From an uncultured bacterium (lineage in GTDB: Bacteria; Elusimicrobiota; Elusimicrobia; Elusimicrobiales; Elusimicrobiaceae), in the NCBI GenBank assembly GCA_949294085.1, contig CASFFX010000006.1, forward strand, positions 104,256-168,255: 64,000 nt of DNA, read 5' to 3'. The position numbers were made by a program, and so were the translations under genes. Below, piece after piece: positions 1 through 64,000 of this stretch; the first letter of the stretch is position 1; each line of letters begins with the position of its first letter. A model generated the notes under the pieces. The model was not told the DNA's origin, searched no databases, and saw nothing but the letters and a program-made list of their open reading frames with translations.

Positions 1-1
1 C

Positions 2-3000
2 AGCCGCGGCGGCGGAAAATTGGGCGTAGGTATGTGGGGCGGCAGCTTGAAGAGTGCCGCGCAAAAAGTTTCTGCCGAAGGCCCGCGCAACAGCCCCAAG
101 CCGGTTTCCTTGCAGCCGCTGCAGGCGGCCGGAAAACCGAGCCGCAGCTATTTTGGGCAAGGTGCGGCGGCCGAAGCTAGACGCTCTAGAGACGCTATGT
201 CTAAAGCCAACGCCATGCAGGCTTTGATGGACGCGCAAATGAAACCGGTGGAACCCGGCAAAATCGGCGGGTTGACCGGAGGTTCTTTTGCTCCGGGCGG
301 CGGCAATGGCGATTTGAAACGCAGCTTTGCGTTTAACGGTAAAGAGCCCTGGTGGTGGGACATGATGAAAAAACGCTCCCAGATGGAATGGGAAGCGAAA
401 TTCAACCGCAGATGGGACTGGATTAAGTGGAAAGACAAACTGTTCCAGAATATTTTGGGCGGCGTCTTGAACTGCTTAATTACCGGTACCGACGATGGCG
501 GAATGGGCAAACTGTTTGGTGCGGCGGCTGGCGCCGGCGGAGTGGATAAATGCGCCGGGCTGACGAAATCTCAATGGGAAGAAATTCATCCCGGAGTGGA
601 ATTTTCTAAAGATATGTGCCGCCATACCTTTGGATATAAAGTCAATAAAGATACCCAGGATCCGTGGCAATCCGGCAATGCCAATGAAATTACCATGGGG
701 CCGATTGCCCAGCGCTTGGATTGCTTGAGCAACGGTTTGTTTGGGTCTTTCCTGACGAAACTGCGCGACAAATGGTTTGGCAAGAACAAAGGCACCTTTG
801 CCGAAGTGAGCGACTGCAGCACTTTTGCCCAAACCGGTGTGTACAATGCCAACTTCTCCAGCACCAAAGGCGGTTGGACGGTGTTGCATTATGTGGTAGG
901 TATTCCGACGGCCAGCTTGACGAAGTATTATCAATCTACGCCGGATATGCAGAAAAAGATGTTGGTAGTCGGGTATATTGGCTCCGGCCCGGAATTTAAT
1001 TCCAATATTACGGCTGTATCGGAGCGCAAAAACTTTGTACCGATGTTTATTGAAAGCGTAGCGATTAAAAATAAAAAAGTGGATTCTAAAAAATCGCCTA
1101 CGGCTTCTACGCAGGGGTACAAATACAACGGCTATTTCGGCACGGACAAAAAGACCAGAAAAGGCGGCTTCTCCGCGACGAGCTACGAAGACGCCCTGGC
1201 CAAATGCAACCAGCTGAAATTCCCGCTGAGAAAAGATTGCAAAGACCAGATTAACCAACAGGCCACCGATGTGGACAAGGTTAAAAAAATGGTGGCTCTG
1301 ACGGACGGCGGAGCGCTGCCGACGTATAACGAATTGATGGACGTACTGCGTGAAGGCGGGGCAATCCGCGATGTGGTGTCCATCGGCGAGAAGGAAAATC
1401 TCTCGCTGTCCACCAAAGGGGCCAAAGAAGGCAAAGACTGGGTAACCGGTGCGCGTTGCCCCTATCCGTTGGTGCGCGTGAGCTGCGAGTATTTGGCGAC
1501 GGCCTCTCAAAAAGGGCAGGAAGCCAACGGTTATCCGTTTGCCCACTTAACTTTTGCCAACGGGATGACGGGTGCGGAAACGTACAATGCGATGAAGAAC
1601 CGCTTCTTGCTGGCTTATACGGTGCAAGGGGTGGATAACTCCCAGCCCAAGGCTATCACGACGCCTACGGACTCGGCCAAGGGCCAATGGTTCTACATTC
1701 CGCACATGAACGTGAAACCCTTCTTGGGCTCGTGGAGCAAAGAAATGACCGAAGCCGGTTTCGTAACGAACAACTTGGGTACGGAACGCACGGATTTGCC
1801 CGGCAAAGGGAATGACTATCAGATTGTTGCTACGTCGCAGGAAATTCAAAAACTCCGCGCCAACAACAACCGGATTGTGATTACCTGGAAGGTGTTCCAG
1901 TGCCCGTCTATTATGACGGACGGCAGCTCCATCAATAAGGGCGGCTGCAACCAAGGAACTATTAACATTGTTAAGGACAAACAAGTCGTAGGAAGCGAAG
2001 GGCAATCCTTCCCCGGAAAGCCGGTCAGCGAAGCAACTTGTGTGTACTACGACGGCTCGCAGCAGATTGGATTCCCGGTGAACGTGGAAGAAGAACCTGA
2101 ACCTGCTCCGGAACCGGCGCCTGCGCCGGCCCCGGAACCGGGGAAAACGGTCCTGCAGTTGGCCAATACGATGAACGGAACGAAGGGCATTGCGGACCGC
2201 TTTAATACGGAACGCACCGGTTTGCTGCAGATGCCTTCGCTTAATGTGTATGGAAAAACCGGGCAAATGCCGTATGTAAATGCCTTGGCGACAAGCAACT
2301 GCACGGCGGTGGGAAACACGCGTAAATCCGGCCAAGGTGCGGCCAAGATGTTTAACCAAGGCGAGGTGAAGGCGTATATTGACAGCGTGCTTTCCGCCAC
2401 GAACGGAAGCGAAGCGTTTACCAAAGCCAACACGACGATTGAACACTCCGGGGTGGTAAGCGTGCCGCAATTGGTGGACGCGATGACCATCGCTTATGCG
2501 CGGGATCCGAACGCCCAAGTGCCGGTAAACGCGGTGTGCGCGTTGGGCAAGACGATTGCCTTTAACTCGTACGACCCGCAAATGATGAGAGAACGCGCCG
2601 TGTGGAGAAATACGTTTGGGGCGTTTGTGGCCTATACGGGCCCGAACTCTTCGTACTATCCTTCGCGCTTGACCTTGGATAGCCGCGGAAGCACAATTGT
2701 GGACCGCCGCTTCCTGGGCTGCGGTTCTGCCAGCGGGGATGACAAAAAAACGTATAATGCGCTGGCCTCGGTGCGCCCGTACCACTATGGTCGCTATAAC
2801 TGGAACGAAAAAGCTATTGGCGATCAGGCCCAAAACAGATATGCGGGCCAAACGGGGCGCGATTCGTACTTAAACGAACTGACCAAGGGCGGCTGGGCCA
2901 AGAACGGCTTTGATGCCAACACCTATCCGCTGCGTTCGTTAGCCAAAGCGGTTGGGTTTGTGCAGAAACAGTCGGCTTCTGCGCAGGAATTGGCCAGCGT

Positions 3001-3277
3001 AAGCACCAATGCCACGATTGACGATATTAACCGCCAAGAATATGCCCGCAAGTATGCCAGCCTCTTCAACGAAGCGGATACTTCCTGCGGCTTAACAGGC
3101 AATATGCCGGTGGCGGAAGCGCTGGAATACGTGGGTGCGGTGTGTATCAACGGCAAGAACGCCAAACCGAGCAACGGCAATAATGAAAGTTGCTCCCGCC
3201 GGTTTAGAGCTTCTTCCTCCAAAGGAACTTCCGGCGGAGAAGTAGAAGGCGAAACGGTTGGATACACAGTAGAATAA
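2..3277 (+). CDS. Very large protein of unknown function, 5' end outside the window
   Basis: The reading frame is open to the left edge (the first full codon is at position 2), so the true start lies upstream; the TTG at 20 is only the first start-like codon inside the window. At least 1,090 residues are encoded. I do not recognise a catalytic domain. The visible part is rich in Asn, Thr, Gly, Lys and Cys, which suits an exported or surface protein, and has a Glu/Pro/Ala-rich linker at about residues 690-710 that separates two globular-looking halves. A strong terminator follows the stop, so this is the last gene of its unit. Because the N-terminus is missing, a signal peptide cannot be judged. 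Real gene: very sure; function: unknown. Confidence 0.85.
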   Translation, partial: SRGGGKLGVGMWGGSLKSAAQKVSAEGPRNSPKPVSLQPLQAAGKPSRSYFGQGAAAEARRSRDAMSKANAMQALMDAQMKPVEPGKIGGLTGGSFAPGGGNGDLKRSFAFNGKEPWWWDMMKKRSQMEWEAKFNRRWDWIKWKDKLFQNILGGVLNCLITGTDDGGMGKLFGAAAGAGGVDKCAGLTKSQWEEIHPGVEFSKDMCRHTFGYKVNKDTQDPWQSGNANEITMGPIAQRLDCLSNGLFGSFLTKLRDKWFGKNKGTFAEVSDCSTFAQTGVYNANFSSTKGGWTVLHYVVGIPTASLTKYYQSTPDMQKKMLVVGYIGSGPEFNSNITAVSERKNFVPMFIESVAIKNKKVDSKKSPTASTQGYKYNGYFGTDKKTRKGGFSATSYEDALAKCNQLKFPLRKDCKDQINQQATDVDKVKKMVALTDGGALPTYNELMDVLREGGAIRDVVSIGEKENLSLSTKGAKEGKDWVTGARCPYPLVRVSCEYLATASQKGQEANGYPFAHLTFANGMTGAETYNAMKNRFLLAYTVQGVDNSQPKAITTPTDSAKGQWFYIPHMNVKPFLGSWSKEMTEAGFVTNNLGTERTDLPGKGNDYQIVATSQEIQKLRANNNRIVITWKVFQCPSIMTDGSSINKGGCNQGTINIVKDKQVVGSEGQSFPGKPVSEATCVYYDGSQQIGFPVNVEEEPEPAPEPAPAPAPEPGKTVLQLANTMNGTKGIADRFNTERTGLLQMPSLNVYGKTGQMPYVNALATSNCTAVGNTRKSGQGAAKMFNQGEVKAYIDSVLSATNGSEAFTKANTTIEHSGVVSVPQLVDAMTIAYARDPNAQVPVNAVCALGKTIAFNSYDPQMMRERAVWRNTFGAFVAYTGPNSSYYPSRLTLDSRGSTIVDRRFLGCGSASGDDKKTYNALASVRPYHYGRYNWNEKAIGDQAQNRYAGQTGRDSYLNELTKGGWAKNGFDANTYPLRSLAKAVGFVQKQSASAQELASVSTNATIDDINRQEYARKYASLFNEADTSCGLTGNMPVAEALEYVGAVCINGKNAKPSNGNNESCSRRFRASSSKGTSGGEVEGETVGYTVE

Positions 3278-3288
3278 AAAATTGTTTT

Positions 3289-3321
3289 TCCCCGGGGGTT
3301 TTGGCTCCCGGGGATTTTTTT
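3289..3321 (+). terminator. Rho-independent terminator of the large protein gene
   Basis: An 8 bp perfect stem (TCCCCGGG at 3289-3296 with CCCGGGGA at 3307-3314), a 10 nt loop and a run of seven T. It lies 12 bases after the stop codon. Confidence 0.9.
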
Positions 3322-3370
3322 GCCTAATTCCCGTTTGCTCTGTTTACCCCTTTTTATTTATCATATACGT

Positions 3371-5062
3371 ATGAGAATTCGTACGCTTGCGGCCATTTGG
3401 ATAGCGCTGGGAGTGGGGGGCTTGTTCCCTCCGCCGGCCCAGGCGCTGTTTCCGTTTTCTTTTCGCAAACAAGAATTAAAAACCGATTATTCCCAAACCG
3501 TCTGGGACCGCATTATGCTGGAACAGTCGGTTACCGATATTCGCCGCGGTATGGGCGAAATGGCCCAAGCCCGTTATAAAGAAGCTTCCAACAGTTTTGC
3601 CAAAGCTGTTATCAAAAACGCCCAGGACCCGCTGCCGTATTTATTGCTGGGTGCTTCGCTGTATTGGTCCGGCCAGGTGGACGAAGCCGAAAGCGAATAC
3701 CGGGAAGCCCTTCGCCTGGATCCGCAAAATGCCATGGCCTATCAATTGCTGGGCATTGCCAGCGGCTGGCGGGGCGATGTGGAGCAGGCGCAAACGTATT
3801 TTTTGAAAGCCAACGAATTGGACCCCAACAAAGCCGATACCCATATGAATTTGGGTTCCACCTATGCCGTGCAGTTAAAGCTGGAAAAAGCCCTGGAGCA
3901 CTTCCGCCGGGCGGTGGAATTGGCCCCGCGGGAACCGTTGTACCACTATCAATTGGGCACGCTCTACGAAGCGCTGGGGCGCGACCGGCAGGCCGAAGAA
4001 TCGTTTAAGAAGGCCCTGCGCCTCTTCCCCTATTACGAGGACGCCCAGCTGAGTTTAGGCGCCCTGTACGAAAAATTAAATCAGCCCAAAGACGCTTTGA
4101 AATATTACAAAAAAGCCGTTCATACCAAACCGGGCGACTATGTGGCCCGCCTGCGCTATGCCTTTTTGCTGGTGCGGCAGGGCGAGGTGGAAAAAGCCCG
4201 CGACATTTTGGAAGACGCTTTTTCCATTACGCGCTTTAAGTCGGACGGACTGGCCTTAAACGCGGTGTACCGGGCCAGCGGACGCGGCAGCGAAGCGTTC
4301 AGCCGCCAAATCCGGCAGTTCCAGCAAAGCCTGGAAAAAGTCTCTCCCTCCAAGCCCGTACAGGTGGAAGTTGCGCTGGAATTTAATCCCGTTTCTCAGG
4401 GGCAGGAAGCTTCTTCCTCCCGTCGCGGAATCACCTTTGAAGAAGCCTATCAGCGCCTGCGTGCTTCAGGCGGGGAGGAATCTGCTTCGGCGGTACGCAC
4501 GTTTAAGCGGGTGTTTTCCCTGCCGGAAGGAAGCGCGCAGGAGCGGCAAACGCAAATTCAAGAATTTATTTCCGGCCTGCAGCAAACGATTGACCAAGCC
4601 GGCAACGACTATACGCTCAACCTGTCGCTCCAGGGGCGTACGATGGATTATGCTTCCCCTTCCGCGCTGACCCAAGAAAATACCGTTGTGCCCAAAGCGG
4701 TGTACGACCCGCGCATTGTGGGCAACGATATGGGGCTGTGGGTCATGGGGCGCACGTGGCTAGCCTTTGTGTATGACGCCGAAGCGGAGTTGAACGATTT
4801 TGCGTCGTGCCCGGCGGACGATACCTGCGCTTTGCTGACGGGTTTGGCCGCGTTGGCGCGGGGGGATTCTGCGGCGGCGCAGGACGCTTTTGACCGCGCC
4901 CGCCGGCAGCAGCCGGCCGATGCGCTGGCCTGGCTGGGGTTGGGTACGGCCGCGGTGGCCGCGGCGGACGACGCACAAGCGAAAACGTATTATGAACAAG
5001 CCCTGAAGGCGGACCCGAAAAACAAGGTGGCCGCCCGCAACCTGAAAATATTGGCGGATTAA
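3371..5062 (+). CDS. Secreted tetratricopeptide-repeat protein
   Basis: 563 residues. The ATG at 3371 is preferred over an upstream start because it gives a clean signal peptide (MRIRTLAAIW..., hydrophobic core, PAQA cleavage site near residue 24). From about residue 60 to 280 there are at least six TPR units, visible as recurrent A-x2-LGxxY and ALRLDP/AVELAP helix signatures; one more TPR unit closes the C-terminus. The middle (about 320-470) is not repetitive. TPR proteins of this kind are envelope scaffolds; no partner can be named from the sequence. It ends one base before the GTG of ksgA, so the two are probably co-transcribed. Confidence 0.85.
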   Translation: MRIRTLAAIWIALGVGGLFPPPAQALFPFSFRKQELKTDYSQTVWDRIMLEQSVTDIRRGMGEMAQARYKEASNSFAKAVIKNAQDPLPYLLLGASLYWSGQVDEAESEYREALRLDPQNAMAYQLLGIASGWRGDVEQAQTYFLKANELDPNKADTHMNLGSTYAVQLKLEKALEHFRRAVELAPREPLYHYQLGTLYEALGRDRQAEESFKKALRLFPYYEDAQLSLGALYEKLNQPKDALKYYKKAVHTKPGDYVARLRYAFLLVRQGEVEKARDILEDAFSITRFKSDGLALNAVYRASGRGSEAFSRQIRQFQQSLEKVSPSKPVQVEVALEFNPVSQGQEASSSRRGITFEEAYQRLRASGGEESASAVRTFKRVFSLPEGSAQERQTQIQEFISGLQQTIDQAGNDYTLNLSLQGRTMDYASPSALTQENTVVPKAVYDPRIVGNDMGLWVMGRTWLAFVYDAEAELNDFASCPADDTCALLTGLAALARGDSAAAQDAFDRARRQQPADALAWLGLGTAAVAAADDAQAKTYYEQALKADPKNKVAARNLKILAD

Positions 5063-5065
5063 GTG

Positions 5066-5833
5066 ATGCAAAAATACGGACAGCATTTTTTGATTAACGA
5101 AGGAATTATTACACAAATTGTGGATGCGGCCCTTTTGTTGAAATCCGAAGCGCTGGTGGAAATCGGCCCTGGAAAAGGCGCGCTGACGTTGCCGCTGATA
5201 CAGCGGGGGGAAAAGAATTTTACGGTGGTGGAAATTGACCCCGAAATGGTGCATTACCTCAAACAGCACTTGCCGCCGCAGGCGGGGGTGCAGATTGTGC
5301 AGGAAAACTTTTTGCGGGCGGATTTGAACGCGCTGGTGCAAAAACCCACGCTGTTTGTGAGCAACTTGCCGTATATTGACGCCGCCGAAATTTTGGATAA
5401 AGTGCTTTCTTTTCCGCTGTTTCGCGCGGCGGTGTTTATGTTTCAAAAAGAACAGGCGCAAAAAATCCGCGCCAAAGCGGGCGAAGAATTATACGGGCCG
5501 TTGGCCGTTTTCAGCCAGCTGCGGGCGCGGATTAATCTCATTTGCAACGTGTCCCGCGGGTGTTTTAATCCGCCGCCTAAGGTGGAAAGCCGGGTGTTGG
5601 CGTTTGAAAAGCGCACCCCTTGCCCGGTGCCGCCGGCGGATTGGCCGCGGTTTAGAAAATGGGTGCAGGCCGCTTTTTTGCACCGCCGTAAAACGGTGCT
5701 TAATGCGTGGACGCTAAGCGGATACGAAGCGGAAAAACTGGCGCAGGCCCTTGCGGCGGAAAAGCTTTCTCCTTCCGCCCGGGCTGAGCAAATTGCTCCC
5801 GAGGCGTACGTGCGGCTGTGGGCGCGGCTATAA
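5066..5833 (+). CDS. ksgA: 16S rRNA (adenine1518/1519-N6) dimethyltransferase
   Basis: 255 residues, slightly shorter than the usual ~270. It dimethylates two adjacent adenines in the 3' helix of 16S rRNA during small-subunit maturation. Seen: the N-terminal QHFL signature, the SAM-binding EIGPGKGALT segment near residue 35, the acidic VVEIDPEM segment, and the family-defining NLPY catalytic motif (NLPYIDAAEIL) near residue 104. ATG at 5066 is chosen over the GTG at 5063, which directly follows the stop of the TPR gene. The 3' end overlaps the convergent ftcD-like gene by six bases. Confidence 0.93.
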   Translation: MQKYGQHFLINEGIITQIVDAALLLKSEALVEIGPGKGALTLPLIQRGEKNFTVVEIDPEMVHYLKQHLPPQAGVQIVQENFLRADLNALVQKPTLFVSNLPYIDAAEILDKVLSFPLFRAAVFMFQKEQAQKIRAKAGEELYGPLAVFSQLRARINLICNVSRGCFNPPPKVESRVLAFEKRTPCPVPPADWPRFRKWVQAAFLHRRKTVLNAWTLSGYEAEKLAQALAAEKLSPSARAEQIAPEAYVRLWARL

Positions 5834-6796
5834 CATTTTGTGCAGCAGATATTCCAAAATCCGTCCGTTGGGATCAAACGGGCGGATTTTATTTAGCCCC
5901 AGCCGTTCCACCGCCAGAGAAAGAAGCGCTTGCGGATCCCGGCAGTCCGGGCAATAATATTTTCCCGCGTTTCGCAATGCTTCTTCGGGCGCCAAACCAA
6001 TGAGTTCGCTGCCGGTGGTTTCCAGCCCGCGCTGCTGTGCCTGTTGGCGGCAGGCTTCAAACACGGCGGCCAGGCCCGTTTGATGAAAGTTGGTTAAATT
6101 GAAAGAAACTTGCGCCGCCTGATAGCCGGGCATCAGCCAGCCGATGGCTTTTACGGCGGGGAGTCCGCCGTTTTTTTCGCGTAAGACGGAAGCAATTTCT
6201 TTGGCGGCGGCCACGTCCTGCGTGTTGAGCGAGACGTTAAACGCCAGCAAAAAATCGCGCGCTCCCACCACCGTGGCCCCGGTTTTGGCCACCCGTTCGT
6301 TAAAGGTGCAGGGGCCCAAATCGGGCGGAAGCGTGCGTAATTTTTCCGGCAGGCTTTCGTATTGGCCGCGGCGGATAAATGCCAAGTCGCGGCGTTGGGG
6401 CGAGGAGGCATTGGCCTCGTAAAAATAAATGGGGAGGCCTAATTTTTCGGCCGCTTCCTGCCCCAATAAACGGGCTTGCTGGGCGGCTTCGGCCAAGGTC
6501 ATATTCCGCACCGGTACAAACGGGCACACGTCCGTAGCGCCCAAGCGAGGGTGCGCCCCGTGCTGGCGGCGCATATCCAGCAGGCGGGTGGTTTGTTCCA
6601 ACAGTACCCACACGGCGCGGCGCACGCCCTGCGGCGTACCGGCCAAAGTGAAAACGGTTCGGTTTGCATCGGCGTTGGAATCCACATGCAGCAGTTTGGC
6701 CTGCGGCGAAGCCTCTTGCAGGCGGTGCACGATTTGCTCCAGCACTTGCGGGCGGCGTCCTTCGGAAATGTTTGGCACGGCTTCCATTATTTTCAT
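5828..6796 (-). CDS. ftcD: Glutamate formimidoyltransferase
   Basis: 322 residues. It matches the N-terminal formimidoyltransferase half of FtcD as a stand-alone protein (EC 2.1.2.5): transfer of the formimino group between N-formimino-glutamate and tetrahydrofolate in histidine degradation. Family segments visible are VPNISEGR at the N-terminus, HVDSNADANRTVFTL, and the GAHPRLGATDVCPFVP block near residue 80, which carries the catalytic His. No cyclodeaminase domain and no other hut genes are present in the window. It converges with ksgA, overlapping by six bases. Translation may begin at the first ATG (6796) or at Met4 (6787); the downstream ATG gives MEAVPNISEG, the form common in the family. 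Confidence 0.9.
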   Translation of the reverse strand: MKIMEAVPNISEGRRPQVLEQIVHRLQEASPQAKLLHVDSNADANRTVFTLAGTPQGVRRAVWVLLEQTTRLLDMRRQHGAHPRLGATDVCPFVPVRNMTLAEAAQQARLLGQEAAEKLGLPIYFYEANASSPQRRDLAFIRRGQYESLPEKLRTLPPDLGPCTFNERVAKTGATVVGARDFLLAFNVSLNTQDVAAAKEIASVLREKNGGLPAVKAIGWLMPGYQAAQVSFNLTNFHQTGLAAVFEACRQQAQQRGLETTGSELIGLAPEEALRNAGKYYCPDCRDPQALLSLAVERLGLNKIRPFDPNGRILEYLLHKML

Positions 6797-6852
6797 AAAA
6801 TAATTATACCCCTTTTGCCAAATGCTACGGCAAAATATATTTTCAAAAAGAG

Positions 6853-6883
6853 TTGTGCCATTTTTTCCGATTTATAGTATAAT
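6853..6883 (+). promoter_or_regulatory. Promoter of the cold-shock gene
   Basis: A perfect -10 box TATAAT at 6878-6883 and a plausible -35 TTGTGC at 6853-6858 with a 19 base spacer, in an AT-rich gap 62 bases upstream of the start codon. The -10 is convincing; the -35 is weak. Confidence 0.6.
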
Positions 6884-6890
6884 AATTGTA

Positions 6891-6913
6891 GGTACTTATT
6901 AAGTTTAAGTACC
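6891..6913 (+). promoter_or_regulatory. Leader hairpin in the cold-shock mRNA
   Basis: A perfect 8 bp inverted repeat, GGTACTTA (6891-6898) and TAAGTACC (6906-6913), with a 7 base loop. It begins just after the predicted transcription start, so it would cap the 5' end of the mRNA. A smaller competing hairpin (ACTT 6894-6897 with AAGT 6901-6904) uses the same 5' arm. Cold-shock genes are often controlled through structured leaders; that role here is inferred. Confidence 0.55.
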
Positions 6914-6944
6914 TGATAATTAAAAAAAGGAAGTAACTAGTAAA

Positions 6945-7148
6945 ATGCCTAAAGGAAAAGTTAAGTGGTTTAATGACCAAAAAGGTTACGGTTTTGTAAC
7001 CCCCGAAGACGGTTCTAAAGATCTCTTTGTTCACTATCAGGAAATCCAAGGCGACGGTTTCAAAACCTTGGCCGAAGGCCAGGAAGTGGAATTCGAAGTC
7101 GTGGAATCCGAAAAAGGCCCCAAGGCCGTAAAAGTCGTCAAACTGTAA
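6945..7148 (+). CDS. Cold-shock domain protein (CspA family)
   Basis: 67 residues, the normal length. A single cold-shock (OB-fold) domain that binds single-stranded RNA/DNA and acts as an RNA chaperone. RNP1 (KGYGFVTPE) and RNP2 (DLFVHY) are both intact. The RBS is AAAGGAAG upstream of the ATG. It is a monocistronic gene with its own promoter, leader hairpin and terminator. Confidence 0.95.
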
Positions 7149-7168
7149 TTTGTTGAAAGACTTTTTTG

Positions 7169-7201
7169 AAAGCCCTGAGCCTTCGGTTTGGGGCTTTTTT
7201 A
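7169..7201 (+). terminator. Terminator of the cold-shock gene
   Basis: AAAGCCC (7169-7175) pairs with GGGCTTT (7191-7197), with a C-TTCG-G tetraloop-like apex and a following T run. It lies between the cold-shock gene and the RBS of the MATE gene. Confidence 0.8.
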
Positions 7202-7234
7202 TGCCCTGGCGGGCGGGAAGGAGTGTGTCGTAAA

Positions 7235-8602
7235 ATGACGAAGAAAGTATATCCGCAGGCGTCGCTTAGCGAGCTGTGGTTTTTATCGTATCCGCTGATT
7301 GTTACGATGGCTGCCCAGGTGGTCATGCAATTTGTGGACCGGATGTTCTTGGCTTGGTATTCGCACGAAGCGCTGGCGGCGTGTGTGCCGGCCGGGGTGT
7401 TGGCGATGACGTTTTCATCTATGTTTATGGGGCTGGCCAGTTATACCAGCGTGTTTATATCGCAATATTACGCCAAGAAAAAATTCGCCTCCGTTACCGT
7501 GTCTTTGTGGCAGGGTATTTTGTTGGCGGTACTTTCTTCGCTGGTGCTGGCGGGGCTGACGCCGCTGGGATTTGCCATTATTAATGCGTTTGGGCACGAA
7601 ATGTCCGTGCGGGTGCTGGAGCTGAAATATTTTGCCATTTTGAATATTTTTGGCGGATTGGCGGTGATTAACAACGCCTTGGCCAGCTTTTTCAGCGGGC
7701 GCGGGAAAACCAAAATCCCGATGTGGGCGGCCGTGGTGGGAAACCTGGTCAACGTAGGGTTGGATTATGTGATGATTTTCGGCAAGTTGGGTTTCCCGGC
7801 GATGGGCATTGAAGGGGCCGCCTGGGCAACCGTTTTGGGCAGCGGCGCCATTACGCTGATTTTCTGCACGCTGATTTTTGCCGGCAAAGTGCACCGGGAG
7901 TTCAAAATCCGCCGCTTGGCGGGCTTTTATAAACCCGTTTTCTCGCGCTTGCTTCGGTTTGGATTGCCCAACGGTTTTGGGTTTTTGATGGATATTTTGT
8001 CTTTTACGCTGTTTACGTTCATGGTGGGCAATATTGACACGCTTTCGCTGCAGGCCAGCAATGTGGTAATGTCCATGCAGCCGGTCGTGTTTACCGTGAT
8101 TTTGGGGCTGGGCATTGGCATACAGATTTTGGTCAGCAAATACCAAGGATTAAAACGCCCCGATTTAAGCATCCAAGTCATTAAAAACGCCTGCAAACTC
8201 GGCTATACGTATGCCGGGGCGGTGAGTGTGGCTTTCTTCTTCTTTGCGCCGTTTTTTGTAGGGTTGTTTATTCCGGCCTCTTCCCCGGACGCGGCAGCCA
8301 TTACGGCCAAAACCTATCCGCTGATGAAACTGGTCAGCTTTTTTGTGTTGTTTGACGCTACGTATCTGATTTTTGGCGAGGCCATCCGCGGAGCGGGGGA
8401 CACCAAATTCTATATGTACATTATGCTGTTTTGCGCTTGGGGACTTTTGATCCCCGGTACGTGGCTGATTGTGTACCGGCTGCATTTGTCCGTATTTTGG
8501 GTGTGGAGCTGGCTTACGTTTTATGCCGCGCTGACGGCGGTGTTTATGCTGGCGCGTTTCCTTTCCGGCAAGTGGAAAACGTTTAACGTAACCGGCGTGT
8601 AA
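7235..8602 (+). CDS. MATE family multidrug/sodium antiporter
   Basis: 455 residues, the usual length, with about twelve hydrophobic segments. It is an inner-membrane exporter using a Na+ or H+ gradient; the substrate cannot be told. Family features: the N-terminal SYPLIVTMAAQVVMQFVDRMFLA region with its conserved polar residues, and the internal repeat that brings in a second GxGxxxAT-like block (GIEGAAWATVLGS). The ATG at 7235 is chosen because GGAAGGAG lies just upstream and because the longer frame would begin inside the preceding terminator. It is followed by a strong terminator and forms the last gene before the phage module. Confidence 0.92.
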   Translation: MTKKVYPQASLSELWFLSYPLIVTMAAQVVMQFVDRMFLAWYSHEALAACVPAGVLAMTFSSMFMGLASYTSVFISQYYAKKKFASVTVSLWQGILLAVLSSLVLAGLTPLGFAIINAFGHEMSVRVLELKYFAILNIFGGLAVINNALASFFSGRGKTKIPMWAAVVGNLVNVGLDYVMIFGKLGFPAMGIEGAAWATVLGSGAITLIFCTLIFAGKVHREFKIRRLAGFYKPVFSRLLRFGLPNGFGFLMDILSFTLFTFMVGNIDTLSLQASNVVMSMQPVVFTVILGLGIGIQILVSKYQGLKRPDLSIQVIKNACKLGYTYAGAVSVAFFFFAPFFVGLFIPASSPDAAAITAKTYPLMKLVSFFVLFDATYLIFGEAIRGAGDTKFYMYIMLFCAWGLLIPGTWLIVYRLHLSVFWVWSWLTFYAALTAVFMLARFLSGKWKTFNVTGV

Positions 8603-8616
8603 AATCAGGTGTTTTG

Positions 8617-8646
8617 AAAAAGCGGCCTTTCGGGGCCGCTTTTTTT
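8617..8646 (+). terminator. Terminator of the MATE gene
   Basis: AAAAAGCGGCC (8617-8627) pairs with GGCCGCTTTTT (8634-8644), loop TTTCGG, ending in a T run. It is a probable boundary between chromosomal genes and the phage module. Confidence 0.9.
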
Positions 8647-8737
8647 GTGCCCGTCTCATCGCGCGGGCGGGGCCCCAAATGCGTGTGCCGCTTTGGGTGC
8701 GCCAGCCAGGGGCGGCGGCTTCGTGCGGGACTGTCTA

Positions 8738-8766
8738 TTGACAAATACCGACGATTTTGCTATAAT
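8738..8766 (+). promoter_or_regulatory. Consensus promoter ahead of the phage packaging genes
   Basis: TTGACA (8738-8743), a 17 base spacer, and TATAAT (8761-8766) with an extended -10 TG. Both boxes are perfect consensus. The flanks TTGACAAATAC and TGCTATAATAAAAA recur at 21252-21281 ahead of the portal gene. It faces the terminase genes, but a terminator starts at the predicted +1. Confidence 0.85.
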
Positions 8767-8772
8767 AAAAAT

Positions 8773-8809
8773 ACTTACAAAACCAACGCTTCGGTTTGTA
8801 AGTTTTTTT
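8773..8809 (+). terminator. Terminator hairpin at the predicted transcription start
   Basis: ACTTACAAAACC (8773-8784) pairs with GGTTTGTAAGT (8793-8803), with one bulged A, followed by seven T. It begins where the upstream promoter should start transcription, so the default product would be a ~35 nt hairpin RNA, or else the hairpin caps a read-through mRNA. Between here and the terS start (8810-8902) I see only a short GGGCG/CGCCC inverted repeat. Confidence 0.7.
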
Positions 8810-8902
8810 ATCTTGGGCGTCCGCCCTCCTATTCTTTTACTTTCCGGCTGTTTCCCGTTGCCTTGGCGGCGGGAGAGAAGAATCCCGCTTGATGGAGTTT
8901 TT

Positions 8903-9334
8903 ATGCCTTCTAAAATACGTTCCCGCGGGGAAAAACCTGCCGGGAAATCTTTGCGTTATCAACCCGAATTTTGCGGGCGGCTGTTGGAGTTTTTTGACGT
9001 GCCGCCTTTTACCGTAACTGAAGTAACCAAGCGCGACGGGTCCATCTCGTTGGTGGAAACGGCGGCGCAGCTACCCACGTTTGCCGCTTTTGCCAAAATG
9101 CTGGGCACCACGTGCGACGTACTGGAAAGCTGGGAGAAAAAACACCCGGCCTTCCGCGCGGCCGCTCAAAAAGCGCGCGATTTGCAGGGGAATATTTTAA
9201 TTCAAAACAGCCTGCGGGGAAATTATTCGGCTTCGTTTGCCGTGTTTACGGCTAAAAATCTGTTGGGCTGGAAGGACGGCAAGGAAGAGCTGGCCGCGGC
9301 GCCGTTGGTGGTGCGCTGGGAGAGTGAAAAATGA
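8903..9334 (+). CDS. terS: Phage terminase small subunit (probable)
   Basis: 143 residues. The ATG at 8903 follows GATGGAG. Small terminase subunits recognise phage DNA and hand it to the large subunit. Support: position directly before and overlapping terL by four bases (ATGA), right length, and a helix-turn-helix-like N-terminal half containing the TFAAFAKMLGTTCDVLESWE segment, a pattern typical of TerS DNA-binding domains, followed by the FVFTAKNLLGWKD-like C-terminal segment common in small terminases. The frame is open further upstream, but that part lies over the promoter and hairpin and has no RBS. Confidence 0.8.
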   Translation: MPSKIRSRGEKPAGKSLRYQPEFCGRLLEFFDVPPFTVTEVTKRDGSISLVETAAQLPTFAAFAKMLGTTCDVLESWEKKHPAFRAAAQKARDLQGNILIQNSLRGNYSASFAVFTAKNLLGWKDGKEELAAAPLVVRWESEK

Positions 9335-10647
9335 GCCAGTCCGCGTCTAAATTATTGGTTACGATTCCCTACACCCCGCGCGCGGCCCAGCGGCAAATTC
9401 ACCCCCAGCTGGAAACCCACCGCTTTTGCGTGTTGGTTACGCATCGTCAATTAGGCAAAACCGTTTGCGCGGTCAATCACTTGCTCAAACAGGCGCTGCA
9501 AAACACGCGCCCGCACCCGCGGTATTTTTATTTGGCTCCCTTCTTAAAACAGGCCAAAATGATTGCCTGGGACTATTTGAAACGTTATTCCTCCCCGTTG
9601 CCCGGCGTCCATGCGAGCGAGGCCGAATTGTGCCTGCGGCTGCCCAACGGGGCGCGGATTTGGGTGTGCGGAGCCGACAATCCGGACGCCTTGCGCGGCA
9701 CGTATGCAGACGGCGTTGTGCTGGACGAATATGCCCAAATTAAGCCCGATGTGTTTACCGAGATTATTCGCCCAATGTTACTCTCGCGCGAAGGGTGGGC
9801 CGTGTTTATGGGAACGCCCAAAGGGCAAAACGCTTTTTTTGAACTTTTTAACCGCGCCCGAAAGGCGGCATTGGCCGAGCCGGGCGTCTGGTGGGTGGGG
9901 GTGTTTCGGGCGGACGAGTCGGGCGTGATTGCTCCTGCCGAGTTGGAACGGCTGCGTCGGGAAACGCCGGACACGATTTTCCGGCAAGAATACTTGTGCG
10001 ACTTTACGGCCTCCGCCGAAAATGTGTTAATCCCCATAGACTCCGTGCTGGCGGCTTGCGCGCGGACGTATGCCGCGGCGGAACTGCGCTTTGCCCCCAA
10101 AATTATAGGGGTGGATCCCGCCCGGTTTGGCAACGACCGCAGCGTGATTTTTAAGCGGCAGGGACTGCAAGCTTTGGAGCCGCTGGTGTTTCGGCGGTTG
10201 GACAATATGGCACTGGCCGAGCGGGTGGCCCGGCAAATAGAATCCTTCCGGCCGGATGCGGTGTTTGTGGACGCCGGGTGCGGCGGCGGCGTGATTGATC
10301 GGCTGCGCCAGCTGGGTTTTGCCGTAACGGAAATTCCGTTCGGCGGGGCTCCTTCCCGCCCGGGGCAGTACGCCAATAAACGGGCTGAAATGTGGGGGGA
10401 AATGGCCGCCTGGATTAAAAGCGGCGGCGCCCTGCCGGAAAGCCCGGAACTCAAGGCCGATTTGTGCCAAGTGTGCTACGATTTTGACGCCGGCGGCCGC
10501 ATGCGGCTGGAACCCAAAGAAAAAATTAAAGAGCGCTGCGGCCAAAGCCCCGACACGGCCGACGCCCTGGCGCTGACGTTTGCCGCCCCCGTCCGCCCGG
10601 GCAGCCGCACGCAGGAATTTGCCAAGAGCGAATATGACGTGCTGTGA
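9331..10647 (+). CDS. terL: Phage terminase large subunit
   Basis: 438 residues, normal length. It is the ATP-driven DNA packaging motor and nuclease. Seen: adenine/Walker A region THRQLGKT at residues 37-44; Walker B VVLDEY with Asp131/Glu132; the RNase H-like nuclease with acidic residues in GVDPARFGNDRS (about residue 260), VFVDAGCGGG (about 312) and the C-terminal DTADALALTFA. All expected catalytic acids are in place, so packaging should be functional. It overlaps terS by four bases. In ordinary podoviral modules the portal comes next; here a 10.3 kb array of ChaN-like genes intervenes. Confidence 0.93.
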   Translation: MSQSASKLLVTIPYTPRAAQRQIHPQLETHRFCVLVTHRQLGKTVCAVNHLLKQALQNTRPHPRYFYLAPFLKQAKMIAWDYLKRYSSPLPGVHASEAELCLRLPNGARIWVCGADNPDALRGTYADGVVLDEYAQIKPDVFTEIIRPMLLSREGWAVFMGTPKGQNAFFELFNRARKAALAEPGVWWVGVFRADESGVIAPAELERLRRETPDTIFRQEYLCDFTASAENVLIPIDSVLAACARTYAAAELRFAPKIIGVDPARFGNDRSVIFKRQGLQALEPLVFRRLDNMALAERVARQIESFRPDAVFVDAGCGGGVIDRLRQLGFAVTEIPFGGAPSRPGQYANKRAEMWGEMAAWIKSGGALPESPELKADLCQVCYDFDAGGRMRLEPKEKIKERCGQSPDTADALALTFAAPVRPGSRTQEFAKSEYDVL

Positions 10648-10680
10648 TTCATCGTCCAGAGGACGGGGGAGAATCACCGC

Positions 10681-10724
10681 TTTTTGGGCGGGGCTTTTGC
10701 AAGGCCCAAAAAGAAGTAGGCCTT
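10681..10724 (+). promoter_or_regulatory. Two mutually exclusive hairpins after terL
   Basis: TTTTTGGGC (10681-10689) can pair with GCCCAAAAA (10704-10712). The same bases AAGGCC (10702-10707) can instead pair with GGCCTT (10719-10724), followed by only two to three T. The arrangement resembles an attenuator but the T run is short. It lies between terL and the first ChaN-like gene. Confidence 0.4.
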
Positions 10725-10739
10725 TTGAGAAGAAGAAAA

Positions 10740-10783
10740 TAGGTCCAACGGCTCTGTTTTCTCCGAAGAGAAAAGGGTATAGT
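10740..10783 (+). repeat. Shared leader, copy 1 (upstream of ChaN-like gene 1)
   Basis: 44 bases ending at the start codon that align without gaps to 14682-14725, upstream of ChaN-like gene 4; I count 36 of 44 identical. In this copy TTTTCTC and GAGAAAA form a 7 bp hairpin with loop CGAA whose 3' arm overlaps the purine-rich ribosome binding site, and both copies end TATAGT-ATG. Confidence 0.7.
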
Positions 10784-12088
10784 ATGAATATGAGGAAATT
10801 TGTTTTGCTTTTGTGTTTGTTTGCCGCCTTGCCGCTGTACGCCCAAAAAAATCTGCTGCCGGCCGTGCGTAAGGGCGTTGCTGCCCCTGCGGGGAAAACG
10901 CTTACACCCCCCCAAATGGCCGGGCTGGGTGCGAAAGAAAGTGTGGCTTCACTTGAATTTTTGAAACGCTTGTTTCACCGGCAAGCGCCCGCGGCGGTTT
11001 CCTCGGCTGCTTCGGCAGAAAAGAAAGTCAAAACGCTTCACCAACAGCTCAATCGGATGCTGCAGGACAAGCAGTTTAATAAAGCGGTGATTGAAAATTT
11101 GAATACGCTGCAGGAAATCCGCAAATTGTGGATTAAGAGCCAGGCGTTTGGGAAAAACTGGTTTTTCAAAAATGTGTACAAGCCCATGATGACGCAAACC
11201 CCGTTTGCTTATCGCAATAACCGGTTGGTGCTGATTGGATCTCGCCATTTGCTTGAAAAAATAGAGTGGTTGGCCCAGTACCCCAGCCAGGGCAGAAAAA
11301 ATATGCTTCGCATGACGGGCCGCCATACCATGGCCGCGTTGGCCAAGCGGCTGACGAACGAGAAATTGATTTTTCTGGGGGAGCGGCACTTTATCCCGGA
11401 AATTCAGCAAAATGTGTATGAATTGATTTCGCAGCTGAAGAAGCTCAACCCCCAGCGGCGGGTGGTGGTGTTTACGGAATTTGCGGATTTACCGTACAAG
11501 GCCCCTCCGCAGGAAGAAGAACTGCTGGATACGTATTTTCGCAGGGTCCGCGGGGAACAGATTGTGCCCCTGAAAAAGAAGATGAATCAGCCTATCAATC
11601 TGGCCCAATATGCGTTTGATTTGTTTGAAAAATTGATGGCGGAAAACATAGAAATTTATCCGCTGGAAGACCGCAAATTGTTCCTTTTGGTTATGATGGA
11701 ACAAGGAGACTTGAACGAGGTGGAAAGTTCGGCCTTGGCAATGATGCACCGCAACAAAAGCTGGGCGCGCGTGATGGAAAGCAAAATGGCGGAAATCCGC
11801 CAAACAGACCCGGATGCGCTTTTTATCGTTTATGGCGGCAAGGGCCACAGCTCGTGGGTAATGCCCTATTCTCTTCCCAAGTTCTTTGCCAACGAACGTC
11901 CTGCGGTGGTGGACTTTTCGTTCCTGCATGCGTCGCCCTCCAATACGCTGTACAGCGTGTGGGGCGAAAAAGAACCGCTGTTTCGCAATCATTGGCGGCA
12001 GACGGTCTATTTTTGGCAGGGTGCAGACGCCCGGCGTTTGGCGCAAAGCGCGGGATTTGATTACATGGTAGTGTTGCCCCACGATTAA
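10784..12088 (+). CDS. Secreted ChaN/Tiki-superfamily protein, array member 1
   Basis: 434 residues. A signal peptide is clear (MNMRKFVLLLCLFAALPLYAQ, cleavage after AQ); there is no lipobox. The C-terminal ~250 residues carry the pattern of the haem-binding ChaN-like family (PF04187, Tiki/TraB superfamily): GERH at 199-202, VVFTEF about 30 residues later, IYPLED, RNKSWARVMESKM, and YGGKGHSSW. Campylobacter ChaN is an iron-regulated haem-binding surface lipoprotein; other superfamily members are metalloproteases, so either role is possible. The N-terminal ~180 residues are helical and variable among the paralogues. The ATG at 10784 follows a purine-rich site (GAGAAAAGGG); Met3 is an alternative. 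First of eight genes lying between terL and the portal gene. Confidence 0.8.
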   Translation: MNMRKFVLLLCLFAALPLYAQKNLLPAVRKGVAAPAGKTLTPPQMAGLGAKESVASLEFLKRLFHRQAPAAVSSAASAEKKVKTLHQQLNRMLQDKQFNKAVIENLNTLQEIRKLWIKSQAFGKNWFFKNVYKPMMTQTPFAYRNNRLVLIGSRHLLEKIEWLAQYPSQGRKNMLRMTGRHTMAALAKRLTNEKLIFLGERHFIPEIQQNVYELISQLKKLNPQRRVVVFTEFADLPYKAPPQEEELLDTYFRRVRGEQIVPLKKKMNQPINLAQYAFDLFEKLMAENIEIYPLEDRKLFLLVMMEQGDLNEVESSALAMMHRNKSWARVMESKMAEIRQTDPDALFIVYGGKGHSSWVMPYSLPKFFANERPAVVDFSFLHASPSNTLYSVWGEKEPLFRNHWRQTVYFWQGADARRLAQSAGFDYMVVLPHD

Positions 12089-12103
12089 GATATCCAGGAG
12101 CTT

Positions 12104-13303
12104 ATGATGATAAAAAAACTGTTCTTGCTGCTTTGCTGTTTGAGCCTGACGCTTCCGCTTGCGGCGCAAAAACAGTGGTACTCTGTCCTGAAGGCGTGGC
12201 GAAGCAGGGGATTTCAGCGCCAGGTGGACAAAGTGCTCCGACAACAAAACCAGGCGCTTCCGCGGCGGCCTTCTTCCTTTCCAAAAAGGGCTGTTTCTTC
12301 GGTAAAAGAATTGGAAGAACGTGTGGCGGAAACGTATCAGCAAGTAAAACACTTGCAGCAGGAACATTTCCCGGATCTTAATGAAATTCCATTTGAAACG
12401 CTGCAGAAACCCCTGCAAAAGACGGAGCTGTTCTCGCTGCAGCAAAACGAGGCCGCGTGGGTGGCGACCCAAAGCATGCTGCGCAAAATAAATTGGCTGC
12501 GTGCCCTGCCGAAACAGGGTAAAAATTTGCTAAAAAAAGTGCGTGGAGAGGCCGCTTTGGAACGCCTGGCGCAGGAAGCAAGCCGTGAAAAATTGGTGTT
12601 TTTGGGAGAAAAACATTTTTGTTACAACGCCCACCTGGTCCTGTTAAAATTTTTGGATTTGTTAAAACAGCAAAATCCCAATCGGCGCATTGTGCTGTTT
12701 AGTGAGTTTTTGTTCTTGCCGGAAGAAGGCACAAAAAACGCGTCCAGTTTGGCCTCTTATTACCGCCGGGTGCAGGCCGGGCAAGTGCCTAAATTGACAC
12801 GTTCAGAAATTTCCATGATGCAATATGCCGGTTTATTGTTTCATCATGCGGTGCGCTCGGGGATAGACGTTTATCCGCTGGAAGATCCTGTCCAGTACAG
12901 ATTGTTGGAAAAAGAGTTGCCCAAAGACGGCGATTTGATGAACCGGGCTATCCGCGCCCGCAATAAAACTTGGGCGCGGGTCATGCGGGCCAAAATGGCC
13001 GAAATCCGCCAAACGAATCCAGACGCGCTGTTTGTGGTTTTTGCCGGCATGGGGCATACGTCGTGGGCGGCGTCGGGCTCGCTTCCTAAATTTTTTGCGG
13101 ATGAAAAGTCGATTGTGTTGGAAGTGTCGGAAGAAATGCCTTCCCGCCATAATCTGCTTTACCCCGTTTGGGGAAAAACCGATCCGTTTTTTGCGCCGCA
13201 TGAGGAATTGACCCTCTACTTTTGGACGGGAAAAAACGCCCGGCAGCTGGGGCGGCAAGCCGGCTTTGACTATGCGCTGGTTGCCCCGTTGATTCTTGAG
13301 TAA
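12104..13303 (+). CDS. Secreted ChaN/Tiki-superfamily protein, array member 2
   Basis: 399 residues, 15 bases after member 1, with a good RBS (CAGGAG). Signal peptide MMIKKLFLLLCCLSLTLPLA, cleavage near AAQ. Conserved sites: GEKH at 168-171, VLFSEF, VYPLED, RNKTWARVMRAKM (from about 286) and FAGMGHTSW (about 314). The N-terminal variable part is shorter than in member 1. Same presumed exported haem/metal-linked function; the spacing argues for one transcript with its neighbours. Confidence 0.8.
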   Translation: MMIKKLFLLLCCLSLTLPLAAQKQWYSVLKAWRSRGFQRQVDKVLRQQNQALPRRPSSFPKRAVSSVKELEERVAETYQQVKHLQQEHFPDLNEIPFETLQKPLQKTELFSLQQNEAAWVATQSMLRKINWLRALPKQGKNLLKKVRGEAALERLAQEASREKLVFLGEKHFCYNAHLVLLKFLDLLKQQNPNRRIVLFSEFLFLPEEGTKNASSLASYYRRVQAGQVPKLTRSEISMMQYAGLLFHHAVRSGIDVYPLEDPVQYRLLEKELPKDGDLMNRAIRARNKTWARVMRAKMAEIRQTNPDALFVVFAGMGHTSWAASGSLPKFFADEKSIVLEVSEEMPSRHNLLYPVWGKTDPFFAPHEELTLYFWTGKNARQLGRQAGFDYALVAPLILE

Positions 13304-13307
13304 TCTT

Positions 13308-14606
13308 ATGAAACAGAAAATTTTCAGAAATGCCATGTCAGTTGGTTTAATCTGCGGCTTGCTGGGGGTGCCTTCTTTGTGGGGACAAAAACAGCTGCCA
13401 GCCGTCGTGTGGTCTAAGAAAACCCCCCTGCAAATCCTGCGGGCGGATAAAATGCCGTTTGCACCGCTTAAAATGCCCAAAATCAAGGGGCCTATTTCGT
13501 ATATCCCGCCCAAACGGATAGACTTAAAGCGGCTGGAACAGCTGTCCTCGGAGATGGAGCGCCTGGTGCTGTTGCGGCGCCCGTCCAGCGGGCTGCTGCG
13601 AAATTGGGAGGCCATAGCCACTTTTTCCAAGGGGCAGGCGTCCCCGTCCATGCGCTTGTTGGCGGCGGTATTGTCCCGCGTGGGGTTAACCCACCGTGAA
13701 ATGAAACTGTTTTTGAATTTCTATCCGTTTATGACTACGGAAACCAAATTCTCCTATCAGAACAATACCCGCTTGCTGCAGTTGGCGGCGTATTTTAAGA
13801 CACAAGTAGATGATTTGAAGCAGCAGAAAAAAGAGATTTTGGGCGCGCTGTCTATCACGCAAATGGACCGTCCCCGTATGCTGACCAATGCCATACCGGA
13901 TACCGCCCGGCTGATTATGGTGGGTGAAGTGCACAACCGCGCCGGCCAGCGCCAGCAGTTAATTGCGTTGCTGCGGGAATACCGGGCGCGCTATCCCCAG
14001 CGGAAGATGGTGTTGTTTTCCGAATTTTTGCCCAGCTATCACCCGCGGTTTTGGAAGGTGGGGCAAGCCATTCCGGCGGAATTTTTTGACAAGCGGCCTG
14101 ATTTTTCCAACGAGGTTTACCAGTTGGGCAAAAAGTTGGATATGGAAATTTATGGCTTGGAAGATTTGCGGTTGGTGTATACAACCATTCCCGCAGAAAG
14201 CCAGCTGCCGGTGTTGGAAAGCAATATGTCCTTTTTGGGGATGATGGTGCGTAATGAGCATTGGGCAAAAATCATGCAGCAGGTCATGCAGCGTATCCGC
14301 CAGCAGGACCCGGAAACGGTCTTCTTTGTGTATGCGGGAAACGGCCATTTGAACAAGGCGGTGGTAGGGTCGCTTTCTTATAATTTGCAGGAATACAACC
14401 CGTTTGTGATCTCCTTGAACGACGGATTTCAGGACGGATTTTTGGGCTTGCTGCTGAAAAAAGATTCGGATGTATTGTCCGAAGTTTCTGGGGAATACCG
14501 CGTAACTTGGAAAGAAGGAAAAAATTTCTCCGAGGCGGTGGGCTTTGACGTCAAAGTGTTGGTGCCGTTGGAGCTGAAACCGACGGATTATCTGCCCAAT
14601 AAATAA
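13308..14606 (+). CDS. Secreted ChaN/Tiki-superfamily protein, array member 3 (divergent)
   Basis: 432 residues starting four bases after member 2. The signal peptide is less regular (MKQKIFRNAMSVGLICGLLG, then VPSLWGQ). Core sites are kept: GEVH at 206-209, VLFSEF, IYGLED, RNEHWAKIM and YAGNGHLNK. But the motif after the second His is HLNK instead of the HTSW shared by members 2, 4, 5, 6 and 8, and the stretch MAEIRQTDPDALF is altered to MQRIRQQDPETVF. With member 7 it forms a divergent subgroup. It is followed by a 119 base gap that holds the second shared leader. Confidence 0.78.
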   Translation: MKQKIFRNAMSVGLICGLLGVPSLWGQKQLPAVVWSKKTPLQILRADKMPFAPLKMPKIKGPISYIPPKRIDLKRLEQLSSEMERLVLLRRPSSGLLRNWEAIATFSKGQASPSMRLLAAVLSRVGLTHREMKLFLNFYPFMTTETKFSYQNNTRLLQLAAYFKTQVDDLKQQKKEILGALSITQMDRPRMLTNAIPDTARLIMVGEVHNRAGQRQQLIALLREYRARYPQRKMVLFSEFLPSYHPRFWKVGQAIPAEFFDKRPDFSNEVYQLGKKLDMEIYGLEDLRLVYTTIPAESQLPVLESNMSFLGMMVRNEHWAKIMQQVMQRIRQQDPETVFFVYAGNGHLNKAVVGSLSYNLQEYNPFVISLNDGFQDGFLGLLLKKDSDVLSEVSGEYRVTWKEGKNFSEAVGFDVKVLVPLELKPTDYLPNK

Positions 14607-14681
14607 CGGGGCCGTTTTGAACCACCGCCTTTTGCGGATTGGACGGACCTAGAAAATATAGGCCCTTTTTGGAAGAATACC

Positions 14682-14725
14682 TAGGTCTAAAGGCTCTTTT
14701 TTCTGCGACGAGAAACCGATATAGT
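14682..14725 (+). repeat. Shared leader, copy 2 (upstream of ChaN-like gene 4)
   Basis: Gap-free counterpart of 10740-10783, ending at the start codon of member 4. Just upstream, ACCTAG (14647-14652) can pair with CTAGGT at the start of this leader. Its presence marks member 4 as the start of a second sub-operon and points to block duplication of the array. Confidence 0.7.
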
Positions 14726-16066
14726 ATGAGTATGAAGAACACGCTTGCTATATTTATTCTGTTTCTTTCGCTGCCGCTTTGTGCCACAACGCCGAGGTCT
14801 GTTCTCCCTTGGGGAAAGGGCGCGGTCCGCACGACGGTCAATAAACAAACTTTTAATACGCTTCGGGCAACCGCTTCTTCTCAGTTTGCCCGCCGCCTGC
14901 AGCGCCAGACGGCAGGCTTACTGCTGAAAAACAAAACATCCCGCTATGCCACGACGCAAATCAATCCGCCGGAAACGGCTTTGAACCGGGATGTTTTTGC
15001 CCAATGGCTTGAGCGGCATTATCCTAAAAACGTCAGCGCCGTGCTGGAACAGAAAAACCTGAATTTAATTTCCCAAATTAAGCAAACGTGGAAGGGAAAC
15101 GAACGTTTCCTGCAGAATTGGCTGTTTGAAAACCTCTACAGTCCGTTGCCGCTTCCTACTCCTTTTTCCTTAAAAAATAACCGAATTATTTTGGCTTCTA
15201 GCCGTCGGTTTTTTGAAAAAATGCGCTGGCTGAAAAAACTCCCCGGCCAGGGCCACGACGATATGGTGTCTTACAGCGGCGACGATGCCGTGCACAAATT
15301 GGCCCAAAAATTGGTGGGAGAAAAATTGATTTTGCTGGGCGAAATGCACCATATGCAGGAAATTCATTTTGCCATTTCCGATTTGTTGGAAGAATTACAG
15401 CGGCTGTGCCCGGGCCGGCGCATTGTGCTGTTTACGGAACTGATTGATTTGCCGAACAAAACGCCTGCACCGGGGGCTACGCTGTCCACGTATTATCGCC
15501 GCCCCGGAGACGAAACGTTTGAAAATTTGAAGAAAGACGACCCAGCCAACGAACAGCTCATTGACTATGCTCCCTATGTTTTTTACCGCGCCATTTATAA
15601 CGATATAGAAGTGTACCCGTTGGAAGACAAAGCCCTTTTTAATATGATTCGCAAAGAACAGGGTCCGCTGTACCGGGCGGAAACGTCCGCCCTGGCCATC
15701 GCCGTGCGCAATAAATCGTGGGCGCGGTTTATGGAAACGAAAATGGCGGAAATTCGTCAAACGGACCCGGACGCTTTATTCCTCGTGTACGCGGGGATGG
15801 CGCATACGTCGTGGCTGATGCCGTATGCCATAGGCAAGTTTTTTGCGTCGGAAAATCCGACCGTAGTGGAAATCGCTTCCACCTTCCCAAGCGATTTAAC
15901 TGGGGTGTATGCGGTGTGGACGGAAAACGATCCGTTCTTTGCGCTGCGCCAAATGCCTTCGCTTCATTATTGGAAAGGCGCGGACGCACGGCTGTTGGGC
16001 AAAAATACAGGCTTTGATTATACGCTGATTTTGCCTTCCGAGGACATGTCGGTAGAACCATGGTAA
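14726..16066 (+). CDS. Secreted ChaN/Tiki-superfamily protein, array member 4
   Basis: 446 residues. Signal peptide MSMKNTLAIFILFLSLPLCA. Sites: GEMH at 205-208, VLFTEL, VYPLED, RNKSWARFMETKM and YAGMAHTSW; note Ala instead of Gly before the second His. It shares with member 1 both the leader and the longer N-terminal half (for example NWxFxNxYxP), so members 1 and 4 are the closest pair, consistent with duplication of a block of three genes. It overlaps member 5 by seven bases. Confidence 0.8.
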   Translation: MSMKNTLAIFILFLSLPLCATTPRSVLPWGKGAVRTTVNKQTFNTLRATASSQFARRLQRQTAGLLLKNKTSRYATTQINPPETALNRDVFAQWLERHYPKNVSAVLEQKNLNLISQIKQTWKGNERFLQNWLFENLYSPLPLPTPFSLKNNRIILASSRRFFEKMRWLKKLPGQGHDDMVSYSGDDAVHKLAQKLVGEKLILLGEMHHMQEIHFAISDLLEELQRLCPGRRIVLFTELIDLPNKTPAPGATLSTYYRRPGDETFENLKKDDPANEQLIDYAPYVFYRAIYNDIEVYPLEDKALFNMIRKEQGPLYRAETSALAIAVRNKSWARFMETKMAEIRQTDPDALFLVYAGMAHTSWLMPYAIGKFFASENPTVVEIASTFPSDLTGVYAVWTENDPFFALRQMPSLHYWKGADARLLGKNTGFDYTLILPSEDMSVEPW

Positions 16067-17367
16067 ACAAACTTTCTTTTTTAAGTGTGCTGGTGGCAGG
16101 GTGCTTATTGCTCCCTTTGGACGCGTTTGGATACAAAGAAGCTGCGTTGCGGAATTTGCTTGGCAAGCGGCTGACCTCTTTGACCCGCCGTGCGCCTGCC
16201 GTGCGTGTGCCGCCCTCTCATTACCGAAAAGTGCTTTCCACGGTGCCCATGGTAAAAAATCAAAAGCTTAAAAAAGCCAAAAAAACTTGGCGCAATCTCC
16301 CGCTGGCGGAACGCTTAAAAATGCCGCAGAACGTTACGTATCAGTCGGCGGTGTGGGTGGCGTCCCGCATGACGTATTTTGATGTAATCAATTTTTGGAA
16401 GGAGCATATTTCGCCGGAAGACATGGATAATCCGATGCTGCGTTATATTTTTATGCCTTCTTCCCAGGGAACGGCTACCACGATTAAAAATAACAAAGTT
16501 ACTTTGTTTTTTAGCAAAAAATTATGGGAGCGCATGAGCTGGCTGCGCAACCGGCCCGGACAGGGACATAATGATTTGCAAAGCATGTACGTAATGGACA
16601 AACCGTTGGACGAACTGGCCCGGCGCCTGTCCAAAGAAAAAATGGTCTTTTTGGGCGAAATTCATTATCGGGATTCTATCCAAAAAACGGTCATCAATTT
16701 AGTGCGCAAAATTAAAGAGCAGACGCCTAACCGCCGGGTGGTGGTGTTTAGCGAATTTTTGTTTTTGCCTAAATCTTCGGCAGGCCACCAGACTACTCCG
16801 GCCACGTATTACCGCCGGGTACAGGCGCAGCAAATACAGGCAGTCTCCCCGCTGAAGCTGCCGCGGGGAATCTATGCGGAAGAGGTTTTCTACCGCTTGT
16901 CGGATATGGGGGTGGAACTCTACCCGCTGGAAGACCGCGTGCACCAAAAACTGATTGAAAAGGATTTGCCGGAAGAATACGAAACGGTTCTCTTTACGGG
17001 GGAACGCAACAAAATTTGGACTCGCGTGATGGATGCCAAAATGGCCGAAATCCGCCAAACGGACCCCGATGCGCTGTTTATCGTGTACGCGGGGATGGGA
17101 CACACATCGTGGTTGATGCCATATTCCCTGCCGCGGTTTTTCGCACAGGAAAATCCGGCGGTGGTGGAGATTACCCTGGCGCATCCGTCCTCCTACAATT
17201 TGTTGTCGTTGGTGTGGGGAAAAGAGGATCCTTTCTTTGAAGACCGTTCCGGTACTTCCTTGCATTTTTGGAAAGGCAAAGACGCGCGGCTGTTGGCCCA
17301 AAAGGTGGGGTTTGACTATTCTCTGACCGTTTCTGCCCGTCCGGATTTTATGGAGTATAATCCATGA
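16060..17367 (+). CDS. Secreted ChaN/Tiki-superfamily protein, array member 5
   Basis: 435 residues; its ATG lies inside the end of member 4 and its stop overlaps member 6 by four bases, so translational coupling is likely. Signal peptide MVNKLSFLSVLVAGCLLLPL; the Cys at residue 15 is not followed by a normal lipoprotein context, so I treat it as an ordinary secreted protein. Sites: GEIH at 199-202, VVFSEF, LYPLED, RNKIWTRVMDAKM, YAGMGHTSW. Confidence 0.8.
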   Translation: MVNKLSFLSVLVAGCLLLPLDAFGYKEAALRNLLGKRLTSLTRRAPAVRVPPSHYRKVLSTVPMVKNQKLKKAKKTWRNLPLAERLKMPQNVTYQSAVWVASRMTYFDVINFWKEHISPEDMDNPMLRYIFMPSSQGTATTIKNNKVTLFFSKKLWERMSWLRNRPGQGHNDLQSMYVMDKPLDELARRLSKEKMVFLGEIHYRDSIQKTVINLVRKIKEQTPNRRVVVFSEFLFLPKSSAGHQTTPATYYRRVQAQQIQAVSPLKLPRGIYAEEVFYRLSDMGVELYPLEDRVHQKLIEKDLPEEYETVLFTGERNKIWTRVMDAKMAEIRQTDPDALFIVYAGMGHTSWLMPYSLPRFFAQENPAVVEITLAHPSSYNLLSLVWGKEDPFFEDRSGTSLHFWKGKDARLLAQKVGFDYSLTVSARPDFMEYNP

Positions 17368-18677
17368 AACGTATTTTGATTTGTTTATTGCTTTTGGGGT
17401 GGGCGGTGCCGATGCAGGCGCAACCGCCGGTGCTTTCCGGCGCGCGTGCGGTCGGCCGCCGCGTTTCCGCTCCCGTGCAAAAACTGCGCGTCCCGCCGCC
17501 CGTGCGAAAATTGCGCGTTCCGCCGCAGGTTTCCGCCCCTCGTGCCAAAACTCCTTTGCCCGCTTCTGCCGCTAATGTACAGTATATTTGGGGCACAAGT
17601 GCAGGGGCGAGGCCCTTTTCGGTTGCCAAGTGGGTCAAAAAACACTTGGTGCGGCCGCCGGTTCCGCTGTCGGGCGTGTCCGACCGAGCGCTGGAGAAGG
17701 AAGTGAAACGCAGCTATGCCGAAGTAAAAAAATTGTGGAAACGCCGCTTTGGAGACGTGAGCCAAGTGCCGTTGCTGACGGCGGTGTTTCGTCCTTCCAA
17801 GGAGATTTCGGTCGTTTCGGTGCGCAGTAACCGCATTAGCTATTTGGTGGGAAAGGAATTTGCCGATAAAATTGATTGGCTTCGGGCCCGCCCGGGGCAA
17901 GGGCGTCAGGAGCTGCAGCGCTTATCGGGCAAGGCCGGGTGGAACGAACTGGTTCAAAATCTGTCGCGCGAAAAATTGATTATGCTGGGGGAACAGCATT
18001 ACAACCGGGGAATTCAAGATACGGTATTAAAATTGGTGGGGGATTTGAAAAGACAAAATCCTTCCCGTCGGGTAGTGCTGTTTACCGAATTTTTGTATTT
18101 GCCTGCGCACGCGGCCGGTTCCCGCAACACGCTGGCGACGTATTACCGCCGGCCCGATCCCAAGAATTTGCGGCCGGTGCAGCAGACGGATAAAATGAGT
18201 TACGCCCCGCATACGTTGAAGCCGTTGATTCAAGCGGGCGTGGAAGTTTATCCGCTGGAAGACAAAACTCAGAAACGCGTATTTAATAAAGAAATGCGGG
18301 ACGGATTTATCACAGTGCTGGCCATGACGCAGCGCAACAAGAACTGGGCGCGCGTGATGGAGGCCAAAATGGCGGAAATCCAAAAGGCGGACCCGGACGC
18401 GCTGTTTGTGGTGTATGCGGGGTTAGGCCATACGTCGTGGCTGGGGCCGATGTCGCTGCCGAAGTTTTTTGCCCCGTATTCGCCTGCGGTTGTGGAGTTT
18501 GGCCCGCAGCATCCGTCTGTTTACAATACGCTTTTTACGGTATGGGGCGCTAGTGACCCCTTTTTCCAGCCGACGGCTTTTACCATGCACCGCTGGCAGG
18601 GGCCGGACGCGCGGGTGTTAGCCCAAAAAACCGGGTTTGATTACATGGTGGCGGCACCAGATTATTTTAACTTCTAG
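17364..18677 (+). CDS. Secreted ChaN/Tiki-superfamily protein, array member 6
   Basis: 437 residues, coupled to member 5 through an ATGA overlap. Signal peptide MKRILICLLLLGWAVPMQAQ. After it comes a basic, low-complexity stretch (about residues 25-60) with three repeats of a V-x-K-L-R-V-P-P type unit, not seen in the other members. Sites: GEQH at 209-212, VLFTEF, VYPLED, RNKNWARVMEAKM, YAGLGHTSW. Otherwise the same family and inferred role. Confidence 0.8.
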   Translation: MKRILICLLLLGWAVPMQAQPPVLSGARAVGRRVSAPVQKLRVPPPVRKLRVPPQVSAPRAKTPLPASAANVQYIWGTSAGARPFSVAKWVKKHLVRPPVPLSGVSDRALEKEVKRSYAEVKKLWKRRFGDVSQVPLLTAVFRPSKEISVVSVRSNRISYLVGKEFADKIDWLRARPGQGRQELQRLSGKAGWNELVQNLSREKLIMLGEQHYNRGIQDTVLKLVGDLKRQNPSRRVVLFTEFLYLPAHAAGSRNTLATYYRRPDPKNLRPVQQTDKMSYAPHTLKPLIQAGVEVYPLEDKTQKRVFNKEMRDGFITVLAMTQRNKNWARVMEAKMAEIQKADPDALFVVYAGLGHTSWLGPMSLPKFFAPYSPAVVEFGPQHPSVYNTLFTVWGASDPFFQPTAFTMHRWQGPDARVLAQKTGFDYMVAAPDYFNF

Positions 18678-18692
18678 GGGAGGCGTGCACGT

Positions 18693-19808
18693 ATGAAAAA
18701 ATGGTGGATATTGGTTGTGTTCCTGTTAAGCGCGGGGTTAGTGTCGGCCCTGCCGTACAAAAACTTAAAGCCGATTTTGTCCTCTTCCGGCAAGCGGGCG
18801 CTGCGCCGCACCGCCAAACAGCCGTTCACGCTGGGCAACCACCGCATTAAAGTTCCGCCGGCGGTGCTGCGCGTGCACGAGCAGGATTTGCAGATTTCAC
18901 ATCTGGAAATGCAGCTGAACCCCAATGTGTACCGCAAGGCGATTACCTCCCGCAACAATGCACGCATTTTGAAATCGCTGCAGCAATTTTTGAAGGATTA
19001 TGAAACGTTCCATGCCAAGGCGCCGCAGATTGCCGCCAATTTGGACGGGCGGGTGTGGAAGGGAAAAATCCCGTATGCAAATTACCTGCCCAAAGACTTA
19101 AATACGCTGTATGTGGGCGAGGTGCACGATGTCCCCGGGCTGGCGGAAGAAGTGGCGGATTTGCTGGCGCAGCTGCCCAAACTGTATCCCAACCGACGCA
19201 TTTATTTGGCTACCGAATTTTTGCCGGCGTACGAGGACAGAGCTTTCTCGCTGGACAATGCCATCACGGATCCGAAGGAAATTACGTACTTGCTGGAAGG
19301 AAGCCCCCGGCGGACTTCCCGCGTGCTGTATGCCGCGGTAAAAAACGGAATTTCCGTCGTGGGATTGGAAGAAGAAATGGGGATTATCCGCGAAATTATC
19401 CGCCAGTCAAACCAGTATCCGACGGCAGAAATGTATGAGGATTTTGTAATTTCGTTTGAAGGGGTGCGCTTTCGCAACCGCACTTGGGCCAAAACCCTGC
19501 ACGCCTTGCGCCAGGCGGACCCGGACGCACTGATTGTGGTGTATGCGGGGTACGGCCATTTGGGTTATCACCGCGATTCCAACCTGCCTTCGCTGGTGGG
19601 CGGAAAGTCGTTTTTGGCGCTGTTTACGTCGGCCGAATACTTGCCGCTCAATAACCCGCTGTTTCGCTATATGAACGAAAACAAAGCCTTGCGCGAAGCT
19701 TTTTATGCGTTTCCCAAGGCCAAATTGGTGGAACGCTGGAAAAAGCCCACCCGCTACAAAAAAATTCTCGGGGCGGATATGGCGGTTATTTTGCGTCCCC
19801 AACAATGA
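18693..19808 (+). CDS. Secreted ChaN/Tiki-superfamily protein, array member 7 (divergent, short)
   Basis: 371 residues, the shortest member; the N-terminal variable region is reduced. RBS AGGGGAGG. Signal peptide MKKWWILVVFLLSAGLVSA. Sites: GEVHD at 142-146, which is the form closest to classical ChaN, LATEF, VVGLEEE in place of YPLED, RNRTWAKTL, and YAGYGHLGY. It also lacks the KMAEI block of the main subgroup. It pairs with member 3 by its HL-type second motif. Confidence 0.78.
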   Translation: MKKWWILVVFLLSAGLVSALPYKNLKPILSSSGKRALRRTAKQPFTLGNHRIKVPPAVLRVHEQDLQISHLEMQLNPNVYRKAITSRNNARILKSLQQFLKDYETFHAKAPQIAANLDGRVWKGKIPYANYLPKDLNTLYVGEVHDVPGLAEEVADLLAQLPKLYPNRRIYLATEFLPAYEDRAFSLDNAITDPKEITYLLEGSPRRTSRVLYAAVKNGISVVGLEEEMGIIREIIRQSNQYPTAEMYEDFVISFEGVRFRNRTWAKTLHALRQADPDALIVVYAGYGHLGYHRDSNLPSLVGGKSFLALFTSAEYLPLNNPLFRYMNENKALREAFYAFPKAKLVERWKKPTRYKKILGADMAVILRPQQ

Positions 19809-19848
19809 TTTCAAGCAATAAACGAAGCGCGCAAAAGGAAGCAACAAA

Positions 19849-21113
19849 ATGATGAAACAAGGGTTTTCTTGCCTGTTAGTGTGCCTGATTGGCACAAGCC
19901 CGTTATTTGCCCAAAAAACCCTTTTGCCGGATTTTACGGCCGTTTTGCAACGTTCTGCCTTGCGTGCGGAGCGGAACCTGCCCGCCGGCCTTGCGCCGCG
20001 GCGGCTGCCTGCCTTGGCCGGAATTAAAAACACCGCCGCTGTGCCGGCGGCTTCCCTTGAGCGGGTGTTTGAAAATAAGCGCCGCGTTTATCAGCGGCAG
20101 ATGGCCACCCGTTTGGCGGCGCAACTGCAGTAACCGGTGCTGCAAAGCGTAGCCCAGGTACTGGATATTTGGAAAAAAGAAACCCCCTTGTTTGAGCAGG
20201 AGCCTTTGTTTGCGTATGTGTTTGCTCCCACTTTTTGCCCCAGTGTTACCTCGCTTAAAACCAACCGTATCAGCCAAGTGGGCTCCCGGCGGCTGATGGA
20301 AAAGTGTATTGGCTGCGTGCCCGCAAAGAATTGGGAAAACAACGTCAGGCCCGGTTTGCTTCTTCCCATGCGGTGGAATATTTGTCGGCCTCTTTAGCCG
20401 GCGAAAATTTGATTATGCTGGGGGAAATCCATCATTTCCCGTCCGTACATCAGGCGGTGGGGGATTTGTTGCTTCAGCTGAAGGCCGATTATCCCAACCG
20501 GCGCCTGGTGCTGTTTACCGAATTTGCCCGCTTGCCCCAGGTGAATCCCGCTTCGCGCAATACGGTGGCCACGTATTACCGCCGCCGGCCGACGGGATTG
20601 AAGCCCAGCACGCTGGCCACGGAGCCTTTCCCGTATGCGACGAGGTTATTTTTGCGGTTGTTAAAAGCAAGGATAGAAATTTATCCGCTGGAAGATGCCG
20701 AACAGCAGCAAGTCTTTGCGGGGGAAATGCTCCCCGAAGAGGATACCGGCGCGTTTGTGCTGACGGAGCGGAATAAAAGCTGGGCCCGCGTGATAGAAGC
20801 CAAAATGGCGGAAATCCGCCAGGCGGACCCCAACGCGCTGTTTGTGGTGTATGCGGGGTTGGGCCATACGTCGTGGCTGATGCCCGGCGCGATGCCCAAA
20901 TTTTTTGCCGCGGAGCATCCGGCCGTGGTGGAAATTACGCAGCAATATCCTTCCGATTTTTCCGCTCTGCGGTTGGCGTGGGGAGCGCAAGATAAATTTT
21001 TTGCTCCCTGCGGTTCACAGCCTGTTTTGTATTACTGGACCGGGGCGGACGCCCGCCTGTGGGGCAAACAAGCGGGGTTTGACTACGCCTTAATTGTGCC
21101 TCCGCTTCCCTAA
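19849..21113 (+). pseudogene. ChaN/Tiki-superfamily gene, array member 8, disrupted
   Basis: The first 94 codons encode a signal peptide (MMKQGFSCLLVCLIGTSPLFAQ) and the family's variable region, then an in-frame TAA at 20131-20133 interrupts it. The same frame continues with family-like sequence to about 20300, where the reading frame must change: GAAAAGTGTATTGG near 20300 restores the expected EKVYWLRAR if one A is added to the A run. From 20304 to 21113 the rest is intact (GEIHH, VLFTEF, IYPLED, RNKSWARV, YAGLGHTSW). So there are one nonsense and one frameshift lesion. If the downstream part were translated alone it would lack a signal peptide. Confidence 0.85.
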
Positions 21114-21133
21114 ACCCACGCGCTAAACTCCTT

Positions 21134-21154
21134 CCATGTTCACGTGGCTTTTTT
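21134..21154 (+). terminator. Weak terminator candidate after the ChaN-like array
   Basis: CCATG (21134-21138) pairs with CGTGG (21143-21147), one G-T pair, followed by C and six T. The stem is only 5 bp. Between here and the promoter at 21252 I see nothing else. Confidence 0.4.
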
Positions 21155-21251
21155 GAGCTTTTGTCCTCTTCTGTCTGCCTAATCGAAAGTTTGAAAAAAT
21201 CATTTCTTAGACGAGAAAAGACGGCCTTTTTGCTTCTTTTATAAAAAATGC

Positions 21252-21281
21252 TTGACAAATACAAAAATATTATGCTATAAT
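21252..21281 (+). promoter_or_regulatory. Consensus promoter ahead of the phage head genes
   Basis: TTGACA (21252-21257), 18 base spacer, TATAAT (21276-21281) with extended -10 TG. It shares TTGACAAATAC and TGCTATAATAAAAA with the promoter at 8738-8766. Downstream, 21290-21395 holds no gene; the transcript would cross the opposite-strand small gene before reaching the portal gene. Confidence 0.85.
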
Positions 21282-21395
21282 AAAAAAATAGTAGTAATCC
21301 TACCAAAGTTAATTCTTTATTTTTTTCCTACAATTTGAATTGTTGAAAAGGTGTTGCGGCGGCTTTGTTGCGCCTGCGGGAAGGGCTTTTTGTAT

Positions 21396-21429
21396 AAAAA
21401 AGAAAACCCGCCCTCCTTGGGACGGGTTT
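21396..21429 (-). terminator. Terminator of the small reverse-strand gene
   Basis: AAACCCG (21404-21410) pairs with CGGGTTT (21423-21429), extended by CCC/GGG across a bulged A; read on the minus strand it ends in TTTTCTTTTTT. It lies 22 bases after the stop of the small membrane gene. Confidence 0.75.
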
Positions 21430-21451
21430 CGCTAGAACAGTCCGGACCGGG

Positions 21452-21631
21452 TTAAACCGGCGTAGCCGCCGTTACAAACGCCAAAATGCCCACCAGTACT
21501 ACCGTCAGCAAGACGGATACCCACATAGCGGAACGCTTGCTCGCGCGCGGAAAAATTTTACGCGTGATGATGTAAAACCCCGGAACCGCCAGTAAAATTA
21601 CAAAAATCAAAATAGTAATAATCCCCATCAT
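21452..21631 (-). CDS. Small two-helix membrane protein inside the phage module
   Basis: 59 residues beginning MMGIITILIF, with a hydrophobic helix at residues 3-22, a basic loop (TRKIFPRASKRS, 23-34), and a second helix at 36-56. A strong RBS (AAGGAGGG) lies upstream and a terminator downstream, which is why I accept so short a gene. It runs against the phage genes, between their promoter and the portal gene, like a moron. Two-helix proteins with a positive loop occur among holins, toxins and superinfection-exclusion proteins; I cannot choose. Confidence 0.7.
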   Translation of the reverse strand: MMGIITILIFVILLAVPGFYIITRKIFPRASKRSAMWVSVLLTVVLVGILAFVTAATPV

Positions 21632-21695
21632 TTCAGTACCCTCCTTCTTTATCTATCTTAGTAAATTTCTGTTCTCTTCGCACGTTTGCCTCCGG

Positions 21696-21709
21696 GCGCC
21701 GTCCGGCGC
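21696..21709 (+). repeat. GC-rich hairpin, copy 1
   Basis: GCGCCGTCCGGCGC, a 5 bp stem with loop GTCC, 11 bases before the portal start codon. The identical 14-mer occurs at 23376-23389, so the two copies bracket the portal gene. The portal start has no clear RBS in between. Confidence 0.6.
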
Positions 21710-21719
21710 CGCCTACCCT

Positions 21720-23315
21720 ATGAAACATAATACACAACCAAAAACCGATTATTTGCGCCTTTATGACGAGCTCAAGCGCGAGAGCGCCTCGTGGACGGCC
21801 GTCTGGAAGGAGCTTTGCGCCTACCTGGCGCCCACCCGCGGCTTTTTTGACGGGCAAACCCCCAATCAGGGCCGCCGCATTGACCACAAAACCCTGCTGG
21901 ATTCCGACCCGTGCCTGGCGGTGGAAGTATTGTGCGCCGGCATGATGAGCGGGCTGACCAGCCCTTCGCGCAGTTGGTTTGATTTGACGCTGGCTCCCGA
22001 AGGGCTGATGAATTTGCCCGGCGCGCGGGAGTGGGTGTTTGAAATCAAAAAACGCCTGGAGGACGTATTTGCCAAAAGTAATGTGTACAGCGTGCTGCAC
22101 GGGTTTTACCAGGAAATTTCCGTCTTTGGTACGGCGGCTTTTTTGCTGGAAGAGGACGCGCAAAAAGGAATTCGCTGTCGTCCGTTCACCATTGGTGAAT
22201 ACTGCCTGGGCACCGACGCCGCCGGCCGGGTGAACCGTTTTGGACGGGAATTTTTTATGACGGCCGAACAAATGCAGCAAGCTTTTGGCGCCGAAGCGCT
22301 GCCGCCGTCTGTCCGGCGGGAGTGGGAAGAAAACCGTCCGCTTAGCTGGCATAAAATTATTCACTTAATCGTGCCCAACCGGGCCTGCGATCCGACCAAA
22401 CAAGATAACGCCCATATGCCGTATGTTTCCGCCTATCTAACGGAAAACGGCCACCTGCTGCACCGGGGCGGATACCGGGAGTTCCCCGTCATTGCCGCCC
22501 GGTGGGAAGTGAAAAACGCCGCCGACGCGTACGGCCGCGGCCCGGGGTGGAAGTGTTTGGGCGACGTGAAAATGCTGCAAAAAATGCAAAAGACCAAACT
22601 CGTTGCGCTGGACAAAAGCACCAATCCGCCGATGATGGTGTCCTCCAACGTGCAGGGGGAAGTGAATTTGCTGCCCGGCGGCATTACCCGCTATAACGGC
22701 ACGACCGACGCCGCCGTAAAACCCGCCTATCAGGTCCAGCCGGATTTGAAATCGCTGGAAGCGTCTATCCAAAGCGTGCGCGAAACGATACGCGCCCAAT
22801 TTTTTGCCGACGTATTTTTAATGCTTTCCGCCCAGAATTATTCCAATATGACCGCCGCCGAAGTGGCCGAACGCCACCAGGAAAAACTGCTGGTGCTGGG
22901 GCCCGTGCTGGAACGGCTGAAAAACGAATTGCTGGACCCCTTGATTGACCGGGCCTTTAACCTGCTGTTTCGGCAAGGGCTTCTGCCACCGCCGCCCGAA
23001 AGCATTGAAGGGATGGAAATGAAGGTGGAATATGTGTCTATGATTGCGCAGGCGCAAAAAGCGGCGGGGCTGAGTGCGCTGGTGCAGGGGTTAAATTTTG
23101 CCGCATCTCTGGCGTCCGCCCAGCCGAACGTGCTGGACCGCGTGGATTACGACCGCGCTTTGCAGGAAGGACTGAACACCTTGGGCGTGGCTCCGGCTTT
23201 ATTGCGGAGCGAAGAAGAAACGGCGCAAATCCGTACCGCCCGCCTGCAAACGCTTCAGACCGCCGCTTCGGCACAGCCGTCCGGCGCGGGGGCGGCCTCT
23301 CCCTCCGAAAAGTAA
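21720..23315 (+). CDS. Phage portal (head-to-tail connector) protein
   Basis: 531 residues, normal for podoviral connectors. The N-terminus matches the bacteriophage head-to-tail connecting protein family (PF12236): the YDELKRESASWTAVWKELC-like helix, the GMMSGLTSPSRSWFDLTL block near residue 75, and SVFGTAAFLLEED near 135. It forms the dodecameric ring through which DNA is packaged and ejected. The start ATG is taken as the first in frame; the RBS is poor, and a GC hairpin lies just upstream. It begins the head gene block, followed by a 188 base gap with the second GC hairpin and no gene. Confidence 0.92.
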   Translation: MKHNTQPKTDYLRLYDELKRESASWTAVWKELCAYLAPTRGFFDGQTPNQGRRIDHKTLLDSDPCLAVEVLCAGMMSGLTSPSRSWFDLTLAPEGLMNLPGAREWVFEIKKRLEDVFAKSNVYSVLHGFYQEISVFGTAAFLLEEDAQKGIRCRPFTIGEYCLGTDAAGRVNRFGREFFMTAEQMQQAFGAEALPPSVRREWEENRPLSWHKIIHLIVPNRACDPTKQDNAHMPYVSAYLTENGHLLHRGGYREFPVIAARWEVKNAADAYGRGPGWKCLGDVKMLQKMQKTKLVALDKSTNPPMMVSSNVQGEVNLLPGGITRYNGTTDAAVKPAYQVQPDLKSLEASIQSVRETIRAQFFADVFLMLSAQNYSNMTAAEVAERHQEKLLVLGPVLERLKNELLDPLIDRAFNLLFRQGLLPPPPESIEGMEMKVEYVSMIAQAQKAAGLSALVQGLNFAASLASAQPNVLDRVDYDRALQEGLNTLGVAPALLRSEEETAQIRTARLQTLQTAASAQPSGAGAASPSEK

Positions 23316-23375
23316 AAGAAAAAGTGCGCGGGGCGCGTCTTCATAAGCGGTACGGCCCCCGCACCTCCCGGCCCA

Positions 23376-23389
23376 GCGCCGTCCGGCGC
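23376..23389 (+). repeat. GC-rich hairpin, copy 2
   Basis: Same GCGCCGTCCGGCGC 14-mer as at 21696-21709, here in the non-coding gap between the portal gene and the Bbp19-like gene. Confidence 0.6.
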
Positions 23390-23503
23390 GGCGTTGTGCC
23401 GGAGTGAGTTTCAGGTTCCGCCGCAGGCGCCTAAAATTAGCGAGCGCTGCGCGGACGGGGAAGGCGGTGAACCGCCGGAACAGCCATCGCCTTCCCAATC
23501 GTT

Positions 23504-23809
23504 ATGAACGAAAAACAACTGGTAAAACGCAACGCCTGCGATTTGCAGGCCGTCTTAAAAACCGTACAAGGCCGCCGTCTTTTGTGGCGGATTTTGCAGG
23601 CGGCACAAATCCGTCAGCACGGCTTTGTACCCGGCGACCCCTATGCCACCGCTTTTCATTGCGGGCAGCGAAGTATCGGGCTTTTTCTGCTGGCGGAGAT
23701 AGAAGCCGCCGCCCCGGCTGCCTATGCGCAAATGCGGGGGGAATACCTGTCGCAAGTGCAATCCGAACAAAATGAAATCAATCGGTTAAACGAGGAGATA
23801 AATTCATGA
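23504..23809 (+). CDS. Bbp19-like phage head protein
   Basis: 101 residues. The pattern RRLLWRILQAAQI...FHCGQRSIGLFLLAEI...YAQMRGEYLSQ matches the small Bbp19-like proteins found between portal and scaffold genes in Bordetella BPP-1-like podoviruses. The role is unproven; probably a virion or head-assembly component. The C-terminal 20 residues are a charged helix. It overlaps the scaffold gene by four bases. Confidence 0.75.
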   Translation: MNEKQLVKRNACDLQAVLKTVQGRRLLWRILQAAQIRQHGFVPGDPYATAFHCGQRSIGLFLLAEIEAAAPAAYAQMRGEYLSQVQSEQNEINRLNEEINS

Positions 23810-24384
23810 CTCAAAACGAAACTGCGGCGCCCCAGGCTGCGCCCGATTTGAACGCCCCGTCCGCCCGGCCCTCGGCCGAAGCAACGGCGGAGGAAACCCT
23901 CCGCCCCCAACGGACGGACCCCGCCCCGGACCCGGCGGCTTATCCCGACGTGCACCCCCCCGAGGACGTTTCGTTCCCCCAAGGGGCGCTGGAAGAATTC
24001 AAAACGCTTTCAGCCGAGTTGGGCCTTACCAGCGAGCAAGCCCAAAAACTGCTGGACCTGGAAGCCCGCTTCGTGCGGGCCGGCGCCCAACACAGCGCCG
24101 AGGAAAAACGCAGCCGCGTGGAACGCTGGGCCGAACAGACACAGGCCTTGTACGGGGCCCAATGCCCCGAAGCCGTTTCCCTTGCGGTGCGCGCGGCCGA
24201 CGCGTTTGGCGGCCCGGAGCTGCGCGAATTGCTGGAAGCCACGGGGCTGGGGAACCATCCCGTTATTGTCCGTACCTTTAGCGAGATTGGCAAAAGTATC
24301 AGCGAGGACGTCCTTCCCGGCGGCCAACCCGCCGCCCCGCAGGATAAAACCTTCGCCGAGGCGCTGTACGGAAAACATAATTAA
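23806..24384 (+). CDS. Phage scaffolding protein (probable)
   Basis: 192 residues. The first ~65 are Pro/Ala/Glu-rich and disordered-looking; the remainder is helical and acidic, with the segment GGPELRELLEATGLGNHP near residue 130 and IGKSISED after it, which recur in scaffold proteins encoded directly before podoviral major capsid genes. Scaffolds guide procapsid assembly and then leave. It lies 11 bases before the capsid gene, which has the RBS AAAGGAG. Confidence 0.8.
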   Translation: MTQNETAAPQAAPDLNAPSARPSAEATAEETLRPQRTDPAPDPAAYPDVHPPEDVSFPQGALEEFKTLSAELGLTSEQAQKLLDLEARFVRAGAQHSAEEKRSRVERWAEQTQALYGAQCPEAVSLAVRAADAFGGPELRELLEATGLGNHPVIVRTFSEIGKSISEDVLPGGQPAAPQDKTFAEALYGKHN

Positions 24385-24395
24385 AGGAGAAATAG

Positions 24396-25373
24396 ATGGC
24401 AATTATTGCTGATAAACATTACAGTTTGGTGGATTACGCCAAACAGTTTGACCCTTCCGGCCAAGAACTGGCCATTGCCGAGGTTTTAAGCCAGTCCAAC
24501 GACATCATCGCTGATGCACTGGTGATGGAAAGCTCGTTAGACAGCGGCCACGAATACGCCGTGCGCACCGGAATCCCCGAGGGCACCTGGCGCCGCGCCT
24601 ACCAAGGCATAGAACCCGCCAAAGCCACGACCAAAGTGGTGGTGGAATCGTACGGCACGTTGTCGGCCTATTCCGTGGTGGACAAACTGGTGGCCGAAAA
24701 AGGCGGCCATGTGGACGCGGTGCGCACGGGGCAGTCCCGCGCGATTATCGCCGGGATGTCCAACACGATGGCGTCCAACCTCATTTACGGCAACGTCGGC
24801 AAAAATCCGGAACGCTTTACCGGCTTGGCCGCGCGCTACTGCGAATTGGAAGGCGCCGAAAGCTCCCGCAACGTGATTAACGCCGGCGGCGATACCGACG
24901 GGCAAAACTCCTCCATCTACTTGGTGGTGTGGGATACGGACAAAGTGTTTACCTTCTTCCCCAAAGGCTCCAAAGCCGGCATCCAGCGCGTGGACCACGG
25001 GCTCGTCAACCACATTGACGCCGACGGCAACGAATACCCGGCCTACAAGGAATACTTTGAGTGGAAACTGGGCCTGGCCGTGCAGGATTGGAGATACGCC
25101 GGCCGCATTTGCAACATTGACGTCAACAACGTGCCCGCCGACCTGATTGACCAAATGTGCGACCTGGAAGAAAGAATTCAAAGCCTGTCCATGGGCAAAC
25201 CCGTGTGGTATATGAACCGCACCGTTAAGGCAGCCCTTAGAAAGCTGACCAGCAACCGCACCAACGTCCAGTACACGCCGGACCAAATTACGTCCCGCCC
25301 GCTGATGACGTTCAACGAAATCCCGGTGCACATTTGCGACGCAATTACCGACACCGAAGACGTGGTGAAATAG
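24396..25373 (+). CDS. Phage major capsid protein
   Basis: 325 residues. It resembles the GP7-type major capsid protein of podoviruses: N-terminal SLVDYAKQFDPSGQELAIAEVLSQSNDI, the GTWRRAYQGIEPAKATTKVVVES block near residue 68, and a central domain with SIYLVVWDTDKVF and the FEWKLGLAVQDWRYAGRICNI stretch typical of HK97-fold capsids. It should form the icosahedral shell. Neighbours (scaffold before, Bbp16-like after) are in canonical order. Confidence 0.92.
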   Translation: MAIIADKHYSLVDYAKQFDPSGQELAIAEVLSQSNDIIADALVMESSLDSGHEYAVRTGIPEGTWRRAYQGIEPAKATTKVVVESYGTLSAYSVVDKLVAEKGGHVDAVRTGQSRAIIAGMSNTMASNLIYGNVGKNPERFTGLAARYCELEGAESSRNVINAGGDTDGQNSSIYLVVWDTDKVFTFFPKGSKAGIQRVDHGLVNHIDADGNEYPAYKEYFEWKLGLAVQDWRYAGRICNIDVNNVPADLIDQMCDLEERIQSLSMGKPVWYMNRTVKAALRKLTSNRTNVQYTPDQITSRPLMTFNEIPVHICDAITDTEDVVK

Positions 25374-25382
25374 GAGGAAACT

Positions 25383-25766
25383 ATGTTATTGGATCAAAAT
25401 GCGGTCCTGTCCGACCAGCAAGCCGTGGCGGCTTCCGCCGCTTCCGAACACGTGATTGATTTTGGAACAGCCGGCAATGCCGCGCCGGGGGCGCTGTTTG
25501 CGGTGGCCCGGGTGGACGAAGCCTTTGCCGGGGTAACCCAGCTGAGCGTTTCGCTGCAGACGGACCAATCGGCCGACTTTTCCGCAGCGGAAGAATTACT
25601 GTCCGCCACGTTTACGCAGGGGGACTTAAAAGACGTCAAAAATCTTTTTGCCGTTGCTTTGCCCAACGGGGCCAAGCGTTTCCTGCGGGCCTATTATACC
25701 GTAACCGGTGCGGGCTCGGCCGGCAAGCTGTCCTGCTTCCTAACCGATGCGGTGGACATGAAGTAA
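25383..25766 (+). CDS. Bbp16-like capsid cement/decoration protein
   Basis: 127 residues, start after AGGAGG. MLLDQNAVLSDQQAVA, SEHVIDFGTAG and the beta-rich remainder match the Bbp16 family that follows the capsid gene in BPP-1-like podoviruses, where it decorates or stabilises the shell. The family and order are known; the function here is inferred. Confidence 0.78.
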   Translation: MLLDQNAVLSDQQAVAASAASEHVIDFGTAGNAAPGALFAVARVDEAFAGVTQLSVSLQTDQSADFSAAEELLSATFTQGDLKDVKNLFAVALPNGAKRFLRAYYTVTGAGSAGKLSCFLTDAVDMK

Positions 25767-26363
25767 CCCTGCCCCGATCTCCGGGCCGCTTGTTGGCTGC
25801 GGCCCGGAGAACAAACCGGGACGCCTTGCCCCTTTATTAAAAGTTTTCGCCAATAAAAGACATTAGAAAGTCCATAAAAATTGAAATTTGAAGGGTTTTT
25901 GACAAAAAACGCCCAATTTGCACTCTTTTAAGCCCCTTCCGTCTTTGCTTATGAGTAAAAAGCGGCTTTTGCTTCTCTCTTTTTCCCAAAAATTAGCAAG
26001 ATCACTCTCCCAAAGAGGGATTTGTTGGCCAAATGTTTCCATTATAAAAAACATCCTGGTAGATTTTGATTGGATATAAATTAAAAAAACAAATTTATAT
26101 TCAAAAATAAAAATAATTAAAAAATAAATATTTTTATAAATAATATTAAATTTGAAATTATAAAAATGCTTGTGTAAATCGGCAAATTTTGTTTTCAAAA
26201 CAAATAATAAAAAAATAAATATATAAAAAATAAAGATAAACAAAAAATATATTAAAAATAAATATTTGAAAAATCAAAAATACATTGTTTATTCTTGATT
26301 ATAAAAATAAATATAAAAATAAAAACACTTAAAATATAAGTAAAAATAAAATAGGAGATAAAA
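25767..26363. other. Strongly AT-rich island without a convincing gene
   Basis: About 600 bases between the cement gene and tail tube A. From roughly 26080 to 26350 the DNA is almost entirely A and T in irregular aaaataaata-type runs, in sharp contrast to the GC-rich genes around it. Minus-strand frames exist here but are low-complexity Phe/Ile/Lys strings with no RBS. The 5' part (25860-26045) has more even composition and could be a decayed gene fragment. The only recognisable element is the RBS AGGAG for the next gene at its right end. Confidence 0.6.
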
Positions 26364-26939
26364 ATGATATCCAAAATTACAGTTTGCAATTTGGCTTTGG
26401 CTCAGCTGGGGCAGGCTCCTATCTCTTCTTTGGAGCAGGATGATGAAAAAGCAAGAAGGCTTAATTTGTTTTATGAACCGATTCGCGATGAGGTACTGCG
26501 CACCCATAATTGGGCTTTTGCCGGGGCCGAAGAGCCGCTGGTGCTGATTGAACAAAACCGGGATAAATACGTATATAAATATCCTACGCAGGCCTTGTTT
26601 GTACGGCGGGTGTTTACACAGGACGGTACAAAAAATCTGCCTTTTCGCGAGATTTTTCGCACCGATTTGCACAGCCGGGTGCTGGAAACCTCGGCCCCGC
26701 AGGCCTATGCCGAATATACCCGCCGCATTTTAGACGAAAACCTGTTTGATCCGGCGTTTGTAAAGTCCTTCTCGCTGGCGTTGGCGTGCGATTTGGCCGT
26801 TGCTCTGACGGGGGACAGCACGCTGGCCAGCCAAATTTTGCAAAAATATACCCTAAGCTTGGACGAAGCCCGCCGCAGCAATATGACGGAAAACTATACC
26901 CGCGCGGCCTCTTCCGATGCGTTTACCGAGGTGCGCTAA
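26364..26939 (+). CDS. Phage tail tubular protein A (adaptor)
   Basis: 191 residues, close to T7 gp11. Starts MISKITVCNLALAQLGQAPI with the ARRLNLFYEPIRDEVLRTHNWAFA segment that is diagnostic of this adaptor family. It sits between portal and nozzle in the podoviral tail. It overlaps tail tube B in a TAATG stop/start, so the two are coupled. Confidence 0.9.
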   Translation: MISKITVCNLALAQLGQAPISSLEQDDEKARRLNLFYEPIRDEVLRTHNWAFAGAEEPLVLIEQNRDKYVYKYPTQALFVRRVFTQDGTKNLPFREIFRTDLHSRVLETSAPQAYAEYTRRILDENLFDPAFVKSFSLALACDLAVALTGDSTLASQILQKYTLSLDEARRSNMTENYTRAASSDAFTEVR

Positions 26940-29548
26940 TGCCGATTCATCACTTACAGCCTTCTTTTTCCGGGGGGGAGATCAGCCCTTCCTTGCAGGG
27001 CCGCGTGGACAGCACGGCCTACGGCTCGTGGCTTAAAACAGCCCGGAACTTTTACGTACACCCGCAGGGCGGCGCCTCCAACCGGCAGGGCACGCTGTTT
27101 ATGGGGGAAGCTAAATATACCGACAAAGACTGCCGTATTATCCCTTTTGTTTTGGGGGAGGAAGAGGCCTACGTGCTGGAGTTTGGCGAGCAATACGTGC
27201 GGGTGTATTCCGCGGGTGGATTAATCCGTACTGCAGAGGGAGCTGCGTATGAATTGCCTACGCCTTACCTGGCGCAGGACGTGCGGTACCTGAACTATAC
27301 CCAATACGATCAAACCCTCTTTTTTACGCACCCGCAATATCCGCCCAAACAGCTCAAACGCGTGGCCAGCGGGGAATTTTCCTTTACCGATGTGCCGATT
27401 CAATACGGTCCTTTTATGCTGGCCAATACGGACGTTTCCCGCCAGCTGCGGGCCGTCCAATATCAGCAAACGCAGGAGTCGGCCGGCGTGAAGGCCACGC
27501 TGTCGTTCCAGCCGATTTCGTACCCCAACTGGGTGGTGTTTGCCTATTTTGACGGAGAACTGTTTTTTATCGGGCCGGATTTTGGGCTGGATGTGTCGCT
27601 TTTGGTGAGTGAATTTAATAATACGTTTGCGGCGCGAGGCTTTGTGGCGTACAATTTGGGCGGACTGGTAAAAATTGAATCGCCCCAGGATACCGGCGGC
27701 GACTGCAACGGCAAACAGTTGGTCATCGCCTATCACGACGGGTTGTTTCGGCCGCCGGTGCTGACGTCCACCCAGGTTCTCTCAGGCGGTTCCAACAAGG
27801 GCCAGCAAATTGCCGCCGGTGAAAATAAATACCTTTTGGAGAGTAACTTTGACTGCTTTAAGCCTACGCACGTGAGCGGACGCTTTGCCCTGACGCACAA
27901 AGTGCCGGCGCAGTTTATTTCGGGCAAGCTGGCGTATGAGCAAAGTTCCCCATTTATCAAAAGCGGCGGGGACTGGACCCTGCGCACCAGCGGCGATTGG
28001 ACGGGGCAGCTGGCGGTGGAAGTGTCGGCAGATTTGGGGAATACCTGGAAAACGGAAAAAGTATTCTCGCGCGAAAGCGGCGATGCCAACTTGAATACGT
28101 TGGGCCAATTAGAATCCAATTCGCAGCTTTATTGCGTGCGGGTAAGCGCACGGCAGGTCAGCGGCGATGTGGGGTATGAATTGCAGGCGGAAACGTTCCA
28201 GCAGGAAGGGGTGGTGGTCGTCAGCAATTTTATCAATGCCCGCCAGGTGGCCGTAACGCTGGAGCGCGGGTTTGGCTCCGACGAGTGGACCTCGGATTGG
28301 GCCGAAGGTTCTTTCAGCCCGGCGGCGGGCTATCCGGCCTGTGTGTTCTTTTACCAGGACCGCCTGGGCCTGGCCGGCACCCAAGCCGAACCACAGACGG
28401 TTTGGTTTTCCAAAACGGGGGAATACCACGACTTCGGCCACGCCCGCGATACGCTGGAAGATTCCGATTCCATCAGCCTGAATTTATCCGGCAAAAAGCT
28501 AAACGCGATTCACTCCGTGGCGGTTTCCAACCGGCTGTTGGTGTTCACCGCCGGAAGCGAGTGGACCATTAGCAGCACCGGCGCGCTTACGCCGTATAAT
28601 GTTCAAATTCAGCAGCAAAGCGAACGCGGCGCCAGCCGCACTGCTCCGGTGATGGTAGGCAACAAAGCCCTGTTTGTACAGGCACGCGGCGGCGTACTGC
28701 GGGATTTTTATTATGACTACAACACCGCCTCTTACACCGGCAACGACTTGACCCTCTACGCCAAGCACTTGTTTTTTAACCGGGAAATCCGCGAGATTTG
28801 CTACCAGCAGGAGCCGGACAACCTGATTTGGTGCGTGCTGGACAATGGCACCCTGGCCGTGCTGACGTATTTATCCGAGCAAAACATCTGCGCCTGGACG
28901 CACCACGAAACGCAGGGCCGCTACAAAAGCATTTGCACAATTCCCAACCGCGGGTACGATGAAATTTGGTTTGCGGTGGAACGCGACGGGCACTACTTCA
29001 TAGAACGCCAAGTGCAGCGTTTGGCCAGCAAACAGCCCGAGGACCAGCTGTTTTTGGATGCGGCCGTATCCCGCAAGAGCGAAACGGCTTTTTCCGAAGT
29101 AAGCGGATTGGAGCATTTGGAAGGGCGGAACGTGGGTGTGCTGGCGGACGGAAGCCCGTTGGACGGGATGGTGGTAACGGACGGGAAAATTACCTTGCCG
29201 CGCCCGATGAATTGCGTGCATGTGGGGCTAGCGTATGAAGCCGAGCTGGAAACGCTGCCGGCGGCGTTCAACCTTTCGGACGGAACGGCCCAGGACCGAC
29301 GGAGAAGGCTGGTGTCCGTAACGGTAAAAATGCTGGACAGCCGCGGCGGAAAAGTGGGCACCGACCCCCAGCAAATGGATGAAATTATCCAGCGCGGAAC
29401 GGAAAATTTCAACACGCCCATTGCGCTTAAAACGGAAGATTATGTGCTGGCCCTCTCCGGCACGCACTCGCTGGTGCCTTCGGTTATTTTTCAACAAACC
29501 GAACCGCTCCCCGTTACGCTGCTGGCTTTTATCAGCCGCATTGCGTAG
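26939..29548 (+). CDS. Phage tail tubular protein B (nozzle)
   Basis: 869 residues. The start is fixed by the TAATG junction with tail tube A, giving MPIHHLQPSFSGGEISPSLQGR; this opening, with FSGGE.SP...GR.D...Y..........N, is typical of podoviral nozzle/stabilisation proteins, as is the later KLNAIHSV...LLVFTAGSEWTI beta-propeller block near residue 540. It forms the distal tail tube and fibre attachment site. It is followed by a convergent moron. Confidence 0.88.
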   Translation: MPIHHLQPSFSGGEISPSLQGRVDSTAYGSWLKTARNFYVHPQGGASNRQGTLFMGEAKYTDKDCRIIPFVLGEEEAYVLEFGEQYVRVYSAGGLIRTAEGAAYELPTPYLAQDVRYLNYTQYDQTLFFTHPQYPPKQLKRVASGEFSFTDVPIQYGPFMLANTDVSRQLRAVQYQQTQESAGVKATLSFQPISYPNWVVFAYFDGELFFIGPDFGLDVSLLVSEFNNTFAARGFVAYNLGGLVKIESPQDTGGDCNGKQLVIAYHDGLFRPPVLTSTQVLSGGSNKGQQIAAGENKYLLESNFDCFKPTHVSGRFALTHKVPAQFISGKLAYEQSSPFIKSGGDWTLRTSGDWTGQLAVEVSADLGNTWKTEKVFSRESGDANLNTLGQLESNSQLYCVRVSARQVSGDVGYELQAETFQQEGVVVVSNFINARQVAVTLERGFGSDEWTSDWAEGSFSPAAGYPACVFFYQDRLGLAGTQAEPQTVWFSKTGEYHDFGHARDTLEDSDSISLNLSGKKLNAIHSVAVSNRLLVFTAGSEWTISSTGALTPYNVQIQQQSERGASRTAPVMVGNKALFVQARGGVLRDFYYDYNTASYTGNDLTLYAKHLFFNREIREICYQQEPDNLIWCVLDNGTLAVLTYLSEQNICAWTHHETQGRYKSICTIPNRGYDEIWFAVERDGHYFIERQVQRLASKQPEDQLFLDAAVSRKSETAFSEVSGLEHLEGRNVGVLADGSPLDGMVVTDGKITLPRPMNCVHVGLAYEAELETLPAAFNLSDGTAQDRRRRLVSVTVKMLDSRGGKVGTDPQQMDEIIQRGTENFNTPIALKTEDYVLALSGTHSLVPSVIFQQTEPLPVTLLAFISRIA

Positions 29549-29558
29549 CGCAACGCCC

Positions 29559-29589
29559 AAAAAAGGGGGCTTCCGATTGGGAAGCCCCC
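29559..29589 (-). terminator. Terminator of the reverse-strand moron
   Basis: A 10 bp perfect stem (GGGGGCTTCC 29565-29574 with GGAAGCCCCC 29580-29589) that on the minus strand ends in six T (29559-29564). It lies in the 57 base gap between two convergent genes. Confidence 0.85.
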
Positions 29590-29605
29590 GCGGCAAACGG
29601 TTTTT

Positions 29606-30439
29606 TTAGTTTGCGGCCGGCTGTGCGTCCGTCGTGTCGGCCGGTTGTTCTTCCGCGGAAAGAAGCGCTTGTGCGTCCTCTTGGGAGGGCAGCGCCAAGC
29701 CGTTTTCCAGGCGCAGGCTGCGGGCCGTTTGGATGGCGGTTTCCGCCGATTCCGGCAAATCCGCCGACAGAGCAATCACGTAGAACACTTGGCGGTACTC
29801 ATCGGACATCGCGTTCAGCGCAACAAACAAACGCTTGCCGTTGCGGGCGTAAACGCGTCCGGTTACAAACATAGCCGGATAGCCGTCCATCAGAAAGTCC
29901 TCCTGCGAGAGTACTTCCAAATCCTGCCGATGATCGGTAGAGGCCAAGGCTTCGCGCAGGGGCTGCAAGGGGTGGCCTTCGTCGGCATCCTCCTGGCGCA
30001 GAATCACCGCCCCCACAAACTGGCGTTCGTTTTGGTCTTCTTCGGCGTCGGTTTGGTTTTTCTTAAAAGCGTTCATGTCCACCCCGATTTTTACGTCCAG
30101 GTCGTCAAAATCCATCCACTCGGAAAAATCTATCCCGTTAAATACGTCCAATTCAAAGCGGTAGATCGGGTCGGTATAGACGCGCTCGCCATACACCGGG
30201 GCTGGATTGTCGTCCAACCGGGCCATCATCCCTCTAAAGGGGGACACCACTTTGTACACGCCCCATCCGGCCAAAGCGCCCAGCACAATGCCAAAAACAA
30301 TCGTGCAGATGCCGGACAAAATAAGCGGCCATTTGTTGGAATTTTTCTTAAGAATCATCCACAGCAGCTTAAACAGCAGAAAAAATACCGCATATACGAT
30401 AACAACGCCCAACAGGGCCAAAATAATCAGTACGGTCAT
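29606..30439 (-). CDS. Membrane-anchored protein of unknown function (moron)
   Basis: 277 residues starting MTVLIILALLG after a strong RBS (GAAGGAGTG); an upstream in-frame ATG is less likely. Two hydrophobic helices lie at about 2-27 and 38-62, followed by an exported or cytoplasmic domain of about 210 residues, acidic throughout, ending in an E/D/A-rich tail. I do not recognise the domain. It is on the opposite strand to every structural gene around it, with its own -10 box and terminator, the usual picture of a gene expressed from a prophage or domesticated element in the uninduced state. Superinfection exclusion or an envelope role is possible but unsupported. Confidence 0.8.
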   Translation of the reverse strand: MTVLIILALLGVVIVYAVFFLLFKLLWMILKKNSNKWPLILSGICTIVFGIVLGALAGWGVYKVVSPFRGMMARLDDNPAPVYGERVYTDPIYRFELDVFNGIDFSEWMDFDDLDVKIGVDMNAFKKNQTDAEEDQNERQFVGAVILRQEDADEGHPLQPLREALASTDHRQDLEVLSQEDFLMDGYPAMFVTGRVYARNGKRLFVALNAMSDEYRQVFYVIALSADLPESAETAIQTARSLRLENGLALPSQEDAQALLSAEEQPADTTDAQPAAN

Positions 30440-30470
30440 TTTACACTCCTTCAATAGAAATAACGTATTC

Positions 30471-30476
30471 ATTATA
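30471..30476 (-). promoter_or_regulatory. -10 box of the reverse-strand moron
   Basis: TATAAT on the minus strand, 32 bases ahead of the moron's ATG and just outside the start codon of the divergent gp13-like gene. No good -35 at normal spacing, so a single-box assignment. Confidence 0.45.
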
Positions 30477-30482
30477 GTTTTT

Positions 30483-30968
30483 ATGGACGTTTTATACCAG
30501 CAAAATTATTGCCGCCTGCGGGCGCCCCTTCCGCACGACTGGGCGCTTTTGGCACAGGAACTTCGCCCGGCAGACCGGGCGGAGCTGGCGGCCTCGCACC
30601 CCGGGCAGGATCCGCAGGAACTGCTGGCGCGGTTTGGGGCGCGGTCGTCCGGGTGTTGGGTGTTGGAATACCGCGCCCGGCCGGCGGCGGTTTTTGGTCT
30701 GGCGCCGGACGTATGGCTGGGGCGAAGGGCCTGCGTGTGGCTGCTGACGGGAAAAGGGGTGGAGCGCATCCCCAAGCTGTTTTTCCGTACGGCGCGGGCG
30801 CTGCTGCAGAGGGCGCTTGGGCAGTATGATGAACTGTACAATTATGCCGATGAAAGATATCCCGCCGCGCTTCGTTTTGTGCGGCGGCTGGGCGGAAGGT
30901 TTGACGGAACTTTTTACCGCACGCCTTGCGCCAAATTTTTACGTTTCACGTTTAGGAGGAATTCGTAA
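30483..30968 (+). CDS. gp13-like internal virion protein
   Basis: 161 residues. The start ATG at 30483 lies opposite the moron promoter. The pattern LRPADRAEL, AVFGLAPDVW, ACVWLLTGKGVERIPKLFFRTAR and DERYPAALRFVRRLGGRF matches the T7 gp13 family (DUF2833; GNAT-like fold), which is needed for internal virion assembly. Canonical position after the tail tube genes. The preceding RBS is weak. Confidence 0.8.
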   Translation: MDVLYQQNYCRLRAPLPHDWALLAQELRPADRAELAASHPGQDPQELLARFGARSSGCWVLEYRARPAAVFGLAPDVWLGRRACVWLLTGKGVERIPKLFFRTARALLQRALGQYDELYNYADERYPAALRFVRRLGGRFDGTFYRTPCAKFLRFTFRRNS

Positions 30969-30970
30969 CT

Positions 30971-31456
30971 ATGGGAGGAATTATCAAAACGGGCGGGAGT
31001 TGGGTGTCCGGTGCGGCGTCCCTGTTGGGGGACCGCAAAAACGAAGTGGATTACTACGACGCCCTGGCCCGCGATGCAGACCGCCAAGCCCAGTACACGG
31101 CCGCCGCGGCCCAGCGGCAGGCCACCTACTTGTTCAAATCCGCGGCGGAACGCAGCCGGGAGCTGTATCAAAATTACCGTCAAACGCAAGGAAGCCAAAA
31201 AACGGAGATGGCCGACTCGGGACTGACGGGGCAGTCCGCCACGGTGCAAACCGTGCTGAAAAACAGCCGTCTCCAGTCCTTGCTGGACCAGGAAGCGCTG
31301 AAAGATTCGCTGCAGGACGCGTTGTATGAAAACAATCTTTCCGCCGCCGAGCGTATTTACGCGCTGACCGAGACGGCTTCCCAGTACCGCAGTACGGCCA
31401 AGAACCGCGGCTCGCTGTGGAAGCTGGGCAGCCATATTTTGGATTTATTTAATTAG
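30971..31456 (+). CDS. Internal virion (ejection) protein, gp14-like
   Basis: 161 residues, start after AGGAGG. Largely alpha-helical, with the DADRQAQYTAAAAQRQATYL helix and a short Gly/Ser N-terminus, as in T7 gp14-type ejection proteins. The assignment rests mainly on position between gp13-like and the larger helical protein, with length and composition in agreement. Confidence 0.65.
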   Translation: MGGIIKTGGSWVSGAASLLGDRKNEVDYYDALARDADRQAQYTAAAAQRQATYLFKSAAERSRELYQNYRQTQGSQKTEMADSGLTGQSATVQTVLKNSRLQSLLDQEALKDSLQDALYENNLSAAERIYALTETASQYRSTAKNRGSLWKLGSHILDLFN

Positions 31457-31464
31457 GAGGAACC

Positions 31465-32865
31465 ATGCCTATTATCCCTACCTATCGCCGTCAGGAACGG
31501 TATCGCGCGCCCCAGGTGGACGCTTCCGCCCCGGCCCCGCGCCGGATGAAACAGGCATACGAAAATGCCTGGCAGGAAGGAAGCGAAGCGGGCCAAGCGG
31601 CGTTGACGTTTTTGCAGAATACGCCTTCGCCCCATTTGCAAAAAAGCTCGTCCCGTTCGGCCGCTTCCCCGCAGGCTTCGTCCGCGCAGGGGCAGCAAAA
31701 TCCGTCCAATCCGGCGCAAGAGCAAGACGGGTTGCTTCGGGCCCAGCTGCTGCAAACCGTTCGGCAAAAAATGGCGGAAAACGGGTCCGTACGGCCGGAA
31801 GAATTGGACGAATTTGCCGCCGCCCATTTTCCGGCGGACGGGACGGAAACGCCCGCCGTCCGCGATTACGTGATGCTGCGCGCCGCCGCCCAGGCTGACC
31901 GCCAAACCGCCCAGCGGCAGGAAAAATGGGAGCAGGCGCAAACGGAAGAAAAATGGGTGAGCGGGATTGGTGCGCTGGCGCCGTCCGCCGCCGCGCTGGA
32001 AGAATATCTTTCCGCGCAAATGCCTTCCGTTCAAAGTCGGCTGCAAGCCGCCGGCGTAGAAGGGGAAGCTCTGCGCAAGCAGACGGCGCGTCTGCAGGCT
32101 CAAACGGCGGCCCAATGCGTGCGTCAGGCTCTTTTGAACCGCCAGCCCGCGGCCGCGGCGGAGGTATTTTCCAAATACGAAGCTCAATGGAGCGAGCGCC
32201 AACGGAACGCCTGTGCGGAAAAAATCCGTTTTTCCGCGGGAGCGGAGCGCGCCCAACGCTTGTGGAACGCGTCTTTAACCGAAACGGACGGCACCCCGCA
32301 GGCGCGCGGCCGCTGGGCCGAAGAACAACTGTCCGAAGAAAAAAATACGGAGCTAAAAACCACGGCCGGGCAGGCGCTTGCTTCGCTGCGGGCCGAAGCC
32401 GAAGCGGAACTCAATACGCGCCAGGCCCAGCTGTACCGTGCTTTGGCGGCGGCGCCCAATGCCCAAGAGGCGCAAAACCTGCTGGACGGGCAGGACGTAC
32501 TGGACGCCTCGCAAACGGCCCAGGCACGGCGGGCCGTGCAGGAAAGAAGGGCCTGTTCCGATGCGGAAAAATTTAACCAGCTGTATTTTTCAGAGTCGGA
32601 GAAAGAGCTGTCCCGCGCCTTTGAAAAAGGCCAGCTTTCCGCCCGGGACTATTGCCTTTTGCAGGCGGTGCGGCACGAACGCGCCGCCGGGCAGGACGAA
32701 CGCGAAACGCGCCTTTTGTGCCAAAGTATGGACTATTGGCAGCAAAAAAAAGGGCTCTCGCCCCAGCAGGCGCAAGCCGTTCAATACGCGGTGCTTTCGG
32801 TTTCCGGCGGTGCGGAAGAACGCCGGGAAGCTTGGAAACAAGCCAAGGCGTTGTTTAATCTTTAG
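31465..32865 (+). CDS. Internal virion/ejection protein, large helical
   Basis: 466 residues, almost wholly alpha-helical, very rich in Gln, Ala, Glu and Arg; N-terminal ~95 residues are Ser/Gln-rich and probably unstructured. It corresponds in position and type to the T7 gp15 ejection protein, though shorter. No transglycosylase motif is visible, and no gp16-like giant protein follows, so the ejectosome would be reduced. RBS AGGAGG. Confidence 0.65.
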   Translation: MPIIPTYRRQERYRAPQVDASAPAPRRMKQAYENAWQEGSEAGQAALTFLQNTPSPHLQKSSSRSAASPQASSAQGQQNPSNPAQEQDGLLRAQLLQTVRQKMAENGSVRPEELDEFAAAHFPADGTETPAVRDYVMLRAAAQADRQTAQRQEKWEQAQTEEKWVSGIGALAPSAAALEEYLSAQMPSVQSRLQAAGVEGEALRKQTARLQAQTAAQCVRQALLNRQPAAAAEVFSKYEAQWSERQRNACAEKIRFSAGAERAQRLWNASLTETDGTPQARGRWAEEQLSEEKNTELKTTAGQALASLRAEAEAELNTRQAQLYRALAAAPNAQEAQNLLDGQDVLDASQTAQARRAVQERRACSDAEKFNQLYFSESEKELSRAFEKGQLSARDYCLLQAVRHERAAGQDERETRLLCQSMDYWQQKKGLSPQQAQAVQYAVLSVSGGAEERREAWKQAKALFNL

Positions 32866-32873
32866 GAGACATT

Positions 32874-34361
32874 ATGACTGTTTCAATGCAAATTACCAAA
32901 CGTATTTACCAAGGAAACGGCGTTACCCGCCAATGGGACATAGATTTCCCGCTGATATCGGCGGATGATGTGAGTGTTTATCTTACGTCGCCGCAGGGAG
33001 TAGAAGAGGAAATTTTTGACGGATATTCCGTGGACCTGCTCACACATACCCTCACGTATCCGACCGACGAAAGCGGCAAAGCGCCGCTGGCCGACGGGTG
33101 GAAGTTAACCGTCCTTCGTGCTACGCCCCTTACGCAGGAGATAGACCTGCTTCGGCAAGGCGAATTGGACGCCGAAGTGCTGGAACAAGGGTATGACAAG
33201 CTGACTTTGCTGGTGCAGGAATTAAACGAAAAAGTCGGCCGCAGTATCAAATATCCCGTTTCTTCTCAGGAAAGCGACTTGGAAGCCGATCGCTTTTTGC
33301 CAAATATTTTGGCCGCCAAAGAGGACGCCATCACCGCTTCGTCGCAAGCGGCCTTGGCTTCCCAGCAGGCCCAAAAAAGCGCCGAAAACGCCAGCCAAAC
33401 GGCCCAGACCGCCCTGGAAAACATAGACAGCGCCATGGAAGAAGTTTCCTCTTCGTTGCAGACGCAAGGCCAGCAATTTTGCAATCAGGCCCAATCCTCC
33501 GCGCAGGCCGCCCAAACCAGCGCCCAGCAAGCCCAGTATTACGCCGAACACTCTATCGGCAAATGCGTGGGGGAAGTGTATTTTTCCCAAAGCAACGCCG
33601 CGGCGGACAATCCAGGCTCGCTTCCTTTGTGGACGGGCGAGTTTTATGCCAATGCCCAAACGCTCTATCCCGATTTTTACGCCTGGGTCAAATCCCACCC
33701 CGAATTGTGCAAAACCAAACAACAGTATGACGCGGCCCTGGCTTCTTATGGGGAATGTCCGTTCTACGTGGCCGATGAAACCGGCGGCTCGCTGCGGCTG
33801 CCCAAGCTGGCCAACTACGTAAAAAACGCTTCGGCTTCCAGCGGAATTACCCAAGCAAAAAACAATCTAGCCGCAGGCAGCGGAAGTACGCTGTCCTATA
33901 CCACATTATTTCCGTGGGTGTGCGCATATAACAATGCGGTTCCCGCCTCCACGGCGCAGGCGGCTGAATTTACGGGGTCGCTAAGCGGCAAACTAAACCG
34001 GGATTTAAGCAATGTTTCCCGTGCCACGCAAACTACCGTCAACGCGATGATGCCCAGCGCTATGGACTATGTGGTGGAAAGTTATTCCGACACTTCCGGC
34101 AACTGGTATCGCAAGTATAAGAGCGGCTGGATAGAGCAGGGGGGAGTCTTGTCTAAAGAAAACGTTGACATTACGGTTAACTTCTTAAAGCCTTTTAGCA
34201 ACTTAAATTACTGTATTTTTAAGGCGATTCCGTACAATACGGGTAACACTATCAGTTTTAGTGCGGTATTTTTTCACACGAAAGCAACCACTTATGCCAT
34301 TACATACCAAACGGTATACAGCTATCCTTCCAGCTGGTATGCCTGCGGACAAGGAGCTTAA
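32874..34361 (+). CDS. Phage tail fibre protein with T7-type attachment domain
   Basis: 495 residues. Residues 1-130 (YQGNGVTRQWDIDFPLISADDVSVYLT, then LTVLRATPLTQEIDLL and DKLTLLVQELNEKVGRSIKYP) match the T7 fibre N-terminal domain that docks on the tail. A coiled-coil, Gln/Ala-rich shaft runs from about 150 to 225. The remaining ~270 residues should bind the host receptor; they contain FYVADETGGSLRLPKL, as in fibre heads of other phages. Followed by a small gene that may help its assembly. Confidence 0.88.
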   Translation: MTVSMQITKRIYQGNGVTRQWDIDFPLISADDVSVYLTSPQGVEEEIFDGYSVDLLTHTLTYPTDESGKAPLADGWKLTVLRATPLTQEIDLLRQGELDAEVLEQGYDKLTLLVQELNEKVGRSIKYPVSSQESDLEADRFLPNILAAKEDAITASSQAALASQQAQKSAENASQTAQTALENIDSAMEEVSSSLQTQGQQFCNQAQSSAQAAQTSAQQAQYYAEHSIGKCVGEVYFSQSNAAADNPGSLPLWTGEFYANAQTLYPDFYAWVKSHPELCKTKQQYDAALASYGECPFYVADETGGSLRLPKLANYVKNASASSGITQAKNNLAAGSGSTLSYTTLFPWVCAYNNAVPASTAQAAEFTGSLSGKLNRDLSNVSRATQTTVNAMMPSAMDYVVESYSDTSGNWYRKYKSGWIEQGGVLSKENVDITVNFLKPFSNLNYCIFKAIPYNTGNTISFSAVFFHTKATTYAITYQTVYSYPSSWYACGQGA

Positions 34362-34363
34362 TT

Positions 34364-34651
34364 ATGTTTGAAATCGGGCAAAAAGTAACACAAGAAAATT
34401 ACACGCAAGCCGCTATTTGGTGCAACCAAAACGGCGCGCATATTGAACAGCAAAACGGCGGCTATGTGATTGCCGCCAATCCGGCCCCGGCGGAACCAAC
34501 CGTAGAAGAACAAGTGCAAGCCAAGGAAGCACAAACGGGCCTTACGCGGGCGGTGCGCGAGCTGGTGCTGGCGGAAAATTCCGGCGCGAGTGAGTACGTC
34601 CGCCAACGAGCCCAGGAAATAGAAGCCTTGGCGGCCGTGCTGCGGGAGTGA
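34364..34651 (+). CDS. Small phage protein after the tail fibre
   Basis: 95 residues, starting two bases after the fibre stop. The first 45 residues hold a small domain (QAAIWCNQNGAHIEQQNGGYVIA), then an E/Q-rich helix. Small proteins of this form next to fibre genes are often fibre chaperones or assembly factors; that is a positional inference only. Confidence 0.6.
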   Translation: MFEIGQKVTQENYTQAAIWCNQNGAHIEQQNGGYVIAANPAPAEPTVEEQVQAKEAQTGLTRAVRELVLAENSGASEYVRQRAQEIEALAAVLRE

Positions 34652-34654
34652 GGT

Positions 34655-34885
34655 ATGAATACGGAAAAAATCCATCATTGGATTTATCTCGTTGGGGTGG
34701 CGTGCGGGGTGTTGTTTTGGTGTTTTACGATGTACGGCCTGCCGCCGCGGGTGGACAAATTGGAAGAGCGGGTGCGCGAGCATGATAGAAAATTGGCCGA
34801 AAGCACCGTGAAGATAGACATTATTTTAGACGACGTGAAAACCATCAAAAACCATATTTTGGATTTTCACGGGAGGAATCCGTAA
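34655..34885 (+). CDS. Small membrane protein with coiled coil (lysis cassette)
   Basis: 76 residues: one transmembrane helix (WIYLVGVACGVLFWCFTMYG, 9-28) followed by a charged coiled coil (about 33-72). It overlaps the endolysin gene by one base. It could be a holin, anti-holin or XhlA-type helper; lysis cassettes often carry such a protein. No decisive motif. Confidence 0.6.
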   Translation: MNTEKIHHWIYLVGVACGVLFWCFTMYGLPPRVDKLEERVREHDRKLAESTVKIDIILDDVKTIKNHILDFHGRNP

Positions 34886-35274
34886 TGCCTGTATTATCCG
34901 ACGTAAGCAAATCCCGGCTGAACACCTGTCATCCGGATATTGTGGCTGTTTGCCAAGCGCTGATCCAGCAGTACGATTTCGCCGTACTGTGCGGACACCG
35001 GGGACGGACGGAGCAAAATAAGGCCTTTGCGGCCGGCACCAGCCGCCTGGCGTATCCCCAAAGCGCGCATAATAAAACGCCCAGCCACGCCGTGGACATC
35101 GCCCCGTACCCGATTGATTGGGAAAATCGGGCGCGCTTTCGCGAGATGTGGCACCGCTTTGACGCCATAGCCAAACTGCTGCGCGCGCGCGGCGAAATTG
35201 AAAGCGAATTTGAGTGGGGGGGAGAGTGGCATGCTCTTCCAGATTACCCGCACATTGAAATAAAGGAGAAATAA
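34885..35274 (+). CDS. Endolysin, M15 family D,D/L,D-peptidase
   Basis: 129 residues, a single zinc peptidase domain as in small phage lysins (L-alanyl-D-glutamate peptidase type). Zinc ligands are visible: His68 and Asp71 in SHAVD, His123 in PHIE, with catalytic Asp120 just before it; the substrate-binding Arg lies in CGHRGRTEQ. No signal peptide and no cell-wall binding domain, so it depends on a holin. RBS GGGAGG. Confidence 0.9.
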   Translation: MPVLSDVSKSRLNTCHPDIVAVCQALIQQYDFAVLCGHRGRTEQNKAFAAGTSRLAYPQSAHNKTPSHAVDIAPYPIDWENRARFREMWHRFDAIAKLLRARGEIESEFEWGGEWHALPDYPHIEIKEK

Positions 35275-35275
35275 T

Positions 35276-35464
35276 ATGCAATGGATTACGACGCATTGGA
35301 ACGATGTACTGGCCATTATTGGCGGAATTGTGGTGGTAGTTTCTACGGTGGTCAAATTAACCGCTACGGAAAAGGACGACACGGTATGGGCAAAAATTTT
35401 GTCCGTACTGGCGGCGCTGTCTTTGGTCAACCCCGACGGTTCCGTCGTGGGAAAGAGCAAATAG
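35276..35464 (+). CDS. Holin candidate
   Basis: 62 residues. One clear hydrophobic helix (DVLAIIGGIVVVVSTVVKL, about 10-28), a charged stretch (TATEKDD), and a second weakly hydrophobic helix (AKILSVLAALSL). Start one base after the endolysin stop, RBS AAAGGAG. Size and position fit a phage holin that opens the inner membrane for the endolysin. Confidence 0.7.
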   Translation: MQWITTHWNDVLAIIGGIVVVVSTVVKLTATEKDDTVWAKILSVLAALSLVNPDGSVVGKSK

Positions 35465-35465
35465 T

Positions 35466-35690
35466 ATGGGCACGGTCCTGGGCGTAACGGCCGGATTTGG
35501 ACTCATGCTGTGGGCGGTCGTTTGGCTGGCCAAGGCCAGCGGCAAAAAGGCCGCCCAGCTGGAAGCCCTAAAAAACGCCGCCGAAAAGGCCGCCCAAGAG
35601 TGGGAGAACCTTTATGCCGTTCAAAATCATGTTCATCAGCTGGCTGTGGATGATGTGCGCCGCCGGCTGCAGCACCTTCCCCGCAAGTAA
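35466..35690 (+). CDS. Inner-membrane spanin, Rz-like
   Basis: 74 residues: N-terminal membrane anchor (TVLGVTAGFGLMLWAVVWLA, 3-22), then a charged coiled coil. With the nested Rz1-like lipoprotein it would fuse the inner and outer membranes in the last lysis step. It is shorter than lambda Rz, but topology and context fit well. Confidence 0.75.
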   Translation: MGTVLGVTAGFGLMLWAVVWLAKASGKKAAQLEALKNAAEKAAQEWENLYAVQNHVHQLAVDDVRRRLQHLPRK

Positions 35691-35805
35691 GGCTCCGGCC
35701 TGCCGCGTGGATTTTGACTACCGGGACCCGGGCGTAAACGAGCAAAACGCCCGGGCTTTATTGGTGCATTACTGCCTGTGTATAGACGGGGCCCCCTGCC
35801 GTTAG
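35614..35805 (+). CDS. Outer-membrane spanin lipoprotein, Rz1-like, nested
   Basis: 63 residues in another frame of the Rz-like gene, overlapping its last 77 bases. Signal peptide MPFKIMFISWLWMMCAAGC with a lipobox ending AAGC, so the mature lipoprotein starts at Cys19. Mature part is 45 residues, Cys-rich at the end rather than proline-rich. The overlapping arrangement is the classical Rz/Rz1 layout and is the main support. Confidence 0.75.
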   Translation: MPFKIMFISWLWMMCAAGCSTFPASKAPACRVDFDYRDPGVNEQNARALLVHYCLCIDGAPCR

Positions 35806-35881
35806 CGGCTGGGGCCACAAACAAGGCACCGTGGGCCCAAAGGCCCATGTTTTGGCTTCCCAAAAGCCGTCTTGTATAAAT

Positions 35882-36259
35882 GTGAAGAAGAAAATACTGC
35901 TTGTGCTGGCGTTTTGTTTGTGGGAAATCGTTCCGTCCGTTTAGGCAAAAAATGGGAGAACCCTCCAGCAAGCTTTCTTGACGCCCAAAGTAAAAATTGC
36001 CGTTTATTCTCTTCGCCGGCAAACGGAAGCGGCCGTGCGGCGGGCGACGGCGCTGCCGCGGCTGTTCCGCGCCACAATTCAAACAAACGGCCGGCTGCGC
36101 ATGGCTTCGCTGGCGGCTTTTGCGCCGGCGCGGGCCCAGCTCCTTTTGCCCAATCAGCTGCTGCCGTTACCGTTTGAACCGAAGGACAACAAAATGTACC
36201 GCGGTATGGTGTTGGCGGCGGACAGGAAAGATTTGCGGTATATTTTGCAGAACGGATGA
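35882..36259 (+). pseudogene. Decayed secreted protein gene at the right edge of the phage module
   Basis: A GTG start at 35882 opens a signal-peptide-like sequence (VKKKILLVLAFCLWEIVPSV), broken by TAG at 35942-35944 just where cleavage would be expected (next residues AKNG). The same frame then runs on to TGA at 36257-36259, ending DNKMYRGMVLAADRKDLRYILQNG. The short tail suggests truncation; after the TGA, E-V-A-K-S continues in frame to 36276. Reads as a once-secreted protein with a YRGM motif, killed by nonsense mutations. Function unknown. The gap from 35806 to 35881 holds nothing I recognise. Confidence 0.55.
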
Positions 36260-36293
36260 GAGGTGGCAAAGTCCATTACGAAAATTTTGCCAT

Positions 36294-36325
36294 AAAAAAT
36301 CCCCGGGTTAGCCCGGGGATTTTTT
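36294..36325. terminator. Bidirectional terminator
   Basis: TCCCCGGG (36300-36307) pairs with CCCGGGGA (36312-36319), loop TTAG, flanked by six A on the left and six T on the right, so it can act on both strands. It serves the reverse-strand pilin and closes the phage side. Confidence 0.9.
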
Positions 36326-36339
36326 GATTGGAACAGCGG

Positions 36340-36840
36340 TTAGAAATTGTCGTTGTGGCCGCTGCTGATGGCGCTGCAGAATTTTTCGGCATCGCCCGTC
36401 GGCGCGGTGTACGTGGTGTTAATCCCCGTGTTCGTTCCGCAGAAGCGTTTGGCGGAAATCGTCCCGTCCGTTTCTACCGTCAGCACCGTTTTCAGGGCGT
36501 ACTGGCCTTTGGCAATGTTGCTGCGCGTGGCCACAATCACAAAGTTGGCGCCGCTGGGGCCCATCGTCATCACAAAGTTTTTACCGCCGTAGCTGGTGGT
36601 GCTTCCCGGCACTTTGGGCACTTCAATATCCAATACGGCAAAATTGTTGGTGGTAGGCCAGGCATCTTTTTGCAGCTGATATCTTTCCGCCGCGTAGCGG
36701 ATAGAGCTCATCAGCGTGAGGGCTTCGGTGGCGCGGGCTTTTTCTACGGCCGTGGTGTATTGGGGCAGCGCTACGGCGGACAAAATACCGATAATCAGCA
36801 CCACCACCAACAGTTCAATTAACGTAAAACCTTGTTTCAT
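36340..36840 (-). CDS. Type IV pilin-like protein 1
   Basis: 166 residues. Class III prepilin signal with a short leader MKQG, cleavage before [16 protein letters not shown], Glu at mature position 5, and the pilin motif ALPQY. After the conserved N-terminal helix comes a variable globular domain with two Cys near the C-terminus (FCGT and FCSAI) that could form the usual disulfide loop. A minor or major pilin/pseudopilin of a type IV pilus or secretion system; the assembly genes are not in the window. Own promoter and terminator. Confidence 0.92.
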   Translation of the reverse strand: MKQGFTLIELLVVVLIIGILSAVALPQYTTAVEKARATEALTLMSSIRYAAERYQLQKDAWPTTNNFAVLDIEVPKVPGSTTSYGGKNFVMTMGPSGANFVIVATRSNIAKGQYALKTVLTVETDGTISAKRFCGTNTGINTTYTAPTGDAEKFCSAISSGHNDNF

Positions 36841-36884
36841 ATCTGTCTCCCTGATTCAAAAATGCGCAAGTGCGCTTACAAGAT

Positions 36885-36912
36885 AGTATAGCAAAAAAAA
36901 GTCGGAAAGCAA
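36885..36912 (-). promoter_or_regulatory. Promoter of pilin 1
   Basis: On the minus strand: TTGCTT (36907-36912), 16 base spacer, TATACT (36885-36890) with extended -10 TG. 45 bases before the pilin start. The rest of 36841-37106 shows no gene. Confidence 0.7.
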
Positions 36913-37106
36913 TCCCTTCGGCTTCTCCCTCAGGGAGTGTGCGGCGGCTTAAAAAGGGGTTGTTGCCGGGCAAAGGGGCGTGCCCCGAAAACAGCGGCCC
37001 GCGAAGGAAAAGGAAAAATCTTTTGCCTGGTTGATTCTGGCGCAAGGGCACTTTGGGGCGGGGCTGTTTTATGGCCGAAGCAAAGGATTAAACATGGGTT
37101 AGGCAC

Positions 37107-37128
37107 AAAAAAACCCTCCGGCGGAGGG
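37107..37128 (-). terminator. Terminator of the tRNA-Thr gene
   Basis: CCCTCC (37114-37119) pairs with GGAGGG (37123-37128); on the minus strand it ends in seven T (37107-37113). Eleven bases after the tRNA 3' end. Confidence 0.85.
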
Positions 37129-37139
37129 CATAAAGAAAA

Positions 37140-37211
37140 GCCAAGAGGGGGGATCGAACCCCCGACCTACCGCTTACGAAGCGGTTGCTCTACCAGCTGA
37201 GCTATCTTGGC
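37140..37211 (-). tRNA. tRNA-Thr (anticodon CGU)
   Basis: A full cloverleaf on the minus strand: acceptor GCCAAGA/TCTTGGC, D-loop AGCTCAGCTGGTAGAGC, anticodon stem ACCGC/GCGGT with loop TTCGTAA (anticodon CGT, reads ACG), and T-loop GGTTCGATCC. No encoded CCA. It is a stand-alone gene. Confidence 0.95.
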
Positions 37212-37275
37212 ATCAAATCGGAACTTGTTATAGATATATTCTACAAAAAAAATGCAGTTTTTGCACTTTTCTCTT

Positions 37276-39555
37276 TTACGAAGGGCGTTTCCCGACGGAG
37301 GCCCTCAGCAAATTCACTTGTTGCTGCAGCCCGTCAAACAGCGGATTGGTGCGGTTTTTTTCCAAAAATTCTAGTTCCGTTACGCCTTCCGGCCCGCGGC
37401 GGTAGGCGTCAATCCAGGCTTGGGCTTTATCGGGGTTGCGCTCCATCAGGGCAATGCTGGTTAAAAAACGGTAGGTGGCTTCGTTGACCGGGTCCACTTT
37501 TAAGGAGCGTTCAAACGCGCGCTGGGCTTGGGCCATATTCTCGCGCGCATAGCGGCTGAGCGTTTGGTATTCCTGGGCGGTGGCGGCTTTGCTGGCGCTT
37601 TGGGCCTGGCGCACGGCCATGGCGTAGTACAGCTGGCCAATGCTTTGGTGCAAGAGCGAGTGGTTCGGCGCGCGTTTTAGCACCAGGGCATAATCGCGCA
37701 GGGCGCGGGTGTAATCGTCGGACGGCTCGTCCGTATCGCCGCGCTGGGGGGAAAAGGATTGGGTCAGGTTCAGCGTGGTGGCCAACGTATTGGCGCGAAA
37801 TTGACGGTATTCGGCCAAAAACGGGTTCAGCTGGATTGCTTTGGTAAAATAGCCCAAGGCGCCTTCGGCATTGCCGCGGGCAACAAACGTGGCTCCCAGA
37901 CCGTAGTAGTGATTCGCCTGGAAAAAACCGTAAAACACACACAAAAACGGTACCGATACGGCCAGCACCAGGCTGGTGCGCGCCTGACGGCTTAACAAAG
38001 CCGCCCGCAGGTACAGCCACACCGTGGCGCCCAGGCAGAATAAAAAGGCGGCCCAAGAAATCCCCAATAAAAGCGCGTTGCCCAGCGTGCGGGCTTGCAG
38101 GGCTTGGGTAATCTCGTGAAATTGGCACAGCACCCAGCCTCCCCCGGCCAGCAGCAGCACCGCCAACAGCCCGCGGGCCCCATACAAAAGCCAGGCGGGG
38201 GCGGGCTTTCCTTCCGCCGGGGCGGCCGCGGACGGACGTTCATTACTCAGCGCCAAAATCACGCCGCAAAAAACGGCCAAAAACAACCCGCTGGAAGCGA
38301 AGCGGAGGCTAATATCCACAAAGGCGTGCGTCATTAAACCAAAAAATGCGCTGGCGTAGCCCAACAGATAAATCTTTTTTTCGCGCAGGGCGGGCGTTTC
38401 GGGGGCGTCCTCTTCGCGTTTCAAGTTGACGAGCGCGCAGAAGAACACAAATCCAATCCACCACAGAAAAATGGCCAGTCCCACCGTTCCCGTGGTGGCC
38501 CATTGTTCCAGGTATTCGTTTTCGGCGTGCTGGGTTTCGGTATTGTGGGCGTTTTCTATATAAAAAATTTGCGGGCGGCGGTAGGCCGGATAGATAATCT
38601 TAAAACTGCCGGGGCCCGTGCCCAGGACGGGGGCGTCCTGCACCATTTCCCAGGTGGACAGCCAGGTAAACGCGCGGAAGCTGACCGATTGAAACCGTTT
38701 GGAAGCGTAATATCCCGCCCCGGCCAAGGCCACAATCAGCACGCAGACGGCGGCAATGTTGATTTTCTTTAAGTGCTTTTTGGCGGCGCCTTTTACGAAG
38801 AAATTGGTAAATAGGCTCGCAAAGCACACCAGGGCCGCCGCGTACGCCAGCCAGGCGCCTTTGCTTTCGGTAAACACCAGCCCCGCCAGCCCGGCCCCCA
38901 GCAAAAGAAGCAGGCTTTTTTTGCGGGTCAGCAGGTATTGCGCCCCCGCAATGCAGGACGCAAAAATGACGAACGCTCCAAAAAAGTTCGGATTGGCATG
39001 GGTGGAAAATACCCGCCGCGTAAAGAAGCCCCGCCACGGCATAATGTCCAGCCCCGGGAAGAATCCGTCCGCGATTTGCACGACGGCATAGAAAAACGAA
39101 ATTCCCGCCGCCGCCAAAATGAATTTGGTAACGGTTTTTACGTCTTCGCGCGAAAACTCGCACGCAATCATCAGCGTCAATGCGCCGTACATCAGCAGGC
39201 GCACAAATTCTTCGGCCGCTTCCATTTTATACGGCAGGAATAAAAAGGAAAGAATATTCCAGCCCAAGTACGCAAACAGCGGCAGCAGAAACGGCAGGTT
39301 TTCGCGGGTGAACGGACTTTTTCGCTCCGCCAGTTTTAGCGCCGTCCACAACGCCAGCAGGATGACCGCCCCGCAATGCAGCAGCGTCAGTTTTACCTGG
39401 GCGGTGTCGTAGGTGGCGGTCCAAAAGGAAATGCTGACCAGCAGGCACAGCCACCCCGTTACCTGCGGCAAGGCTTTTCGCAAAAAAGCCGCCACGGGGT
39501 TTATATCGGCCGGCTGAGAAACAGGTTTGCGTTGAATTTTCTTTTTTGCGGGCAT
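37276..39555 (-). CDS. O-antigen ligase/PglL-like membrane protein with TPR tail
   Basis: 759 residues. About ten to twelve membrane helices occupy residues 30-540. Wzy_C-type features: STHANPNFFGAF near residue 190, GTGPGSFKIIYPAYRRP near 315, and the periplasmic HAENEYLEQWATTGTVGL near 345 with the conserved His. Residues 570-750 are soluble and TPR-like (FTKAIQLNPFLAEY, FERSLKVDPVNEATY). Enzymes of this family transfer lipid-linked glycans to lipid A core (WaaL) or to pilins (PglL/PilO type). Lying between pilin genes makes pilin O-glycosylation attractive but unproven. Start MPAKKKIQ at 39555. Confidence 0.85.
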   Translation of the reverse strand: MPAKKKIQRKPVSQPADINPVAAFLRKALPQVTGWLCLLVSISFWTATYDTAQVKLTLLHCGAVILLALWTALKLAERKSPFTRENLPFLLPLFAYLGWNILSFLFLPYKMEAAEEFVRLLMYGALTLMIACEFSREDVKTVTKFILAAAGISFFYAVVQIADGFFPGLDIMPWRGFFTRRVFSTHANPNFFGAFVIFASCIAGAQYLLTRKKSLLLLLGAGLAGLVFTESKGAWLAYAAALVCFASLFTNFFVKGAAKKHLKKINIAAVCVLIVALAGAGYYASKRFQSVSFRAFTWLSTWEMVQDAPVLGTGPGSFKIIYPAYRRPQIFYIENAHNTETQHAENEYLEQWATTGTVGLAIFLWWIGFVFFCALVNLKREEDAPETPALREKKIYLLGYASAFFGLMTHAFVDISLRFASSGLFLAVFCGVILALSNERPSAAAPAEGKPAPAWLLYGARGLLAVLLLAGGGWVLCQFHEITQALQARTLGNALLLGISWAAFLFCLGATVWLYLRAALLSRQARTSLVLAVSVPFLCVFYGFFQANHYYGLGATFVARGNAEGALGYFTKAIQLNPFLAEYRQFRANTLATTLNLTQSFSPQRGDTDEPSDDYTRALRDYALVLKRAPNHSLLHQSIGQLYYAMAVRQAQSASKAATAQEYQTLSRYARENMAQAQRAFERSLKVDPVNEATYRFLTSIALMERNPDKAQAWIDAYRRGPEGVTELEFLEKNRTNPLFDGLQQQVNLLRASVGKRPS

Positions 39556-39593
39556 ATATTAATCATAACAAATTTGGCCAGCAGGCGCGGCCG

Positions 39594-39737
39594 GGCCGCC
39601 GTGCGGATTGGTGTATGGAACGGCCCGCCGCCCTGGATGGGCAAAAGGGCTTGATTCGTTTTTTTTTTTTGATAAATTTTGCGTATGAGCAAAAAACATC
39701 AAAAACCCTTCCCGGCAGGGCAAAATGCCGGATTTAC
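39594..39737 (+). repeat. Direct repeat of pilin promoter and leader, copy A
   Basis: About 145 bases, nearly identical to 41720-41866 (GCCGTGCGGATTGGTGT..., CCCTGGATGGGCAAAAGGGC, TTGATTCG, poly-T, GATAAATTTTGC, then the codons [17 protein letters not shown]). This copy carries 12 T in the tract (39659-39670). It drives pilin 2. A TTGATT and an AT-rich TAAATT flank the tract as possible -35/-10 boxes. Confidence 0.85.
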
Positions 39738-40209
39738 GCTTATAGAGCTTCTTGTGGTGGTGTTAATTATTGGCATACTGGCGGCGGTGGCGTTGCCGCA
39801 GTATGAAAAAGCGGTGCAGAAAGCCCGCGTAACGGAGGCGATGGGAATCCTCAAAAAAATGGCGGACAACGTGGATATGTGTCTGCTGTCCAATGGGGAA
39901 AATATTGCTGGTTGTATAGATCCCTCCATTTGGCGTGAGGGGTTGGAACATTTGGCGGGCGATTCAAGCTATGCATTTTCTACTAAAAATTTTTTGTATG
40001 CGTGGTTAACTATTCCTATGGCTGCCGAGAAACAAGGAAATTATGGATTGTATTTGGTTACCCCCATGCTGAAAAATGCTTCTTATAACTATTTACCTCC
40101 TGGCCGTTGGTGCCGGCCCTTAACGGATAAAGGGACAGCCTTTTGTAAAAGCCTGAGTAATGGACAGGCCCCAACCCAGGCAGACGGATTTGACTATTAT
40201 CCCTTCTAA
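39685..40209 (+). CDS. Type IV pilin-like protein 2
   Basis: 174 residues. A longer leader ([16 protein letters not shown]) precedes the cleavage site and [37 protein letters not shown]. The C-terminal domain has Cys pairs in MCLLS..AGC and in GRWCRP...[10 protein letters not shown]. The core (39774-39865) is almost identical in DNA to the same part of pilin 3, and so is the C-terminal [12 protein letters not shown] segment; the middle differs. Terminator follows. Confidence 0.92.
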
Positions 40210-40222
40210 ATCTTTGCTATAC

Positions 40223-40249
40223 AAAACCCCGCCGATTGGCGGGGTTTTT
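40223..40249 (+). terminator. Terminator of pilin 2 (could serve both strands)
   Basis: AAAACCCCGCC (40223-40233) pairs with GGCGGGGTTTT (40238-40248), loop GATT. The next gene converges from the right. Confidence 0.9.
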
Positions 40250-40281
40250 GCATGCCGAAAGGCTCCATTTCGGCAGAAAAA

Positions 40282-41109
40282 TTAATTGTTAAGCGTGGCG
40301 CAAATTTCCGCGCCTTGGCTGCTAAGCGCCGTGCACTCCACGGGGCCGCCGTCAAACGGATAATAAAGCGTATAGAGGATGTCCATCGCGTGGTTGCGCG
40401 CGTGGGCCTTTACGCCGCCCGGCTCCAGCACCAGTTCAAACCCGCTGCAGGACAGTTTTTCCGGGCTGATTTTTTGGCAATTTTTGTATTTCCTTAGCCA
40501 AATGCGCGGGTCCGCCCCCGGGGTTTGGGAATCCTTCAGCTGGGTGCGCGCGGCATAGTCCAGCGCCGTCAGCACGCGGGAAAGCTGCACCTGGCGTTCC
40601 GTTTTTTGATACTGCGGCAAAGCCACGGCCAGCACCACCAACGCCACAAATACCAACGCCAGCAAGACCGATACGACGGTAATGAAGGTGAAGGAGGCTT
40701 CTTCTTCCTCTTCGTAATCGTCGGGGTCAAATTCAACCCGCTTGGAAACTACCGCGCTGTGGCTGATACGGTCGTGCAGGGTGCGCTTTTTCTTGTCAAA
40801 CGCGGCGATAAAAAAACCAAAATAAAAAGTAACGTTGGTAACCAGCTTGGAGAAAATGCGTTCCGTCGCCTGCCAAAAGCTTAGGCGGCGGCCGCGGCGG
40901 TCCACCACTTTAATTCCCATGATGATTTTGCCCAAACTGGCCTGCAGGGGGGAACTTTCCAGCAAGGCATAATACAGCCAAATAATGACGAGCAACACCA
41001 GGGAAACGGAGGCATTGTCCATCAGCTGGGCCAGCACCCAAAATAAAATGACGAACACCACCGCGTCAATCAAAAAGGCAAAAAAACGTTTCCACACGCT
41101 TGCGTACAT
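40282..41109 (-). CDS. RDD-domain membrane protein fused to a pilin-like module
   Basis: 275 residues. ATG at 41109 is preferred: GGAGG lies eight bases upstream, while the longer form would use a GTG. Residues 5-125 are an RDD domain with its Arg and Asp residues (KRFFAFLIDAVVF, SLGKIIMGIKVVD, RTLHDRISHSAVV). After an acidic linker (130-138) comes SFTFITVVSVLLALVFVALVVLAVALPQYQKTERQ, laid out like a pilin N-terminal helix with the ALPQY motif but without the Gly/Glu processing site, then a Cys-containing globular tail (CSGFEL, EICATLNN) like that of the nearby pilins. RDD proteins are transporters or membrane partners of unclear role. Confidence 0.85.
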   Translation of the reverse strand: MYASVWKRFFAFLIDAVVFVILFWVLAQLMDNASVSLVLLVIIWLYYALLESSPLQASLGKIIMGIKVVDRRGRRLSFWQATERIFSKLVTNVTFYFGFFIAAFDKKKRTLHDRISHSAVVSKRVEFDPDDYEEEEEASFTFITVVSVLLALVFVALVVLAVALPQYQKTERQVQLSRVLTALDYAARTQLKDSQTPGADPRIWLRKYKNCQKISPEKLSCSGFELVLEPGGVKAHARNHAMDILYTLYYPFDGGPVECTALSSQGAEICATLNN

Positions 41110-41175
41110 ATAAAACACCTCCCGTACGGACTTACTGATAGTATAGGGATTTAGGCGTTTTTCGCAAGGGGAACG

Positions 41176-41655
41176 CTAGCAGAGTTTGGCTTCGGTGGCT
41201 TGTGCCGCTTTTAAGAGGTCGTAGGGATTGATTTTTATTTGCAGTCCGCGCAGGCCCGCGCTGACGAAAATAAAATCCCACAAAATGCAGTCTTCGTGGA
41301 TAAAGGTGGGAAAGTGCTTCTTCATGCCCAGCGGGCTGCACCCGCCGCGCATGTAGCCCGTTACGGGCACCAATTCTTTTACGTGCAGCATTTCGCACGA
41401 TTTATTGCCGCTGGCGCGGGCGGCGGCTTTCATGTCCAGCTCCGCCCCGCCGGGGATTACACACACAAAGAATCCCGTTTTGTCCCCGCGCAAAACCAAG
41501 GTTTTGTACACTTGGTCTATATTCTGCCCCAACGTTTGGGCCACGTGCACGGCGCTTAAATTTTCTTCGTCCACTTCGTACGGAATCAGCTCGTACGAAA
41601 TGCCCATTTCGTCCAGGTGGCGGGCGGCGTTTGTTTTGTGAATTTTGTTTTTCAT
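41176..41655 (-). CDS. ybaK: Cys-tRNA(Pro)/Cys-tRNA(Cys) deacylase, YbaK/EbsC family
   Basis: 159 residues, the family's usual length. It clears mischarged tRNA-Pro. Seen: the N-terminal TNAARHLDEMGISYE, the VYKTLVLRGDKTGFFVCVIPGG core with the substrate-binding Lys, and GGCSPLGMKK near residue 105, all diagnostic of YbaK. Followed by the RDD gene 66 bases downstream on the same strand, with no terminator seen between. Confidence 0.93.
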   Translation of the reverse strand: MKNKIHKTNAARHLDEMGISYELIPYEVDEENLSAVHVAQTLGQNIDQVYKTLVLRGDKTGFFVCVIPGGAELDMKAAARASGNKSCEMLHVKELVPVTGYMRGGCSPLGMKKHFPTFIHEDCILWDFIFVSAGLRGLQIKINPYDLLKAAQATEAKLC

Positions 41656-41719
41656 AACGGGTTGTATAGATTATAGAATTTTTGGCGGAGAAAGAGAAAA
41701 ACGGGCTAGCCCGCCCGCG

Positions 41720-41866
41720 GGGCCGTCCGCCGTGCGGATTGGTGTGTGGAACGGCCCTCCGCCCTGGATGGGCAAAAGGGCTTGATTCGTTTTTTTTTTG
41801 ATAAATTTTGCTTATGAGCAAAAAACATCAAAAATCCTTCCCGGCGGGGCAAAACGCCGGATTTAC
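41720..41866 (+). repeat. Direct repeat of pilin promoter and leader, copy B
   Basis: Second copy of 39594-39737, with only 10 T in the tract (41790-41799). Homology ends within the codons for the prepilin cleavage site. The two copies bracket a ~2 kb segment with pilin 2, the RDD gene and ybaK. Confidence 0.85.
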
Positions 41867-41894
41867 AAAGCCGGTTGCCAAAATGAAAGGATAA
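41814..41894 (+). pseudogene. Orphan prepilin leader, remnant of a pilin gene
   Basis: 26 codons: [18 protein letters not shown] followed by KPVAKMKG and a stop. The leader and first two mature residues are those of pilin 2, then the sequence departs abruptly, so the body of this pilin gene has been lost or replaced. It lies upstream of the intact pilin 3, whose transcript could include it. Confidence 0.7.
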
Positions 41895-41942
41895 TTATTA
41901 CACTATTATTGCGCCCAAATACGGGCGGAACAGGAGAAAACG

Positions 41943-42428
41943 ATGAAACAGGGTTTTACGTTAATAGAATTGTTGGTAGTAGTTTTAATCATCGGCATAC
42001 TGGCGGCGGTGGCGCTGCCGCAGTATGAAAAAGCGGTGCAGAAAGCCCGCGTAACGGAGGCGATGGGAATCCTCAAAAAGATGTCCGACAATGTGGAGAT
42101 GTGTATGTTGGCTAACGGCGGGGACCTAGCCGATTGTGCAGATTTAGACATTGTGTTTGAAGGACTGGAACATTTGACGGGAGACAATAACGGTTTTTCC
42201 ACTAAAAACTTTGATTATGAGTGGTTTGTTGTTCCTGTTGCTACTGACAAGCAAGGAAATTATATGTTAGAGTATCTTTCTCCTTCCTTGGTTAAAATTT
42301 TTGAGGCAGAAATCCCTCCCGGGCGTTGGTGTGTGCCGAAAACGGATAAAGGCACTGCCTTTTGCAAAAGCCTTAGCAATGGACAGCCCTTTGTTGACGA
42401 TGACGGTGCGGCCGGATATCCTTTTTAA
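41943..42428 (+). CDS. Type IV pilin-like protein 3
   Basis: 161 residues. Short leader MKQG, then [33 protein letters not shown]. Cys residues at MCMLA..ADC, WCVPK and AFCKS. It shares the near-identical core block and C-terminal block with pilin 2 while the first 15 codons match the synonymous choices of pilin 1 better, giving a mosaic look. Confidence 0.92.
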   Translation: MKQGFTLIELLVVVLIIGILAAVALPQYEKAVQKARVTEAMGILKKMSDNVEMCMLANGGDLADCADLDIVFEGLEHLTGDNNGFSTKNFDYEWFVVPVATDKQGNYMLEYLSPSLVKIFEAEIPPGRWCVPKTDKGTAFCKSLSNGQPFVDDDGAAGYPF

Positions 42429-42446
42429 GCCTAACTATTTCCATAC

Positions 42447-42477
42447 AAAAACCCCGCTTTTCGGCGGGGTTTTTTTG
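42447..42477 (+). terminator. Terminator of pilin 3 (could serve both strands)
   Basis: AAAAACCCCGC (42447-42457) pairs with GCGGGGTTTTT (42464-42474), loop TTTTCG, seven T. uvrA converges from the right. Confidence 0.9.
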
Positions 42478-42495
42478 TATGCGCGCTGCAAAGGT

Positions 42496-45447
42496 TCAGC
42501 GTTTTTTGGCCGTTTTTTTTGCGCCAGCGGCCTTAGGGGCGGGCTTCTTTTTGTCCGTTGCCGGGGCGTGGCGTTTTTGGTCCGGGTGTTCGGCCAGGAA
42601 CTTATCCACCGCGTCCAGCTCCGGCTTTAAGTATTTGCCCGTGTAGGATTTTTCGCACGCTGCCACCTGCCGCGGCGTTCCCTCCACGACGATTTGGCCG
42701 CCTTTGTCGCCGCCTTCGGGGCCCAGGTCAATAATCCAGTCCGCCGTTTTGATGACGTCCAAATTGTGCTCAATAATCAGCACGGTGTTGCCTTTGTCCG
42801 CCAGGCCGTGCAGCACCTGAAGCAGTTTGTCAATGTCGGCAAAGTGCAGCCCGGTGGTGGGCTCGTCCAAAATATAGAGCGTGTTGCCCGTACCCTTGCG
42901 GGAAAGTTCGTCCGCCAGTTTTACGCGTTGGGCTTCGCCGCCCGAAAGCGTGGTGGCCGCCTGGCCCAGCTTGATGTAGCCCAGGCCCACGTCGTTCAAC
43001 GTTTTTAAGCAGCGTTTGATTTTGGGAATACTGTCAAAAAATTCCAACGCCTGCGATACGCTCATATCCAGCACTTCGGCAATGTTTTTGCCTTTGAATT
43101 TGACTTGCAGAGTGTCTTCATTAAATCGTTTGCCGCCGCATTCTTCGCATTTTACGTAAATGTCGGGCAGGAACTGCATTTGAATTTTCAAAATGCCGTC
43201 GCCCTGGCATTTTTCACAGCGGCCGCCCTTGACGTTGAAGGAAAACCGTCCCGGTTTGTAGCCGCGGCGTTTGGCTTCGGGCATTTCGGCAAACAGGTCG
43301 CGGATGTGCGAAAACACGCCCGTGTACGTGGCCGGGTTGCTGCGCGGCGTTTTGCCGATGGGGCTCTGATCCACGATGATGACTTTGTCTATATTTTCCA
43401 ACCCTTTGATGGCTTTGTGGGCGCCGGGTGCGTCCTTGGCGCCGTAGAATTTTTGGGCGAGGGCTTTGTACAAAATTTGATGAATCAGCGTGCTCTTGCC
43501 CGAGCCCGACACCCCGGTTACGCAAATGAATTTGCCCAAGGGGAATTTGACGTCAATGTTTTTTAAGTTAAACTGTTTGGCGCCTGCAATTTCCAAAAAT
43601 TTGCCGTTTCCCTTGCGCAGTTCTTCGCGCGGCAAAATCATACGGCGTCCGTTTAAGTACGAAGCGGTGAGGGATTTTTCGTCGCGCAGGAAGTCCGCCG
43701 TCGGTTCCGCCGCCACGATTTGGCCGCCGTTTTCGCCCGCGGCGGGGCCGAGCTCCACCACATAGTCCGACGCTAAAATCGTGTCTTTGTCGTGTTCCAC
43801 GATGATGAGCGTATTGTCCAAATCGCGCAGGTTTTTCAGAGTTTCAATCAAGCGGTCGTTGTCGCGCGAGTGCAGGCCGATGGTCGGTTCGTCCAGCACG
43901 TACAAAACGCCCGTCAGGCCCGAGCCGATTTGCGTGGCCAAATGAATCCGCTGGGCTTCGCCGCCCGAAAGCGTTTGGCTTTTGCGTTCCAGCGTCAGGT
44001 AGGAAAGGCCTACGCTGTCCAAAAAGTCCAGGCGCGAGCGGATTTCCTTCAGCACGTCTTTGGCGATGATTTTTTCTTTGTCCGAAAGGTGTATCTGGTC
44101 AAAAAATGCCTTGGCGGCCGATACCTGCATGGCGGTAATTTCCTGGATGTTTTTCCCGTCCACGCGCACGGCCAGGGCTTCGGGTTTTAGGCGTTTGCCG
44201 TGGCAGGTGGGGCAGGTAACTTCGCGCATAAAGCGGGTATAGACTTCTTCTTTTACGAAATCGCTTTCGCTTTCCTGGTAGCGGCGCTTTAAGTTGGTAA
44301 TCACGCCTTCAAAATCCTGTTCTCCGCCAGAGATGAGCGACGTGTAGCTCGCCCCGCCCGTTCCGTACAACAGCAAGTCGCGCTGGGCTTTGGAAAGTTT
44401 GTTCCAGGGCGTGTTCATGTTGATGTGATTTTGCCGGCAGACTTGTTTCAAAATGTCATAATAATACCCGCTCCAGGAGTTTTTCCACCGGTGGGTGCGG
44501 GTGGTAACGGGGTTGTCCCACGCGGCGATGGCGCCCTCGTTGATGGATAAAGACGGATCCGGCACCACGAGGCTTTCGTCCACTTCAATTTTAAGCCCCA
44601 AGCCATTGCAGTCCGGGCAGGCCCCATACGGGGAGTTGAACGAAAACAGCCGCGGTTCCAGCTCCGAAAATCCAATGCCGCAATGCGCGCAGGCGTTTTC
44701 TTCGCTGTAGGTAAACTCGCGCGGTTTTTCGCCTTCCGCCTCCAGCACGTGCACCAGCCCTTTGGCGTATTTCAAGGCCGCTTCCAAGCTTTCCACCAGG
44801 CGTTCGCGTTCCAATTCTTCCACAAAAATTTCGTCCACCACCAGTTCAATGGTGTGCTTTTTATAGCGTTCCAGCGTGGGGGTGTGGTCCAGCGTGATGA
44901 CGGTTCCGTTTACGCGGGCTTTTACGTAGCCCTCTTTTTTGAATTTGGCGAACAACTCTTCGTACGTGCCCGCGCGGCCCCGGATGACGGGGGAAAGAAT
45001 AAAAACGGTTTTTTCGTTGAATTTTTTCAAAATGTCCTGCGCAATGCCCTGCACGCTCCAGGATTGCACTTCCCTTCCGCATTGAGGGCAAAACCGGTGC
45101 CCCACGCGGGCAAACAGCAAGCGCAGGTAATCGTAAATTTCGGTTACCGTGGCCACCGTGGAGCGCGGATTTTTGGACGGATTGCGCTGTTCAATGGAAA
45201 TGGCCGGGGAAAGGCCTTCAATGTGCTCCACGTCCGGCTTTTCCATCAGTTCCAAAAACTGCCGGGCATAGGCGGACATGCTTTCCACATAGCGGCGTTG
45301 GCCTTCGGCATAAATGGTGTCAAACGCCAGCGAGCTTTTGCCCGAGCCCGAAAGCCCGGTTACAACGACCATTTTGTCTTTGGGCAGTTCCACCGTTACG
45401 TTTTTGAGGTTGTGGCCTTTTGCGCCGATTACTTTAATGCTTTTCAT
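42496..45447 (-). CDS. uvrA: Excinuclease ABC subunit A
   Basis: 983 residues. Damage recognition ATPase of nucleotide excision repair, acting with UvrB. Two ABC modules: Walker [13 protein letters not shown] near residue 32 and [10 protein letters not shown] near 645; signature LSGGEAQR occurs in both; zinc-finger Cys pairs at CPQCGRE (~103), [13 protein letters not shown] and [16 protein letters not shown]. The C-terminus adds a Lys/Ala-rich tail ([15 protein letters not shown]) beyond the usual end. ATG at 45447 is preferred over the one nine codons upstream because AAAGGA precedes it and it gives the normal MKSIKVIGA start. Confidence 0.96.
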
Positions 45448-45564
45448 ATGGAAAATCCTTTGGAAATGAAACAAAAATTAAATGGGAAAAGAGCGTCGTT
45501 TTAGCTGTCTTTTTCCTCTAAATAAATTATATAATTTATACATCCCTTTTCCCGGAGCGCGCGC

Positions 45565-46626
45565 GTGAAAAAACCGCTTAAATTTTTGTTTTATACTCTC
45601 GGCGTTATCCTTTCCGTCGGTATCATCGCTTTTATGGTGTACCAGACGCGCGACAGTTTTGTGAAGATTTGGCAGGGCGTCAGCACCCGCTATTTGTTCT
45701 TATCGCTGTTGTCCTCGGTGTTAATCTACATTTCCATGGGCCTTAGCCTCTACGAAGTGCTCCGCATTATGGGGCGCCGCGTCAGCAAAAGTGCGGCCAT
45801 CGGCATTGCGCTGGTGTCCACCACGGTCAACTATGTGGTGTCCTCGCTGGGGGTGAGCGGGTTTGCCCTGCGGGCCCACTTGCTCAACCGCCGCCGCGTG
45901 CCCTTTGGCATGTGCGTAACGGCCAGTATCGTCATTACGGTACTGCTGTATTTTGTGTTGGCGGTCATTATTTTGCAAGGCTCGGTGCTGATGTTGTTTA
46001 ACTCGTCCGCTACGACGATGCAAATCGTTAAGAATTTTTCGCTGATTGTCGTGATGTGCGCCGTGTGCGTGGTGATTACGGCCTTTTTGTTTAACAACGA
46101 GTGGCGCTCCAAATGGCTGCGCAAAATCTTCCGCATGGTCAACAAAGTGCTCTACCACGTGTTCCGCGCGCTGATTCCCAAAGGCAAGTACGACGCGTTT
46201 ATGGACCAGCTGGACGAAGGCATAGACCTGATCCACCAAAAGAAAAACAAACTGACCCGCACCATTGTGTACGTGTGTGCGGACTGGCTGTTTACGATTT
46301 TGGTGCTTTATTTCGCGTTCCGCGCCGTGGGCATACACATTACGGCCGGCGTGCTGGTGGCCGGGTTTGCGGTGGGGATGGTAACCACGCTGATTCCGCT
46401 GCTGCCGGGCGGGCTGGGCGCCATGGAGCTGGCCATGACGGCCGTCTATTCCCAGATGGGCATTAACTGGGACTCTGCCCTGATGGCTACGCTCATTTAC
46501 CGCGTGGTGTATTACGTGATTCCCGGCATTGTGAGCATTTTTATTTATTGGGGGCTGCAGCTTTCTTCGCCGGCTCCCCGCAAAAACAAATCACCCAAGG
46601 AGCTTGCGCATGAAAGAACGCATTAA
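45565..46626 (+). CDS. Flippase-like membrane protein (LPG synthase transmembrane family)
   Basis: 353 residues with about eight membrane helices. GTG start at 45565. The TVNYVVSSLGVSGFALRAHLLNRR stretch near residue 90 and FAVGMVTTLIPLLPGGLGAMELAMTAVY near 270 are typical of the PF03706 flippase-like family, which includes the flippase part of MprF; the aminoacyltransferase part of MprF is absent. Such proteins move lipids across the inner membrane. The start of the next gene overlaps its end by 17 bases. Confidence 0.85.
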   Translation: MKKPLKFLFYTLGVILSVGIIAFMVYQTRDSFVKIWQGVSTRYLFLSLLSSVLIYISMGLSLYEVLRIMGRRVSKSAAIGIALVSTTVNYVVSSLGVSGFALRAHLLNRRRVPFGMCVTASIVITVLLYFVLAVIILQGSVLMLFNSSATTMQIVKNFSLIVVMCAVCVVITAFLFNNEWRSKWLRKIFRMVNKVLYHVFRALIPKGKYDAFMDQLDEGIDLIHQKKNKLTRTIVYVCADWLFTILVLYFAFRAVGIHITAGVLVAGFAVGMVTTLIPLLPGGLGAMELAMTAVYSQMGINWDSALMATLIYRVVYYVIPGIVSIFIYWGLQLSSPAPRKNKSPKELAHERTH

Positions 46627-47125
46627 CGAACAAGTGCCCCACGTCCGCCCCAGCTGTTACGTGCATAAAACCGCCGTGTTGATGGGGGACGTAACATTGG
46701 GCGAAAATGTATCCGTTTGGCCCTGTGCCGTGCTGCGGGGGGACATTGCCGCCATTTCGGTGGGGGACAATTCCAATATCCAGGAAAATGCCTGTATCCA
46801 CGTTAATTACGACGCTCCTTGCCACATTGGCCGCGGCGTGAGCGTGGGCCACGGCGCGGTGGTGCACGGCAGCCAAATTGGGGATAATTGCCTGATTGGG
46901 ATGAACGCGGTGGTGATGGAAAGCGAAATCGGCCCGAACTGCATTATCGGGGCGGGGGCGGTGGTGCCGGCCGGGAAGAATATTCCTGCCGGGTCGCTCC
47001 TAATGGGGGTGCCGGCCAAAATCGTGCGCAAACTGGAAGAGGACGAAGTGAACGCCATTATGCGCAATGCCCGCGAATATGCCCAAGCCATTTTGACGTA
47101 TAAAGACCATTGCGAAGAGATTTAA
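46610..47125 (+). CDS. Gamma-carbonic anhydrase-like hexapeptide protein
   Basis: 171 residues. Left-handed beta-helix repeats (VTLGENVSVWPCAVLRGD, ISVGDNSNIQENACIHV, VSVGHGAVVHGSQIGDN, LIGMNAVVMESEIG). Zinc-ligand His residues appear at CIHV, VGHGAVVHG, as in the YrdA/CaiE group. Activity as a carbonic anhydrase is uncertain for this subfamily. ATG at 46610 overlaps the flippase gene; probably translationally coupled. Confidence 0.9.
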   Translation: MKERINEQVPHVRPSCYVHKTAVLMGDVTLGENVSVWPCAVLRGDIAAISVGDNSNIQENACIHVNYDAPCHIGRGVSVGHGAVVHGSQIGDNCLIGMNAVVMESEIGPNCIIGAGAVVPAGKNIPAGSLLMGVPAKIVRKLEEDEVNAIMRNAREYAQAILTYKDHCEEI

Positions 47126-47127
47126 CG

Positions 47128-47493
47128 ATGAAAAAAGTGGTGCTGATAGAAGATTCCAAAGTATTGGGCAATGCGCTGGTGGGAGCGCTGAAGGTGGAAG
47201 GCATAGAAGCCCATTGGGCCGAAAACGGCGTGGCGGGCGTGCAAACCGCCAAGCAGATAAAGCCCGACTTGATTTTGCTGGATTTAATGCTGCCCAAACT
47301 CAGCGGTTTTGACGTGTGCAAAATGCTCAAGACCGACAACGCCACCTGGCGTATTCCGGTGGTGGTGATGTCCACCCTGTCGGACCCGGAATCGCGCGAC
47401 CGCGCAACGGAAGCCGGGGCCGATTATTTTATCCCCAAACCGTATGATTTGGCGGATACGCTGAAAGAGATTAAAAAATTGTTGAAACTGTAA
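47128..47493 (+). CDS. Stand-alone response regulator receiver protein
   Basis: 121 residues, one REC domain and nothing else. Acidic pocket IEDSK, phospho-acceptor Asp in LILLDLMLPKLSG (about residue 52), Ser in VVVMSTLSD, and Lys in IPKPYD are all in place. With no output domain it must act by protein contact, like CheY or a relay protein. No histidine kinase in the window. Starts two bases after the previous stop. Confidence 0.92.
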   Translation: MKKVVLIEDSKVLGNALVGALKVEGIEAHWAENGVAGVQTAKQIKPDLILLDLMLPKLSGFDVCKMLKTDNATWRIPVVVMSTLSDPESRDRATEAGADYFIPKPYDLADTLKEIKKLLKL

Positions 47494-47529
47494 CCCTATC
47501 CCCCGGCGGGATTGGACAGAGGAAGAAAT

Positions 47530-48624
47530 ATGCCCGTAACAAAAAAGAAAACTGCCCGGCGCGCCGCCCAGCTGGATTTGGCCGCGTTGGAAGAATTACT
47601 GGAAGAAAACCGCCCGTCTGAGGCGCTGGAAAAACTGGTTTCCGCCCGCAATAAAGACGCGGCCGCCTGGTTTTTAACCGGCGAAGCCCAGCGCCAGCTG
47701 GGGTCGTTTGAGGACGCGTTGAAAAGCTACGCCCAGGCGCTGCGCCTGGCCGACCAGGCCGAAACCCGCATGGACGTGCTTTTGGCCATGGCGGCCTGCT
47801 ACCGCACACTGGGGCATTCGGCCGCGGCGTACGAATTGGCGCAGGAAGCGCTTTCCATGGCGCAGGAATTGGAATACGACGAATTTGTGGTGCGGGCCAT
47901 GCAGGAAATGGGCATGGCGCTGCGCGCGTGGGGCCGGTTGGAAGAAGCATTGGACTTGCTGGACGCCGTTTTGTCCGCCTATACCCAGCTGAAAGACTAC
48001 GCCGGCATGAGCTTTATCCATTGGGCCAAGGGCGGTATTTTCCGTTTGCAGGGGCATTTTGCGGAAGGCATTGCCCAGTTCAAGCAGGCCATTGCCTTGG
48101 CCAAAAAAGCGGGCGACGATATCAGCCTGGCCTACGGTTATTGCGGTTTGGCCGGCATCAGCCGCATTTGCGGGAAAATTGACGACTGCGTAAAAAATTA
48201 TCAGCGGGCCGAAAAGATTTTCCGCAAGAGCGAAGATTTGTTTGGCAAAGCCTATACCAACTGCGGCATGGCCAACGGCCTGCGCCAGCAAGGCAAGTAC
48301 GACCTGGCCCTGCGCCATTACAACGTGGCCGACAAGCTCTACTCCGCAATTCACGACACGGTGGATTTGGGCTTTGTAAAATGGGGACGGGCCGACATTT
48401 TGAAACGCAAAAACAAAATGCAGGCCGCCCTGAAGGACTTGCAGGAAGCGCGGGTGCTGTTTGATAATTCCGACGAAATCCGCGGCCAGATTTTAACCAA
48501 GCTTTCCTTGGCGCAGGTGCTCTATGCTTTGGGGCAAACCCAGGAGGCCGAAGAACTCTACGACGCCGGCGTTTCGCAGGCGCGGGCGGAAGGCTTGCAT
48601 ACGTATTTGGAAAGTTATACGTAA
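47530..48624 (+). CDS. Cytoplasmic TPR-repeat protein
   Basis: 364 residues, no signal peptide. At least seven TPR-like units from about residue 45 to 360 (AAWFLTGEAQRQLGSFEDALKSYAQAL, then FIHWAKGGIFRLQGHFAEGIAQFKQAI and others). The start is at the ATG after GGAAGAA. Sits 36 bases after the response regulator, so it may be its partner; similar to the TPR halves of regulatory scaffold proteins. Partner not identifiable. Confidence 0.85.
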   Translation: MPVTKKKTARRAAQLDLAALEELLEENRPSEALEKLVSARNKDAAAWFLTGEAQRQLGSFEDALKSYAQALRLADQAETRMDVLLAMAACYRTLGHSAAAYELAQEALSMAQELEYDEFVVRAMQEMGMALRAWGRLEEALDLLDAVLSAYTQLKDYAGMSFIHWAKGGIFRLQGHFAEGIAQFKQAIALAKKAGDDISLAYGYCGLAGISRICGKIDDCVKNYQRAEKIFRKSEDLFGKAYTNCGMANGLRQQGKYDLALRHYNVADKLYSAIHDTVDLGFVKWGRADILKRKNKMQAALKDLQEARVLFDNSDEIRGQILTKLSLAQVLYALGQTQEAEELYDAGVSQARAEGLHTYLESYT

Positions 48625-48641
48625 TCCGTAAGGAAATACAA

Positions 48642-48675
48642 AAATCCCGGGTTCTAAAAACCCGGGATTTTTTTA
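48642..48675. terminator. Bidirectional terminator
   Basis: A perfect 12 bp stem, AAATCCCGGGTT (48642-48653) with AACCCGGGATTT (48659-48670), loop CTAAA, T run to the right and A run to the left. Shared by the TPR gene and the convergent Lpt operon. Confidence 0.93.
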
Positions 48676-48688
48676 TGGGACGGAAAAG

Positions 48689-49516
48689 CTAATTGATTTT
48701 GCTGTGGGGGGGAACGTCTTGGGTAATCCATTTATTGGCGCCGATGACGCTGCCGCGGCCAATGGTAATGTTGCCTAGAACGGTTGTCTCGGCGTAGATG
48801 ATGACGTCGTCCTCAATATTGGGGTGGCGTTTAATGCCTTTGACGGGGTTGCCGTGTTCGTCCAGCGGGAAGCTTTTGGCCCCCAGCGTAACGCCCTGGT
48901 ACAGCTTGACGTTGGCGCCGATGACGCACGTTTCCCCAATCACGACGCCGGTCCCGTGGTCAATAAAAAATCCGGGGCCGATGGACGCGCCGGGGTGGAT
49001 GTCTATCCCGGTCAGGTTATGGGCGTATTCGGTAACGATGCGCGGAATCAGGCGTACGCCCCGTTCGTGCAAAAAATGGGCCATGCGCTGCAGCGTAACG
49101 GCGGTTACGCCCGGATAGCACAGCAGCGGTTCCACGGGGCTGATGGCGGCAGGGTCGCCCTCGTAGGCGGCGTTTACGTCGCTGATCAGCAAGCGCTGGA
49201 TATCGGGCAGGGCCAAAATAAATTCGCGCGTGAGGTCTTTGGCGTGTTGTTCGCAGCGGGCGCAGTCCGCTTTTTCTTTGCACAAAAAGCACAGCGAGCG
49301 TTTGATTTGTTCTTCCAGCCGGGCGGCCAGGCTTTCCAGCGTAAACGGCTGGTTTTCCCGTCTGGATTCCAGCGGGTACTGGTACAAAAAATCTTTCAGC
49401 GCGCAGAAAATGGCCACCGTCTTGCGCGCGGAAGGAATAAACTTGGCTTTTTGAAAGAAGTTTGCGTCAAAAGTACGTTTCAGCTCGTCTTCGGTCTGGG
49501 AAAATAAGTCGCTCAC
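48689..49516 (-). CDS. cysE: Serine O-acetyltransferase with N-terminal Cys cluster
   Basis: 275 residues. It makes O-acetylserine for cysteine synthesis. Hexapeptide domain in the C-terminal half with catalytic residues in DIHPGASIGPGFFIDHGTGVVIG and LYQGVTLGAKSF. The N-terminal helical half carries an unusual C-x2-C-x5-C-x2-C cluster (CFLCKEKADCARC, about residues 75-87), which looks like a metal or redox site and which I do not recall in standard CysE. Last gene of the kdsA-lpt operon, seven bases after lptB. Confidence 0.88.
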   Translation of the reverse strand: MSDLFSQTEDELKRTFDANFFQKAKFIPSARKTVAIFCALKDFLYQYPLESRRENQPFTLESLAARLEEQIKRSLCFLCKEKADCARCEQHAKDLTREFILALPDIQRLLISDVNAAYEGDPAAISPVEPLLCYPGVTAVTLQRMAHFLHERGVRLIPRIVTEYAHNLTGIDIHPGASIGPGFFIDHGTGVVIGETCVIGANVKLYQGVTLGAKSFPLDEHGNPVKGIKRHPNIEDDVIIYAETTVLGNITIGRGSVIGANKWITQDVPPHSKIN

Positions 49517-49523
49517 GGGTGCC

Positions 49524-50243
49524 TCACATTTTGAAATCTTCGCCCAGGTAAAGCCGTCTGGCGTTCGGGTCGTTGAGCAGGGTGTTTTGGTCGCCCTCTA
49601 CCAGGATTTTCCCGTCGTATATCAAGTAGGCGCGTTCGGTGAGGGGGAGCGTCTCGCGGACGTTGTGGTCGGTAATCAGGACGCCGATGCCTTTGTCTTT
49701 GAGCTTAAAAATCATATGGCGCAGGTCGGACACGGTAATCGGGTCAATCCCGACGAACGGTTCGTCCAGCAGAATAATTTTGGGGTTGCTGATCATGCAG
49801 CGGGCAATTTCCATACGGCGTTTTTCGCCGCCGGAAAGCGTCCAGGCTTTTTGTTTGGCCAGCTTGGTCAGTCCAAATTCGTTCAGCAAGGCGTCCACGC
49901 GGCGCTTTTGTTCCTGTTTGTCGTCCAGGATGCGTTCCAGCACCGCCAGCAGGTTTTCTTCCACCGTCAGCCCTTTGAAAATGGTCGGCTCCTGGGCCAG
50001 ATAGCCCAGGCCGTGGCGGGCCCGCTCGTACATGGGCAGGGCGGTTACGTCGTCCCCGTCAATAAATACGCGCCCTTTCGTGGGGCTGATGAAACCTACC
50101 ATCATGTAAAACGAAGTCGTTTTCCCCGCGCCGTTGGGCCCCAACAGCCCGACAATTTCGCCGGATTTTACGTGGATGTCCACGCCCTTTACGACCATAC
50201 GGTCCTTATATACTTTTACGATTTGTTCGCTGCGAAGCTGCAT
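49524..50243 (-). CDS. lptB: LPS export ABC transporter ATPase LptB
   Basis: 239 residues, normal. Walker A GPNGAGKTTSF, signature LSGGEKRRMEIAR, Walker B KIILLDEPFVGIDP, and the LptB-type opening QLRSEQIVKVYKDRMVVKGVD. It powers LPS extraction from the inner membrane with LptFG (not in this window) and the LptC/LptA bridge encoded just upstream. Confidence 0.95.
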   Translation of the reverse strand: MQLRSEQIVKVYKDRMVVKGVDIHVKSGEIVGLLGPNGAGKTTSFYMMVGFISPTKGRVFIDGDDVTALPMYERARHGLGYLAQEPTIFKGLTVEENLLAVLERILDDKQEQKRRVDALLNEFGLTKLAKQKAWTLSGGEKRRMEIARCMISNPKIILLDEPFVGIDPITVSDLRHMIFKLKDKGIGVLITDHNVRETLPLTERAYLIYDGKILVEGDQNTLLNDPNARRLYLGEDFKM

Positions 50244-50255
50244 ATTTCAAAACCT

Positions 50256-51155
50256 CTAAAATTTGTCGTTGACGGCGGCGTCGTTAATCTGCGGGGAGAC
50301 CAGCCACCCCTGCACTTTTCCGTCCAGCACCACTTGGTTGCCGGCGTTGTCGGCCTGCACCTTATCCGCTATTATAGCAAATGTGCCCATTTCGCTTTGG
50401 CCGCGTAACAGCGGGCGCGAGCCGTAGGCATAGGAATAGTTTTTGGCCCCGTCATAAATAATGGTTTGGGCCTGCAGGGTGCGCTGCGGGTCCGACAGCT
50501 GCGCCCCGCCCTGCAGCGTTAGGTGGTTCTGCGGCTGCAGATAGACGGCTTTTTGCGCGCGCAAGGTTTGCAGGCCGGACGGGTCGGGCCGTTCCACCCG
50601 CACGTTGCCGGAAAGCTCAAACACGCCGTTTTGCACATCAAAGGCTGCCTGCTGGGCGTAGGCCGTTACGGGCGGTTCCTGGCCGTCCGTGTAAATCAAT
50701 CGCAGGGATTTGCCCTTGGCCGCCGCCAGGGAGCCCTTTTCGGTTTGGTAATTATAGCGGGCGGAATCGGCATATGCTTCGTACACCGGGGCGCCGGGCT
50801 CGGCTTGTTTTACGTACACATTGCCGCGGGCCGAAAAACGGTTTTTAGCCCGTTCGGACAGGGCATAATCGGCGCGGAAGGAATATACGTCGTTATCGTA
50901 GGAAACATGCCCTTTGAATTCTTCCTGTTGTTTGTCTTTGTAAATGACCCAGCTGTCGCTGGACACCAGCCCGCCCAGCACGGGGGGCAGGGCGGCCGCG
51001 GCATTTTTTTTGTCTTTTAATGATTGCTTGGCCTGTTCCACCCGCGGTTTAGCCGGCGGGACGGAAACTTCCGGCCCTTGTATGCGGACGGTTTTGCACC
51101 CGCTTAAAACGCCGGCCAACAGGCCCGTGCACACAAACGTTAAAATCTTTTTCAT
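50256..51155 (-). CDS. lptA: LptA/OstA-like lipoprotein
   Basis: 299 residues. Signal peptide with lipobox LSGC (Cys20), so a lipoprotein, unlike the soluble LptA of E. coli. Beta-jellyroll type OstA repeats: WVIYKDKQQEEFKGHVSYDN, FELSGNVRVERPD, and a final VVLDGKVQGWLVSP. Expected to form part of the periplasmic LPS bridge. It overlaps lptC by four bases and precedes lptB. Confidence 0.82.
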   Translation of the reverse strand: MKKILTFVCTGLLAGVLSGCKTVRIQGPEVSVPPAKPRVEQAKQSLKDKKNAAAALPPVLGGLVSSDSWVIYKDKQQEEFKGHVSYDNDVYSFRADYALSERAKNRFSARGNVYVKQAEPGAPVYEAYADSARYNYQTEKGSLAAAKGKSLRLIYTDGQEPPVTAYAQQAAFDVQNGVFELSGNVRVERPDPSGLQTLRAQKAVYLQPQNHLTLQGGAQLSDPQRTLQAQTIIYDGAKNYSYAYGSRPLLRGQSEMGTFAIIADKVQADNAGNQVVLDGKVQGWLVSPQINDAAVNDKF

Positions 51156-51691
51156 AGCGTTTCGCCTTTCAATTCCCGCATATCCTGAGGCAGGCGGGTG
51201 GTTTGCTGTTTAAGTTCAATTTTGCTTAATTTAGAGTCCGTCTCCACGCCGCCGCGGGCCGTTACCTTGGTGCCGGCGCGGGTGATGACGGTTTTATCGG
51301 TGGACCAGATGCGGTCTTTGTCCACATCGTAGAAAAAACGGTCCGCGGTAATCACTAAATTTTCGGTAAACGATTGAATTTTGGCGTTTCCTTCTATGGA
51401 CACCAGCTTTTTGGGATAGTCAAAAGTTCCGGTTTGGCCGGTTACGGAGGCGCTGTCTTTCCCGTTTTCTTTCAGCAGTAAGTCCGGGTTTTTCAGGGTG
51501 GCGCTTTGCAGGGCCGAAAAATCCACCGCTTCGGCGCGGAGCACCCAGGTTTTTTGGTTGCTTTTGGATTCAAAAATAGACACTTGATTGGCCAGCTGCA
51601 TGCCGGCGTCCTCGGCGGGGGAAAACTCGTCCCCGGAAGAGCAAGCGCCCAGCAGGCCCGCGGCCAAAAGAAGCAGAAGCGTTTTTTTCAT
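51152..51691 (-). CDS. lptC: LPS export protein LptC
   Basis: 179 residues. Lipoprotein signal (LLGAC, Cys16) rather than a transmembrane anchor. The segment WVLRAEAVDFSALQSATLKNPDLLL and GTFDYPKKLVSIEGNAKIQS match LptC/YrbK. It passes LPS from LptBFG to LptA. It overlaps kdsD by four bases at its start and lptA at its end. Confidence 0.85.
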   Translation of the reverse strand: MKKTLLLLLAAGLLGACSSGDEFSPAEDAGMQLANQVSIFESKSNQKTWVLRAEAVDFSALQSATLKNPDLLLKENGKDSASVTGQTGTFDYPKKLVSIEGNAKIQSFTENLVITADRFFYDVDKDRIWSTDKTVITRAGTKVTARGGVETDSKLSKIELKQQTTRLPQDMRELKGETL

Positions 51692-52695
51692 TTTTTATCC
51701 AAAAAAGCCAAAAATTCAATTAAATCTTTTTCGTCAATAATGCCCACCACTTTGCCCGTTTTGTCCAGCACGGGCAGGTTGTCCACGTGGGTTGCGTGAA
51801 TCATTTTGGCGGCTTCAATGGCGGGAAGCGTATCCAAAATATGGTGCGGATTGCGGGTCATCACTTCGGTAATGTTTTTATGCAGCACATCCGTTCCTTT
51901 TTGCAGGATACGGCGCAAATCGCCGTCCGTAAAATAGCCCAGCAGGTGGCCTTTTTTGTCCACCACGCTCGTGGCGCCGGCGGCCCCCGTTTGGGTCATT
52001 ACAAACAGGGCGTCCTGCACGCTGGCGCTTTCGCGCACGGTGGGGTTGTTTTTGCCTTTGCGCATGAGGTCTTTTACTCGCTGCGTCAGCAATTTGCCCA
52101 GCGATCCGCCCGGGTGAAAAACGGCGAAATCGCGCTTTTCAAAATGTTTAATCTTCATCAGGCAAATGGCCAATGCGTCGCCCACGGCCAGCGTGGCCGT
52201 GGTGGAGGCGGTAGGCGCCAAATTGTAGGGGCAGGCTTCGCGTTCAATGTAGATGGTGATGTGAATATCGGACATCAAGGCCAGCTTGGAGTGCGCGTGC
52301 CCGGTCATGGAAATTACGGTCAATTTGCGGCGTTCCAGCGAGGGGAGAATTTTGTTGATTTCTTCGGTTTGGCCCGAAAACGAAATGGCCAAAATGACGT
52401 CGCCGGGGGTAATCATGCCCAAGTCGCCGTGGAGGGCTTCCACCGGGTGCACAAAAAAGGAAGGCGTGCCCGTGGAGGCCAGCGTGGCCGAAATTTTGCG
52501 GCCGATAATGCCGCTTTTGCCAATGCCCAGCACAACCACGCGCCCCTTGGTTTTGGCCATTACGTCCACCGCTTTTAAGAAATTTTCGTCAATGCTCTTT
52601 TTGCTCAGTTCCAGCGCTTGGTGTTCCACTTCCATCACGCGGCGCGCGATTTGTTTGATGGCCGCGGGGGAATAAGTTGTTGTCGTTTTCGTCAT
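51688..52695 (-). CDS. kdsD: D-arabinose 5-phosphate isomerase (KpsF/GutQ/KdsD)
   Basis: 335 residues. Makes arabinose 5-phosphate from ribulose 5-phosphate, the first Kdo step. N-terminal SIS domain (VVVLGIGKSGIIGRKISATLASTGTPSFFVHP, later FSGQTEE) and two CBS domains from about residue 210. Part of the Kdo/Lpt operon. No kdsC phosphatase gene is present next to it, unlike in proteobacteria. Confidence 0.94.
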   Translation of the reverse strand: MTKTTTTYSPAAIKQIARRVMEVEHQALELSKKSIDENFLKAVDVMAKTKGRVVVLGIGKSGIIGRKISATLASTGTPSFFVHPVEALHGDLGMITPGDVILAISFSGQTEEINKILPSLERRKLTVISMTGHAHSKLALMSDIHITIYIEREACPYNLAPTASTTATLAVGDALAICLMKIKHFEKRDFAVFHPGGSLGKLLTQRVKDLMRKGKNNPTVRESASVQDALFVMTQTGAAGATSVVDKKGHLLGYFTDGDLRRILQKGTDVLHKNITEVMTRNPHHILDTLPAIEAAKMIHATHVDNLPVLDKTGKVVGIIDEKDLIEFLAFLDKK

Positions 52696-52698
52696 AAA

Positions 52699-52875
52699 TT
52701 ACCTGTTCAGCCACGGCGTCGCTTCGGGGGCGGGGTGGCGCTTTTGGTACGGGGCGGGCAATTTGTCCGTCACGAAAGCCAATACAAAATAAGCCGCCGT
52801 GCAAACCGCCAGCAGCACCGCCACTATTCTGACGTGCCACCCAAGGGTCGGTTTCCAGACGGGGGGTTGGGTCAT
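52699..52875 (-). CDS. Small membrane protein between kdsA and kdsD
   Basis: 58 residues beginning MTQPPVWKPTLGWHVRIVAV, with one membrane helix at about 15-36 and a Pro-rich tail (PAPYQKRHPAPEATPWLNR). Its ATG overlaps the kdsA stop in ATGA and it ends three bases before kdsD, so the placement is operon-tight, which is the main reason to call it real. Function unknown; a membrane tether for Kdo enzymes is conceivable. Confidence 0.7.
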   Translation of the reverse strand: MTQPPVWKPTLGWHVRIVAVLLAVCTAAYFVLAFVTDKLPAPYQKRHPAPEATPWLNR

Positions 52876-53702
52876 GCCTTAAACTTTTTGACCACCTGGT
52901 CAATGGCGCACAATTCCCGCGCCATTTTGGCGGTCATGGTCAAATCCAGCGAGTTGGGCCCGTCCGACAAGGCGTGGTCCGGGTCCGGGTGGGCTTCAAA
53001 AAATACGCCCGCAATGCCCAGCGCCGTGGCCGCTTTGGCCAATACGGGCGCCAGCTGGCGGTTGCCGCCGGTGGCGGTGCCCAGGGCACCGGGTTTTTGC
53101 ACGGAGTGGGTGGCGTCAAAAATTACGGGATAGCCAAACTGTTTCATAATTTCCAGCGAGCGCATATCCACCACCAGGTCGCCATAGCCGAAGCAGGCGC
53201 CGCGTTCCGTGAGTAAAATGTTGTGGTTGCCGCGCGATTCTATTTTTTTAATCACTTGTTCCATCGCGCCGGGGGCCAAAAATTGGCCTTTTTTGACGTT
53301 GACGGCCCGCCCCGTATCGGCACAGGCGAGCACCAGGTCCGTCTGGCGGCACAGGAAGGCGGGAATTTGCAAAATATCGGCCACCTGGGCTACTTCTTCG
53401 GCCTGCCACGGTTCGTGCACGTCCACCACCAGCGGCAGCCCGGTAACGGCTTTGGCCCGGGTGAGAATTTCCAGCCCTTTGGCCAGCCCGGGCCCGCGGT
53501 AAGCCTCCACCGAGGTCCGGTTGGCTTTGTCAAACGACGCTTTTAGAATAAAAGGGTGTTTGGTTTTGCCCAAAATGGTTTTCAGTTTTTTGGCGGTGTC
53601 TATGTAGTGTTTTTCGCTTTCAATCACACACGTGCCCGCCATAAACGCCAACGGAAGTTTATTTGAAATCTTATAATTGCCTATTTTGATGATTTTCTGC
53701 AT
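52872..53702 (-). CDS. kdsA: 3-deoxy-8-phosphooctulonate synthase
   Basis: 276 residues from the ATG at 53702. Joins phosphoenolpyruvate and arabinose 5-phosphate to Kdo 8-phosphate. Family marks: LAFMAGTCVIESEKHYID, FKASFDKANRTS-type block (ILKASFDKANRTSVEAYRGPG), DVHEPWQ, ERGACFGYGDLVVDMR, FDATHSVQKPG and FFEAHPDPDHALSDGPNSL. The Cys in MAGTCVIE suggests the metal-dependent class. The frame extends upstream by 49 codons but that part has no homology; Met48 (53708) is a minor alternative. First gene of the operon. Confidence 0.94.
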   Translation of the reverse strand: MQKIIKIGNYKISNKLPLAFMAGTCVIESEKHYIDTAKKLKTILGKTKHPFILKASFDKANRTSVEAYRGPGLAKGLEILTRAKAVTGLPLVVDVHEPWQAEEVAQVADILQIPAFLCRQTDLVLACADTGRAVNVKKGQFLAPGAMEQVIKKIESRGNHNILLTERGACFGYGDLVVDMRSLEIMKQFGYPVIFDATHSVQKPGALGTATGGNRQLAPVLAKAATALGIAGVFFEAHPDPDHALSDGPNSLDLTMTAKMARELCAIDQVVKKFKA

Positions 53703-53765
53703 ATACATATCATAGCAAATTTTCGTCCGTTTTCTATATACGAACCGCCCCCGGCCAAACGGCCC

Positions 53766-53796
53766 GAAAAAACCCCGCTTGCGCGCAAGCGGGGTC
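53766..53796 (-). terminator. Terminator of the FKBP gene
   Basis: ACCCCGCTTGC with GCAAGCGGGGT, an 11 bp stem with loop GC, ending on the minus strand in six T. It lies upstream of kdsA and downstream of the FKBP stop. Confidence 0.9.
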
Positions 53797-53820
53797 AAAA
53801 CGAACGAACGGACCAGCCCG

Positions 53821-54237
53821 TTAGTTGATTTCTTTGATTTCCACGTCAAAGGTTAGTTCTTTGCCGGCCAGCGGGTGGTTGAAATCCAGCACCACTTCTT
53901 TGTCGGTAATTTCTTTTACCACCGCGCGGAAGGTGTGCCCCGCATTGCTGGCGCCCACCATATCGCCCACTTTGAGGTTTTCGGCCCCGCCGATGGCTTC
54001 TTTGGGCACGCGGCGGATGGCTTCCGGCAGCACTTTGCCGTAGCCTTTTTCGGGCGATACTTTGACCGTCTTTTTGTCGCCCACGTTCATGCCGGTCAGT
54101 TCTTCTTCCAGCCCGGGGATAATGTGCCCCGCGCCGTGCACGTATTCCAGCGGGCCGCGGCCAGCGGAAGTGTCGGCCTTTTTGCCGTCCACCGTGAGGG
54201 TGTAGTCAAATTTGACTTTGGAACCTTCTTTAATCAT
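53821..54237 (-). CDS. FKBP-type peptidyl-prolyl isomerase (SlyD-like)
   Basis: 138 residues. FKBP fold with the inserted IF domain of the SlyD/FkpB group: VKFDYTLTVDGKKADTS, PLEYVHGAGHIIPGLEEELTGM, VSPEKGYG, then VVLDFNHPLAGKELTFDVEI, the hallmark C-terminal strand. No His-rich metal tail and no signal peptide, so cytoplasmic. RBS AAAGGAG. Monocistronic. Confidence 0.93.
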   Translation of the reverse strand: MIKEGSKVKFDYTLTVDGKKADTSAGRGPLEYVHGAGHIIPGLEEELTGMNVGDKKTVKVSPEKGYGKVLPEAIRRVPKEAIGGAENLKVGDMVGASNAGHTFRAVVKEITDKEVVLDFNHPLAGKELTFDVEIKEIN

Positions 54238-54368
54238 TTTTTTCTCCTTTTGCCGCAGGCTTGCTGGGCGAGTGTTTGTTTTTGGCTATATTGTAACAGT
54301 TTTTTGCAAGGCACGCTAACCAGCGGGCCCGGCCGCCCGTACGAAAACGGCGGCGCTTCAACGGGCGG

Positions 54369-55472
54369 TTATTCGTTGCCGAAAATGGTGTTTAACTGCC
54401 GGTTGACCCGGTAGAACGTGGCACACTTGGGCATGTCTTTCAAGCGTTTGGCGCCGATGTACGTCATGCAGCTGCGGATTCCGCCCAAAATGGCCAACAA
54501 GGTGTGTTCAATCGGCCCGCGGAACGGAATTTCCACCACTTTTCCCTCGCTGGCGCGGTATTTTTTCATACCGCCGTAGTGCTTGTCCTGCGCGTATTCG
54601 GAGCTCATGCCGTAAAATTTTTTGTATTGTTTTTCTTCAATGCGCAGCGCGCAGGTTTTGTCGTCAATCATCTGCACTTCGCCCGTTTGAAAGGCTTTGG
54701 TGCACATGTCGCCGCCGCTTTCCGCGTGGCCGGCCAGCATGCCGCCCAACATCACGAAATCCGCTCCCGCGCAGAGGCTTTTGCAAATGTCGCCGGGCAC
54801 CGTGCAGCCGCCGTCGGCACAAATCATACCGCCTACGCCGTGTGCGGCGTCGGCGCATTCAATAACCGTAGAAAACTGCGGCCGGCCCACCCCGGTCAGT
54901 TTGCGCGTCGTGCAGACCGAGCCCGGGCCAATCCCCACTTTGACAATGTCGGCCCCGTTGAGGATTAAATCTTCGCACATGTCGCCGGTAACCACGTTGC
55001 CGGCCATAATCAACGCCTGCGGCCAGGCTTTGCGCACCTTGCGGATGTAGTTGATTAAATAGGGCGAGTAGCCGTTGGCCACGTCCACGCAGATGTTGGC
55101 AATTAGGCCGGACGCCATTACCTGGCTGAGTTTTTCAAAATCGGCATCGGACACGCCGGAGCTGACAAACAACAGGTCGTTGCTGCCGAAGGCGCGGGCG
55201 TTTTCCTGCAAGAAGGCCAATAATTCCTGCGCGCTGTAATGTTTGTGCAGGGCGCTCATCAAATGCTGTTTTTGCATTTCGCGGGCAATTTCAAACGTGC
55301 CGGTGGTGGCCATATTGGCGGCCACGATGCCGGTGGCGTTTAACTTGCGCGGGCACCACTTAAAGGCGTATTCCCGTTCCACCACCACTTCCGAGCGGGA
55401 AGCCAGCGTGGAGCGTTTGGGGCGGAGCAGTACGTCGCAGTAGTCCAACTGAATATCGTCGTAAATTCTCAT
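54369..55472 (-). CDS. guaC: GMP reductase
   Basis: 367 residues. NADPH-dependent conversion of GMP to IMP. IMPDH/GMPR barrel with catalytic Cys in GIGPGSVCTTRKLTGVG, the substrate loop GGCTVPGDICKSLCAGADFVMLGGMLAGH, and the start YDDIQLDYCDVLLRPKRSTL, typical of GMP reductase rather than IMP dehydrogenase; no CBS domains. RBS AAGGAG. The 130 bases before the FKBP gene contain no gene. Confidence 0.92.
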   Translation of the reverse strand: MRIYDDIQLDYCDVLLRPKRSTLASRSEVVVEREYAFKWCPRKLNATGIVAANMATTGTFEIAREMQKQHLMSALHKHYSAQELLAFLQENARAFGSNDLLFVSSGVSDADFEKLSQVMASGLIANICVDVANGYSPYLINYIRKVRKAWPQALIMAGNVVTGDMCEDLILNGADIVKVGIGPGSVCTTRKLTGVGRPQFSTVIECADAAHGVGGMICADGGCTVPGDICKSLCAGADFVMLGGMLAGHAESGGDMCTKAFQTGEVQMIDDKTCALRIEEKQYKKFYGMSSEYAQDKHYGGMKKYRASEGKVVEIPFRGPIEHTLLAILGGIRSCMTYIGAKRLKDMPKCATFYRVNRQLNTIFGNE

Positions 55473-55640
55473 AAATTTCTCCTTCTTGCGGGCCGCTTAA
55501 CGGGGCCCAAACCGTCTTATATCATACAAAATTTGCCGCGGCGTTTGGCGGCGGCGTATTTGGCAGAAGCCCAAAATTTTAGTTATAATGAGTATTGCAA
55601 TTTGCAACCAAAAAGCTATACTTTTGATAATGGAGATTTT

Positions 55641-56114
55641 ATGAAGAAAGGGTTTACCATGATTGAATTGCTGGCGGTGGTGCTGATTTTGGCCGTGTTG
55701 ACCGCCATTGCCCTGCCGCAGTACCGCCGCAGCTTGGAACGCACCCGTGTGGCCGAAGCGCTGCAGTTGCTTCCGGCCATTTATGACGCGCGCGAACGGC
55801 TGGTAACCGAAAACGACTGGACGTGGTACGGCGGAAGCACGCCGGCGGTGTCTTTTGCCAAGCTGGATATTGACATGAAAGGCCGTCAGTCCAGCGGAGT
55901 CATGTTGGATACCGGCAATTTCCTGTATCAATTGGTGGAGCGCTGTGCGGGCCGCACATGCGTAGTGGACGAACCTTGGGTGTCCGGCACCCTGCAAAAA
56001 GGGACCTATAAAGGAACTACCATTTATTACAAAGGCGGCGCCTTTTTGTGCTGCCCCAATGCGGCTCCCAGCGATTCGTGCAGCCGGTTAAATTTGACGC
56101 AAGGAGAGTGCTAG
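55641..56114 (+). CDS. Type IV pilin-like protein 4
   Basis: 157 residues. Leader MKKG, then FTMIELLAVVLILAVLTAIALPQYRRSLE; Glu at mature position 5 is present. RBS TGGAG. Four Cys in the C-terminal domain (RCAGRTC, LCCPN) plus SC and a terminal Cys. First of three tandem pilins; 6 bases before the next start. Confidence 0.92.
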   Translation: MKKGFTMIELLAVVLILAVLTAIALPQYRRSLERTRVAEALQLLPAIYDARERLVTENDWTWYGGSTPAVSFAKLDIDMKGRQSSGVMLDTGNFLYQLVERCAGRTCVVDEPWVSGTLQKGTYKGTTIYYKGGAFLCCPNAAPSDSCSRLNLTQGEC

Positions 56115-56120
56115 CCTCGT

Positions 56121-56624
56121 ATGAAGAACGGTTTTACGTTGATAGAATTGCTGGCGGTGGTGCTGATTGTGGCCATTTTGTCTGGCATTGCCCTGCCGCA
56201 GTACCGCAAAGTGGTGGAAAAAGCCCACGTAACGGAAGCGCAGTCCATACTGCGTACGATTTACGACTCCAGCGAACGGCTGGCGGGTGAGTTCGGGTAT
56301 AAATCCTACGCCGATATGGCGCACTACAAAGGAGAGCCCAATTATTCCTTTGCCCGTATGGATATGTTTGACGTGGAAAATTTGCCTGCCGGCTGTCAGC
56401 TGGACCGGTATAACCTGTTGACGTGCGAAAATTTTTCCTATAAACCGTTGGTCTATGCCGGCGGAAAGTATTATGTGGCGGCCAAAAAACTGAAAAACCC
56501 CTACCAAAACACCCTGATTGTTTTTAGCCGCAGCGACCAGCAGCTCTACTGCCAAAACCCGGCGGGCGATACGGACGCCTGCGATGTGTTTGGCATGGAC
56601 ACCGTAAGCGGAGTGGCTTTTTAA
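56121..56624 (+). CDS. Type IV pilin-like protein 5
   Basis: 167 residues. Leader MKNG, then FTLIELLAVVLIVAILSGIALPQYRKVVEKAHVTEAQ. Globular domain with QNPAGDTDACD and CQLDRYNLLTC as possible disulfide partners. Same N-terminal DNA wording as pilin 4 (ATTGCTGGCGGTGGTGCTGATT is shared in part), showing recent common origin. Ten bases before pilin 6. Confidence 0.92.
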   Translation: MKNGFTLIELLAVVLIVAILSGIALPQYRKVVEKAHVTEAQSILRTIYDSSERLAGEFGYKSYADMAHYKGEPNYSFARMDMFDVENLPAGCQLDRYNLLTCENFSYKPLVYAGGKYYVAAKKLKNPYQNTLIVFSRSDQQLYCQNPAGDTDACDVFGMDTVSGVAF

Positions 56625-56633
56625 GGAGAGATT

Positions 56634-57167
56634 ATGAACAAAGGTTTTACGCTGGTGGAAATTTTGGTGGCGGTGATGATCGTGGGCCTGCTGGTTACGA
56701 TGGCGGTGCCTATGTATGATAAGACTATTGAAAAAGCTCGGTTGGCGGAAGCCAGAACCATGATGAAGAAAATTTTGGAAGCCAAACTGCGCACGATGGA
56801 CAGCCTGGATTTGGAAACTTATACTTCGGGCGCGTTTGGGTTTGAATTATTGGATATTTCGGTGCCGTGCGTGGACCCCACTACCGGGGCCAAAAAAAGC
56901 CGCTGTACGGGGGAAACCCTTTATACAAAAGATTTTAAGTATTCCTTGCGTCCGGCGGGCACGGTGTCCGGTTCCGCCGCCAATGTGGCCAATGCCGTGT
57001 GTGCCGTACGCCGCAAAGGGGACAATGCCGGCGTGGTGCTGTTGTATTTGGGCGAACTGGAAACCAATTCCACGCGGGACAAAACCCTGTGCAATAACGG
57101 TACTTCCGGCGGCAGCTGCGAGTTGTACGGTATGAGCTCCAGCGGGACGGCCTGGTGCACGCTGTAA
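56634..57167 (+). CDS. Type IV pilin-like protein 6
   Basis: 177 residues. Leader MNKG, then FTLVEILVAVMIVGLLVTMAVPMYDKTIEKARLAEAR. It differs from the other five: VPMY replaces LPQY. Cys pairs at PCVDPTTGAKKSRC and LCNNGTSGGSC give two likely disulfide loops. RBS AAGGAGA. Last gene of the tandem trio, followed by a strong terminator. Confidence 0.92.
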   Translation: MNKGFTLVEILVAVMIVGLLVTMAVPMYDKTIEKARLAEARTMMKKILEAKLRTMDSLDLETYTSGAFGFELLDISVPCVDPTTGAKKSRCTGETLYTKDFKYSLRPAGTVSGSAANVANAVCAVRRKGDNAGVVLLYLGELETNSTRDKTLCNNGTSGGSCELYGMSSSGTAWCTL

Positions 57168-57180
57168 TTTCATTTAGCTG

Positions 57181-57213
57181 AAAAAAAGGACCGCTTTCGG
57201 GCGGTCCTTTTTT
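57181..57213 (+). terminator. Terminator of the pilin trio
   Basis: AAAGGACCGC with GCGGTCCTTT (57185-57194 and 57201-57210), loop TTTCGG, T run. The gap from 57214 to 57310 shows no gene. Confidence 0.93.
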
Positions 57214-57310
57214 GTGCCCAACAGATAGGAAAATGCCAAATTGCAACGCCCGGACCCGCAGCCAAACCGGCCCTGGCGGTTGAGACCTGCAGGATTTCTG
57301 CAAAAGCGGC

Positions 57311-57338
57311 AAAAAAATCCCGCCCGGTGGGGCGGGAA
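57311..57338 (-). terminator. Terminator of the DUF885 gene
   Basis: CCCGCCC (57319-57325) with GGGCGGG (57330-57336), and on the minus strand a run of seven T (57311-57317). Eight bases after the stop. Confidence 0.88.
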
Positions 57339-57345
57339 GGAAAAA

Positions 57346-59214
57346 CTAAAATAAATTTTTGCGTTTGGCTTGTTCGGCTTCTTTTTTATACACGCGGGCC
57401 AGTTCTTTTTCCAGCTGGTCGGGCGGTACATTGCCCACGGAAAGCAGTTTGGCGTGGAAGTCGGCCAAGTTAAATTCTTTCCCGTATTTTTTGGCGTATT
57501 TGGCACGGGCTTTTTCCACCGCGTCCAAGCCGTAAAAATAGCTGGCGGCTTCGCCGGGGCGGGCGGTGATTTCCCGCAGAATTTGGGTCGCTTCTTCCTG
57601 CGAAAATCCGTTTTCCGTTACCAAAAATGCTATCGCGTCCGCATACGAATACTGCTTGGTTTGCAGGCGTACGTCCGCCAGCGCGGCGGCCGCCCGGCGG
57701 AATTGGGCAAAGGACAGGAAGAGGGAGTCCTCCGGCGTGTTGAGGTAGCCGCGTTCCTGGGCCAGGCGTTGGGCGTAGAGGCTCCAGCCGTTAGCCAAAC
57801 TGGCCGACGGATACATCCGCCGAATAGACGACAAATTTTTGCCCGCCACCGTTTGATAGTAGCGCCCGGGGACGAGCTCCCCGCTTAAAAGCAGTTTGCG
57901 CACCGGAAGGTTAAAATCTTTTTTCAGCTGTTCCTGGCGGGCCAGCCGATTGCCGGACGGCAGGCGCAAAAACAAGTCCGTGGACGGGTTGATTTGGTCG
58001 CCAAAGGGAGCCATAAACAAGTATGCGCGCTCGTAGGCGTAGAAAGCGGGCATCGGCTTGACGGAAAAACGCATGGTGCCGGTGGGAAGCGTGCCGTCTT
58101 TGGCAAAGAAATCCGCCAAGGCTTTGGCGTCCTGCATAAATCCGGCCGTTACATCCCCGCTGACGGGAGCGGCATTAACGCGCTGGGCCACCCGGTAAAA
58201 ATCTTGGGCGGCCGGGGGCACAAATTTGCCTTTTTTTACTTTTTTGGCCGCCGTGGGCTGTACGGTGGGCGTTTCGTTTAAGCCGTCCACCACGGTTACC
58301 TCTTCTTCTGCCGTTTCCAGCATAAAGGGCTCCAGCGCCAGGGCCAATTCTTTTTGTGCCGCCAGAAAATTCTTTTTCAGCCGCTTTTCCAATTTGGAAG
58401 GTTTGTCGGTTATTTGGTAGCGGTTTTTTAAGACGCTTTGATAGCGGTCGTCGCCCAGGCGGAAATCCTGCGAATCTTTCTCCTGCGAGAGCGCTTTGAA
58501 TAAATCAAACATTTGTTTAATGGCGCGTTTGGATTTTTGGCTGTCCCGCTTGATTTGTGCAATGGACACCTCGTCCTCTACGCCTTGGAGCAAAAAGTCG
58601 GTAATTTCGTCAAAGGACAAATACGCATAATAGGCCCGTTCCATCGCCAGCTGCGACAGATACGCCGGCGGCTGGACGAGGTTTTTTTGCGCTTGTTGGG
58701 CCAATGCGGGCAGGCTGTTGATGCGGGCATGAAGCGCCTGGCGCTGTTCCACGGCGGAAGAAGCCGGTTTGAGCAAGACGTCGTAGAGCGCATCAAACGC
58801 GTGGGTGTAATACAGGGGATCGGTTTCAATACGGTTTTGTTCCAGTTCGCTGATGTTTTCATCCAGCGCGTACTGCAGGAGGGCTAAATCCGCCTGTTTG
58901 GCCGGGGAAAGCTGTTTGCCGTCTATGTCCGACACCGTTTGCTGCACCGAGCGCAGCGCGTTGAGGGCTTGTGCGTCGTGCACGGAGGAGCGGTCGTTTA
59001 ACTGGGAATTGGCCGACGTGAACCCCAGCCGGGTGGCCTGTTCGGGAAAGAAAGACAACATCACCGACGCATAGCGGTTGGCGGCGTCGGTAAGGACATT
59101 GTCTTCCAAAAGCGTATCAATTTTTTCAAAGTCAAAAGCGTCTTGGGCTGCCGCGGCCGGCGGGAAACAAAGCCCCAGGCCCAGCAGGCATACGGCAAGT
59201 GGTGTCATCTTCAT
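57346..59214 (-). CDS. Secreted DUF885-family protein with degenerate metal site
   Basis: 622 residues from the ATG at 59214; signal peptide MKMTPLAVCLLGLGLCFPPA, cleavage near AAAQ. The C-terminal half follows the DUF885 (PF05960) plan: a PG.Y..V block, ALYAE-like helix, FRRAAAALADVRL, ITARPGEAASYFYGLDAV and FNLADFHAKLLSVGNVPPDQLEKEL. But where the family has HE..PGH, this protein reads GELVPGR (about residue 445), and EGW is NGW (about 475). Both His are missing, so peptidase activity is unlikely. A K-rich linker lies near residue 320. Confidence 0.82.
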   Translation of the reverse strand: MKMTPLAVCLLGLGLCFPPAAAAQDAFDFEKIDTLLEDNVLTDAANRYASVMLSFFPEQATRLGFTSANSQLNDRSSVHDAQALNALRSVQQTVSDIDGKQLSPAKQADLALLQYALDENISELEQNRIETDPLYYTHAFDALYDVLLKPASSAVEQRQALHARINSLPALAQQAQKNLVQPPAYLSQLAMERAYYAYLSFDEITDFLLQGVEDEVSIAQIKRDSQKSKRAIKQMFDLFKALSQEKDSQDFRLGDDRYQSVLKNRYQITDKPSKLEKRLKKNFLAAQKELALALEPFMLETAEEEVTVVDGLNETPTVQPTAAKKVKKGKFVPPAAQDFYRVAQRVNAAPVSGDVTAGFMQDAKALADFFAKDGTLPTGTMRFSVKPMPAFYAYERAYLFMAPFGDQINPSTDLFLRLPSGNRLARQEQLKKDFNLPVRKLLLSGELVPGRYYQTVAGKNLSSIRRMYPSASLANGWSLYAQRLAQERGYLNTPEDSLFLSFAQFRRAAAALADVRLQTKQYSYADAIAFLVTENGFSQEEATQILREITARPGEAASYFYGLDAVEKARAKYAKKYGKEFNLADFHAKLLSVGNVPPDQLEKELARVYKKEAEQAKRKNLF

Positions 59215-59346
59215 GAAAAATATCCTTGTTGGTTCGTGCGGCGGCAAAAGCGGTTTGCGTACGGCGCGAATCGGAAAAATAGGGCGGCGTTAGCGCGCTA
59301 TTCTTATTTTATTGTTTGCCGGGGCGGATTGTCAAATGCGGAACGT

Positions 59347-59376
59347 TTGCACGAAAAGCAAAAAAATTGTTATAAT
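59347..59376 (+). promoter_or_regulatory. Promoter upstream of the tRNA pair (distal)
   Basis: TTGCAC (59347-59352), 18 base spacer, TATAAT (59371-59376). About 95 bases ahead of tRNA-Lys. 59215-59346 contains no gene. Confidence 0.6.
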
Positions 59377-59424
59377 AACTTATCTTCAAAAACGGGGCTG
59401 TTGCCTCAAACGGTGCGCAAGCCG

Positions 59425-59453
59425 TTTACCCGTTTCTCTGATTTTGCTATAAT
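59425..59453 (+). promoter_or_regulatory. Promoter of the tRNA-Lys/tRNA-Leu/tig unit (proximal)
   Basis: Extended -10 TGCTATAAT ending at 59453, with a poor -35 TTTACC (59425-59430) at 17 bases. The same TGCTATAAT form is seen in the two phage promoters, suggesting the host sigma factor reads all three. Confidence 0.7.
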
Positions 59454-59471
59454 CTAATCGTAAACCCTTTC

Positions 59472-59544
59472 GGGCCATTAGCTCAGTTGGTAGAGCAGAC
59501 GCCTCTTAAGCGTAAGGTCGTGAGTTCGAGCCTCACATGGCCCA
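59472..59544 (+). tRNA. tRNA-Lys (anticodon CUU)
   Basis: Acceptor GGGCCAT/ATGGCCC, D-loop AGCTCAGTTGGTAGAGC, anticodon loop CTCTTAA (CTT), T-loop GTTCGAGCC. Discriminator A at 59544; no encoded CCA. Confidence 0.94.
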
Positions 59545-59573
59545 CTTTGTTTTTCTGACATAAGAATAAGTAA

Positions 59574-59655
59574 GGACGGATGGCGGAATTGGTAGACGCG
59601 TACGCCTTAGGAGCGTATGGAGCAATCCGTGAGGGTTCAAGTCCCTCTCCGTCCA
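59574..59655 (+). tRNA. tRNA-Leu (anticodon UAG)
   Basis: Acceptor GGACGGA/TCCGTCC, long variable arm (TATGGAGCAATCCGT), anticodon loop CTTAGGA (TAG), T-loop GTTCAAGTC. A class II tRNA, 30 bases after tRNA-Lys. Confidence 0.95.
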
Positions 59656-59695
59656 GATTTTCGGCGCTGCCGATAGTAATAGGAGTGAGTTAAGT

Positions 59696-60985
59696 ATGTC
59701 CATTTTCAAAACCGCCCAGAACGGGGAAGTAAAAACCCAACAGCTTAAAAAAGAAGGCTGCCGCGTTACGTTGTCCGTGGAAGCTGCCCCGGAACTGGTT
59801 ACCAAAAGCTTTCAAAATGCCGCCGTGCAGGTGCAGTCCCGCGCGCAGATGCAAGGTTTCCGCGCCGGCAAAGTACCGCTGGATTTGGTGAAACAAAATT
59901 TTGCCGGACATATCAAGGAACGGGCCCTGGATTTAATGTTGAAATCTGCCATCAGCGCCGCCCTGGCGGACGCCAAGCTGGATGCCGTAGCCGTTCCCAC
60001 CCTTACGAAGGCCGATTTTATGAGTTTTGCCGACGGCAAACCGTTCAGCTTTGAAATCGCGGTGGACGTGGCCCCCGAATTTGAAGTCAAAGACTACAAA
60101 GGCATTGAAATTGCCAAAAAGCCCGAAACCGCCACCGAACAGGACGTAACCGACAATTTGAACCGCGTGCTGGACGCCAATGCCCGCTTGGAAAGCGCGG
60201 CCGAAGGCGCCGTGATTGACGATAAGTGCTATGCCGTAATTCACTACACGGGCAAACGCAACGGCAAGGACGACTATAAACTGAGCGCCGACAGCGAACT
60301 GGTGGATATGAGCGCCCCGCAAACGATGCCCGGCCTGGCCGAAGCGTTAAAAGGCCTCAAAAAAGGCGACGTAAAAGACGTGGAAGCCAAAGACGGCAAC
60401 GACACCCTTTCTTACCACGTAACGGTGGACGACATCAAAAACAAAATTGTGCCCGCGTTGGACGATTCTTTCGCCAAAGACATGGGTTTTGACACGCTGG
60501 ACGCGCTGAAAGCCAAAGTGAAGGAAAGCCTGGACGAAGAAGCCAAGCAAACGGCCCGCCGCGACGAAGTGGCCCAGATTGAAAATCACTTGGTCAAAAC
60601 GAACCAGTTTGATTTGCCCCAAAGCTTGGTGGAAGAATATACCGAATCTTCCCTCAACAATTTTGTGCGCAGCATGACCCAGCTGAAGCCCGAACAGCTC
60701 AGCGCGGACCAGAAAAAAGCGTTTGAAGAACGCATCCGCCCCAGCGTGGAGAAGGATTTGCGCATCGGCTACATCGTGCACGCCATTGCCAAAAAGGAAA
60801 ACCTGGAAGCCACCGAGGCCGACTGGAAAGCGGAATTGGACAAGAGCCTGGCCGCCAATTCCAACAGCAAAGAAGACGAAAAGAAAATTAAAGCCTTCTT
60901 TGACGAACGCAAAGCGCACATTTTGGCTACGCTTAGCGAACGCAAAGTATTTGACTTCCTTAAAGAACAGGCCAAATACAAATAA
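59696..60985 (+). CDS. tig: Trigger factor
   Basis: 429 residues. Ribosome-bound chaperone. N-terminal binding domain with the GFRAGKVP signature (about residue 53), here GFRAGKVPLDLVKQNF; FKBP-like middle domain (CYAVIHYTGKRNGK, MPGLAEALKGLKKGDVKDVE); helical C-terminal arms. RBS AGGAG. Follows two tRNA genes and may be read from their promoter. Confidence 0.94.
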   Translation: MSIFKTAQNGEVKTQQLKKEGCRVTLSVEAAPELVTKSFQNAAVQVQSRAQMQGFRAGKVPLDLVKQNFAGHIKERALDLMLKSAISAALADAKLDAVAVPTLTKADFMSFADGKPFSFEIAVDVAPEFEVKDYKGIEIAKKPETATEQDVTDNLNRVLDANARLESAAEGAVIDDKCYAVIHYTGKRNGKDDYKLSADSELVDMSAPQTMPGLAEALKGLKKGDVKDVEAKDGNDTLSYHVTVDDIKNKIVPALDDSFAKDMGFDTLDALKAKVKESLDEEAKQTARRDEVAQIENHLVKTNQFDLPQSLVEEYTESSLNNFVRSMTQLKPEQLSADQKKAFEERIRPSVEKDLRIGYIVHAIAKKENLEATEADWKAELDKSLAANSNSKEDEKKIKAFFDERKAHILATLSERKVFDFLKEQAKYK

Positions 60986-61002
60986 TTTGCCGGAACGAAG
61001 AA

Positions 61003-61032
61003 CCCCGCCCCGCAAAAAGGGCGGGGCATTTC
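61003..61032 (+). terminator. Terminator of tig
   Basis: CCCCGCCC (61003-61010) with GGGCGGGG (61019-61026), loop CGCAAAAA; the T run after it is short. Confidence 0.7.
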
Positions 61033-61105
61033 GTCCCCGCACGGGCCGTTTTCCAAGTCGTATGAATACACGGCATATGGCCTGGACAAACGGTTTTAAC
61101 CTCAG

Positions 61106-61133
61106 GGAGCGGATTTCGGTCCGCTCCTTTTTT
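61106..61133 (+). terminator. Second terminator between tig and the TPR/SpoIID gene
   Basis: GGAGCGGA (61106-61113) with TCCGCTCC (61120-61127), loop TTTCGG, six T. 73 bases beyond the first; the remaining gap to 61238 has no gene. TTTTGGTATAATTTG-like sequence at 61220-61235 may be the next promoter (TATAAT at 61227-61232). Confidence 0.85.
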
Positions 61134-61238
61134 ATGGGATTCCGCAGCGCAAGTGGGGTTCCTCTGCGTAAGCGTGCGGCGGTGCAAGGGGCGAGCGGAA
61201 GCGGAAATTTTAAGAGCCCAATTTGGTATAATTTGTAT

Positions 61239-63401
61239 ATGAAGAAATGTTTGCTTAAGCCCTTTGTTTTGTTGGCGGCGCTGTGGGTGCCGTGCACCGC
61301 GTTGGGCGCGCCCGAAGCGCAGCCCAAAACGGACGCCTCCGCCGAGGCCGTGCAAACGGTCAGCAAATCCACCCTGGCGGCCACGCGGGTGGACAGCAAA
61401 CTCAACGAAACCGTTTTGCATACCACCGTGCTGGACTATTCCCTCCCGCAGGAAATCCAGGACGTGGCCCACAAATGCGTGGAAGGCGACACGGACGCGT
61501 GCTATTTTTCTTTCAAGACGTTTGAAAACGCGTCGGACCCGCAGGTAGCGGCGGCGGCCAATTTGGAATTGGCGGTGCTTTCGCTGCAGCGGGGATTGGT
61601 AAAACAAGCCCTTACTTACATAGACCGCACCTGCCAGCTGAACCCGGACGACCCGTTTGCCGAACTGACGCGCGGGTGGATGCTCGTATCGGCCGGGAAG
61701 TACAAAAAAGCGCGGCAGTCTTTCCAAAATTTACTTTATTTGACGGCGGATTTTGAATATGTCTCGTCTGCCAAGCTGGGCACGGCGCTGGCGTGGTATC
61801 TGGACGGGGACAAAGAAAAAGCCGCCACGGAATTGCAATACCTCTACACCTCCAACCCGTATGCCATTTCGTTTGTGTCGTATATGCTGGGGCGGATTTC
61901 GTCGGAAATGAAGTCCTCGCGCAAGCTGGCCCCGGTGTTTTTGCAGCAGGCGCTTACGCACGACGAACGCAACTACGCCGCGGTGGAATTGTTTGCTAAA
62001 CTTGCCGAAAAAGACAAAGACCCGCTTCGCGCTTGGCAGTATTATTCCACGCTTTACAGCCTGGACCCGGACAATAAAACCCTGGCCAAAAAAATAGACA
62101 AATACGCCAAAAAACTGGGCGACAAAAGCATAGACTATTTATTTTACCTGCGTTTGGAACAGCCCATCGTGCACGAAATGGTTTCCACCCCGTCGGAAAA
62201 AGTGAAAATGGCCCTGTACGCCAACCGCGAGCAGGTGCCGCAGGTGCTGCAGTCTTTGTCGCTGATGCCTTCCGGCACGATGCGCGTGGACGACGAAAAA
62301 CTGGGCACGGTGCTGCGTTCGCCTTCGTATATAGAAAAGCACATCGTTTTTAACCCCGAAACGGGCGGCGTGGATTTTACCAACGACAAAGGCCATGTGG
62401 AATTTTCGGCCAAGCGTCCGTTTACCGTCTCGCTGGAAAACGCCAACAAAACGCTGTTGGTGCGCAATCCGCGGGCGGCCAATATTTTCGCGGCCGATTT
62501 GAGCGACAAAGAGCTCAAAGGCGCGCTGATTGTGATTCCAACCCCGCAGGGGATTAAGCTGGTCAACGAAGTGTATGCCGAGGATTTGATTCCCGCCCTG
62601 CTGGCTACCCAAGTGCAGGACATTACGCACGACTCCGCCCTGGAGGCGCTGGCGGTGGTGTTCCGCTCGGCCCTGCTGGCTGCGGTAACCGACCGACAAG
62701 ACCAGCCGTACCACATTACGGATAACGACGAACATTTCAAATTCAAAGGAATCAACCTGATTTTTAAGAAGCTTTTGGACGCGTCTAAAGAATCTTCCAA
62801 AATCCGCCTGACCGAAGCCCAAGCCGGCGCCTATGCCAACTGCGGCGTGCTGACGGCGGATTCGTTGGAAAATACCGCGCACAAACCGGGTTATGTATTC
62901 TCGCCCGCCAACGTAAGCAAATACATCCTTTCCAATCCGCCGGCGGATTTGTACTCCCGCCCGCAGGACCCGACCCGCTGGGCCGGCATTAAGTGGATTT
63001 ATCTGTACGATGGGAAAGAGATAGAGGACCGCATCGCCTACAAACAAGACATCGGCAAACTGCGTGCCATTATGCCCACTTCGTTCACGCCGCAGGGGCG
63101 CATTTTGTCCATACGGTTTGAAGGCAGCAAAGGTTCGTACGAAGCCAAAACCCCGCAGGAGGCCGCGTTTATTTTAAGCGCGGGCACAATGCGCTCCAAC
63201 CTGTTTGATATCGTGCCTTTGTACAAAGGGAAAAATATCAAAAGCGTCTTGGTGCGCGGGTATGACACGGGGCTGGGCTACGGGCTTTGCCTGCAGGGGG
63301 CGGACGGTTTGGCCAAGAAGGGGGCGGACTATATGGCTATTATCAAGTATTATTTCCCGCAAGCCCGCATCCTCAATACTACCACAGGAACGATTAACTA
63401 A
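61239..63401 (+). CDS. Secreted TPR protein with SpoIID-like domain
   Basis: 720 residues from the ATG at 61239; signal peptide MKKCLLKPFVLLAALWVPCTALG. TPR-type helices fill about residues 65-310 (VKQALTYIDRTCQLNPDDPFAELTRG and others). The last ~290 residues resemble SpoIID/LytB domains: EVYAEDLIPALLATQ..., DSALEALAVVFRSALLAA, and a tail GLGYGLCLQGADGLAKKGADYMAIIKYYFP. SpoIID cuts glycan strands; here the catalytic Glu position and the GHGxG His look replaced, so activity is doubtful. The glycosyltransferase starts at the very next base. Confidence 0.8.
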   Translation: MKKCLLKPFVLLAALWVPCTALGAPEAQPKTDASAEAVQTVSKSTLAATRVDSKLNETVLHTTVLDYSLPQEIQDVAHKCVEGDTDACYFSFKTFENASDPQVAAAANLELAVLSLQRGLVKQALTYIDRTCQLNPDDPFAELTRGWMLVSAGKYKKARQSFQNLLYLTADFEYVSSAKLGTALAWYLDGDKEKAATELQYLYTSNPYAISFVSYMLGRISSEMKSSRKLAPVFLQQALTHDERNYAAVELFAKLAEKDKDPLRAWQYYSTLYSLDPDNKTLAKKIDKYAKKLGDKSIDYLFYLRLEQPIVHEMVSTPSEKVKMALYANREQVPQVLQSLSLMPSGTMRVDDEKLGTVLRSPSYIEKHIVFNPETGGVDFTNDKGHVEFSAKRPFTVSLENANKTLLVRNPRAANIFAADLSDKELKGALIVIPTPQGIKLVNEVYAEDLIPALLATQVQDITHDSALEALAVVFRSALLAAVTDRQDQPYHITDNDEHFKFKGINLIFKKLLDASKESSKIRLTEAQAGAYANCGVLTADSLENTAHKPGYVFSPANVSKYILSNPPADLYSRPQDPTRWAGIKWIYLYDGKEIEDRIAYKQDIGKLRAIMPTSFTPQGRILSIRFEGSKGSYEAKTPQEAAFILSAGTMRSNLFDIVPLYKGKNIKSVLVRGYDTGLGYGLCLQGADGLAKKGADYMAIIKYYFPQARILNTTTGTIN

Positions 63402-64000
63402 ATGGAAAAGACAAAAATACTTTATTTCATTACCCGTATGGATCAGGGCGGCGCGCAAGCCAGCGTGCTGATGACGATAAAGACCATCAACAAACAGCAG
63501 TTTGAAACCTACCTGGCCACCGGCCCCGGCGGCCGCTTGGACGGACGGCTGAAAAACGATTCGCGCAACGTGTTTTTTATTTCCGCTTTGCGCCATGATA
63601 TTCGCCCGAAATATTTCTTTCACGATTTGGTGGCCCTGGTGCAAATGGGCCGCGTGCTGCGCCGCGTCAAGCCCGATATCGTGCATACCAACGCTCCCAA
63701 AGCCGGGGTGCTGGGGCGCCTGGCGGCGCGGATTTTTTGGCGCAAGGCCAAAGTGGTGCACACGTTCCACGGGCTGGGATTTGCCAAAGAACACGGCGAA
63801 AAACAATTCAAATTTTTTGTGGCGGTGGAAAAGTTCTGCGCCAAATTTACCGATGTGCTGGTGTTTGTTTCCCGCCGCAACGCGGCCGAAGCCAAACAGC
63901 TGGGCATTGGCAAAGGCGTCCGTACGGAGCTGATTCGCGCGGGGGTCAATTTCAATCCCATTTTACCGCTTAAGTTTGACCCCGTTGCCAAGAAAGCTTC
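63402..64000 (+). CDS. Glycosyltransferase family 4, N-terminal part (runs off the window)
   Basis: The ATG at 63402 immediately follows the TAA of the previous gene; the frame stays open to the right edge, giving 199 residues. MEKTKILYFITRMDQGGAQ followed by LRRVKPDIVHTNAPKAGVLGRLAAR, VVHTFHGLGF and VFVSRRNAAEAKQLGIG is the N-terminal domain of GT4 (WecA-independent, GT-B fold) sugar transferases used for LPS, capsule or pilin glycans. The sugar-donor domain lies outside the window. Confidence 0.9.
   Translation, partial: MEKTKILYFITRMDQGGAQASVLMTIKTINKQQFETYLATGPGGRLDGRLKNDSRNVFFISALRHDIRPKYFFHDLVALVQMGRVLRRVKPDIVHTNAPKAGVLGRLAARIFWRKAKVVHTFHGLGFAKEHGEKQFKFFVAVEKFCAKFTDVLVFVSRRNAAEAKQLGIGKGVRTELIRAGVNFNPILPLKFDPVAKKA

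What the first reader, a model, noticed from the sequence alone, without database searches (positions are those of the whole stretch)
10784..21113. Tandem array of eight secreted ChaN/Tiki-like paralogues inserted between terminase and portal of a phage module
Seen: eight same-strand genes of similar length, each with a signal peptide and the ordered sites GE-x-H, (F/L)-(S/T/A)-E-(F/L), a later R-N-x-x-W and A/G-G-x-x-H. They fill 10.3 kb in the exact place where terL should be followed by the portal gene. Known: this site pattern is that of the haem-binding ChaN-like family (PF04187) in the Tiki/TraB superfamily, whose members bind haem or act as metalloproteases. Inference: a phage or phage-derived element carries an expanded family of exported proteins, perhaps for haem/iron capture, cleavage of surface targets, or competition. 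I know of no described phage cargo of this kind.
Basis: partly seen in the sequence, partly recalled or inferred. Interest (0 to 1): 0.85.

Follow-up and report, generated by a model that had tools for sequence, protein, structure and literature searches.

The report
Exported enzyme array in domesticated phage locus
A row of seven intact genes (plus one broken copy) for exported TIKI-fold enzymes sits between the DNA-packaging and shell genes of a phage-derived locus that a whole genus of gut bacteria has kept and inherited like a normal gene, so the locus looks like a domesticated virus particle (possibly a gene transfer agent) carrying its own lineage-specific set of secreted hydrolases.

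Summary
The array is real. Seven intact genes and one pseudogene, all on one strand, lie between terL and the portal gene. They encode exported TIKI/ChaN/Ere-fold proteins. The five catalytic residues of that superfamily (E, H, E, R, H) are invariant in 71 of 71 members resident in this locus, despite about 20% overall identity. Fold searches return HopBA1, ChaN, RRSP and EreC.

The phage module is not an ordinary prophage. An epsilon15/Bordetella-phage-like head-tail cluster is present, almost always single-copy, in 54 of 58 sampled genomes of the genus (Candidatus Avelusimicrobium, Elusimicrobiota). Capsid divergence tracks UvrA (r=0.90). Capsid dN/dS is 0.03 and no integration or replication gene was seen. 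Two perfect extended -10 promoters, a class otherwise seen here only before infC and a probable rRNA operon, precede terS and portal. It is best read as a vertically inherited, domesticated virion locus and a gene-transfer-agent (GTA) candidate, the second podovirus-type one after FpGTA.

The array is old but optional cargo at the end of the terminase operon (1-11 genes in several clades, none in most). Locus residence changes only 4 times on the gene tree (shuffled mean 31). Hydrolase activity is likely; haem capture is less supported. The role in release, uptake or exclusion is inference.

The parts
8738..8766 (+). P1: perfect TTGACA-17-TATAAT promoter with extended -10 (TG), upstream of terS
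   Evidence: one of only four such sites in the 1.5-Mb genome; conserved at terS in 24/35 named loci (12/12), 27/35 at >=11/12
8773..8809 (+). inverted repeat plus T-tract directly downstream of P1 (attenuator- or operator-like)
   Evidence: scan score passed in 30 of 32 distinct P1 leaders (in a few of these the best-scoring hairpin lies further downstream), 2 of 42 P2 leaders, 22 of 200 random controls
8903..9334 (+). terS, small terminase
   Evidence: PHROG 3064, E=4e-17; start placed after P1
9331..10647 (+). terL, large terminase
   Evidence: PHROG 2 E=1e-52; PF03237
10784..12088 (+). array gene 1, exported TIKI-fold protein
12104..13303 (+). array gene 2
13296..14606 (+). array gene 3 (divergent lineage, orthologues in other species)
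14726..16066 (+). array gene 4
16060..17367 (+). array gene 5
17364..18677 (+). array gene 6; AlphaFold model, domain pLDDT >90, TIKI fold
18693..19808 (+). array gene 7, last intact gene of the array; this lineage is the most widely shared one
   Evidence: (model pLDDT 89)
19849..21113 (+). array gene 8, pseudogene (TAA ~20131, frameshift ~20300)
21252..21281 (+). P2: perfect extended -10 promoter between array and portal
   Evidence: 34/49 named loci perfect, 41/49 >=11/12
21452..21631 (-). 59-aa predicted two-helix membrane protein (PGFYIITRK...SKKSA), present in nearly all module loci, antisense to the P2 leader
   Evidence: helices read by eye
21720..23315 (+). portal / head-tail connector
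   Evidence: PF12236 E=3e-158; PHROG 332
23504..23809 (+). Bbp19-like protein
   Evidence: PF25181
23806..24384 (+). scaffold/protease
   Evidence: PHROG 458
24396..25373 (+). major capsid protein (GP7 family)
   Evidence: PF20911 E=9e-114; 85-98% identical across the genus
25383..25766 (+). Bbp16-like protein
   Evidence: PF21190
25767..26363 (.). AT-extreme spacer (27% GC), conserved in position in 40 of 40 relatives
26364..26939 (+). tail tubular A-like protein
   Evidence: PHROG 394
26939..29548 (+). tail tubular B-like protein
   Evidence: PHROG 376 E=8e-195
29606..30472 (-). membrane protein, inside the module on the opposite strand, conserved in relatives
30498..30968 (+). internal virion protein
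   Evidence: PHROG 308 E=5e-27
30971..31456 (+). internal virion protein (weak match)
   Evidence: PHROG 805/418
31465..32865 (+). conserved 466-aa module protein (ejection-protein position)
32874..34361 (+). tail fibre
   Evidence: PHROG 1640 and others

Best explanation
The array is an operonic set of exported TIKI-superfamily hydrolases carried as long-standing but optional cargo at the 3' end of the terminase operon (P1-terS-terL-array). It belongs to a vertically inherited, domesticated podovirus head-tail locus of Candidatus Avelusimicrobium, which is a gene-transfer-agent candidate. Shown here: the fold, the invariant catalytic residues, the operon position, the vertical inheritance and purifying selection on the virion genes, and the deep association of array and locus. 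Inferred: the particles are still made; the array is transcribed with the terminase from P1; and the array enzymes cut envelope or surface proteins or esters, most likely helping particle release or recipient contact or protecting non-producing kin. Duplication, loss and divergence would then follow lineage-specific surface targets.
For: Fold: AlphaFold models of two array proteins (pLDDT 83 and 89) match HopBA1, ChaN, RRSP, EreC and BcR135. Catalytic set: E210/H212/E242/R324/H356 invariant in 71/71 locus-resident members, the same set shown essential in RRSP (PMC6254334). Operon: intergenic gaps of -8 to +41 with one of 119. Locus: capsid gene in 54/58 sampled genus genomes at 85-98% identity, absent from sampled other genera of the family. 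Distances track UvrA, r=0.90/0.93/0.84 for capsid/TerL/portal, 0 of 5000 permutations as high. dN/dS 0.028/0.070/0.085 vs UvrA 0.035. Capsid codon adaptation at ribosomal-protein level. Two perfect promoters conserved. No viral contig above 66% capsid identity. Locus residence changes 4 times on the 108-row gene tree vs 31 shuffled.
Against: No particle, packaged DNA, transfer, expression or enzyme activity could be tested. About two thirds of genus members with the locus have no array (15 of 52 named portal loci have family genes upstream), so it is not needed for the virion. Paralogues of the family also live far from the locus. No recognised endolysin or activator was found in the locus. 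TIKI-fold members differ: ChaN binds haem.
Confidence: 0.6

Rival explanations
1. An ordinary temperate podovirus carries the array as a moron (lysogenic-conversion cargo).
For: Complete head-tail set; real related prophages exist in the genus and related viral contigs at 64-66% capsid identity.
Against: Single copy in nearly all species, co-divergent with UvrA; no integrase, repressor or replication gene in or next to the module, whereas related prophage regions in the genus carry integrase, HTH regulators and large polyvalent ejection proteins. Three of the four sister phage contigs reach from terL to portal and have no array.
Confidence: 0.1
2. A decaying prophage remnant; the array is there by chance.
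For: The eighth array gene is broken; a few portal copies contain stops.
Against: No stop in any full-length capsid copy, capsid dN/dS 0.028, promoters kept at consensus genus-wide, same position of the array in several clades and a strongly clustered location label.
Confidence: 0.05
3. The locus is domesticated but not for DNA transfer: for example a killing or signalling particle (PBSX/tailocin-like) or a structural use of capsids.
For: GTA function cannot be read from sequence (PMC11841831); rRNA-class promoters suggest strong synthesis; the module lacks the 950-1900-aa ejection proteins of its prophage relatives.
Against: terS, terL and portal are kept, with TerL and portal under purifying selection, which suggests that DNA is still packaged.
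Confidence: 0.25
4. The array proteins are ChaN-like haem-binding proteins for iron capture.
For: PF04187 is the only Pfam family hit by the family; ChaN 2G5G is the second PDB match for one model.
Against: The whole 2His/2Glu/Arg hydrolase set is invariant; ChaN is absent from the top 50 for the second model, where HopBA1 and EreC lead; no lipobox is seen in the sequences.
Confidence: 0.12
5. The array proteins inactivate peptide signals or surface receptors to prevent self-uptake or superinfection, as TraB/PrgY of the same superfamily does for plasmid pheromones (recalled, not tested here).
For: Exported, multi-copy, fast diverging (dN/dS 0.12-0.31), linked to a transfer-type locus.
Against: No receptor or signal identified; absent from most species with the same locus.
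Confidence: 0.2

Closest known systems
FpGTA of Faecalibacterium (PMC12946183)
   Same: Podovirus-like GTA-like element kept across a gut genus; operon with TerS, TerL, portal, scaffold and capsid.
   Different: Different phylum; FpGTA has packaging data; no exported-hydrolase array was mentioned in the passages read; sequence homology between the two was not tested.
RcGTA / CcGTA (alphaproteobacterial gene transfer agents; PMC11841831, PMC11150451, PMC13236601)
   Same: Vertically inherited phage head-tail cluster; CcGTA is controlled by anti-termination past a terminator and needs LypABC, including its peptidase domains, for cell lysis.
   Different: Different ancestral phage; here the hydrolases are exported TIKI-fold proteins inside the cluster, and no activator is known.
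phiV10/epsilon15-like and BcepC6B/Bordetella-like podoviruses
   Same: GP7 capsid, Head-tail_con portal, Bbp16/Bbp19 and tail tubular proteins.
   Different: At most 41% capsid identity; the domesticated locus lacks replication and integration genes.
TIKI superfamily: ChaN, RRSP, HopBA1, EreC/BcR135
   Same: Fold and the 2His/2Glu plus Arg active site.
   Different: About 10-18% identity in the fold matches; extra N-terminal helical domain; exported; expanded to up to 30 matches per genome in one bacterial genus.

Membership tests
TIKI/ChaN/Ere superfamily | parallel beta-sheet core fold | tested here: met
   two AlphaFold models; PDB hits HopBA1, ChaN, RRSP, EreC
TIKI/ChaN/Ere superfamily | catalytic 2His/2Glu plus conserved Arg | tested here: met
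   71/71 locus-resident members vs RRSP E3900/H3902/E3930/R4001/H4030
ChaN (PF04187) | profile match above curated cut-off | tested here: inconclusive
   1 of 8 above cut-off; 42 of 50 relatives at E<=0.01
ChaN (PF04187) | lipoprotein signal (lipobox Cys) | tested here: not met
   by eye only: cleavage-type A-x-A then Gln (Gln at >=90% of rows), no Cys; no signal-peptide program run
ChaN (PF04187) | haem binding | not testable with these tools
   needs protein
Gene transfer agent | phage-derived head-tail and packaging cluster | tested here: met
Gene transfer agent | vertical inheritance with purifying selection | tested here: met
Gene transfer agent | no integration, replication or self-spread | tested here: met
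   no such gene in the module or the flanking genes scanned; no close viral contig. Unlinked genes not tested
Gene transfer agent | particles carry near-random host DNA and transfer it | not testable with these tools
   needs particles
Active prophage | integrase/att, regulator, replication and lysis genes | tested here: not met
   contrast

The most novel reading that the evidence does not exclude
A podovirus-type gene transfer agent, transcribed from the strongest promoter class of the genome, is fixed in a whole genus of Elusimicrobiota, and in several lineages it has recruited an expanding battery of secreted TIKI-type proteases or esterases into its terminase operon as dedicated release or recipient-recognition factors.
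Probability: 0.3. Interest if true: 0.88.

Novelty: new variant of a known kind. Interest (0 to 1): 0.74.

Why it matters
Very few gene transfer agents are known outside Alphaproteobacteria, and only one with podovirus-like form has been reported (2026). A conserved, testable candidate in a phylum of gut bacteria, with matched consensus promoters and linked enzyme cargo, would widen both the phylogeny and the mechanics of domesticated viruses. It would also give a function to a large lineage-specific family of secreted TIKI-fold proteins.

Tried and rejected
Scanning genome contigs with the family alignments failed (no conserved stretch), so the capsid was used. Sequence search of the PDB with the family profile gave only a meaningless hit; fold search was needed. 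NCBIfam gave only chance hits. No phage record or viral contig encodes a relative of the array proteins tried. Rfam: nothing in the module. Literature searches found no earlier description of a domesticated phage locus or GTA in Elusimicrobiota. The ordinary-prophage and decaying-remnant readings were rejected on selection, co-divergence and synteny.
Full report
Observation. The window lies in a 1.5-Mb Elusimicrobiota genome (G000). Named relatives are gut metagenome-assembled genomes, among them Candidatus Avelusimicrobium and UBA1436. Between terL (9331-10647) and the portal gene (21720-23315) are seven intact same-strand ORFs and one pseudogene, the last carrying an in-frame TAA near 20131 and a frameshift near 20300. 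Gaps between genes run from -8 to +41 except one of 119, as in an operon. All eight hit PF04187 over the region around GExH, one above the curated cut-off.

Array proteins. The AlphaFold model of gene 6 has an N-terminal signal helix, a disordered basic/proline-rich linker, a helical domain and a C-terminal alpha/beta domain at pLDDT above 90. Foldseek against the PDB ranks HopBA1 and ChaN first, with RRSP, EreC and BcR135 close behind. Gene 7, only about 22% identical to gene 6, gives HopBA1 and EreC. TM-scores over the whole query are low (0.30-0.37 for the best hits) because only the core domain matches. Of 149 collected family members, 145 keep E210, H212, E242, R324 and H356, and all 71 that reside in the phage locus keep them. 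In RRSP the equivalent two His, two Glu and the Arg were each shown to be essential for cleavage of its substrate (PMC6254334). Hydrolase activity is therefore the likely common function; the substrate is unknown.

The phage locus. The module is a full podovirus head-tail set: TerS, TerL, portal, Bbp19, scaffold, GP7 capsid, Bbp16, tail tubular A and B, internal virion proteins and fibre. The capsid gene is present in 54 of 58 sampled genomes of the genus, one copy each except two genomes with a second, more distant copy, at 85-98% identity, and in none of the sampled other genera of the family. Of the four genomes without it, G012 and G006 carry other module pieces, such as terL fragments, and a G083 family gene was classed as locus-resident. 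Public phages reach at most 41%, and viral contigs at most 66%. Pairwise distances of capsid, TerL and portal follow UvrA (r=0.90, 0.93, 0.84; 0 of 5000 permutations as high; pairs share a tree, so this is supportive, not a formal co-phylogeny test). dN/dS among close species is 0.028, 0.070 and 0.085, against 0.035 for UvrA. Several species share flanking host genes on one side (MATE, FtcD, KsgA), and many across the genus share the O-antigen-ligase-like neighbour on the other. Genuine relatives of this phage type exist in the same genus as prophage-like regions with integrase, HTH regulators or polyvalent ejection proteins.

Control region. Two perfect TTGACA-TATAAT promoters with an extended -10 stand before terS (8738) and before portal (21252); they are the only such sites in the window. 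In the whole genome there are four; of the other two, one precedes infC-rpmI-rplT and the other is probably an rRNA leader. They are conserved across the genus. Right after P1 lies an inverted repeat TACAAA...TTTGTA with a T-tract; 30 of 32 distinct P1 leaders pass the terminator score (in a few the best-scoring hairpin lies further downstream), against 2 of 42 P2 leaders and 22 of 200 random controls. This resembles an attenuator; CcGTA is known to be governed by anti-termination (PMC11150451), but no anti-terminator was identified here. The capsid gene has ribosomal-protein-like codon usage (0.78; ribosomal proteins 0.69-0.79; most neighbours 0.51-0.66, UvrA 0.71, one pilin 0.81).

Array and locus together. 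Most species have a terL-portal gap of 0.3-0.5 kb (median of all array-free gaps 424 bp) holding P2 and an antisense 59-aa membrane protein. Where family genes are present (1 to 11 copies) they lie between terL and P2, so they extend the terminase operon. On a tree of 108 members the label 'in the locus' changes only four times (shuffled mean 31; quick LG+G4 tree), and the lineage of gene 7 is shared by window-like species and G028, G030 and G019. Array orthologues diverge fast (dN/dS 0.12-0.31) but keep the active site. Locus-type paralogues have also moved out to other places (L048, L061, L062). The family is nearly confined to this genus, with weak relatives in other genera of the same family.

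Interpretation. The locus fits a domesticated virion cluster. Whether it is a gene transfer agent cannot be decided from sequence; the field itself states that experimental validation is required (PMC11841831). FpGTA of Faecalibacterium is the only podovirus-like case reported so far (PMC12946183). The array adds something not seen in the descriptions read: exported TIKI-fold hydrolases built into the packaging operon. In Caulobacter, recruited peptidase domains (LypABC) are needed for GTA-mediated lysis (PMC13236601), which makes a release role plausible; a role in recipient contact or exclusion is equally untested.

Limits. Nearly all genomes are metagenome assemblies; arrays can be misassembled or cut at contig ends. 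Promoter, terminator, signal-peptide and membrane-helix statements rest on simple scans or inspection. One start of tail tubular B used in the scripts was a base off frame, which affects only its labels and its codon value.

Noticed in passing
21452-21631 (-): A 59-aa two-helix membrane protein with a PGFYIITRK..SKKSA core is present in nearly every module locus of the genus, antisense to the P2 leader; possibly a holin-like or antisense-controlled lysis factor.
   Followed up: partly
25767-26363: AT-extreme spacer (27% GC in a 53% GC region) between Bbp16 and tail tubular A, found in 40 of 40 relatives with 0.45-1.2 kb and 21-36% GC; could be a silencer, packaging or protein-binding region.
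   Followed up: partly
8773-8809: Inverted repeat with T-tract directly after the perfect promoter P1; core TACAAA/TTTGTA nearly invariant, outer pairs vary together; operator or attenuator.
   Followed up: partly
36340-36840, 39679-40209, 41943-42428, 55533-57167: Many scattered type IV pilin-like genes; in other species a pilin gene sits in the terL-portal gap instead of or beside the array (L067, L098, L116, L227).
   Followed up: partly
L111, L112, L113, L114: Genuine related prophages in the same genus with polyvalent ejection proteins (ART-PolyVal, LPD domains) and an integrase; natural comparison set for the domesticated locus.
   Followed up: partly
29606-30472 (-): Conserved membrane protein on the opposite strand inside the tail genes, very weak holin-profile match, function unknown.
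   Followed up: no
L059, L066, L065, L049: Large family arrays away from any phage gene (11 genes in L059), a second expansion of the same exported TIKI proteins.
   Followed up: partly
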